IMG/VR virus record: IMGVR_UViG_3300021952_000031
Location: 1 to 29,077 of that record
Direction: 5' to 3' (one strand)
DNA from: a virus
Length of the DNA stretch: 29,077 bases
The stretch's first letter is position 1; each line of letters starts with the position of its first letter. The notes under the pieces are model-generated. The model had not been told where the DNA came from. It worked only from the letters and a program-made list of their open reading frames with translations, and did not search any database. Position numbers and translations under genes: made by a program. Positions 1 through 29,077 of the stretch are shown here, one piece after another.

Positions 1-1596
1 ACCATCAGTCAATTCATTTAACCCTAATGTTTGTCTAATTAGGTCAATGTTTTGATTGATTAAAGTCCAATACTCTTGTATTGAATTACCTACTCCACCC
101 GCCAATTCTTCTACAGCTTTCATTCTGATTTGCTGATTGTTCATATTGACTGAACGGGTTACTAATACCCCTCTTTGGAAGTATAAGTCAAGGATATCAT
201 ATGGAGTCATTTTCTCTCCACCACCTGTAAGACTAATTTCTTCTAAAGCAGCTAAGTCAATCATGAAACCATGAGGAACGGCTGTATTTAGTTCGTGTTG
301 TAATCTTGCGTATGCTAATTGTATTGAGTCAGCGTAAGGAATAATAGCTTCCATACGGCTGAATGTTTTCATATCATAAAAGTCAGATGCACATAAATGA
401 TAGCTTGATTTAATACGAGCTATATTTAATGGGTCTCTTTTCATATCATACATACGACCATAGTCAAAACATAAGTCAGTACCTACAACCCATTTTACTC
501 TATATCCACCTTGTATTTGTTTTCTTTTATATTTTTCTTTCTTATTATTATAATCTTCAAATGATGCTTTACCAAATATTACATTACCTCTTTTATCTAC
601 CCTTTCTTCTCTAACTAATTCGTCAGTAGAGTAAATTTCTAAATCTAATACTTGAACCTTTCCTTTATTCCAAAAGTCAGAATAACTACCATAGTAAGCA
701 TTACCAAGTGGAGTTGCTTGTCTCCATTGGTTTGAGTTAGCATACATATACAAGAACTTAATGTCATCTTCAGATAACTCGCCATTACTCATTGGTATTA
801 ATTGAGCAACAGGGGTTTCTACAATCTCCCCAACATATCTTAAATCTCTAAAGTCAGGATAAGTGCAATAGTTTAATAGCATCCTTCTTGGGTCAACTCT
901 TCTAACGCCAACAAGGTCGCCATCTCTATAGTCTTTATATGAAGCAAATCCGTAGTCAAATAAATCTTGCAATACTTGTCTTCTTAAAGAAGGATAATCA
1001 TTTTGAGAAAAAGTTAATTCTACAACTTGTTCTGCTTCCATAGCAGCATTATGACGAATACCTAACTCTAATACTTGCATTCCATCTAAATCATCAGGTT
1101 CACCAGCTTCTTGTGCCACGACAGGGGAATCAGTTAAATCTTCCATACCCATAGACATCATAGCCTCTCTCATTGCAATTTTAACCTTAATCTTCTTTAG
1201 CTTTTCATCTACTTCAGATGCAGCAAAAGCGTCAATAGGATCTATTTGTATATCATAGTTTTGTTTCTCTAACATACTCAAAGCTATTCGTCTAAACTTT
1301 GGTATAATAGGTAAAACAGACCAATCTACAACTAATGTGTTATTTGTAGGGTCTTGGTCAGGAGTTAATATCTTTTTGTATCTATCAGTAGCTTGACGAC
1401 CTTGTGCATAAGTTTTAACCCACTCATACTTGTCTCTTGAACGCCAACCAATACTACCAAATGGCGTATCCCCATAAGCAGAAAATGCTGCTCTTGCATA
1501 CTGAAGCAACCAAGGCTTTTCTCTTTTCTTTTTTGGGTCTATGTTTTCATCAGGAAACGAAACTCCAACTGATGACATTACTTGCGGTGATTCCAT
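1..1596 (-). CDS. Phage portal protein (3' end off the window)
   Basis: The frame is open on the minus strand from an ATG at 1596 to the left edge, giving at least 532 residues without a stop; the C-terminus is missing. A portal forms the dodecameric ring at the capsid vertex through which DNA is packaged and to which the tail attaches. The assignment rests on position immediately downstream of the large terminase, on size, and on a typical composition: an N-terminal stretch rich in KKKREK and YARAAF-type residues, a long acidic helical part, and late repeats of DPLNIARI and YADSIQLAYARLQHEL character. Upstream in frame there is only a stop (TGA), so 1596 is the only credible ATG. The start lies about 49 nt after the terminase stop, and the spacer carries the GAGCGTATTATAA element. 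Confidence comes mainly from synteny; no diagnostic motif is available for portals. Confidence 0.75.
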   Translation of the reverse strand, partial: MESPQVMSSVGVSFPDENIDPKKKREKPWLLQYARAAFSAYGDTPFGSIGWRSRDKYEWVKTYAQGRQATDRYKKILTPDQDPTNNTLVVDWSVLPIIPKFRRIALSMLEKQNYDIQIDPIDAFAASEVDEKLKKIKVKIAMREAMMSMGMEDLTDSPVVAQEAGEPDDLDGMQVLELGIRHNAAMEAEQVVELTFSQNDYPSLRRQVLQDLFDYGFASYKDYRDGDLVGVRRVDPRRMLLNYCTYPDFRDLRYVGEIVETPVAQLIPMSNGELSEDDIKFLYMYANSNQWRQATPLGNAYYGSYSDFWNKGKVQVLDLEIYSTDELVREERVDKRGNVIFGKASFEDYNNKKEKYKRKQIQGGYRVKWVVGTDLCFDYGRMYDMKRDPLNIARIKSSYHLCASDFYDMKTFSRMEAIIPYADSIQLAYARLQHELNTAVPHGFMIDLAALEEISLTGGGEKMTPYDILDLYFQRGVLVTRSVNMNNQQIRMKAVEELAGGVGNSIQEYWTLINQNIDLIRQTLGLNELTDG

Positions 1597-1627
1597 ATTT
1601 ACTGCCCTCTCGGCTTTTAAATTATCT

Positions 1628-1640
1628 TTATAATACGCTC
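1628..1640 (-). promoter_or_regulatory. Recurring intergenic element GAGCGTATTATAA (copy 1)
   Basis: On the minus strand the 13-mer GAGCGTATTATAA lies between the terminase stop and the portal start, 31 nt before the ATG. The identical 13-mer occurs at 12050-12062, also intergenic and also followed by an ATAATTTAAAA stretch. Related forms occur on the plus strand at 25113-25123, 23155-23169 and 22732-22742. It resembles a promoter or processing site used by the phage; the function is inferred. Confidence 0.4.
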
Positions 1641-1644
1641 ATTA

Positions 1645-3672
1645 CTAAAACCTGAGCTTACCAAATTTAAATGTTTTGTTTTGTTTACCCCTCATGAAAG
1701 GTAAATAATCTTCTATTTTAGCGTCTTGTTTTCTTTCTCCTGTGGCATATTGAATATTAACCATCATAATTAAAGCATAGCCAAAAGCCATAGCAGCGTC
1801 AAATTTAGTTGTATTGCCTGGGTCAAACTGTAGCCAATCTTCTATAAGTTGTTCAAATTCAACAGTATCTATATTATCTTGAATGAATTGGTCTGTTATT
1901 TCAGCTATGTAATTATTGTTCATTGTAGTTGCAGCTATCCCAGGTTCTGTTTTGCCAGGAATAGTATATGCAAAACTTTTATAATCTCTTGCCTCAAAGT
2001 ATCTCAATATCCCTGGTTTTTGATTCTCTATTAACCCATGGATACCATAATAAACCAAAGCCATCAATACATCTTCATAAAACTCCTCAGGATTGCCAGG
2101 TCTATTTACATAAAGCAATACAGGTCCTTTATCGTATTTAGTAGGTATTAAAGGATTGTATTTTTTCATTATACAAAATGCTCCATTAGACATTCTTGAC
2201 CTATGGCCATCAGATACTTCTTTATGGTCATAAGGGTCACATCCTGCTGTATAGTTGCTGTTATTTAATGGCATCCAACCTTGAAATGTTTTCTTCACTA
2301 AGTTGGTTTCATGTTCTATAGGCAAATAACTAATTAAGAATTTGCCATTAGGGTTTTCCAGGAATATAACTTTAGAATCTTTAACTCCATTTTCCCAAGC
2401 AAAGTTACCTTTAACTAATTTAGGATTAGTCCATTTAAGCAAATCTAATCTATCATTTAGTTTAATAGGGTTGAACTTACACAAAGAAGAATCAATTTGA
2501 AATGCTTCTTTTTCGTCTAATGGTTCTTTTCTTTTTGCAGAAGATAAAGCCCTTGGGTCATCTCTTAGTGCAAGCCTTTCTTCTAATATTTCTTCTCTTG
2601 CTAAATCTTTATTGGCAACCCCATATTCATCAATATATCTTGTTTCATCTGCAGGCGTAAAGAATCTATACATACCTGTACGAGTTCTTTTTCCTACTTT
2701 TTCTAATTGATTAGAACCTTTCCACAAATCAAAGAATTCAGCACCACCACTTTCCATATCTTCTACGGTAGTTGTATGGAGAGCTTTTCCTATGATTCTA
2801 CCTTGGTCGTCCATAAGACAAAACCTAACAACGTCCCAACGTCTATTAACATTAACCATAGTTGTTTTACCAACCTCATCTCCAATATATATACCAAGCT
2901 TCTGTCCGTCATAAGCACCTTCAACAGATGACTTAAAATCTACGCCTGACATCAACTCATCTTCTTCTATATTAATCTTACCACTATTAAACTTTAACCC
3001 TGTTGCTGGCACTTTACCTGTGTTAGGCAAATCACTTACAGGTTTAAAGAAAGATACTAACTTTCTATATGGATTTACAATGGCCTTTCTAAAGACTTGC
3101 TTGGCATCATCATCCGTTTTGGATTGAATACCTGCCAAGAAGTTTTCTGACCGAGAAGCTGCCTCTAATGCAATACAACCAGCTCTATATGTTTTACCAC
3201 TACGACGCTTTGTAACTTCGGTTAACCCAAAGCAAGTATCATCTTCTACTGCATAATCCCATGCATAAAAGAATTTTCTATCTACATCTCTATAACGAGG
3301 TAACCCAATATCTAAATGATAACAAGATAAATAAAACCAATGGATACCTGTTATATATACATCTTCATTATTACTTCTAAACCAATGGCCACTCAATCTT
3401 CTTATCCAGCAATATTCTTTAAACTCTTCTAACTCTGGGTGAATATATTGAGGGTCTCTCTTTCTTTTCTCTATCTCTTCCTGTTCCCATTTTGGAACAA
3501 GTTCAAATCTTTTATCTATTTGCCAATAGCAGTATTTGTTTTGGGTAGACCTTCTTTCTATACCTGCATACTCTTCTTTTTTAGTAAACGGATTATACAA
3601 GAAACCCTTTCTTGGCAAATAGCATTTAAGCCCTTGTACATCTACTAATTGTCCACCTGTATCTTTAATCAT
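1645..3672 (-). CDS. terL: Terminase large subunit
   Basis: A 675-residue packaging motor protein. It hydrolyses ATP to translocate DNA into the procapsid and carries a nuclease that cuts the concatemer. Visible motifs are a Walker A-like P-loop KRRSGKT near residues 155-161, a Walker B IYIGDE near 261-266 with the catalytic acidic pair, and a coupling-type HTTTVED segment near 300. The C-terminal RNase H-like nuclease begins at GCDPYDH (about residue 500) and ends with an acidic segment containing TKFDAAMAFG. Length is in the upper range for TerL. The start overlaps the preceding gene's stop (TAATG), implying translational coupling. The P-loop reads RRSGKT instead of the classical GxxxxGK[ST], which is common in TerL proteins. 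This is the most secure call in the left arm. Confidence 0.93.
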   Translation of the reverse strand: MIKDTGGQLVDVQGLKCYLPRKGFLYNPFTKKEEYAGIERRSTQNKYCYWQIDKRFELVPKWEQEEIEKRKRDPQYIHPELEEFKEYCWIRRLSGHWFRSNNEDVYITGIHWFYLSCYHLDIGLPRYRDVDRKFFYAWDYAVEDDTCFGLTEVTKRRSGKTYRAGCIALEAASRSENFLAGIQSKTDDDAKQVFRKAIVNPYRKLVSFFKPVSDLPNTGKVPATGLKFNSGKINIEEDELMSGVDFKSSVEGAYDGQKLGIYIGDEVGKTTMVNVNRRWDVVRFCLMDDQGRIIGKALHTTTVEDMESGGAEFFDLWKGSNQLEKVGKRTRTGMYRFFTPADETRYIDEYGVANKDLAREEILEERLALRDDPRALSSAKRKEPLDEKEAFQIDSSLCKFNPIKLNDRLDLLKWTNPKLVKGNFAWENGVKDSKVIFLENPNGKFLISYLPIEHETNLVKKTFQGWMPLNNSNYTAGCDPYDHKEVSDGHRSRMSNGAFCIMKKYNPLIPTKYDKGPVLLYVNRPGNPEEFYEDVLMALVYYGIHGLIENQKPGILRYFEARDYKSFAYTIPGKTEPGIAATTMNNNYIAEITDQFIQDNIDTVEFEQLIEDWLQFDPGNTTKFDAAMAFGYALIMMVNIQYATGERKQDAKIEDYLPFMRGKQNKTFKFGKLRF

Positions 3673-4244
3673 TATTTAAGTTTTTTGGCAATAGCTTCAG
3701 GAGTAAATGCCATACGAGTATCGTGTTGGTCTTTTAATTCTTCATCTCCTGCAAACAATCTGATATATAAAGAGTCAATCTTTTCAATCATATCTCCCAT
3801 TTGATTAAGTAGTTTATTTTTAATCTCAACTGCTTTTAATATATCTATTTCTTTACCTGTATCGTCATCTTCAATTTTCTTTCCAACTCTTTCAGCATAT
3901 TCTACAAATGTAGACTCAAGGCTGCAAATTAAAACCCATACCCTATTATTAACTACATTAGTTAAGAAACTAATAGCTAATTCATAGTTAGGTTCTACCA
4001 TTAGACCTACTTCTTTCTTTGCCCATTCTTTCCTTCTTTTGATATCACTAAAGTCTCTTACCGCAGGACTTCTAAAATCATACATCCAAGACAGATACCT
4101 AAACTGTTTGTTTAAGTCAACAAAGCCAATTGATTGAGGCACAACTGATTGCAAGTTTGGATAAGCTGCAATAATATCTCCATCAACCATAGGGTTAATA
4201 ATCATTGCACTTACTTGTTCTTTTGTATATCTACTCGTTGCCAT
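3672..4244 (-). CDS. Unknown protein upstream of TerL, possible small terminase
   Basis: A 190-residue, mostly helical soluble protein. It has no signal peptide or membrane segment and no motif I recognise. The N-terminal TKEQVSAMI segment could be a helix-turn-helix-like start. The middle (about 95-170) is a long charged helical region with heptad-like spacing that could oligomerise. Its position directly before and overlapping the large terminase is where many phages place the small terminase, the DNA-recognition subunit; that is the only reason for the suggestion. It overlaps the GroES-like gene by 14 nt, so the three genes form one translational unit. It could equally be a head-region protein of unknown role. 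Confidence 0.7.
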   Translation of the reverse strand: MATSRYTKEQVSAMIINPMVDGDIIAAYPNLQSVVPQSIGFVDLNKQFRYLSWMYDFRSPAVRDFSDIKRRKEWAKKEVGLMVEPNYELAISFLTNVVNNRVWVLICSLESTFVEYAERVGKKIEDDDTGKEIDILKAVEIKNKLLNQMGDMIEKIDSLYIRLFAGDEELKDQHDTRMAFTPEAIAKKLK

Positions 4245-4833
4245 ATCCTACAATTAATTCTTTATCCATTATCATTCTACTTCTTCCATCAGGGAACTTA
4301 TAATAACTTCTAAACATTTCATTAAAGTATAGCTTAGCACCAGCAGCTACATCTAAATCACCTGATACAAATTCCCCACAACCTTTTAATACTTTAGATT
4401 GAATAGAATCAGGAATAATTAAAAATGATGATTTCATTTCTTCCCCTTTGATATCATCCATTATTATCCACTTACCTAATCCTTCCCATTCTGTTTCTCT
4501 TTTAACAGCAAGTATCATAAATTCTTCTGCTTCCCATACAACTTCATTATTGTATCTCTTAACCCTATTGTAGATTCTTTCTTCTCCAATAGTATAATAG
4601 TCAGCTACCATTAAATAGCTGACCATTACTTCATCACCTTCTTTTATATTATGAGGGAATCTTCCGCCTACGGAATGAACTATTGCAGTTGTTACTGCCC
4701 ATTGTTCAGGTTCAAATGAAGGGTCAATATATAACTCTACTCCATTTTGTGTTTTAATTGTTGTTTGTAGTGCCTCTGGAATTGTAACGAATACATTAGA
4801 CCCTACAGGCTTCATACTGTTTTGTGTTTCCAT
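4231..4833 (-). CDS. GroES-like co-chaperonin homologue (probable)
   Basis: A 200-residue beta-rich protein. The start MKPVGSNVFVTIPE resembles the opening strand of Cpn10/GroES, and a later GDEVMVSYLMVADY stretch matches the family's conserved Gly-Asp turn followed by a hydrophobic strand. The second half repeats a similar theme (FLIIPDSIQSKVLKGCGEFVSGD), suggesting two GroES-like folds in tandem or a long roof insertion. Ordinary GroES is about 95 residues, so this is twice the usual length, as in some phage cochaperonins. Such proteins (T4 gp31 is the known example) modify host GroEL to fold the capsid protein; its place beside packaging genes fits. Start 4833 gives METQNSMKP; an internal ATG at 4815 is an alternative. 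Fold assignment is by eye only. Confidence 0.5.
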   Translation of the reverse strand: METQNSMKPVGSNVFVTIPEALQTTIKTQNGVELYIDPSFEPEQWAVTTAIVHSVGGRFPHNIKEGDEVMVSYLMVADYYTIGEERIYNRVKRYNNEVVWEAEEFMILAVKRETEWEGLGKWIIMDDIKGEEMKSSFLIIPDSIQSKVLKGCGEFVSGDLDVAAGAKLYFNEMFRSYYKFPDGRSRMIMDKELIVGYGNE

Positions 4834-4858
4834 TGTTTGTGTGTGTTGTGTTGATTCG

Positions 4859-4879
4859 CAAATATACGGAAATATCCGT
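4859..4879 (-). promoter_or_regulatory. Candidate late promoter -7 box with overlapping dyad
   Basis: On the minus strand TATATTTG (4866-4859) matches the Bacteroidota -7 box TAnnTTTG and sits 25 nt before the start at 4833. Immediately upstream is a perfect dyad, ACGGA-AATA-TCCGT (4866-4879), placed where a repressor or activator could act on the spacer. No clear TTTG -33 box is found at the expected distance, which may mean an activator is needed. It would drive the GroES-like/terminase/portal genes. Confidence 0.45.
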
Positions 4880-4886
4880 TATTATA

Positions 4887-5084
4887 CTATTTCTTTTTCA
4901 TACGGCCAGCAATAGCTTTTTTTACCATAGCTGCTTTACCATACTTTTTCATTCCTACTTTAGCTGCAATTGCTGCACCTATTTCTTTTGCTTTAGCAGG
5001 AGACTTACCTTTTTTCATGTATTCTTTTGCTGCACCTTTTGCCAATGCTTTGAATCCTACTTTAGTTGCTTTTTTCTTTTCCAT
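4887..5084 (-). CDS. Small Lys/Ala-rich basic protein
   Basis: 65 residues, very rich in lysine and alanine, with AAIAAKVGMKKYGKAAMVKKAIAGRMKKK character towards the C-terminus. It has no cysteine and no membrane segment. Several small basic proteins of this kind sit together here (also 5104-5226, 6650-6997 and 6997-7149), between lysis and packaging genes. The composition suggests binding to DNA or to acidic virion proteins, perhaps as packaged or head-associated factors, but nothing in the sequence proves this. The 53 nt before the next gene hold the 4859-4879 promoter-like element, so transcription probably restarts after this gene. Confidence 0.7.
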   Translation of the reverse strand: MEKKKATKVGFKALAKGAAKEYMKKGKSPAKAKEIGAAIAAKVGMKKYGKAAMVKKAIAGRMKKK

Positions 5085-5103
5085 TATATATTTGTTTTAA
5101 AAG

Positions 5104-5226
5104 TTACCTACCTTGACCTCTATACTTCTTTGGACGAGGTGTATGTTTATTATACGCCTTCTTTGCATTACCTCTTTTTCTATCCCCAAAAGTTACTTTG
5201 TTTGAATTGCTGATTTGTTTAGCCAT
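5104..5226 (-). CDS. 40-residue basic protein
   Basis: Start MAKQISNSNKVTFGDRK at 5226, with the rest KKAYNKHTPRPKKYRGQGR and then a stop. About a third of the residues are Lys or Arg. Its ATG overlaps the final codons of the upstream metallopeptidase-like gene, which suggests coupled translation and makes this short frame credible. It contains no helix-breaking membrane stretch and no metal ligands. It could be a nucleic-acid- or virion-binding peptide; the function is unknown. Confidence 0.6.
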   Translation of the reverse strand: MAKQISNSNKVTFGDRKRGNAKKAYNKHTPRPKKYRGQGR

Positions 5227-6454
5227 TAGCTTTTTTCTTTAATGTTTGAACTGTTTTATCTGAAAGTAATTTTTTAGTTGTTGCACCTGTAACAGCAGCT
5301 GCACCTATTTTATTTAAAGAATTCACAATTTTACTATAATCAAATTTATTTGCATCTGTAATATATGGGTGATTTTCTTTAGCAAAATTAGTCATAATGC
5401 TTTTTATTTCAGGTATATCTTTCTCTGTATATACTCTATTGCCAAGTTTATCTCCAAGTTTCATTCTAAGTTCATGTTGAACAGCTTCTTGTTCTAACTC
5501 TTGGTCTGTATCTAATCCTGACCAAGCATCCTTTAATATTTTTCTTTCTTCAGGTGTAGACGGGTTTCTAATGCTTCTACTATGACCTAATTCATGAATT
5601 GCAGCATCATATGTTTTTTTATAATCTTGACCTTTTCTAACTATTGCTAAATCATTTAAATCTCCAATATCTTCTGCAAGATATCTTCCTTCTGCTCCAT
5701 TTTTAGGAACTAAAGACTCAAGAGTTTTACCTTTTAAACTTTTATCATCTTTTTGTATTAATTCATATAGTTGTTTAGCTTTAGGATTGTCTGGAAACAT
5801 TGCTTCTGTATTAGTTATATCAAATGTTTGTCCAGGTCTAAATTGCTGCATTTTAGCTTTATTATATGGAGATTTAGAAAATGTCAATGCGTCTCTATTT
5901 GCATCTGCTAATGCTCTTACATCTTCTGGTAAATTATTAGGCACATATACTTTATTGCCAAATAAATCTTTTTGAACTAATTCATCTTTTACTTCATTTT
6001 CAACATTGCTTTTAATAATGTTTTTTAAAGCTTCAGGTGCACCTTTTTCTTCAAATAATCTTAATAATGCTTTACCAGCTCCAGGAGCTTCTAATACAGC
6101 AGCTATATCAGCTACAGGGATACCAACATTTTCTGCCCAAGCATTTAATTTTTCGTTTGGAATAGATGCTGCCAAATCTCTTTGTCTTGATTCTTTTTCT
6201 AAATCTGCTCTAACTTTTTCACCTACATTTTTATAAACAGGTGCAGGACCTGCATCATTAATAAATTTTTTTTGGCTTTCTTGTTTTCTTTGCAATTGAC
6301 CAAGAAACATCTTATATGCTTCTTTAGACGCTGGGTTTTCTTCAGGTCTTGGTTTTGCTTTACTTGTATTATCTACAGCATTAGCAGCCTGCTTAGGCTT
6401 AGGCATATTAGCCAATAATGTTTCAATTTGTTTTTTAGATAATTTATTTGCCAT
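5219..6454 (-). CDS. Phage protein with HExxH metallopeptidase motif
   Basis: 411 residues. The N-terminal ~100 are polar, Lys/Pro/Asn-rich and probably disordered. Residues 105-150 are Ala/Gly/Leu-rich helices. The catalytic-looking part is AIHELGHSRS, with HELGH at about 287-291, the zincin signature in which two histidines bind zinc and the glutamate activates water. An acidic helix LEQEAVQHELR (about 320-330) could give the third ligand, as in gluzincins. The C-terminus ends in a Lys-rich tail after an Ala/Gly-rich stretch. No signal peptide is present. It lies between the small basic proteins and the lysis genes, so it could process a virion protein, or be a virion-borne or lytic peptidase. 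No other endolysin candidate is visible in the window. The motif is clear; the substrate is unknown. Confidence 0.8.
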   Translation of the reverse strand: MANKLSKKQIETLLANMPKPKQAANAVDNTSKAKPRPEENPASKEAYKMFLGQLQRKQESQKKFINDAGPAPVYKNVGEKVRADLEKESRQRDLAASIPNEKLNAWAENVGIPVADIAAVLEAPGAGKALLRLFEEKGAPEALKNIIKSNVENEVKDELVQKDLFGNKVYVPNNLPEDVRALADANRDALTFSKSPYNKAKMQQFRPGQTFDITNTEAMFPDNPKAKQLYELIQKDDKSLKGKTLESLVPKNGAEGRYLAEDIGDLNDLAIVRKGQDYKKTYDAAIHELGHSRSIRNPSTPEERKILKDAWSGLDTDQELEQEAVQHELRMKLGDKLGNRVYTEKDIPEIKSIMTNFAKENHPYITDANKFDYSKIVNSLNKIGAAAVTGATTKKLLSDKTVQTLKKKANG

Positions 6455-6650
6455 TGTTAATTTTTAATGTATGGTTTGTACTGTATTTAATATCATTTGA
6501 ATCATAATGACGAACTCTTCCATCGTCCTTATTTGCCACCACCCATATTGTATTTTGATGTATTCCATAATCTATCATTAATATTGCGATGCCTTCTCCG
6601 TGGGGAGTATCAACCCATATAGTAGATTGAAACTCGTGGATAGTTGTCAT
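6444..6650 (-). CDS. Small unknown beta-rich protein
   Basis: 68 residues, with alternating hydrophobic and polar residues (IWVDTPHGEG, AILMIDYGIHQNTIWVV, GRVRHYDSNDIKY) that suggest a single small beta barrel of SH3-like type. No cysteines, membrane segment or catalytic motif are present. Its start abuts the stop of the 6650-6997 gene and its end overlaps the start of the metallopeptidase-like gene by 11 nt, so it is an integral part of the operon. The tight packing supports it being real. I do not recognise a family. Confidence 0.65.
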   Translation of the reverse strand: MTTIHEFQSTIWVDTPHGEGIAILMIDYGIHQNTIWVVANKDDGRVRHYDSNDIKYSTNHTLKINNGK

Positions 6651-6997
6651 TACTTTTTCTTTTTAGCAGTTGATTTAGTTTTAGCAGATGATTTAAATCT
6701 TTCTCCTTTACCTGAAGTTTTACCTTCTCTATACACTTTAGATTTAGTACTCCATAAATCGTGATATGCCCAATGGCCAGCAGTTAGTTTAGAACTGTTA
6801 GCTTCTTTAGCGTGACGTTTCTTATATTGTTTACGAGCTTCTGGGCTATAGTTAGAACTATATCCTTTAGCACCATAATGGACAATCTTTTCTTTGCCAT
6901 TAGCACAAGCTTTAACCACTCGTTTATGTTTACCATCTGTATCAGCCTTAGGCTTATTACAAGGCATTTTTGATTTATCTAATTTTGCTTTTGCCAT
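6650..6997 (-). CDS. Small basic phage protein with Cys pair
   Basis: 115 residues, strongly basic, with a Lys/Ser/Ala-rich tail (about 95-115). Distinctive parts are MPCNKPKAD near the N-terminus, HKRVVKACANGKEKIVHYG (about 24-43), and NYSPEARKQYKKRHAKEA (about 49-66). The order of these segments resembles a small protein often found beside virion genes in Bacteroidota phages, though I cannot give a family name. Two cysteines (about 13 and 31) plus histidines could bind a metal, but the spacing is not a standard zinc finger. Its ATG overlaps the stop of the upstream 50-residue gene. Confidence 0.72.
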   Translation of the reverse strand: MAKAKLDKSKMPCNKPKADTDGKHKRVVKACANGKEKIVHYGAKGYSSNYSPEARKQYKKRHAKEANSSKLTAGHWAYHDLWSTKSKVYREGKTSGKGERFKSSAKTKSTAKKKK

Positions 6998-7149
6998 TAC
7001 ATTCTTTTTTTAGCCATTTTAGATTGAACTTTAGTCTTTACCTTATTAGGTAATTTTTTACCTTTAGGGGTTTCTTTTTCCCAACGCTTAGCCATCTCTG
7101 GTTTGTTAGCGTACATAAATCCTCGTTGTGCTTTACTTTTAAATGGCAT
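6997..7149 (-). CDS. 50-residue basic protein (PFKSKAQRGFMYA type)
   Basis: This short frame starts at 7149 with MPFKSKAQRGFMYANKPEMA, continues KRWEKETPKGKKLPNKVKTK, and ends just before the 6650-6997 gene with a stop/start overlap (ATGTAATG). Small proteins with this kind of opening, a short K/R-rich segment followed by FMYA and a MAKRWEKET helix, recur in phages; I know of no experimentally assigned role. The overlap at one end and the 2-nt gap to the upstream gene at the other strongly support it as a gene. Confidence 0.7.
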   Translation of the reverse strand: MPFKSKAQRGFMYANKPEMAKRWEKETPKGKKLPNKVKTKVQSKMAKKRM

Positions 7150-7151
7150 AA

Positions 7152-7415
7152 TTATAATTTAAAAAATTCACTATATAAATTAGATATAGTTTCAGCTATA
7201 CCTTGATTTGCTTTATTGCAAGAATCTGAAATTCCACTTTTAATCTCATCAACAGTATCAACATCTAATACTGAAGATATATCAACAAACGAAATACCAT
7301 TATAACTAACTGTAATTTTAACAGCTTTTACATCAGGTATTTTTTCCCCTTTCTTTTCAAGCTCAGCTATTTTAGCAAGTATTTCTTTAGCTCGTTCAAA
7401 TGTTTTTTGGTCCAT
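7152..7415 (-). CDS. Small unknown acidic protein
   Basis: 87 residues. An N-terminal charged helix (residues 1-27, KTFERAKEILAKIAELEKKGEK) is followed by a strand-rich part (VKAVKITVSYNGISFVDISSV) and a C-terminal helical segment ending SNLYSEFFKL. Without a signal peptide or membrane segment it is probably cytoplasmic or virion-associated. It is separated by 2 nt from each neighbour, between the spanin-like proteins and the small basic proteins. No family recognised. Confidence 0.65.
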   Translation of the reverse strand: MDQKTFERAKEILAKIAELEKKGEKIPDVKAVKITVSYNGISFVDISSVLDVDTVDEIKSGISDSCNKANQGIAETISNLYSEFFKL

Positions 7416-7417
7416 AA

Positions 7418-7816
7418 TTAATATTTATCTAATACATATTTTCTTTTAATATACCTTGCCCTTCTCATTAATGCACTATCTAAAGAACTACTTATATCTT
7501 CAAATGCTTTTCTCAAGCCTTCATTATATCCAAACAATTGGTTATTAGCCATAATAGCAATATCCAATCTTTCTTTCAAACTATCAATTATAGCTTTATT
7601 CCCAACTTTGCTAAGTAAGAATAGACTATCAATTTGATTTTTTTGAGTATTAATTTTTTCATTGTAGTTATAGAATTTAGTGTTAATATCTTCCGCTTGT
7701 GACTTCAATAATAATACGACCGTATCTCCATTAATTATTTTTGTTTTCGGATACGATTGGCTTAAGCTCAAATGGCTTACCAGCAACATCATCGTCATCA
7801 CCATTAATCTTTTCAT
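7418..7816 (-). CDS. Secreted spanin-like protein (lysis)
   Basis: 132 residues beginning with a clear Sec signal peptide: a short basic start, the hydrophobic core MVMTMMLLVSHLSL, and a likely cleavage after SLSQS (about residue 20). There is no lipobox cysteine. The mature part has NGDTVVLLLKSQAEDINTKF and then a long coiled-coil-like helix (about 45-115), ending in a basic tail. Its first 86 nt overlap the 3' end of the upstream TM/coiled-coil gene in another frame, the nested arrangement typical of Rz/Rz1 spanin pairs that bridge inner and outer membranes in Gram-negative lysis. The missing lipobox makes it atypical as an outer-membrane spanin. The signal peptide is clear; the lysis role is inferred from context. 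Confidence 0.72.
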   Translation of the reverse strand: MKRLMVMTMMLLVSHLSLSQSYPKTKIINGDTVVLLLKSQAEDINTKFYNYNEKINTQKNQIDSLFLLSKVGNKAIIDSLKERLDIAIMANNQLFGYNEGLRKAFEDISSSLDSALMRRARYIKRKYVLDKY

Positions 7817-8087
7817 TGAGTTTTATATTTTCTTGTTTTAATTCAGTTACTACAATTTTAAAACTATCGCAAGCTTTCTCTGCGTGCTTTAGCTCACCAA
7901 CACGTTTTTCTATAAACTGACTATTTTTTTTTACGGTTACGGTAACCATAGAGTCAATATTTATAGAATGCCATCCTTTAACTTCGTGAGATCGGATTGC
8001 TTTCTGTGCTGTTATAGAGGTCAACATTATTAATATTAACCCAAGTATAACAAGTGTAATTATTGCTGCTGCTTTATTTGGTTGCAT
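7731..8087 (-). CDS. TM plus coiled-coil protein, probable inner-membrane spanin
   Basis: 118 residues. An N-terminal membrane anchor covers about residues 7-28 (AAAIITLVILGLILIMLTSI), with a short N-in tail. A periplasmic part follows and ends in a coiled-coil-like region (KKNSQFIEKRVGELKHAEKA to about 95), with an acidic DDDD patch after it. This matches the layout of Rz-type i-spanins, which fuse inner and outer membranes at the end of infection. It overlaps the gene before it by 14 nt and shares 86 nt in a different frame with the signal-peptide gene after it. A role in lysis is supported by the neighbouring holin-like gene. Confidence 0.7.
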   Translation of the reverse strand: MQPNKAAAIITLVILGLILIMLTSITAQKAIRSHEVKGWHSINIDSMVTVTVKKNSQFIEKRVGELKHAEKACDSFKIVVTELKQENIKLNEKINGDDDDVAGKPFELKPIVSENKNN

Positions 8088-8376
8088 TGATAATTGCTTG
8101 TTGTGCTATGATGTTATAAATAATTGAGTCTTTCTTATCTACTGTCTTTTGAAGATTACGATTGTCTTCAATGCAGTTATCAATACCTTTGCTTGAACCA
8201 GCCTTCATATCTTTGTATACATAGATAATACCAAATACACAAAGGAAAGCTACCGCTGCTATTGGGTACTTTCTAAATTGATTAAAACTAACAGGTAGTT
8301 TAACAGCACCTGATGCTGTGTCTACTACCTTTTTAGTCGCTGTTTTTTTAGTTGCTGGTTTCTTCGCTTGAGTCAT
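8074..8376 (-). CDS. Single-pass membrane protein in the lysis cassette
   Basis: About 100 residues from the preferred start MTQAKKPATKK at 8376; a longer frame begins at 8421 but would add an unlikely 45 nt of overlap with the holin gene. It has a Lys/Ala/Thr-rich cytoplasmic tail (about 1-35), one membrane segment (about 40-58, YPIAAVAFLCVFGIIYVY), and a short extracytoplasmic helix with an N..LQKTVDKKDSIIYNIIAQQ pattern that may coil. It could be a second spanin subunit or a holin partner. It overlaps both neighbours, as lysis genes often do. Its specific role is not determined. Confidence 0.68.
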   Translation of the reverse strand: MTQAKKPATKKTATKKVVDTASGAVKLPVSFNQFRKYPIAAVAFLCVFGIIYVYKDMKAGSSKGIDNCIEDNRNLQKTVDKKDSIIYNIIAQQAIINATK

Positions 8377-8629
8377 CAGTTTTGTTTTTCTTTCCAAAAT
8401 ATCCATCAATAGCTTTTTCAACTACTTTCAACCCTAATAGAGCAGCAATCAATAAAGTTACTGAATATACTAAAGCCTCAGATGGAGCTACATGTTGCTC
8501 GCTAAAGCTATTATGGTATAGGGTTACACCCAATAGAATACCTAAGAATAAAGCAATCAAACGCTTCATTGAAGGAGCATCAGGTTTATCTAAAAAGAAA
8601 CCTGCTATAAAGTTTATTAATTTCTTCAT
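8348..8629 (-). CDS. Holin-like two-TM protein
   Basis: 93 residues with two hydrophobic segments. The first is about 22-40 (KRLIALFLGILLGVTLYH) and the second about 52-72 (ALVYSVTLLIAALLGLKVVEKA), followed by a charged, hydrophilic C-terminal tail (KKNKTDDSSEETSN). Small size, paired membrane helices, a charged tail and a place at the head of a group of spanin-like genes match phage holins, which form the membrane lesion that triggers lysis. The N-terminal MKKLINFIAGFFLDKP may be a third, amphipathic helix. It starts 1 nt from the stop of the upstream 117-residue gene. Confidence 0.7.
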   Translation of the reverse strand: MKKLINFIAGFFLDKPDAPSMKRLIALFLGILLGVTLYHNSFSEQHVAPSEALVYSVTLLIAALLGLKVVEKAIDGYFGKKNKTDDSSEETSN

Positions 8630-8982
8630 TATACAGTTGGTTTAACTACATCAATAACTACTACATTACCTGGATATAAAAATTCTAAAACATCTTGAAC
8701 TTCCATAATAGACAATGTTTCACAAGGGATAGTTGAATACTCATCTGGAGTAATATCACAAGTAATTAATTGATTGTAAGAAGATACAGTTGCTACTTCT
8801 GATTTTCCTGACTCATATGCTTCTTTGTTAACAAATGTAGAAATACCTATTTGAACAGGAATGCTACCTTTTTTTTCTTGGAATGATTGAGTTAAGAACT
8901 CATTGATTACAACTACTGCACCTGCAGGGATATTTAATCCTGTTGTTGTTAATACTTCTGCGTTGATTTGTAAAGCTTTCAT
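8629..8982 (-). CDS. Unknown tail-region protein, beta-rich
   Basis: 117 residues, predominantly beta by pattern (LQINAEVLTTTGLNIPAGAV, IPVQIGISTFVNKEAYESGK, LITCDITPDEYSTI). A small helical element near 93-102 (MEVQDVLEFLYPG) precedes a last strand, NVVVIDVVKP. There is no signal or membrane segment. It lies between the repeat-type tail fibre and the holin-like gene, 21 nt from the former, so it may be a minor tail or assembly protein. I do not recognise a family. Confidence 0.65.
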   Translation of the reverse strand: MKALQINAEVLTTTGLNIPAGAVVVINEFLTQSFQEKKGSIPVQIGISTFVNKEAYESGKSEVATVSSYNQLITCDITPDEYSTIPCETLSIMEVQDVLEFLYPGNVVVIDVVKPTV

Positions 8983-9003
8983 TTTATATGTTTAATTTAT
9001 AGA

Positions 9004-9630
9004 TTATAGATTTGTGTGGGTGTATTTATGCCAAGCTGTGCTATCCCAAAATGCTAATACATTTTGTGTAGTAGAATAAACATGTAAACCTGTAGCAGGA
9101 GCAACAATAGAAGTAATTTGAGCATCAGTCATTCTTGGAAATAAAAATCCACGAGTAGTAGATTCCATTTGAAATAATGCTGAAGCATCTACACTATTAA
9201 TACCCATTGTTACTTGACCTGTACCATACATATTAAATAAGTTAAGTGTATCAGCACTATTTCTTAATCTTAATACACTATCTGATGTAGTAGCACCACC
9301 TGCTTGAACATGAAGTCTAGCAGCAGGAGAAGATTGTCTAATACCTACATTACCATTATCTAATACAGTTAAGTTATTAATACCACCTGATGTAGTTACT
9401 CTCAAACCATAAGTTGCAGATGTTGTACCTGTACCTTGGATATATAATCTTGCAGCACCTGGTGTTGCAGTCCCAATACCAATGTTGCCTGTTGTTCCTA
9501 AAAATAGACCTGTTGAACCACCAACACCATCGGTCATTTCTTTATTTGTTGCTCCACCTATAGTATTATCAGCATATTTAAATAAACTCTGATATGTGGA
9601 TTGAATTGTATTACCTGTTAAAGTTGCCAT
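9004..9630 (-). CDS. Repeat-type tail fibre / receptor-binding protein
   Basis: 208 residues. The body carries two related units, NIGIGTATPGAARLYIQG (about 48-65) and NVGIRQSSPAARLHVQAGG (about 93-111). This GIGT-P…LHV repeat is common in Bacteroidota phage tail fibres and surface adhesins. The C-terminus (about 155-205) has TRGFLFPRMTDAQ…GLHVYSTTQNVLAFWDSTAW, the usual closing module of the same proteins. These are typically trimeric beta-structured shafts that end in the host-binding part. It lies between a decoration-like protein and the small 8629-8982 gene in the tail block. No peptidase-type chaperone domain is visible at the end. Confidence 0.82.
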   Translation of the reverse strand: MATLTGNTIQSTYQSLFKYADNTIGGATNKEMTDGVGGSTGLFLGTTGNIGIGTATPGAARLYIQGTGTTSATYGLRVTTSGGINNLTVLDNGNVGIRQSSPAARLHVQAGGATTSDSVLRLRNSADTLNLFNMYGTGQVTMGINSVDASALFQMESTTRGFLFPRMTDAQITSIVAPATGLHVYSTTQNVLAFWDSTAWHKYTHTNL

Positions 9631-9651
9631 TGTTTTATATTTTTAAAATTT

Positions 9652-10020
9652 TTAATCCCAATTAAATGCTGCATTTTCCCATTTCATTGTTGCGTTTTCC
9701 CAAAGCAAACCACTTGTAACTCCAGCTAATTCTTCAGCATTAATAAACAATTTAACTAAAGAACAAGTAGATGTACTTGATACATACTTTATTTGAATTG
9801 GTAAAAATTGTCCTGTAGTTACTCCAAAAAAAGTTACAATAGTATTTGTACTATCACCTGCCATTATCACACTTAAGTTACCAGCACCACCAACATAAAC
9901 CCCACCACTTCTTGTAATATATGTATTGTATAATATTTGATTAGGTCCTGTAATAGGACCCGCTATTACATCATAAGCTGTAATAGGTTGAACATTTATA
10001 TCTCTTAAAAAACTACTCAT
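9652..10020 (-). CDS. Spike-base / decoration-like protein (paralogue B)
   Basis: About 122 residues from MSSFLRDINVQPI at 10020; the frame allows MIMSS two codons earlier. The core has SGGVYVGGAGNLSVIMAGDS (about 35-54), VTFFGVTTGQFLPIQIKYVSST and a VKLF end. The same series of blocks occurs in the 11755-12030 protein, so the two are paralogues. Such a series (GG-YVGG-G, G-LP-I, STGTTAT-like) is seen in small phage spike-base or capsid-decoration proteins. It carries an extra C-terminal ~25 residues with two WENA-type repeats (LLWENATMKWENAAFNWD) that the paralogue lacks. It may attach a fibre or a spike to the virion. Its N-terminus overlaps the preceding gene by 8 nt. Confidence 0.72.
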   Translation of the reverse strand: MSSFLRDINVQPITAYDVIAGPITGPNQILYNTYITRSGGVYVGGAGNLSVIMAGDSTNTIVTFFGVTTGQFLPIQIKYVSSTSTCSLVKLFINAEELAGVTSGLLWENATMKWENAAFNWD

Positions 10021-10246
10021 TATCAAATGGGTTAAATGTTGATTCTTTTATATTTATATATCTACCTATACTATCTTTATCTAATAAAAATAAATAATCT
10101 GGTATTTGTATATTATCTAATTCTTGTTTGCTTATATAATACTTTTCATTTTTATTTATTACACTAAATAACCAATTACCATCAAATGTAAAATTTTTAT
10201 TATTTATAATATCTGCTATATTTTTATTTATTTCAAAATATTTCAT
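10013..10246 (-). CDS. Small unknown protein after the large tail-fibre gene
   Basis: 77 residues, rich in Asn, Ile, Lys and Asp. An N-terminal EINKNIADIINNK helix is followed by strand-like segments (FTFDGNWLFSVINK, KYYISKQELDN, YLFLLDKDSIGRYINIK). It abuts the tail-fibre stop at 10246 and overlaps the next start. A small gene directly after a tail fibre is often a fibre-assembly chaperone, but the sequence shows nothing specific. Its base composition is more AT-rich than its neighbours, as often seen in recently exchanged fibre modules. Confidence 0.6.
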   Translation of the reverse strand: MKYFEINKNIADIINNKNFTFDGNWLFSVINKNEKYYISKQELDNIQIPDYLFLLDKDSIGRYINIKESTFNPFDNE

Positions 10247-11751
10247 TACAAAGACCTTTTTAAATAGTTATTATAATTATTCATAATTCCAATTAATTGT
10301 CCAACTTCAAAATCAGCTAATATTTCTCCAATTGAAATACAACTTAATAACCTTGTAGAAGGACTGTAAATATTTATATTAATTCCATCAAATGTACCTG
10401 CTAATGCAGATATATATATTGGACAATCTGGAACCCCATTATATGGACTTGAAAAATTTGTTATAGCGCCATTTTTATATGTTTTTAAAGTTCCACTTGA
10501 AGTTCTTGTCATACCATATATCAAATTTGTTGGCAACCCGTCATTTAATACATCATTTGAACTGTTTATAGCAAAACGTGTAGAAATACTTGGATTAGTA
10601 TTTAATGGACTTATTGCAGTAAATGTATTTGCAAGAGGTCTTTGACTACCTATAGAATAATCATTTACTAAATCCGATTTGCCTTTTATGGATGCCCCAA
10701 CATAACTTCTATAATTTATGTTATCACAATATTGATTTGAATTTCTTTGAAAAATATGAGGATAATTTCCCCATGATTCCAAAGCTAAATTAATATTTGT
10801 ATTATATGCTCCACCTTGAGATGAAACTCCAGATGACCATTGTAACTCACTTCCCAATTGAATTAAATTATATGGACCTGTTGGATTCATAAAGTTTAAT
10901 CTATAGCATTGTGCATTTGCTGCATTAACATCTACGTTATAAGGAACTTTTTGATATGCCGTAGGTGCTCCAAAACCTGCATTAAATACATTTGAACTAT
11001 TACCTTCTATTTGTAACCCATATATATAAACCACTTCTCCATTAGTAGGTCCAGAATAAAAATTACCTGTTGAATTACCTATTAGCCAAACTCTATTAAG
11101 ATATACATAAAAAGCAAGGTAATTAGGATTAGTTGCTGATGCTTTTATATAAATAGAATAAGTCATAAATGCTGACTTAAACCATACTCTATAATAACCA
11201 TTAGGTGCAGCTATAACTCCTGATTCATTTACGTTTACTGTTGTTGTACTTATATTAAATGTAGTTGCATCAATAATAATGCCAACAGGGTTTGTTTGAC
11301 TTGCATTTGAATATGTTTCTGCATTAGAATTATAACCCATCATCCAATAAGCACCAACATTGTTCAAATAAACAGTTGAAGCGGCTGATACTGGAAAACT
11401 CATTTGATATGTTTTTGTACCACCATCAGGGTTAATTTCTGATGTACTAACCGAACCATTTAACCCATTAGCATTTACAATCATTCCCATACCTGCATCA
11501 GACATATCTTGAGTTGAACTACTTGTAGTCCAAACACCATTTCTATACTTTTGAATAAAAGGATAAAATGCTTTTATTTTAGATTGTATTGCTGAGTTCT
11601 GGATATCATCAGATAACAATTGAATTGCAGTTTGTTGCACAGGGTCAGTTATCCCACTTACTGCAATAAATGCAGAAGCCAATGTAGGTGGAACGTATGG
11701 ACCTTCAATAGCTATTGATGCGCCAGATGAATTTTGTATTCCTAAATACAT
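10246..11751 (-). CDS. Large tail-fibre-like / receptor-binding protein
   Basis: 501 residues, rich in Ser, Thr, Asn, Gly and Tyr, with low charge. The N-terminal ~60 residues (VPPTLASAFIAVSGITDPVQQ…SKIKAFYPFIQKY) resemble the virion-anchoring start of Bacteroidota phage fibre proteins. The centre (100-430) is beta-rich with many aromatics, consistent with a carbohydrate-binding jelly-roll or LamG-like module around 335-480. The end (RLLSCISIGEILADFEVGQL…MNNYNNYLKRSL) has the helical closing segment seen in these proteins, where numbering of residues in a ring-shaped oligomer is common. It is flanked on both sides by paralogous decoration-like genes, suggesting a virion module of fibre plus adapter. 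Confidence 0.75.
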   Translation of the reverse strand: MYLGIQNSSGASIAIEGPYVPPTLASAFIAVSGITDPVQQTAIQLLSDDIQNSAIQSKIKAFYPFIQKYRNGVWTTSSSTQDMSDAGMGMIVNANGLNGSVSTSEINPDGGTKTYQMSFPVSAASTVYLNNVGAYWMMGYNSNAETYSNASQTNPVGIIIDATTFNISTTTVNVNESGVIAAPNGYYRVWFKSAFMTYSIYIKASATNPNYLAFYVYLNRVWLIGNSTGNFYSGPTNGEVVYIYGLQIEGNSSNVFNAGFGAPTAYQKVPYNVDVNAANAQCYRLNFMNPTGPYNLIQLGSELQWSSGVSSQGGAYNTNINLALESWGNYPHIFQRNSNQYCDNINYRSYVGASIKGKSDLVNDYSIGSQRPLANTFTAISPLNTNPSISTRFAINSSNDVLNDGLPTNLIYGMTRTSSGTLKTYKNGAITNFSSPYNGVPDCPIYISALAGTFDGININIYSPSTRLLSCISIGEILADFEVGQLIGIMNNYNNYLKRSL

Positions 11752-11754
11752 AGA

Positions 11755-12030
11755 TTAGAATAAAGCTATTAAATTAGTTGCACTACTTGTGCTTGAAATA
11801 TAAACTACTTGAATAGGTAAAAATGTACCTGCCGTAACACCAACAAATGAAACTAAAGTTCCAGTTGAATCACCAGCCATCTTAACGACAACTGTTCCGC
11901 CACCACCAACATATATTCCACCTACTCTATCTAAAGTAGTATCAAAAGCTACTTGGTTTGTACCTGGCACAAATACTACAGGTTTAGCCACTATAGCTTG
12001 GTAATTTACGTCTCTTAAAAATGAAGCCAT
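11755..12030 (-). CDS. Spike-base / decoration-like protein (paralogue A)
   Basis: 91 residues: MASFLRDVNYQAIVAKPVV, then VGGIYVGGGGTVVVKMAGDS (about 36-55), VSFVGVTAGTFLPIQVVYIS and a SATNLIALF end. The pattern is shared block by block with the 9652-10020 protein, and fits the small beta-sandwich decoration/spike-base proteins widespread in phages. It ends at the point where the paralogue adds WENA repeats. It sits 3 nt before the large fibre gene and 32 nt after the RepL-like gene, with the GAGCGTATTATAA element in that spacer. Confidence 0.75.
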   Translation of the reverse strand: MASFLRDVNYQAIVAKPVVFVPGTNQVAFDTTLDRVGGIYVGGGGTVVVKMAGDSTGTLVSFVGVTAGTFLPIQVVYISSTSSATNLIALF

Positions 12031-12049
12031 TTTAAATTATTTTATAATG

Positions 12050-12062
12050 TTATAATACGCTC
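12050..12062 (-). promoter_or_regulatory. Recurring intergenic element GAGCGTATTATAA (copy 2)
   Basis: The 13-mer at 12062-12050 (minus) is identical to the copy before the portal. It sits in the short spacer after the RepL-like gene, 19 nt before the decoration-like gene start, and is followed by ATAATTTAAAA as at copy 1. It could separate the regulatory gene from the structural operon by giving those genes their own transcription start. Confidence 0.4.
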
Positions 12063-12464
12063 CTATATCCTCTTACCATTATAAAACATATTAGGGTTAA
12101 TCTCAAATACATTATCATCATCTGTAGTTTTAATCACATTTGCTTCTATAAGGCTTTTTAAACCTCTCATTACATCTCGCTTACTCTTATATCCACAGAA
12201 CTCTTTACACCGCTCAGGATGGAAAAAGAATTGGGTTTTTGACTTCTTTAGGTAACCCAATATATAGCATAACACCACAACACCACTTGACGGTAACTGA
12301 GACAAGGCAATAATGCCCTCACTATATAGCTTTATGAAAGGTAGGCTATCTAACTTCTTATGGGTTGATACATCACTCAACTCCATCACCTCACCTGTTG
12401 CATTATCTACAACAATTCTATCCTTACCTTTAGCCACTACTTGGCGAATTCCTTTTAATTCCAT
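12063..12464 (-). CDS. RepL-like winged-helix protein
   Basis: 133 residues from MELKGIRQVV at 12464 (a TTG further up is less likely). The N-terminal VVDNATGEVMELSDVSTHKK strand pair is followed by FIKLYSEGIIALSQLPSSGVVVLCYILGYL and a winged-helix body. It closes with DVMRGLKSLIEANVIKTT…DNVFEINPNMFYNGKR. This pattern, especially the VDNATGE opening and the INPN(M/I)F-NG end, matches the RepL family of plasmid replication proteins and their phage relatives. As the first gene of the minus-strand arm, next to the hairpin-rich region, it could start replication there or regulate the late genes. A minimal promoter lies directly upstream. Confidence 0.75.
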   Translation of the reverse strand: MELKGIRQVVAKGKDRIVVDNATGEVMELSDVSTHKKLDSLPFIKLYSEGIIALSQLPSSGVVVLCYILGYLKKSKTQFFFHPERCKEFCGYKSKRDVMRGLKSLIEANVIKTTDDDNVFEINPNMFYNGKRI

Positions 12465-12470
12465 AATATG

Positions 12471-12505
12471 CAAATATACACCTAATTTACAATTTTTGTC
12501 ACAAA
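12471..12505 (-). promoter_or_regulatory. Candidate minus-strand promoter for the RepL-like gene
   Basis: The minus-strand -7 box TATATTTG (12478-12471) matches TAnnTTTG, the same octamer as the 4859-4866 box. A TTTG (12505-12502) lies 23 nt upstream, slightly longer than the usual 19-21. The box ends 7 nt before the ATG at 12464, so transcription would start at or next to the ATG and the message would be leaderless or almost so. Confidence 0.5.
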
Positions 12506-13151
12506 AGTGGACAATTTATGTAAAATGCTATATTGAGAATCAACTACTTATAACTCTTTCTTTCTTAATATAAAGAAGAGATACATTTTTGATATAAAAA
12601 CATAGGGCTAAATTGAGGCAACCCTATGGCAAAAATCGAGGGGATTGATATTCTTGATGGGACACTATAATATATACGCTACGTTGTTTCCCTATGGGAA
12701 AATGACATTTCTTTACCGAGTAGGTTCTACGAACCTAATTTTTTTTTACTTTCAATTACATAGTAATTGACTTAATTGGTCACCTAACTTAATGTTTTAC
12801 ATTAATTATCTGCTGTAAGGTATTGATTTTCAATCAATGACAAGCACCTTCTTCAATTCCCTATCTTTAGGTAAAACCTAACTGCTTGAATTTCAGTAGT
12901 ATATGCGTGGGATACCAATGTTTTTTTTGTGTAGGTGCAATTCCTTCCTATGCGTGTGTGTGTAGTAGGTTCGCCAAACTATGCTTGTTTGTGCCACCGA
13001 AATCGTCGCAAACTCAATGCTGTATTGGTTTTCATCGTTATTGCCCCAATAGTAGAAACCAAAATTTTAACCAACAAAATCCAAACCTATGAAAACAGCA
13101 AACAATTCAAAAACAGCAAAAAATTCTTTAACAAACAAAAACAAACAAACT
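12479..13151. other. Divergent intergenic region, hairpin-rich (left part)
   Basis: No convincing gene is present. From 12601 on it holds a series of perfect inverted repeats. CATAGGG pairs across 12601-12628 (14-nt loop) and TTTCCC-TAT-GGGAAA covers 12687-12701. TAGGTTC-TAC-GAACCTA is at 12721-12737, TCAATTAC-ATA-GTAATTGA at 12752-12770, TTAATGT-TTT-ACATTAA at 12789-12805 and ATTGATT-TTC-AATCAAT at 12822-12838. TTAGGT-AAA-ACCTAA (12867-12881) lies inside an outer stem CAAGCA (12841-12846)/TGCTTG (12883-12888). T-runs occur at 12739-12747 and 12921-12928. Small overlapping plus-strand frames at 12886-13192 have no coding character. Confidence 0.8.
12721..12747 (+). terminator. Rho-independent terminator-like hairpin
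   Basis: A perfect 7-bp stem TAGGTTC/GAACCTA with triloop TAC (12721-12737) is followed after one A by nine T residues (12739-12747). There is no annotated plus-strand gene upstream, so if it works it would end a short RNA starting in 12.5-12.7 kb, or attenuate rightward transcription from the central region. Confidence 0.5.
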
Positions 13152-13706
13152 ATGAAAAAACAAATTGCACCTGCAAGCGAAAAAACTACTAAAGTAGTTA
13201 GCGAAAAAACTACTAAAGTAGTTAGTCAATCTTTCTTAATTCCTACTGAAGATAAGAAATCTTATCTTGACAAGAAAAAAGCATTTGTAAATGCTTTTAA
13301 AGATGAAATTGGTGGTTTATCTTCAATGATTAAATTTGCCTTAACCAATACCAAAGGTATTGAATATGTAAATTGCTTCGTTGATTTTAATAAAAATCAT
13401 TGGATTAATCCTAACAATCCAAAGGATTTAAAAGTAGGAATTGACAATTTAAAATCAATTATGCCTGAAGAAATAAGATTTCTTACCCAAAGAATTGATA
13501 ACGAAACAATAGTTTGTTTTGACAAAGATGGCAAACCAATGTTAAGACAAAGATTTTCAATTTCTCAATTTGAAAAATGTTTCAAATTGTTTTATGAAAA
13601 TTTAGCAAAACAAAATGAAATTGCTAAAGCAAATGTTAAACAAACAAAAGGTGCTAAAGCACCTGTTAAAAATCAAATTAGCAATAGCAAAAAAGTAAAA
13701 GCATAA
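13152..13706 (+). CDS. Lys-rich protein with internal palindromic repeats
   Basis: 184 residues from MKKQIAPASE at 13152, which follows a typical aaactATG leader; a frame from 13089 would add 21 Asn/Lys/Thr-rich residues that look like leader sequence. Near the N-terminus the octapeptide SEKTTKVV is repeated in tandem, encoded by an exact 24-bp repeat at 13176-13199 and 13200-13223. The middle is a folded alpha/beta-looking part (LDKKKAFVNAFKDEIGGLSS, EYVNCFVDFNKNHW, VCFDKDGKPMLRQRF, FEKCFKLFYENLAK). The end is a Lys/Ala/Asn-rich tail. No family is recognised. It is the only gene inside the hairpin-rich locus and carries at least ten perfect inverted repeats in its own coding sequence, often centred on an AAA lysine codon. 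It ends in a strong terminator, so it is probably transcribed alone. It may bind nucleic acid; this is inference from its basic tail. Confidence 0.78.
   Translation: MKKQIAPASEKTTKVVSEKTTKVVSQSFLIPTEDKKSYLDKKKAFVNAFKDEIGGLSSMIKFALTNTKGIEYVNCFVDFNKNHWINPNNPKDLKVGIDNLKSIMPEEIRFLTQRIDNETIVCFDKDGKPMLRQRFSISQFEKCFKLFYENLAKQNEIAKANVKQTKGAKAPVKNQISNSKKVKA
13176..13223 (+). repeat. 24-bp tandem repeat, two copies, each a hairpin
   Basis: Two exact in-frame copies encode SEKTTKVV twice. Each contains the inverted repeat AACTACT-AA-AGTAGTT. The copies are adjacent with no spacer, consistent with slippage or template switching at a hairpin. Confidence 0.9.
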
Positions 13707-13726
13707 ATGCTTTATTGAATAAGATT

Positions 13727-13754
13727 AGGGGGCAATGCCCCCTTTTCTTATTTT
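13727..13754 (+). terminator. Strong intrinsic terminator
   Basis: Stem AGGGGGC/GCCCCCT (7 bp) with triloop AAT spans 13727-13743 and runs into TTTTCTTATTTT (T-tract 13743-13754). It lies 20 nt after the stop of the 13152-13706 gene. It is the best terminator in the window. Confidence 0.85.
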
Positions 13755-14515
13755 ACCTTAGGAATAAACTTTAGTTTATTGCCATAGTTTTCGGTAACTA
13801 ATAAGGTACTTATTATTAAGTCCAAACCCTTCGCAATGTTGGGAGTAGTGCAATACTACAAAATTGGATAGTCGTTCATAAATGCACCAATGCACCCGTT
13901 AGTTAAATTTAGGCATGCCCGAAGCAAAAGTAGGGACTAAATGGATATTGCAACGAGTATGAATATGCTCGGTTTATGTACTATGTTCATCCACTAACAT
14001 AGTCGGTTTGTAGTCGCAATGATTAAGCAAGTCGTAAAGTGCAAGCATGCCAAAGGTATGCCTATGCCGAATGGATAGCAAAAGTAAATTGGCAATTCAA
14101 TTCCTTTGCTAAATGCACCTACTATGGCAATTGCCGAGCAATTCGGTGAGCGTTACCCATAGGTGACATGAGCAATTCAGTGAATTTATCAATTACTTTG
14201 TATCCATAGATTAGAACGAAGAAACGGATAACATTATATATTTCCATATATTACAGGCTTTATGCCAATGTTCGTTACCCTATTGTTAGTCGTAAGATTG
14301 TAACCCAAAAACAGATGTTGTAAAGGTTAGGGCGTTTTGTAATCTATGGGGCAAAATTGACATGGGATTTCACCCAATTATACTATGCTGTGGAAATGAT
14401 TTTAAGTAAGGATAGGGTAATTCAGAATTGTTGGGCAAACTATGCCCAAGGGACTTGTTTTACAAGTGGTAACATTCGTTTATCCCCCCTATTCTCTCAC
14501 CAAATTCCCTAAACA
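13755..14515. other. Long non-coding region with hairpins and repeated words
   Basis: About 760 nt without a credible gene. Inverted repeats include AATAAACT/AGTTTATT (13763-13780), TAATAAG-GTA-CTTATTA (13799-13815), GTAGT/ACTAC (13845-13859) and CGAGTAT-GAAT-ATGCTCG (13954-13971). Further on are ACTATGTT/AACATAGT (13980-14003), GCATGCC-AAA-GGTATGC (14045-14061), GGCAATTGCC (14126-14135), ATATAT-TTCC-ATATAT (14236-14251), TTGGGCA-AACTA-TGCCCAA (14431-14449) and ACTTGT-TTT-ACAAGT (14453-14467). Several words recur: GCATGCC (13913, 14045), GCAAAAGTA (13924, 14078), AAATGCACC (13880, 14111) and the 14-mer GAGCAATTC(G/A)GTGA (14136, 14170). This could be a replication origin or a structured RNA; nothing decides between them. 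Confidence 0.8.
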
Positions 14516-14803
14516 ATGAGTAACAAATTCAAAAAACAATTGCAGGAATTAGACCAATTAATGAAAGTTGCCGAGCAAGTACGGAAAGAAACCCGTATGG
14601 AACAAGCAAGGATGAGAGCCCAAGGTGTGACCAAGCTCGTAGGAATTCTGGATAAGGTGGCACCTATCCTAATTGAACCAATGCGAAACAATGATATTCG
14701 CCTCAATGCTTCTGTCCATAATGCCTTAAGGAATAACCAATACAAAACCAAAGGTAAGAAGATAGATGTATTGAATAATTTAGAAACTTTAAACTTTGTC
14801 TAA
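14516..14803 (+). CDS. Small unknown helical protein
   Basis: 95 residues. Residues 1-45 are a strongly charged helix with coiled-coil periodicity (KFKKQLQELDQLMKVAEQVR). A central hydrophobic part (VTKLVGILDKVAPILIEPM, about 38-56) and an Asn-rich C-terminal part (NDIRLNASVHNALRNNQ) follow. It contains no metal ligands or membrane segment. It is the first gene after the central non-coding region on the plus strand and begins at a clear ATG 49 nt after the last hairpin. It could form a dimer through the first helix. No family recognised. Confidence 0.65.
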   Translation: MSNKFKKQLQELDQLMKVAEQVRKETRMEQARMRAQGVTKLVGILDKVAPILIEPMRNNDIRLNASVHNALRNNQYKTKGKKIDVLNNLETLNFV

Positions 14804-14822
14804 CCCTGTAAATAAAAACCCT

Positions 14823-15017
14823 ATGAAAATTGTTGTAATTCTTTTGGGCATAATTGCCCTTATGTTGTCAATCAAAGGCGTGTCTCTGATGCAGAACGCA
14901 AAGGATATGATTGAGTTAGGTATGGGCTTTATCGCCATATCAGAAGGATTGTGTTTAATTGTAGTAATGAGAGCAATTGAGCGTAACCGAGAGAGGATAA
15001 TAGATTTATTTGAGTAA
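14823..15017 (+). CDS. Small two-TM membrane protein
   Basis: 64 residues from the ATG at 14823, which follows the usual ccctATG leader. A longer reading would need a TTG at 14796. Two hydrophobic segments are seen, about 2-20 (KIVVILLGIIALMLSIKGV) and 34-50 (GFIAISEGLCLIVVMRAI), followed by a basic/acidic tail (ERNRERIIDLFE). With the next two genes it makes a cluster of tiny membrane-targeted proteins at the start of the early arm. Such clusters often alter the host envelope or block superinfection, but that is inference. Confidence 0.65.
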   Translation: MKIVVILLGIIALMLSIKGVSLMQNAKDMIELGMGFIAISEGLCLIVVMRAIERNRERIIDLFE

Positions 15018-15029
15018 TTTCTTTCTTTC

Positions 15030-15052
15030 TCACTATCATCTTTCTTTCTTTT
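15030..15052 (+). repeat. Shared leader TCACTATCATCTTTCTT (copy 1)
   Basis: The 17-mer TCACTATCATCTTTCTT begins at 15030 and leads into a pyrimidine run ending at the ATG of 15053. The same 17-mer is found at 21198-21214, also directly upstream of a small membrane protein. The shared pyrimidine-rich leader may be a common translation or regulatory signal, or a trace of duplication. Confidence 0.7.
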
Positions 15053-15157
15053 ATGGAACAATTTATCATTGTTTTGTCGCTAACAGGTATCATTTTGTGC
15101 CTGTTTTTTTATGTCGCTACCGAAACGACCGATTGGGAAGGTAATGACGATTTTTAA
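15053..15157 (+). CDS. 34-residue single-TM peptide
   Basis: The frame is MEQFIIVLSLTGIILCLFFY, then VATETTDWEGNDDF and a stop. Residues 4-22 form one membrane helix, followed by a short acidic tail that would lie outside or inside depending on orientation; the lack of basic residues before the helix gives no clear prediction. It follows the leader repeat at 15030 and precedes a lipoprotein-like gene by 20 nt. Short frames can occur by chance; the hydrophobic/acidic layout and its place in a run of tiny membrane genes argue for a real one. Confidence 0.5.
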   Translation: MEQFIIVLSLTGIILCLFFYVATETTDWEGNDDF

Positions 15158-15177
15158 ACCTCAAAAACCCCTTTTTT

Positions 15178-15324
15178 ATGGCAAAATGTGCCCTTTTTGT
15201 ACTGATTTTAATGATTTTTGCGTCCTGTACTGCTCAAAAATGCGTATGGGGTAAGGGCGATGGCATGAATTCCCATTGTCAAAACAAATTTTCTTATCAT
15301 AAACCCCCCTTTAATTTTAATTAG
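15178..15324 (+). CDS. Small putative lipoprotein
   Basis: 48 residues: MAKCALFVLILMIFASCTAQ, then KCVWGKGDGMNSHCQ and an aromatic tail. A basic start, a 13-residue hydrophobic core, and FASC at residues 14-17 make a plausible signal-peptidase-II lipobox with Cys17 as the lipidated residue. The mature peptide would be only ~32 residues with two further cysteines. Tiny phage lipoproteins are known either as outer-membrane spanins (Rz1) or as superinfection-exclusion factors. Since this gene is in the early arm, far from the holin, the second seems more likely. It begins 20 nt after the 34-residue TM gene. Confidence 0.5.
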   Translation: MAKCALFVLILMIFASCTAQKCVWGKGDGMNSHCQNKFSYHKPPFNFN

Positions 15325-15327
15325 AAT

Positions 15328-15615
15328 ATGGAAACTACTTGTGAAAAATTACCCAAATTCCGACCATTGAGCGAACCTGTATCGTTTATTGAAAACATAT
15401 TAGGCAAGGACTTTGATTGGGAAGATTTAAACCCTATTCATTTAGAGGTAGATGAAGAAAATAGCACCTGCTATCAAGTTTATGAGTATTTTGGTACATA
15501 TGTACTTGAAATAGAGCAGGCCGAAGGTGGTGCTTGGGTAGGTCATAACAATTGTTGGTACTGGCAAATAGACCACAATACTACTTGGACAGAAATTTCA
15601 TTAACTAACGCTTAA
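15328..15615 (+). CDS. Small acidic unknown protein
   Basis: 95 residues, acidic, with many aromatic residues in the second half (CYQVYEYFGTYVLEIEQ, GGAWVGHNNCWYWQIDHNTTW). It has three cysteines without a zinc-binding arrangement. The N-terminal LPKFRPLSEPVSFIENILGKDFDWEDLNP is probably helical. It begins 4 nt after the lipoprotein-like gene, so they are co-translated. Small acidic early phage proteins are often inhibitors of host enzymes, but no family is recognised here. Confidence 0.62.
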   Translation: METTCEKLPKFRPLSEPVSFIENILGKDFDWEDLNPIHLEVDEENSTCYQVYEYFGTYVLEIEQAEGGAWVGHNNCWYWQIDHNTTWTEISLTNA

Positions 15616-15626
15616 AATAAATCAAT

Positions 15627-15806
15627 ATGGAAAACAAGTACAAACAAATTGAAGATTTAGGACCTGAATACGATTCAGCAGGATTTAGGGAAGAAGATAG
15701 AATTGTAAATGGGCAATACATGGTTATTTGTGAACATAGTTTCATAGATATAAACAACGATGGTTTAGAAAAATGTCGCTTCTGTAACCAACTAAACGAA
15801 GAATAA
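15627..15806 (+). CDS. 59-residue protein with C-x-H…C-x2-C cluster
   Basis: The start MENKYKQIEDLGPEYDSAGF at 15627 follows the stop of the previous gene by 11 nt and an atcaatATG leader. Residues 35-53 contain CEH and, later, CRFC (ICEHSFIDINNDGLEKCRFC), the ligands of a small zinc knuckle. The first 30 residues are acidic. It may be a small zinc-stabilised binding protein. It is placed before the longer gene at 15856. Confidence 0.55.
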   Translation: MENKYKQIEDLGPEYDSAGFREEDRIVNGQYMVICEHSFIDINNDGLEKCRFCNQLNEE

Positions 15807-15810
15807 ACAT

Positions 15811-15858
15811 TTCACTCAATTATTAATCATTAATTAACCCTTAAAACAAAACAAGATG
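15811..15858 (+). repeat. Repeated gene leader (copy 1)
   Basis: A 48-nt stretch ending at the ATG of the 15856 gene recurs at 16287-16334 with its last 30 nt identical and about five differences in the first 18. The shared core contains TTAATTAACCC followed by TTAAAACAAAACAAG. It suggests duplication of a leader plus gene start, since the two downstream proteins share their N-termini. Confidence 0.8.
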
Positions 15859-16092
15859 GAACAAAAAACAATTTATCAAGTAGTAATGTGGGACTCTTAT
15901 CTTGGAAATTCAGGACTTGAATTTAGAGATTCTGTACAAAGTCATTGGGAGTCAATAGAAGACGCATATAAAATGGCGTTAAGTTTACAGCGAGAATATA
16001 CCTATCAAGAAACAACAGAAGGTACTGATGAAGAATTACAAACCTATTTTGTTGTACAGAAAATTATTGTAAACCCTCATAAAATAAATTAA
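15856..16092 (+). CDS. Small unknown protein, paralogue of the 16332 gene
   Basis: 78 residues. The start MEQKTIYQVVMWDSYLGNSG is similar to METKTIYSVMYDT-type start in the 16332 gene, and an identical leader precedes both, so they are probably products of duplication that have diverged strongly. The pattern is a strand (TIYQVVMWD), a helix (SIEDAYKMALSLQREYTYQ) and a last strand (YFVVQKIIVNP), possibly a small alpha/beta fold. No catalytic motif. Confidence 0.62.
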   Translation: MEQKTIYQVVMWDSYLGNSGLEFRDSVQSHWESIEDAYKMALSLQREYTYQETTEGTDEELQTYFVVQKIIVNPHKIN

Positions 16093-16093
16093 T

Positions 16094-16309
16094 ATGGAAT
16101 TAGAAAGCTACTACATGCAAATTGATATCTCAAAAGTTGCATATGAATTGGCCGAAGATAGGTTCACAGAACTTATACAATCAGGCAAGATTAAAAACCC
16201 TTATGTCCAATTAAGCAACGGAATGAGGTATTCAGATGAAGCTCAAGCAGAATTTGAAGGCTTATACGAATATTTTTGGAACACTATTCACTCAATTGCT
16301 CATGATTAA
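16094..16309 (+). CDS. Small acidic unknown protein
   Basis: 71 residues, mainly helical by pattern (YMQIDISKVAYELAEDRFTE, EAQAEFEGLYEYFWNTIHS). The first ATG follows the previous stop by one nucleotide. Its last codons form the start of the second leader copy, meaning that the repeat includes coding sequence here but non-coding sequence at copy 1. No membrane segment or known domain. Confidence 0.6.
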   Translation: MELESYYMQIDISKVAYELAEDRFTELIQSGKIKNPYVQLSNGMRYSDEAQAEFEGLYEYFWNTIHSIAHD

Positions 16310-16334
16310 TTAACCCTTAAAACAAAACAAGATG
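16287..16334 (+). repeat. Repeated gene leader (copy 2)
   Basis: This 48-nt copy ends at the ATG of the 16332 gene; its 3' 30 nt are identical to 15829-15858. The 5' part lies within the end of the 16094-16309 gene. Confidence 0.8.
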
Positions 16335-16682
16335 CAAGAAACTAAAACAATTTATTCAGTAATGTATGATACAGGAGAACAATACGACGGTCAAGACACT
16401 CACATCTACAAAATGTTTGACAACCCTATCCAAGCCTCAAGGTGTGTCACTTGGCTATATGACCAAGTAATAAAGCACGTTACTGGTGTTATACATTTGC
16501 AAAGGGATATTCAACAATTAGAATTAGATTATGGTCAAGACCATTCAGATTTAATTAATATAAAAGAACATGAGTTGTTAGATTTGTATGCAAAACCACC
16601 TTTAAAAGGTTTCAACCCTGATTACAATGTAATTTTTATTGAAGAAAATAAATTAGAAACAATTTTTATACCTCAAAACTAA
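16332..16682 (+). CDS. Small unknown protein, paralogue of the 15856 gene
   Basis: 116 residues. The N-terminal TKTIYSVMYDTGEQYDGQDT corresponds to the start of the 15856 protein. A helical middle (IQASRCVTWLYDQVIKHVTG, LQRDIQQLELDYGQDHS) then replaces the shorter helix of the paralogue. The C-terminus ends in strands (YNVIFIEENKLETIFIP). It is soluble. A role in host takeover is possible from its place in the early operon, but no motif supports it. Confidence 0.62.
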   Translation: MQETKTIYSVMYDTGEQYDGQDTHIYKMFDNPIQASRCVTWLYDQVIKHVTGVIHLQRDIQQLELDYGQDHSDLINIKEHELLDLYAKPPLKGFNPDYNVIFIEENKLETIFIPQN

Positions 16683-16686
16683 AACT

Positions 16687-17046
16687 ATGGGACGCTACTA
16701 TTCAGGAGACATCAACGGAAAATTTTGGTTCGCTGTGCAATCATCTACAGCTGCCGACAGATTTGGTTCACGTTTTTACGAGCCAAACTATGTGTGCTAT
16801 TCATTCACAACAGATGAATTGCCAGCCTGCGAGGCAGAGGTACTTGACATTGAGCAATTTTTAGGTGACAAGATTGCCATATTAGACAAGTTCTTTAGTG
16901 AAGCAGGTGGCTACAGAGATGATGATTTGTACAAACTTGGTATTACTAATTATGATTTGAAAGAATATGCCGACCTATTACTCGGCAGAGAGATACGAGA
17001 TTGTATCAAAGAAAATGGTGAATGTAATTTTGACGCAGAACTTTAA
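16687..17046 (+). CDS. Unknown phage protein (MGRYYSGDINGKFWFAVQSS type)
   Basis: 119 residues. The N-terminal MGRYYSGDINGKFWFAVQSS followed by AADRFG is a distinctive sequence that I associate with unassigned proteins of several phages and mobile elements, but I know of no proven role. The rest is acidic and helical (DELPACEAEVLDIEQFLGDK…NYDLKEYADLLLGREIRDC). It is likely small and globular, possibly with an RNA- or protein-mimic surface given its many acidic residues. It is 4 nt from the preceding gene. Confidence 0.65.
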   Translation: MGRYYSGDINGKFWFAVQSSTAADRFGSRFYEPNYVCYSFTTDELPACEAEVLDIEQFLGDKIAILDKFFSEAGGYRDDDLYKLGITNYDLKEYADLLLGREIRDCIKENGECNFDAEL

Positions 17047-17073
17047 TCTTTAAACCCTATAAAACAAAACCCT

Positions 17074-18297
17074 ATGACAGCAGAACAATTAATTATCGGT
17101 AACAAGTATGTGCCTTTCCAAAAGACAGCAGGTGAATCATTTGAAGATTCATTCTTTATTAGAAACAATTATGTTTTTTTGTACTATCGTGGCACAGACC
17201 CATCGTCTGGTAGACATACATTTGGTGGTAGCGAAAGAGGTTCAGGTGGAGGATTTTATAACCCTGGAGATGTATACGAATACATTGAAGAGCACAATGG
17301 GATACGAAGAGGTATGGCTGTAACTATTATAAACGATGGATATACCTTCTCAACTTATGCAGATATGTTTGAGCAATTAAGATTTGCAAACAAAAGAAGA
17401 AATGACGCTTGGGATAATGATACAGAAGGCGTAGTGTTTGCTATTTCTAAAGTGCCTGATGGCCGAGTTGTATTCGCAGTAAGACATAGTAGTGGCAAGG
17501 AATGTTTGATTGAAGCAGCAGGTGTTAGATTAGTAGATGATGTAGTAGATTGCTTGCCTACCAAATGGTTTATTGAAATCAATGAACTCAACAAAGCTGA
17601 CTTAAAAGAGTGGAGAGGATTTAATATTACTCAAGATTATGGCTACCTATTGTCTGACATACCAGAAGGAAAAAGTCACAGTTTGCCTAACAACTGTGGA
17701 TACTATGTTAGAACGCTTGAAGAATACCCTGAATACAGATTAATAACCGATGAACAATTTTATAACCAAGTAATAAATAAACCTATGCCACAAATAACAC
17801 AAGAAACATTACCAGAAACACCACAAGATGCACCACAAGATGCACCACAAGAAACAAAACAATACCCTAAGACACCTGAGGGTTTATATCAAATGACCGT
17901 AGACTTACTTGCCTTTGAAGTAGGTGATACAGTTAGAGTAACCCATAAGGTTCCTTCCCACTATAATGGTTGGCAAAACAATTGGTCTGATAGTATGGAC
18001 GTTTTCATTGGCAGAGAGTACAAGATAGAAGGAATTTTTGAAACAGGTTTTCAATTAGAATATACTGATAGTTACAAATTCCCAATCTACAGCTTAGAGC
18101 TTGTCAAAAGAAAAGAAACTCTTAGTACCCACACATTATGTTTTACTGGGGCAAGTGGAAGTATGGAAGATGGCGGTGAATTTGTACACTTTAATAGCCC
18201 AATCACAAAGTTATCAGGTAATGATGTGTATTGGTTGGTTCAGTTGTTAATAATGGCAGGTGTTGATAAAAAATATAGTGTATCTACAAAGATATAA
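17074..18297 (+). CDS. Unknown two-part protein with a repeated C-terminal domain
   Basis: 407 residues. The N-terminal part (1-235) has a Gly/Ser-rich loop (SGRHTFGGSERGSGGGF, about 44-60) and strand-rich parts around VVFAISKVPDGRVVFAVRHS. A low-complexity linker (about 245-268) repeats QDAPQDAPQETKQ. The C-terminal domain (about 285-345) is VGDTVRVTHKVPSHYNGWQN…SMDVFIGREYKIEGI, a small beta domain also found in the 18351-18803 protein, which thus looks like a duplicated and separated copy. No catalytic motif is recognised. The linker's perfect GATGCACCACAA repeat in the DNA (about 17827-17850) suggests slippage. Confidence 0.7.
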   Translation: MTAEQLIIGNKYVPFQKTAGESFEDSFFIRNNYVFLYYRGTDPSSGRHTFGGSERGSGGGFYNPGDVYEYIEEHNGIRRGMAVTIINDGYTFSTYADMFEQLRFANKRRNDAWDNDTEGVVFAISKVPDGRVVFAVRHSSGKECLIEAAGVRLVDDVVDCLPTKWFIEINELNKADLKEWRGFNITQDYGYLLSDIPEGKSHSLPNNCGYYVRTLEEYPEYRLITDEQFYNQVINKPMPQITQETLPETPQDAPQDAPQETKQYPKTPEGLYQMTVDLLAFEVGDTVRVTHKVPSHYNGWQNNWSDSMDVFIGREYKIEGIFETGFQLEYTDSYKFPIYSLELVKRKETLSTHTLCFTGASGSMEDGGEFVHFNSPITKLSGNDVYWLVQLLIMAGVDKKYSVSTKI

Positions 18298-18350
18298 AGA
18301 TAAATGTAATTATAAATTCATATTTTCTCACTAACAAAACAATATAAATT

Positions 18351-18803
18351 ATGACAAACAAAGATTTATTACAGATGCATTTTGATGTACTTAACTTACA
18401 AGTAGGTGATGTTGTACAAATAACCCATAAAGTACCTGCTTATTACTTAGGTGTAAGCTATGGGTGGAATGATTGTATGGATAGGTATGTAGGTAGAACT
18501 TTCCAAGTAAAAGAAATAAACGAAAATCATATTGGTCTTCATGAAGATGAACATTGGTGTTGGCATCCTGCTTGTCTCAAAGTGGTATCTCGTAAGCCTA
18601 AAGATGTAACGATTACCTTTGGGTTAACAGAAGATGGCATTAACCCTGAGTATGTGGCAAAGATTAATGCACAAACTGCATTTGTATACAAGAACGATGG
18701 AATGGAATTGTTATGTGACATAGATTTTGATACCGTTGAGATGATATTCAAACATATGAATAAGTTGTCAGGTAAAATGCTTCTAACAAGAGGCGAAGAA
18801 TAA
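18351..18803 (+). CDS. Unknown protein sharing a domain with the 17074 gene
   Basis: 150 residues. Residues 15-65 (LQVGDVVQITHKVPAYYLGV…DCMDRYVGRTFQVKEI) are clearly homologous to residues 285-345 of the previous protein, with the same VGD-V-THKVP, a W-(N/S)D-MD core and VGR/IGR. The C-terminal half (VTITFGLTEDGINPEYVAKI, LLCDIDFDTVEMIFKHMNKL) is different. The shared small beta domain could be a ligand-binding or protein-binding module. 53 nt separate it from the upstream gene. Confidence 0.68.
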   Translation: MTNKDLLQMHFDVLNLQVGDVVQITHKVPAYYLGVSYGWNDCMDRYVGRTFQVKEINENHIGLHEDEHWCWHPACLKVVSRKPKDVTITFGLTEDGINPEYVAKINAQTAFVYKNDGMELLCDIDFDTVEMIFKHMNKLSGKMLLTRGEE

Positions 18804-18835
18804 TTTGGTAAATTGTAATTTATTTCTTAACTTTA
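18804..18835 (+). promoter_or_regulatory. Candidate Bacteroidota-type promoter
   Basis: TTTG (18804-18807), a 20-nt spacer and TAACTTTA (18828-18835), one mismatch from TAnnTTTG. It ends 12 nt before the ATG at 18848, so the leader would be very short. It would give the 18848-21138 gene pair its own transcription. Confidence 0.4.
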
Positions 18836-18847
18836 AATACAACAATC

Positions 18848-20119
18848 ATGAACGCAAAACCGATTTACTCCAACTCATTCAAGAAGTTCTTGTCTGAGTC
18901 AGACAGCCGCATCTGTAAAATCTTACACAGGCTTGACCTTAAAGATAGACCATCGTCTATCGTAACAACTAAGGATATTAACTATATAACCAATCGTAAA
19001 GAAGGGTTAATCAGTTATCTTCCAAGCAATCGTCCTCACATTATGAACGAAGACTATACTTGGTCTCGTCAAGGTAGAGAGTCAGGCCGTGCAGGTAGAG
19101 TTATCCGTAAGTTATTTGATAGCAGGTTTATATCTCGCTATCTAACTGACAAAGACTTTGAGGACTTTACTAATCTGTATCGCTCCGAGTTCAATGGTCA
19201 AGGGTTGCAATTTGTTCTCCGTGATGCTGACCAAATTCCAGATGTGTATGATATGGATATCTGTGAGGAAGGTTCACTCGGTAATAGCTGCATGAATGGC
19301 GACGGTTGCTATATGGATATGTATTCACACAATAGTGACATGCAAATACTTACATTAGTTAATACAAATGGCAAGTTGTGTGGTCGTGCTTTAGTATGGC
19401 ACAATGTTATTGCCAATGACGACCGTGATAATCGTATAACAGTTATGGATAGGATTTATACATCCGATGACTTTATGGCTGATATGTTTGTTCGTTATGC
19501 AAATGAGAATAAATGGTACTACAAATTTAACTACAAAAGTGGTGGCAATATACAGCAGTTCTTTAACCCTGATGGTGATACGGTTCATTTAGTTCTTAAG
19601 GTTAATCTTGACACCGACTTTGGAAGTTATCCATATATTGACACATTGTGTTATGGTGGTGATGGTTTCATAACAAACGATGATGATGCAAGTAGTGCTC
19701 ATTATTGTTACCAATATACAGGTGGCGATAGATGTGAAAGATATTGGGACGAAATTGATGACTGTAGAATTGATAACAGCGAAGATGTAGTTCACATTGA
19801 AAATGGTAGATATAGAAGACACAATACTCATATTGATAATGCTGTAAGTATCAATGGTGAGTGGTGGTGGTGCGATGACGAAGACATTATTGAGGTTGAT
19901 GGTACTTGGTATGAAAAAAGTGATGACGAAATAGTTGAGGTAGATGGAGATTGGTATCGTACTGACGATGAAAGTATTGCTTATTGCGAATGCGATTATG
20001 AATATCACCTCACCGAAGATTTAGTGTACCACGATAGTAGAGGTTGGATACTTCTTGAGAATGCCGTGAAGGTAAAAGATGTTATCTACCACAAAGATGA
20101 GGTAGAGGAATTAGTATAA
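18848..20119 (+). CDS. Phage protein with SCM/GRALVW/VMDRIY motifs and acidic repeat tail
   Basis: 423 residues. The central part (about 135-265) contains GSLGNSCMNGDGCYMDMYSH, LVNTNGKLCGRALVW and VMDRIYTSDDFMADMFVRYA, a set of blocks I have seen in large unassigned phage proteins, but whose biochemical role I cannot name. The C-terminal ~115 residues form a run of short acidic units of about 18-20 residues with a repeating pattern GxWYxxDDExIxEV (NGEWWWCDDEDIIEV, DGTWYEKSDDEIVEV, DGDWYRTDDESIAYC). These could form stacked beta hairpins or bind divalent metal. It is followed 23 nt later by the M20-type peptidase. No signal peptide. Confidence 0.75.
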   Translation: MNAKPIYSNSFKKFLSESDSRICKILHRLDLKDRPSSIVTTKDINYITNRKEGLISYLPSNRPHIMNEDYTWSRQGRESGRAGRVIRKLFDSRFISRYLTDKDFEDFTNLYRSEFNGQGLQFVLRDADQIPDVYDMDICEEGSLGNSCMNGDGCYMDMYSHNSDMQILTLVNTNGKLCGRALVWHNVIANDDRDNRITVMDRIYTSDDFMADMFVRYANENKWYYKFNYKSGGNIQQFFNPDGDTVHLVLKVNLDTDFGSYPYIDTLCYGGDGFITNDDDASSAHYCYQYTGGDRCERYWDEIDDCRIDNSEDVVHIENGRYRRHNTHIDNAVSINGEWWWCDDEDIIEVDGTWYEKSDDEIVEVDGDWYRTDDESIAYCECDYEYHLTEDLVYHDSRGWILLENAVKVKDVIYHKDEVEELV

Positions 20120-20142
20120 TTTAACTTATAAAAAACAAAACA

Positions 20143-21138
20143 ATGGACAACAGAAAACATAAATTAATTGATGTACTATCTGTACAATCAGAGAGTTACA
20201 ATCAATATAGAATGTTCGCCTACATAGTTAGGGAACTTAAACGCTTAGGCTGTACTTACTATTCTCACAATGGTAACTTGTATGCAACCAAAGGTATTGC
20301 TGACAAATATCCGTGTGTTGTTTCCCATATGGATACTGTCCACGATATCGGTGAGGACTTGACTGTGTTAGAGATTGACGGTGTGCTTACAGGTTTCAAT
20401 AGATATACTATGACTCAGTCTGGTATTGGTGGCGATGATAAGGTTGGTGTGTTCATATGTTTACAAGCATTAGAACATAACGATAACATCAAGGCTGCTT
20501 TCTTTAGAGATGAAGAAGTTGGTTGTGGTGGTAGTTATGAGGCCGATGTAGATTTCTTTACTGATTGTAGATTTGTATTGCAATGTGATAGACGTGGCAA
20601 TAGCGACTTTATTACAAGTGCAAGTGGTGTTCAGTTGTCCAATGATTTGTTTCAATCCGATGTGTTACCTATTGTCACTAAGTATGGGTATAGCTTTGCC
20701 CAAGGTGCAATGACAGATGTTATGGCCCTTAAGGAATTAGGTATACAATGTAGTATGGCTAATATGAGCTGTGGTTATTACAATCCCCATATGGATAACG
20801 AGTATGTTATTGTTAGTGATGTGTTTGTTACATTGGATATGGTGTTAGATATTATTCACGAGTTACATAAGAATGATTATAACTTTGTATCTGTAAACAA
20901 ACCATATAAGAAGTATAGCGATATAGGTTATCGTAGTTCTTTTAACCTGCCGCCTGCTAAGTCATACCACAGCCCTTATTATGATTGGGAGCTTGATGAT
21001 TACAACAAGTCGTTTGGTATTAGCTCATCTTTTTGTGAGGGTTGTGGCATAACCCATAACTTAGATGACTTAAAGTTAGCAGCTGATGTTAACGCAATGG
21101 TTTGTAAAGATTGCTTTGATTTGTTTGAATTTAAATAA
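20143..21138 (+). CDS. M20-type metallopeptidase with C-terminal zinc ribbon
   Basis: 331 residues with the full ligand series of the M20/M28 clan of co-catalytic zinc aminopeptidases and deacylases. SHMDTVHD holds H62 and D64, GGDDKVG the bridging Asp98/99, and RDEEVG the catalytic Glu124 and ligand Glu125. QCDRRG supplies D149, and YYNPHMDNEYV supplies H216. All are intact, so it should be active in removing amino-terminal residues or hydrolysing amide bonds in a small peptide. The family's dimerisation lid seems absent, since the spacing from D149 to H216 is short. Residues 298-324 add C-x2-C…C-x2-C, a treble-clef or zinc-ribbon tail uncommon for M20 peptidases. The substrate is unknown; host peptide scavenging or inactivation of a signal or toxin peptide are possible. 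Confidence 0.85.
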   Translation: MDNRKHKLIDVLSVQSESYNQYRMFAYIVRELKRLGCTYYSHNGNLYATKGIADKYPCVVSHMDTVHDIGEDLTVLEIDGVLTGFNRYTMTQSGIGGDDKVGVFICLQALEHNDNIKAAFFRDEEVGCGGSYEADVDFFTDCRFVLQCDRRGNSDFITSASGVQLSNDLFQSDVLPIVTKYGYSFAQGAMTDVMALKELGIQCSMANMSCGYYNPHMDNEYVIVSDVFVTLDMVLDIIHELHKNDYNFVSVNKPYKKYSDIGYRSSFNLPPAKSYHSPYYDWELDDYNKSFGISSSFCEGCGITHNLDDLKLAADVNAMVCKDCFDLFEFK

Positions 21139-21162
21139 AGATGTTTTGTTTTGATAAGAGTC

Positions 21163-21195
21163 GGGGGTTTGATTGTTTTCCCCCTTCTCTTTTTC
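21163..21195 (+). terminator. Intrinsic terminator after the M20-type gene
   Basis: GGGGG (21163-21167) pairs with CCCCC (21180-21184) around a 12-nt loop, followed by TTCTCTTTTTC. It lies 24 nt after the peptidase stop and before the next leader repeat. Confidence 0.65.
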
Positions 21196-21197
21196 TA

Positions 21198-21214
21198 TCA
21201 CTATCATCTTTCTT
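21198..21214 (+). repeat. Shared leader TCACTATCATCTTTCTT (copy 2)
   Basis: Identical to the copy beginning at 15030. It leads into a pyrimidine stretch and the ATG of a small membrane protein at 21222. Confidence 0.7.
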
Positions 21215-21221
21215 CTTTTGT

Positions 21222-21419
21222 ATGAAAAAAAAATTAATTTTAATTATTTTGTGCATCCCAATTGGTTTTGGAATGCCTTTTAAGTATTGGCTTATCAGCT
21301 ATGTTTTATCAATTATTTATGGATTCTTTAAATTTAAAAACTATGGAAAACTTAACACACCTACCCGACCATCTAAAAAGATTGGCAATGATGACGACTA
21401 TTTTGGAAGCATGCCATAA
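21222..21419 (+). CDS. Small membrane protein
   Basis: 65 residues from MKKKLILIILCIPIGFGMPF at 21222; the frame opens earlier at 21141 but that stretch contains the terminator. One or two hydrophobic segments lie in residues 3-40 (LILIILCIPIGFG and YWLISYVLSIIYGFF), with a basic start, so the N-terminus probably stays inside. The tail is polar and acidic. It shares its pyrimidine-rich leader with the 34-residue TM gene at 15053. Its 3' end overlaps the next gene by 77 nt in another frame. Confidence 0.55.
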   Translation: MKKKLILIILCIPIGFGMPFKYWLISYVLSIIYGFFKFKNYGKLNTPTRPSKKIGNDDDYFGSMP

Positions 21420-21612
21420 GTCTGCTATGTGCAGCGATATGCTCAATATGTTGTACAATGATGTACTTATGCAATGCCATGCTGAAGGGGTTAAACTATG
21501 TACCCTGTTCCCTGATGCTCAAACTGAGCCAAGTTTCTATAGCGACGAGCAAATAGAACAATTGGAACAAGAGCAATATGAAATTATTAGAAGAGATGTA
21601 ATTAACGAATAA
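21343..21612 (+). CDS. Small acidic helical unknown protein
   Basis: 89 residues from MENLTHLPDHLKRLAMMTTI at 21343, preceded by the usual aaaaactATG leader. An upstream opening at 21262 lies inside the previous gene and lacks such a leader. It is helical, with four cysteines spread through ACHKSAMCSDMLNM…CHAEGVKLC, and an acidic end (DEQIEQLEQEQYEIIRRDVI). The histidine and cysteine residues could bind metal, though no standard finger pattern is seen. Confidence 0.58.
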   Translation: MENLTHLPDHLKRLAMMTTILEACHKSAMCSDMLNMLYNDVLMQCHAEGVKLCTLFPDAQTEPSFYSDEQIEQLEQEQYEIIRRDVINE

Positions 21613-21623
21613 AACCCTTTATT

Positions 21624-21857
21624 ATGGAAAAGTTTAAAGTAACTAAAGAAAAATTTTTAAATTGGTATTTTGGAGATCCAGAAAGTCGCATTAATTTTGG
21701 TAATAATGCTATTGAAGAATTAGAGTCATTTGGCAAAGTAACTGTAACGGTACAAGGATTGTTTGATACCTGTGGGTATATTCCTCAATGGATATGCGAA
21801 GACCAATCAATCAATGACGATGATGATTTAGATGTATGGCAAGTAGAATTAATTTAA
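21624..21857 (+). CDS. Small acidic unknown protein
   Basis: 77 residues, with an N-terminal KVTKEKFLNWYFGDPESRIN segment, a strand VTVTVQGLFDTCGYIP and an Asp-rich end (INDDDDLDVWQVELI). Its start is 12 nt after the previous gene with a tttattATG leader. Proteins with a LNWYF-like start are common in phages, but no assigned function is known to me. Confidence 0.6.
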   Translation: MEKFKVTKEKFLNWYFGDPESRINFGNNAIEELESFGKVTVTVQGLFDTCGYIPQWICEDQSINDDDDLDVWQVELI

Positions 21858-21880
21858 TTAACTTTTAAAACTAAAAATGT

Positions 21881-22192
21881 ATGATGATTCAATTGGGTAA
21901 ACCCCACACCGTAAAGAGAGAGCGTAAAGTATATGAGAGAATTTGTGCTAACCCTGATTGTCTAAAGGACTTTGTAACCCCTAATAAGTCAACTATATAT
22001 TGTCGTAAGGGTTGCCAACCACATAAACATAGTAAGGGGTTAGTAGCACCAAGCCACGATGAACCACTACCCGTAGATGAACGAGGGTTCTTTGATGCAG
22101 ATTCATTCTGTAAAAGGTATTACGAAGATGGTAGGCCACAAGGTGGCGTACGCTACGGAGACACAACAATTCATGTATTATCACAAAAATAA
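21881..22192 (+). CDS. Small zinc-ribbon protein
   Basis: 103 residues. Residues 22-46 hold ICANPDCLKDFVTPNKSTIYCRKGC, a C-x4-C…C-x3-C arrangement of the kind found in zinc ribbons that resemble truncated ribosomal or HNH-associated fingers. The N-terminal section is basic (KPHTVKRERKVYER), as for a nucleic-acid binder. The C-terminal ~50 residues are acidic and include FFDADSFCKRYYEDGRPQGG. It probably binds DNA or RNA; it could be a small transcription regulator. Confidence 0.62.
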   Translation: MMIQLGKPHTVKRERKVYERICANPDCLKDFVTPNKSTIYCRKGCQPHKHSKGLVAPSHDEPLPVDERGFFDADSFCKRYYEDGRPQGGVRYGDTTIHVLSQK

Positions 22193-22197
22193 AAACT

Positions 22198-22371
22198 ATG
22201 ACACCTGAAATTAGATTTAAGAAAATGTACGAAGATTTATTAGTTAAGTATACCGAACTACACATTAAATACTCTGAGTTACTTGACAAACATTATGAGG
22301 AAGAAGCATTGGCCATATCATTGGCCGATGACCTAAGTGATGACCCCTTAAAGAAAAGAAATGACAACTAA
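22198..22371 (+). CDS. 57-residue acidic coiled-coil-like protein
   Basis: A short frame: MTPEIRFKKMYEDLLVKYTE, then LHIKYSELLDKHYEEEALAI, then an acidic SLADDLSDDPLKKRNDN end. It is almost wholly helical with a heptad pattern of L/Y/I. It begins 5 nt after the preceding stop with an aaaaactATG leader, and its end overlaps the next gene's start by 11 nt, which supports it. No known role. Confidence 0.58.
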   Translation: MTPEIRFKKMYEDLLVKYTELHIKYSELLDKHYEEEALAISLADDLSDDPLKKRNDN

Positions 22372-22738
22372 GAAAACCAAATCATACTCTATGGGCTACA
22401 GAAAGAATATGTCTGTAGACCCTCAGTATGTAATGAATAGGTGCTTGGAGTTTTATGGGTATACCTACGAGGAGTTTATATCAAAAGAGAAACCCTCTAT
22501 AAGATTGTCTAATTGTAAAAAGACAACCCTGTTATTGTTAAGACAACTATGTGGGTATACTTGTAAGCAAATGAGTGAGATGTTCTACCTTAATATAAAG
22601 AGCTGTATGTATTTAATAGATAGGTCTATTACCTTAAGAAAAGAAGATAAAGAATACAGAAAAGAGTTTAATACTATTAAGAACTCTATATTAATTAGGA
22701 CACGAGGGTTAAGAAAAAACATTACTATTGGGGCGTAA
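22361..22738 (+). CDS. DnaA domain IV-like DNA-binding protein
   Basis: 125 residues, basic. The section VDPQYVMNRCLEFYGYTYEE followed by RLSNCKKTTLLLLRQLCGYTCKQMSEMF and NIKSCMYLIDRSI parallels the C-terminal domain of DnaA: a first helix, then the basic loop, then a helix-turn-helix with the xHsTVxhAi-like region, here NIKSCMYLIDRSI. The AAA+ domain is absent. Phage proteins of this kind could bind DnaA boxes and compete with or replace host initiation, or act as a transcription regulator. It is adjacent to a basic protein and to the HTH_36-type gene, so it fits a replication/regulation module. Confidence 0.65.
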   Translation: MTTKKTKSYSMGYRKNMSVDPQYVMNRCLEFYGYTYEEFISKEKPSIRLSNCKKTTLLLLRQLCGYTCKQMSEMFYLNIKSCMYLIDRSITLRKEDKEYRKEFNTIKNSILIRTRGLRKNITIGA

Positions 22739-22742
22739 TATA
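22732..22742 (+). promoter_or_regulatory. GCGTAATATA element (variant of the GAGCGTATTATAA family)
   Basis: GGCGTAATATA at 22732-22742 overlaps the end of the DnaA-like gene and lies 4 nt before the next ATG (22747). It is a weaker match to the shared element; listed because it occurs again in longer form at 23155. Confidence 0.25.
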
Positions 22743-22746
22743 GGGT

Positions 22747-23028
22747 ATGAAGAAGACTGCAAAGTATTATGCTTCACACCCAGAAGCAAGAGCAAAGAAG
22801 AAGTCATACGATTCTAAGCTAAACAAGAAGCCTGAGCAAGTTAAGAAACGAGTAGAAGCTAATAGAGCTAATCGTAAAGCAGGAACTTATGGTAATGGCG
22901 ATGGAATTGATATGGCCCATACTAAGAAAGGCATCGTTAAGAAGAAGCAATCAGTTAATAGAGGAAGTAAATCAGATATGCCTGGCGATAAGAGAGCAAG
23001 AGGAAAGAAGTGTGGTTGCAAACATTAG
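22747..23028 (+). CDS. Small basic phage protein with terminal Cys/His
   Basis: 93 residues, about a third Lys/Arg. The N-terminal YYASHPEARAKKKSYDSKLNK is followed by KRVEANRANRKAGTYGNGDGID, then DMAHTKKGIVKKKQ and RGSKSDMPGDKRARGKKCGCKH. The central NRGSKSDMPGDKRARG block is one I recognise from small unassigned proteins of tailed phages. The C-terminal CGCKH could bind metal. The strong charge suggests DNA binding. It is the last gene before the promoter and leader hairpin at 23.08 kb. Confidence 0.7.
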   Translation: MKKTAKYYASHPEARAKKKSYDSKLNKKPEQVKKRVEANRANRKAGTYGNGDGIDMAHTKKGIVKKKQSVNRGSKSDMPGDKRARGKKCGCKH

Positions 23029-23055
23029 TATGTGGATAAGTCAAGGATAACTTAA

Positions 23056-23088
23056 TTAGGAAATGTAATATAACATTTTGTATCTTTG
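23056..23088 (+). promoter_or_regulatory. Bacteroidota-type promoter
   Basis: The -7 box TATCTTTG (23081-23088) is a full match to TAnnTTTG. The -33 region has TTAG (23056-23059), one mismatch from TTTG, with 21 nt between. Transcription would start near 23093-23095, exactly at the base of the 15-bp leader hairpin. Confidence 0.6.
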
Positions 23089-23093
23089 CAATA

Positions 23094-23137
23094 GACATCA
23101 ACACATAAGAAGTTTATCGGGTCTTCTTGTTGGTGTC
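23094..23137 (+). promoter_or_regulatory. Strong 5' leader hairpin
   Basis: GACATCAACA (23094-23103) pairs with TGTTGGTGTC (23128-23137) with one G:T wobble, then AGAAG (23108-23112) pairs with CTTCT (23123-23127). The stem of 15 bp has a 4-nt bulge (23104-23107) and loop TTTATCGGGT. It begins at the predicted start site of the 23.08-kb promoter, so the RNA would be capped by this structure. It may protect the message or regulate it by binding of a protein or metabolite. Confidence 0.6.
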
Positions 23138-23154
23138 TTTGTTGTCTAAAACCT

Positions 23155-23169
23155 GAGCGTAATATATAA
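23155..23169 (+). promoter_or_regulatory. GAGCGTAATATATAA element
   Basis: A plus-strand variant of the GAGCGTATTATAA element in the leader region of the 23263 gene, 94 nt before the start. It is the third intergenic example with the GAGCGTA head. Confidence 0.3.
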
Positions 23170-23262
23170 TTATCAACCTGTTGCAGCGGTTTTTTTTAAC
23201 TTATTGGCTTTTGAATGAAGAGTAGCTGCAACCTACTCAGATTTCTTAAGCCTTTTTTCTTT

Positions 23263-23760
23263 ATGAACCATAATTGGTATGCGGTAATAACTGCTAAAGT
23301 CTTAATGGCAAAAGACTTATCTTCAACCCAAAAGTTACTGATGGCTTTAATAAGTAACCTATCTAATGAGAAAGGGTATTGCTATGCGTCTAACAAATAT
23401 CTTGGCGAATGCTTAGATATTAGCCAAATCACAGCAAGTAAAAACATATCCGAATTAGAAGAGAAAGGTTACCTGTCAAGGGTGCTTAACATTGACCCTA
23501 TTAGTAAAGAAATTAAGATGAGGGTATTGGTAATTAGAGAGCACCCAAACACATTTGGTATGGTTGAAAAAGGAAAGACCTCCCGTCAAAAAAGGAAAGA
23601 CCCTATGGTTGAAAATGACCATACCCCTATGGTTGAAAAGGGAAAAGATAATAACAAAGAATTAAAAACAAATATAATAACAAATAGAATAGATTTAGAT
23701 ACTAATTGTTTTAACCCATTAGATGATGATTCATGGATAGGGTTGATTCCTAAGAAGTAA
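23263..23760 (+). CDS. Helix-turn-helix DNA-binding protein (HTH_36 type)
   Basis: 165 residues from MNHNWYAVITAKVLMAKDLS at 23263. The start is chosen because HTH_36 proteins begin with this 'YAVI…V…L…KLL' strand-helix unit; the frame itself opens 48 nt earlier. Residues 17-70 (LSSTQKLLMALISNLSNEKG, YASNKYLGECLDISQITASK, NISELEEKGYLSRVL) form a winged helix with the recognition helix at SQITASKNISELEE. The rest is polar and has two GMVEKGK-type and PMVEKGK/PMVENDH repeats. Such proteins act in replication initiation or transcription control of phages and plasmids. It has its own promoter and leader hairpin, so its amount is probably controlled. Confidence 0.75.
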   Translation: MNHNWYAVITAKVLMAKDLSSTQKLLMALISNLSNEKGYCYASNKYLGECLDISQITASKNISELEEKGYLSRVLNIDPISKEIKMRVLVIREHPNTFGMVEKGKTSRQKRKDPMVENDHTPMVEKGKDNNKELKTNIITNRIDLDTNCFNPLDDDSWIGLIPKK

Positions 23761-23786
23761 TTTTTTAACCCTATAAATTATATATT

Positions 23787-24044
23787 ATGAATGGAACTGA
23801 TTACTTAAACACATTGTCAACCAATATGCAACAGCATTGGCTACGAGAGGTAGCTGAATTAGATAACCCTATATCGTATCTTACTTCTGATTACGATGAA
23901 TTTGAACACTTCTTAGGTATCTTTGATTGGTCAGATTCTATTATGGGTTACCCATTCTGGTCAGGGTTTTATAACAAGATTGTTAACGAGGCTAACTTAG
24001 AGATAGCTATAAACAAATATGAAAATGGCAAATCCGATAACTAA
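23787..24044 (+). CDS. Small unknown acidic protein
   Basis: 85 residues, acidic and aromatic-rich, mostly helical (NTLSTNMQQHWLREVAELDN, YDEFEHFLGIFDWSDSIMGY). The C-terminal NKIVNEANLEIAINKYE is a predicted helix. It overlaps the next gene by up to 26 nt. No membrane segment, no known motif. Confidence 0.6.
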   Translation: MNGTDYLNTLSTNMQQHWLREVAELDNPISYLTSDYDEFEHFLGIFDWSDSIMGYPFWSGFYNKIVNEANLEIAINKYENGKSDN

Positions 24045-24342
24045 AATCAAAGCAATCAAGGATTTCGTAGAAGATATCCTTAGAGATTATCCTCAAGCAA
24101 GGGATAATGACAACTATCTTTGTTGTGTTGTATGGCACAAACAAGTACGAGCAAGTAACCAAGGTGATGTAACATTTGAGAACTTCTTAACGATGTATAG
24201 CAATAGCTTGTTAGCATCATCTGATTCTATTACAAGGGCTGCTCGTAAGATTAAAGAAACTAAACCTGAGTACAGGGGTAAGAACCACGAGGAAAGAAAA
24301 CAATTAGAAGTACAAACAAGATTAACTATTAATAAACTTTAA
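24025..24342 (+). CDS. Unknown basic helical phage protein
   Basis: About 105 residues from MANPITKIKAIKDFVEDIL at 24025 (a slightly earlier ATG at 24019 also exists). The protein is helical and polar: VEDILRDYPQARDNDNYLCC, VVWHKQVRASNQGDVTFENF, SITRAARKIKETKPEYRGKN. Small proteins of this form, with an AR-D-LR-YP-ARD-D type opening, are common in phages and may bind DNA, but I know of no assigned role. No zinc ligands are visible. Confidence 0.62.
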   Translation: MANPITKIKAIKDFVEDILRDYPQARDNDNYLCCVVWHKQVRASNQGDVTFENFLTMYSNSLLASSDSITRAARKIKETKPEYRGKNHEERKQLEVQTRLTINKL

Positions 24343-24353
24343 AACTAAAAACT

Positions 24354-24593
24354 ATGTTTAAGAAAACACAAACAACAACACTTGAAATGAATGCAAGTGA
24401 AATGCTTAAAAAAGATTTTGAAAAATTTAAAAGCGAAACATTAGAAATGATAGGTGAGGAATTACCTGACTTTGTTTCATCTATGTTAGAAATGGCTTAT
24501 AAATGTGGGTATCACGATGGTTGTATATCATTAGGAGAACAGATAGCAAGTTCTATGGGTGGTGATTTTTCTAAATCTTATTCAAAAGATTAA
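24354..24593 (+). CDS. Small helical unknown protein
   Basis: 79 residues. An acidic amphipathic helix (NASEMLKKDFEKFKSETLEM) is followed by ELPDFVSSMLEMAYKCGYHD and GCISLGEQIASSMGG. It begins 11 nt after the previous stop with an aaaaactATG leader. Short, soluble; no recognised family. Confidence 0.58.
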   Translation: MFKKTQTTTLEMNASEMLKKDFEKFKSETLEMIGEELPDFVSSMLEMAYKCGYHDGCISLGEQIASSMGGDFSKSYSKD

Positions 24594-24594
24594 T

Positions 24595-24669
24595 ATGACA
24601 GCATTAATAACACTTTCTTTTTACATAGCCCTATGTATATACTTAGGGTTTAAAAAACGTAAACTATGA
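24595..24669 (+). CDS. 24-residue membrane peptide (tentative)
   Basis: MTALITLSFYIALCIYLGFK followed by KKRKL and a stop. The hydrophobic residues 3-18 with a positively charged tail would make a single N-out/C-in helix. It starts 1 nt after the preceding gene and its stop overlaps the next ATG (ATGA), so it is placed as a real coupled gene would be. At this length chance frames are common, so the confidence is low. Confidence 0.4.
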   Translation: MTALITLSFYIALCIYLGFKKRKL

Positions 24670-24875
24670 GACAATTAATTTATTGGGAAGTAGAACACCT
24701 ACTTAAAATGGCAAACATATGCAACCCTGAGGTTACTAATTCTATAACGGATAACATCTGTAAGATTGCCAAGGAACATTACGAAGGCAAAGAAGATGAG
24801 ACTAATGTAGTTAGGAAAGGTAGATGGTACGATAAGATTGTACCAAGATGGTTTGATAACGAAAGTAAATTTTAA
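24666..24875 (+). CDS. Small basic/acidic unknown protein
   Basis: 69 residues: an N-terminal helix (RQLIYWEVEHLLKMANICN), PEVTNSITDNICKIAKEHYE and a C-terminal basic, tryptophan-rich part (RKGRWYDKIVPRWFDNESKF). It overlaps the preceding tiny gene by four nucleotides (ATGA). No recognised family. Confidence 0.58.
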   Translation: MRQLIYWEVEHLLKMANICNPEVTNSITDNICKIAKEHYEGKEDETNVVRKGRWYDKIVPRWFDNESKF

Positions 24876-24878
24876 TAT

Positions 24879-25151
24879 ATGCCAAGACACAAACACACAG
24901 ACGCATTTGAATTGTTTGATGAAGTATCAAACCTATACCGATACAAGCCTAAGAAAGACTTTGAGGGTTACTTTAATAATATGAGAAAGGTAGTTGCTAA
25001 CCACTACAAAAGGGTTAGACGAGAGCTATACCACTTTACCCCAAGGTCTATCACAAGGATATACGAGTTAGGAGAAAAGATATTATTCATTGAGTCTGAA
25101 GAGTTTGAAGGTGCGTATTATAAATATAGTAATTCACAATCTAAAAAATAA
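24879..25151 (+). CDS. Unknown small basic protein
   Basis: 90 residues. Arg/Lys- and Tyr-rich: MPRHKHTDAFELFDEVSNLY, KPKKDFEGYFNNMRKVVANH, YKRVRRELYHFTPRSITRIY. It is probably helical and DNA- or RNA-binding by composition alone. It begins 3 nt after the previous stop. Its coding sequence contains GCGTATTATAA (25113-25123), a possible promoter element for the gene that follows. Confidence 0.6.
   Translation: MPRHKHTDAFELFDEVSNLYRYKPKKDFEGYFNNMRKVVANHYKRVRRELYHFTPRSITRIYELGEKILFIESEEFEGAYYKYSNSQSKK
25113..25123 (+). promoter_or_regulatory. GCGTATTATAA element inside coding sequence
   Basis: Eleven of the 13 bases of the minus-strand element recur here on the plus strand, 33 nt before the ATG of the 25157 gene, a spacing close to that before the portal (31 nt). 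It may act as an internal promoter. Confidence 0.3.
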
Positions 25152-25156
25152 AAATC

Positions 25157-25444
25157 ATGGCAGCAGAAAGAGCATTGTCTACAAATCAAATAGAATATAA
25201 AAATATATTAATACCTATAGAAGGTACAGACCCTGTTGAATATTCTCAATCATCTGTATTAGTTTCATTCCATTCTACTTTAGATATGGCAACTATTAAT
25301 TCTGTAAGCACTTTCATTGATGAGTATGGTGAAGTTAACGATCATTACACAGTTGTTAGTTTGAACAATGGCCAAACAGTAGTTTTAGACCAAGCGTGGG
25401 AAGAAGTAAACACTAAATATATATCTTATTTAAATGGCGGATAA
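25157..25444 (+). CDS. Small unknown beta-rich protein
   Basis: 95 residues with alternating strands (YKNILIPIEGTDPVEYSQSS, VLVSFHSTLDMATINSVSTF, YTVVSLNNGQTVVLDQAWEE). It is soluble and mildly acidic. Its last codons overlap the next gene's start by 11 nt. No known motif. Confidence 0.58.
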   Translation: MAAERALSTNQIEYKNILIPIEGTDPVEYSQSSVLVSFHSTLDMATINSVSTFIDEYGEVNDHYTVVSLNNGQTVVLDQAWEEVNTKYISYLNGG

Positions 25445-25658
25445 TACATACATAAAAATATACGACGCTGAGATAGTAGACAACACAATAGTAATAAAGA
25501 AGATAGTAATACTTGACGATAACGATAAGATAATTAGAGAGGCAACATTAAACAAAGACATATTAAACCTATTAAAAAATCTACAATTCTCAACCAAATG
25601 GCACAAGGTGCTGACCGAATTCACCATAGACACAAACCCTTTAGAACTTTTAAAATGA
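25434..25658 (+). CDS. Small acidic unknown protein
   Basis: 74 residues, mostly strands in the first half (YIKIYDAEIVDNTIVIKKIV, ILDDNDKIIREATLNKD) and a C-terminal helix. The Asp- and Ile-rich character is compatible with a beta-sandwich. Its end overlaps the GNAT-like start by ATGA, so translation is coupled. Confidence 0.58.
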   Translation: MADNTYIKIYDAEIVDNTIVIKKIVILDDNDKIIREATLNKDILNLLKNLQFSTKWHKVLTEFTIDTNPLELLK

Positions 25659-26182
25659 TAACCATTGTTAAAACAAAAGACAAACAACTATTTCAAGAGA
25701 GCATGAAAATTGCTTTCTATGATGACTTAGATTTAAAGAAGTACCACATTAAACCTTCAGATAACTATGAAGATATGGTCAAAGACTCCTATTTTAATAT
25801 AGGTGTGGCCAAAGGTGAACTCGGTGCTGAACTTTATGTTGTTTACTTTAAAGGTATTTTAATAGGGTTTAGTTGTATTATACCAAAACTATCTATGTTA
25901 TATTCGTTTGGTATCAATATAAACTATAGGAAGAAAGAAATTTTAAGGGATTGGATTAATGGAATACAGGATATAATTTATTCTTATTCTGGACATATGA
26001 ATGTATTATTGTATTCTAAAAACACAAGAGCAATTAGTTTCTTTAAGAAGAATGGCTTTGGTATTATCTTTCAGAATACTAAGATAATGGATAGTGCACC
26101 TGCTACTATGCTTGTTAAGTATAAATTTGTAAATGCTTATAAGATGGTAAACGAATTAGAATTTGAAGAAGGACTTGGATAA
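25655..26182 (+). CDS. GNAT-like N-acetyltransferase
   Basis: 175 residues from MITIVKTKDKQLFQESMKIA at 25655. GNAT enzymes transfer an acetyl group from acetyl-CoA to an amine. Visible features are a central strand pair (AELYVVYFKGILIGFSCIIPK), an acetyl-CoA-binding-like segment around SFGININYRKKEILRDW, and a C-terminal LYSKNTRAISFFKKNGFGII, the motif-B-like element with the typical N-x-RAI-F-KK-GF signature. The diagnostic motif A (Q/R-x-x-G-x-G/A) is not clear, replaced by NYRKKEILRDWING. It may be an active or degenerate acyltransferase acting on a protein or small molecule. Confidence 0.6.
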   Translation: MITIVKTKDKQLFQESMKIAFYDDLDLKKYHIKPSDNYEDMVKDSYFNIGVAKGELGAELYVVYFKGILIGFSCIIPKLSMLYSFGININYRKKEILRDWINGIQDIIYSYSGHMNVLLYSKNTRAISFFKKNGFGIIFQNTKIMDSAPATMLVKYKFVNAYKMVNELEFEEGLG

Positions 26183-26206
26183 TTCAAAACAATTAACTTA
26201 ATTTTG
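26174..26206 (+). promoter_or_regulatory. Bacteroidota-type promoter
   Basis: The -7 box TAATTTTG (26199-26206) matches TAnnTTTG; a CTTG (26174-26177) lies 21 nt upstream as a weak -33 box. It ends 14 nt before the ATG at 26221. It would drive the 26221 gene and the sigma-like gene. Confidence 0.45.
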
Positions 26207-26220
26207 TAAAAACAATAAAT

Positions 26221-26574
26221 ATGAGCAACGAAAACTCAATCAGATTTGAACCTAACCCTAAGGGATATATGTTAAAGGGAGACCTTTTGTATTGCGATGT
26301 TTATTGTGAAGACCAAGAACAAGAAGCAGCGTTTGAAGCTATGGGATTAAAGTCATCTAAGATGCATACATCTTTATGGATGGACTTTGTCTTTGACATG
26401 AGCGATGTAATGGCTGCTAAAATGTGTGGACCTGTACCAGGCTGCGACTATATTAATTTGACTACTGTGTATTTCAAGTGCTCTGCATACGACAACATGG
26501 TTTTAGGTATTTATTTTGAAGACTTTATTGCAAGCTGGGCTGAATGGAAATCAATCAAAAAACCAAAAAAATAA
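26221..26574 (+). CDS. Unknown small protein upstream of the sigma-like gene
   Basis: 117 residues, acidic, with strands (RFEPNPKGYMLKGDLLYCDV) and MDFVFDMSDVMAAKMCGPVP. A run of acidic residues (CEDQEQEAAFEAMG, about 36-49) and four to five cysteines are present but not in a finger pattern. The close upstream promoter and 4-nt gap to the sigma-like gene suggest that it is co-expressed with it and could be a partner or an anti-sigma; this is inference. Confidence 0.6.
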   Translation: MSNENSIRFEPNPKGYMLKGDLLYCDVYCEDQEQEAAFEAMGLKSSKMHTSLWMDFVFDMSDVMAAKMCGPVPGCDYINLTTVYFKCSAYDNMVLGIYFEDFIASWAEWKSIKKPKK

Positions 26575-26578
26575 CCCT

Positions 26579-27457
26579 GTGTCTAAATTCACAAGTTGGG
26601 ATACCAACCACAACCCAAAAGAAAATCATTCAGCAATGTCTGATGACATGATGATTTCTATGTTTGAGTCAAAGCCTTTCAAGAATAAAGGGTTTATGAA
26701 CTCGTCCGATGCATTAGAGAACCTCAAGAAATACAGAGAAACAAAAGAAGAAAAGTATAGAGACGCTATACTTGTAGGTAACCTCAAGTTACTTTATCAC
26801 CTATCAGTTAAATGTTGGACTCCTGGCTTTCAACTATCCGACCTATTTCAAGAAGCTTGTATAGGGTTTATAGATGGGATAGAAAAGTACGATGAAACCA
26901 AGGCAGTAACCAAGGACGGTAAAGCTAAGATAAGTTCTTATAGTTATTTCTATGCTAAGAAATATATCCTTGCCTACATTGAGGCTAACTTTAATTCAAT
27001 TAAGTTTACAAGACGACCACTAAGAGCGTCACAAAAGATTAAGAAGTTAATAGAGAAAGCAGTAAAAGAGTTAGAAGTTAATGAATCAATTATCCCTTAT
27101 GACCACTTGCTACAGAATGCAAGCAAGATGGAATTACGAGGAGCATTAGAAATATCTAAACCTCAAATGTCTTTGTCACGATCTATAAGTGACTCAGAAA
27201 ATTCAGAGATATATTTAGAGGATACGATATCAGATAAGAATGAAGCAGAGAATAGAATAAACTTTGACCTTAACTTAGATATAGTGTATGATATGATAAC
27301 ATCACTTAATAGAAAGTCAGAAAGATTATTGCTGTCTAAGTTCCATTTAATTGATGAAGACTTTATTTATGTATGCTTTGAATATGGAATGGGAGAATAT
27401 GAAGGCAACTTATTTGTTGAGGACTTAATATCCCATCTAAGAAAATCTTTAAAATAA
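26579..27457 (+). CDS. Sigma-70-like RNA polymerase factor
   Basis: 292 residues with a GTG start at 26579, which follows a typical ataaccct leader just after the previous stop. The frame itself extends upstream only through a TTG. Residues about 65-170 (NLKLLYHLSVKCWTPGFQLS, DLFQEACIGFIDGIEKYDET, ISSYSYFYAKKYILAYIEAN) match sigma region 2: region 2.1-2.2 core-binding helices, then region 2.3-2.4, which binds the -10 element. Residues 215-285 (YLEDTISDKNEAENRINFDL, YDMITSLNRKSERLLLSKFH) could be regions 3-4, although the region 4 helix-turn-helix is weak. It would redirect host RNA polymerase to phage promoters, perhaps those of the late arm. It is longer than ECF sigmas and shorter than housekeeping ones. 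Confidence 0.72.
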   Translation: MSKFTSWDTNHNPKENHSAMSDDMMISMFESKPFKNKGFMNSSDALENLKKYRETKEEKYRDAILVGNLKLLYHLSVKCWTPGFQLSDLFQEACIGFIDGIEKYDETKAVTKDGKAKISSYSYFYAKKYILAYIEANFNSIKFTRRPLRASQKIKKLIEKAVKELEVNESIIPYDHLLQNASKMELRGALEISKPQMSLSRSISDSENSEIYLEDTISDKNEAENRINFDLNLDIVYDMITSLNRKSERLLLSKFHLIDEDFIYVCFEYGMGEYEGNLFVEDLISHLRKSLK

Positions 27458-27468
27458 TCCACAAATAT

Positions 27469-27499
27469 TTTGTTATTTCAAAATAACTTTGTAGATTTG
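27469..27499 (+). promoter_or_regulatory. Bacteroidota-type promoter for the recombination pair
   Basis: TTTG (27469-27472), a 19-nt spacer, and TAGATTTG (27492-27499): a full match to TTTG-N19-TAnnTTTG, the best in the window. It is 35 nt before the ERF ATG and would drive ERF and the nuclease. Confidence 0.7.
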
Positions 27500-27534
27500 T
27501 AAAAATATTTTTTAACACAAACACAAAACCGATT

Positions 27535-27957
27535 ATGAAAAACCTGTACAAAGCTCTCGCAGCTTTCCAACAAGAAGTCCCTGTAATTCACAAGGGTACT
27601 CAAGGGTATGGATACAGCTACGCTGACCTACCTGCAATCTTTAGCATCATCAACCCATTAATGAAAAAGCATGGCTTAGGGTTTACGCAGATGATGACAG
27701 ACATTGGACTACAAACTACAATCTTCCATTGCGAAAGCGGTGAGAACATTAGTTCAGTAGCAACCATTCCTCAAGGTGTTCAGCTTAAAGGTATGAACGA
27801 CTTCCAAGTATTAGGCTCAGCAATTACTTACATTCGTAGGTATGCATTGTCATCAGCACTTGGGTTAGTTACCGATAAAGATACTGACGCATCTGGTGAA
27901 CAAACATCAGCACCTGCTAAAACTTATTCTAAACCTAAACAAGACTTATCATTCTAA
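27535..27957 (+). CDS. erf: ERF-family single-strand annealing protein
   Basis: 140 residues. ERF proteins bind single-stranded DNA and anneal complementary strands for phage recombination. The match is visible in LYKALAAFQQEVPVIHKGTQ, GYGYSYADLPAIFSIINPLM, KKHGLGFTQMMTDIGLQTTI and LGSAITYIRRYALSSALGL, where the 'YADL…PLMKKHGL' and 'GSAITYIRRYAL' blocks are the family signatures. The C-terminal tail is short and Thr/Lys/Pro-rich, ending in LSF, and may contact an SSB-like partner. It is coupled to the nuclease gene by an overlap (TAATG), forming an annealase-exonuclease recombination system. Confidence 0.88.
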   Translation: MKNLYKALAAFQQEVPVIHKGTQGYGYSYADLPAIFSIINPLMKKHGLGFTQMMTDIGLQTTIFHCESGENISSVATIPQGVQLKGMNDFQVLGSAITYIRRYALSSALGLVTDKDTDASGEQTSAPAKTYSKPKQDLSF

Positions 27958-28754
27958 TGGCAAATCAAATATTTATGGATTGGCTGAGCTCACCTGAGTT
28001 CCGCCTTTCCTTCTCAACGGCAAAAAATTTATTAGAGTCTCCTGCTAAATTCCAATGGGAGATAACAAACAAACTTATGTACGAACCTGATGAGCCTACT
28101 GAGGCAATGAGATTAGGTACACTTATTCATACATTGGTATTAGAGCCACATGAGTTCGGTAGTAAGTTTGTTATATCCCCTGAGTTCGGTAGAACTAAAG
28201 CAGAACTTGAAGCTAAAGCTGAGTTCTTCAAAGCTAACGAAGGTAAGATAGTAGTTAAAGACAAAGAGGTAGACAAAGCAGAGCGTTGCATTAAATATAT
28301 CCCTGATAATGTTATGGACATCATCAATGCTGGCAAGACTGAGTTTGTAATTAACCAACCCATATCTACGTTACCTTTCAAAGGTATTATAGATTGCTAT
28401 ACTGATAGGGTTATAGAAGTTAAGACTACAAGCGAGTCATCTGCTGATAAGTTAATTGCTTCTTTCTTTAACCTTAAGTATCCTATGCAAGCTGCTATCT
28501 ATGGAGTACTTGCTAAGAAAGAGTTTGGGTTAGATTACTATCCTAATACTACTTACTTGATTATCCAAACAGTAGCTCCTTACAGAGCTTACTTTATAGA
28601 AGCTGATAAGGACTATCACTTGTATGGTCAGAAGTTATTAGATAATGCATTAGCTATCTTTAACTACGCAAAAAAAGAAGGCTTATGGGATAAAGGTTGG
28701 GATATCCAATCAATCGGATTACCACCATGGGCATCAAAACAAATTGAAGAATAA
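27957..28754 (+). CDS. RecE/DUF3799-type PD-(D/E)XK exonuclease
   Basis: 265 residues. This nuclease digests double-stranded DNA ends to make single-stranded tails for the annealing protein. Residues 19-60 (FSTAKNLLESPAKFQWEITN, EAMRLGTLIHTLVLEPHEF) include His58 of the GT-xH motif. The PD-(D/E)XK centre follows: D146 in FKGIIDCYTDR and E154-x-K156 in VIEVKTT. The aligned C-terminal segment KYPMQAAIYGVLAKKEFG and LIIQTVAPYRAYF carries the Q-x-x-x-Y motif that closes the fold. Residues are intact and the length matches the phage family. It overlaps erf by one base. Confidence 0.85.
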   Translation: MANQIFMDWLSSPEFRLSFSTAKNLLESPAKFQWEITNKLMYEPDEPTEAMRLGTLIHTLVLEPHEFGSKFVISPEFGRTKAELEAKAEFFKANEGKIVVKDKEVDKAERCIKYIPDNVMDIINAGKTEFVINQPISTLPFKGIIDCYTDRVIEVKTTSESSADKLIASFFNLKYPMQAAIYGVLAKKEFGLDYYPNTTYLIIQTVAPYRAYFIEADKDYHLYGQKLLDNALAIFNYAKKEGLWDKGWDIQSIGLPPWASKQIEE

Positions 28755-28872
28755 CAGCCCTAAGTACATGGGAACTCGAAGCACAGCCGTGGCATACCAT
28801 AAGAACTGCCCGCTCCTAATCGTTGGTAGGCTTTGTTGGCAACTCAAAGGTGTATAGATAAAAGTTGCAAAT
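28755..28872. other. Unassigned stretch before the tRNA-like RNA
   Basis: 118 nt after the nuclease stop with no open frame of note. CTTTG/CAAAG pairs over a 9-nt loop within GGTAGGCTTTGTTGGCAAC, and short GC-rich stretches give it a base composition unlike the coding DNA around it. It may belong to an RNA operon together with the tRNA-like gene. Nothing else seen. Confidence 0.6.
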
Positions 28873-28995
28873 AGTCAGGTGGCGGAATTGGTAGACGCAG
28901 CTGTGATGATTTTGCTGGAAGGTGAATCTCCTTTAACTATAAGCAGGGTAAATCAGTTCTCAATTATCATACAGGTTCAAATCCTGTCCTGACTA
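28873..28995 (+). tRNA. tRNA-Leu-like RNA with abnormal anticodon region
   Basis: The two ends are perfect: acceptor stem AGTCAGG (28873-28879) pairs with CCTGACT (28988-28994), discriminator A at 28995, and T-arm ACAGG-TTCAAAT-CCTGT (28971-28987). The D-arm, TGGCGGAATTGGTAGACGC (28880-28898), is a typical class II (leucine) D-arm. Between 28899 and 28970, where about 40-45 nt would hold an anticodon arm and a variable arm, there are 72 nt with no standard 5-bp/7-nt anticodon hairpin. Visible helices are ATGAT (28906-28910)/ATCAT (28966-28970), which can extend as CTGT/ACAG by competing with the T-stem, and AAGG/CCTT (28919-28933). No CCA is encoded. It may be a tRNA with a small insert, or a tRNA-like structure without decoding. 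Confidence 0.6.
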
Positions 28996-29077
28996 CAAAG
29001 TGGTATATAGACGAAAATGAAATTCCTGCTGTGATGTTAACTTAATCAGCACATTCAGAAGTAGAAATGAACAACCG
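28996..29077. other. Right-edge non-coding sequence
   Basis: 82 nt to the end of the window with no gene. It repeats the 9-mer GCTGTGATG (29028-29036) that also occurs within the tRNA-like RNA (28900-28908), and TGCTG can pair with CAGCA across TGATGTTAACTTAAT. An ATG near the edge (29068) may begin another gene. Confidence 0.5.

Follow-up and report, generated by a model that had tools for sequence, protein, structure and literature searches.

A dense array of short perfect hairpins with tiny loops across a gene and its non-coding flanks in two phages

Why should a short stretch of phage DNA, coding and non-coding alike, be packed with small perfect inverted repeats that share an architecture and hardly any sequence? 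The question is raised by the 29,077-bp IMG/VR record IMGVR_UViG_3300021952_000031, analysed here over its whole length (the window). The phage is flavobacterial-type, its TerL being ~30% identical to TerL of Flavobacterium and Cellulophaga podoviruses. Nothing quite like this array of mini-hairpins has been described.

Density and extent of the hairpin array

The saturation claimed by the original prediction is real: positions 12601-14467 hold 18 perfect inverted repeats with arms of at least 7 bp and loops of 2-5 nt, while 300 dinucleotide-preserving shuffles gave a mean of 1.09 and a maximum of 5. For arms of at least 8 bp, 5 repeats were observed vs 0.30 in the shuffles. All hairpins quoted in the prediction were recovered at the positions it gave, and its impression that such density occurs nowhere else in the window was borne out, as both the left part (1-12473; 6 repeats vs 5.3 expected) and the right part (14516-29077; 7 vs 5.0) are at chance level under the arm ≥7, loop 2-5 limits. 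The extent up to 14.47 kb was overstated, however. Counting arms of at least 6 bp and loops of 2-3 nt, the dense stretch 12721-13820 has 13-17 hairpins per kb, while 12474-12720 has 4 and 13821-14515 only 2.9, a mild enrichment. The dense core covers the 3' half of the upstream non-coding DNA, the whole of a 205-aa gene and 110 bp beyond it (Table 1). The arms were said to be all unlike, which holds for nearly all of them; one pair is identical, having arisen by a 24-bp tandem duplication. Apart from this pair, and from a repeated AGTTGCTAAAGCAACT in the second phage described below, the arms share no sequence, which excludes a repeat family or CRISPR, as predicted.

Table 1. Coordinates of the hairpin locus, its members and adjoining features in the window
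Feature	Position	Strand	Remarks
Hairpin-rich locus	12601..14467	.	Bounds of the original prediction; dense core 12687-13820 (~1.1 kb)
RepL-family protein	12063..12473	-	PF05732; borders the locus on the left and points away from it
Terminator-like hairpin	12601-12628	-	One of three such
5' non-coding array, six hairpins	12687..12881	.	Centres every 32-44 nt; members 12687-12701, 12721-12737, 12752-12770, 12789-12805, 12822-12838, 12867-12881
TAGGTTC-TAC-GAACCTA, then T9	12721..12747	+	Hairpin 12721-12737; intrinsic-terminator-like
205-aa gene	13089..13706	+	Ten hairpins inside (arm ≥6, loop 2-4)
AACTACT-AA-AGTAGTT, two identical copies	13184..13223	.	13184-13199 and 13208-13223
AAAAGCATTT-GT-AAATGCTTTT	13277..13298	.	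Arm 10
CAATTTGAAA-AATG-TTTCAAATTG	13566..13589	.	Arm 10
AGGTGCT-AA-AGCACCT	13649..13664	.	
AGGGGGC-AAT-GCCCCCT	13727..13743	.	Directly 3' of the gene's stop codon
Conserved 48-bp non-coding block	14408..14455	+	89.6% identical to L037:7198-7245

A second phage contig, L037 (IMGVR_UViG_3300044825_001453), is syntenic with the window, and most of its alignable flanking DNA is 80-96% identical. At the matching place it carries 21 repeats (arm ≥7) in 2 kb, which is denser than the window, and its array likewise spans the upstream non-coding DNA, the homologous gene and the downstream non-coding DNA. The locus itself is hardly alignable between the two phages, and in a codon-level map almost no L037 hairpin occupies the position of a window hairpin. 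Since the layout is the same and the hairpins are different, it is the layout and not the sequence that is conserved. Where the original prediction had allowed that a relative might keep the region and lose the pairing, the opposite was seen, because the pairing of L037 is dense and built from different sequences. The locus is a part of a larger divergence island (window ~8.6-15.3 kb, including tail genes, the RepL gene and the hairpin locus), so the turnover of hairpins is not datable against the flanking genes, which are mostly 80-96% identical outside the island.

Within the gene, the array draws on synonymous codon choice. In 1000 synonymous shuffles per gene, preserving protein and codon usage, hairpins with arms of at least 7 bp numbered 1.00 on average for the window gene and 1.05 for its L037 homologue, vs 9 and 13 observed, and 0/1000 shuffles reached the observed value in either case. 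The encoded protein is basic, with a Lys-rich disordered N-terminus, and is 37% identical between the two phages. It had no match in Pfam, PHROGs, NCBIfam, PADLOC or PDB sequences, and its AlphaFold2 model (mean pLDDT 49) is too poor for use. Scans of bacterial and archaeal genomes and of 395 Bacteroidota genomes yielded for this gene a single weak match (L078), which was put down to chance because of its internal stops.

The architecture is known from two phages, both metagenomic. None of 69 other related loci (1.10 Mb) has it, their best 1,867-bp stretch containing 5 repeats (arm ≥7, loop 2-4) vs 16 in the window and 19 in L037. DNA and protein searches found no match among 50,697 phage records, and scans of viral collections with the 205-aa gene, the RepL gene, the downstream gene, TerL, two early genes and the conserved non-coding block as queries found no carrier of the locus except L037. 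A chance origin is ruled out by the dinucleotide shuffles, the synonymous codon shuffles and the 1.1 Mb of related phage DNA.

Anatomy of the hairpins

With arms of at least 6 bp, the excess lies entirely in 2-nt and 3-nt loops (7 + 11 hairpins in the window, 12 + 18 in L037), and loops of 0-1 and of more than 5 nt are near background at both loci. The pair closing the loop is 5'-pyrimidine...purine-3' in 43/48 hairpins of the two loci (Y..R 43:5); elsewhere in these two contigs the ratio is 16:17, and other phages have 102:131. The arms of 6-11 bp are perfect and end sharply, as pairing past their ends (0.26-0.29) equals the background. Hairpins with one mismatch are not in excess: measured against scaled counts from the rest of each contig, there are 8 vs ~10 expected in the window and 14 vs ~8 in L037. 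If hairpins were created and then decayed neutrally, each locus should carry 12-14 extra one-mismatch hairpins, while 0 and ~5 were seen (P=0.0007 and 0.04 for the deficit). Since these decayed forms are missing, simple neutral decay is ruled out.

The distances between hairpin centres cluster in the range of 21-40 nt and, as a further group, at 66-70, and the gaps are more even than under random placement (pooled P=0.00055); the corresponding period of ~33 nt was spotted after the fact. Neither helical phasing at 10.5 bp nor codon phasing of the spacing was significant. Hairpin bases are poorer in GC (0.24 in the window, 0.30 in L037) than the spacers (0.36 and 0.39), so the arms are neither plain copies of local sequence nor tuned for RNA-like stability.

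DNA structure, RNA structure or mutational by-product

In both phages, and in coding and non-coding DNA alike, the pairing is kept as Watson–Crick complementarity with a tiny oriented loop, irrespective of sequence. The lack of a mismatch excess, the lack of wobble enrichment in the coding part, the AT-rich stems and the even spacing argue for upkeep at the DNA level, and we suppose that a process recognising folded single DNA strands maintains it. The reading that we tentatively put ahead of the others, while rating it somewhat below an even chance, is that selection maintains the array of short DNA hairpins for their Watson–Crick pairing and tiny loop rather than for their sequence. Under this reading, the hairpins would act in single-stranded DNA of the locus or after extrusion from supercoiled DNA, each of them being recognised by its structure and bound by a protein independently of the others; the array could be bound by the basic protein that the 205-aa gene encodes. 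The upkeep might be due to selection, if the hairpins are required by such a protein, or to template switching, if the replication machinery keeps making and correcting them. Arm perfection and positional turnover are compatible with both, and the two may act together; the even spacing and the AT-rich arms favour selection. Against the whole reading counts the weakness of hairpins with AT-rich stems of 6-7 bp. A bolder formulation, to which we give less credence, is that the locus represents a new cis-acting DNA element, namely an evenly spaced, sequence-independent mini-hairpin array (arms of 6-11 bp, loops of 2-3 nt, Y...R closing) lying across a gene and its flanks, which a phage or host protein would read as DNA structure in the single-stranded state while the encoded protein evolves around it.

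A structured RNA, one of the options of the original prediction, would mean that the rightward transcript (leader, gene and trailer) is folded into many small hairpins serving for protection, regulation or protein binding. Predicted RNA folding lies indeed far below shuffles in all parts except the 5' flank of the window, with z-scores of -7.5 (window) and -10.5 (L037) for the coding parts, and the plus strand folds slightly better in 5/6 parts. The minus strand is, however, nearly as extreme in the coding parts (z -5.7 and -9.1), since palindromes make both strands fold alike. The wobble pairs are more telling. In selected RNA structure, G.U pairs are expected to be common, especially in genes, where they ease the compromise with coding. 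The coding parts contain 1 stem with G.T vs 6 with A.C, while the stems with wobbles in the non-coding flanks count 8 with G.T and 0 with A.C, favouring the plus strand as RNA; taken over both loci together, wobble stems do not rise above background. Some of the flank hairpins therefore probably act in a rightward RNA. The RNA option is also favoured by the resemblance of the hairpins at 12721 and 13727 to terminators and by the conserved block of non-coding DNA; the hairpin of this block (TTGGGCA-AACTA-TGCCCAA) contains one G.T pair in L037. For the gene, the missing wobble excess, together with the tiny loops (2-3 nt and not 4 or more) and the AT-rich stems, favours pairing at the DNA level over RNA. 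Rfam searches at gathering and at permissive thresholds gave nothing above threshold. As an explanation of the whole array, we consider structured RNA rather unlikely.

Slightly less probable still is a functionless template-switch hotspot, in which replication stalls or passes through single-stranded DNA, the nascent strand folds back, and hairpins are created and continually perfected. Template switching at quasipalindromes is a known source of short inverted repeats and also makes them perfect (PMC8794818, PMC7202029), and it is able both to create and to maintain hairpins (PMC8794818). The perfect arms, the lack of imperfect repeats and the turnover of positions reproduce the pattern of nematomorph mitochondria, for which conversion was proposed (PMC6649704), and the locus lies in an island of divergence, being hardly alignable between flanks that are 80-96% identical to L037. 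A template-switch hotspot was among the options of the original prediction; a purely neutral one does not fit the even spacing and the scarcity of one-mismatch hairpins (0 and ~5 extra against the 12-14 predicted per locus), so an added correction step is needed. The arms are also more AT-rich than their surroundings, which is not expected of a copy, and an arm-by-arm comparison of the window with L037 did not clearly point to copying of either arm, neither being clearly more conserved. Hairpin promoters of the N4 type, used by a virion RNA polymerase and multiplied into an array, resemble our hairpins in size and closing rule, as the early promoters of N4 have stems of 5-7 bp and 3-nt loops closed by 5'-C..G-3', and are extruded by supercoiling (PMC4496689). 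We consider this explanation very unlikely: the required loop of the C-G(R)A-G type occurs in only ~3 of roughly 50 hairpins, tens of sites within one gene are implausible as promoters, and ~37 kb of phage sequence, from an incomplete genome, contains no giant polymerase gene. The least credible explanation is an assembly or sequencing artefact, or ordinary terminators combined with chance. Three hairpins (12601-12628, 12721-12737 and 13727-13743) do look like ordinary terminators, that at 13727-13743 resembling, by its T-rich tails both ways, a bidirectional one, and a sister contig ends at the edge of the locus. However, T-runs accompany only ~3 of ~20 hairpins, the codon test (0/1000) speaks against such an origin, and the same architecture recurs with different sequences in a contig from another metagenome.

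The sister contig (L002, 20.8 kb, from another record) is 99.94% identical to window 1-12566 and holds portal and SU10-type capsid genes past the window's left end; its position 1 corresponds to window 12566, precisely at the border of the hairpin locus, which looks like an assembly break caused by strain variation or by the hairpins. At the place that matches window 12721, L037 has another hairpin, accompanied by a T-run and ACTNTCAA (5638-5661).

Replication setting and comparison with known systems

The gene at the left edge of the locus, which the original prediction had called RepL-like, matches RepL (PF05732) with 31.4 bits, above the gathering cut-off of 20.3, and has counterparts in 151 plasmid records, most of them annotated RepL among the matches listed. 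The divergent centre suspected there was confirmed, too: genes run leftward on the left of the locus and rightward on its right, and the cumulative GC skew has its minimum at the locus, which divergent transcription alone can produce. The divergent centre and the skew minimum, combined with the RepL neighbour, suggest that replication is initiated in this zone and that single-stranded DNA occurs there. With less confidence than for the other steps, we infer that the setting of the hairpins may be replication initiation at this centre, driven by the adjacent RepL-type protein. The origin may lie elsewhere, since a second initiator-like protein is encoded at 23215-23760.

In RepL plasmids of the pSN2 family, replication follows the rolling-circle mode with a single-stranded DNA stage and makes use of a single-strand origin (PMC5703833). 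Similar to these replicons, the phage locus adjoins a RepL-family gene and has a gene for a small basic protein nearby. Fifteen RepL plasmids share with it the closing bias and a weak excess of similar hairpins (71 vs 24.4 expected, Y..R 52:19), while five other small plasmids lacked this excess, with 15 hairpins in 22 kb and Y..R 7:8. In the RepL plasmids, the excess also extends to loops of 4-5 nt and no dense array is formed. Because the sample is small, the hosts are unmatched and the excess reaches loops of 4-5 nt, this comparison is a lead and not a proof. The 2.4-kb RepL plasmid pZF002 (NZ_CP129424.1) has 10 small-loop hairpins vs ~1 expected, 9/10 of them Y..R. A RepL homologue on a plasmid-like contig (L079), found in the scans of bacterial and archaeal and of 395 Bacteroidota genomes, is accompanied by no hairpins.

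The nearest described phenomenon is represented by the coding palindromes of Nematomorpha mitochondria, which are perfect and intragenic, show no excess of imperfect forms, are rapidly gained and lost, and have no known function (PMC6649704). The phage repeats are similarly perfect, occur inside a gene beyond what its protein dictates (0/1000 shuffles) and lack an excess of imperfect forms. However, the nematomorph palindromes reach 284 bp and are scattered over the mitochondrial genome (PMC6649704), whereas the phage hairpins have arms of 6-11 bp, loops of 2-3 nt and an even spacing, and are confined to one locus, including non-coding flanks, of a dsDNA phage. Template-switch hairpins are known as single events, in contrast to the dense, evenly spaced locus with its closing-pair rule. 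The N4 promoters are likewise small-stem hairpins in a dsDNA phage and work as extruded DNA (PMC4496689), but they occupy few sites and have conserved loop and stem bases, while the phage arrays consist of ~20-34 unlike sequences. A genome-wide survey of perfect inverted repeats that includes viral genomes, in which spacers of 0 or 4 are preferred, used a minimum arm of 10 (PMC13155455) and would therefore miss nearly all hairpins described here.

In a dsDNA phage, a gene that keeps its protein while carrying a hairpin every ~33 nt shows selection, or repair, acting on DNA structure and not on sequence. Should the hairpins be functional, they represent a class of elements invisible to sequence-based annotation; if they are products of template switching, the locus offers a natural hotspot for directly measuring the mutational origin and upkeep of hairpins. 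The loop of 2-3 nt combined with the Y...R closing rule provides a simple search signature for other genomes.

Several observations concern the neighbourhood of the locus. Just 5' of the RepL-like gene, inverted repeats occur in both phages (window 12491-12515, L037:5436-5455), possibly the operator of this gene. The 48-bp block at 14408-14455 lies upstream of the gene at 14516, in surroundings otherwise unalignable between the two phages. Further to the right, small early genes (MEQKTIY...) share a similar start sequence of ~40-56 bp (window 15829-15882 and 16305-16355; L037:8268-8323, 8634-8687 and 9012-9049), representing a gene family with a common 5' end. A 423-aa protein, function not assigned (18848-20119), has homologues in Pervagoviridae and 7-14 matching places in each of the huge uncultured phages (635-735 kb). 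Finally, a phage-encoded sigma-factor-like protein (phrog_351; 26516-27457) is located directly before the genes for Erf and exonuclease VIII.
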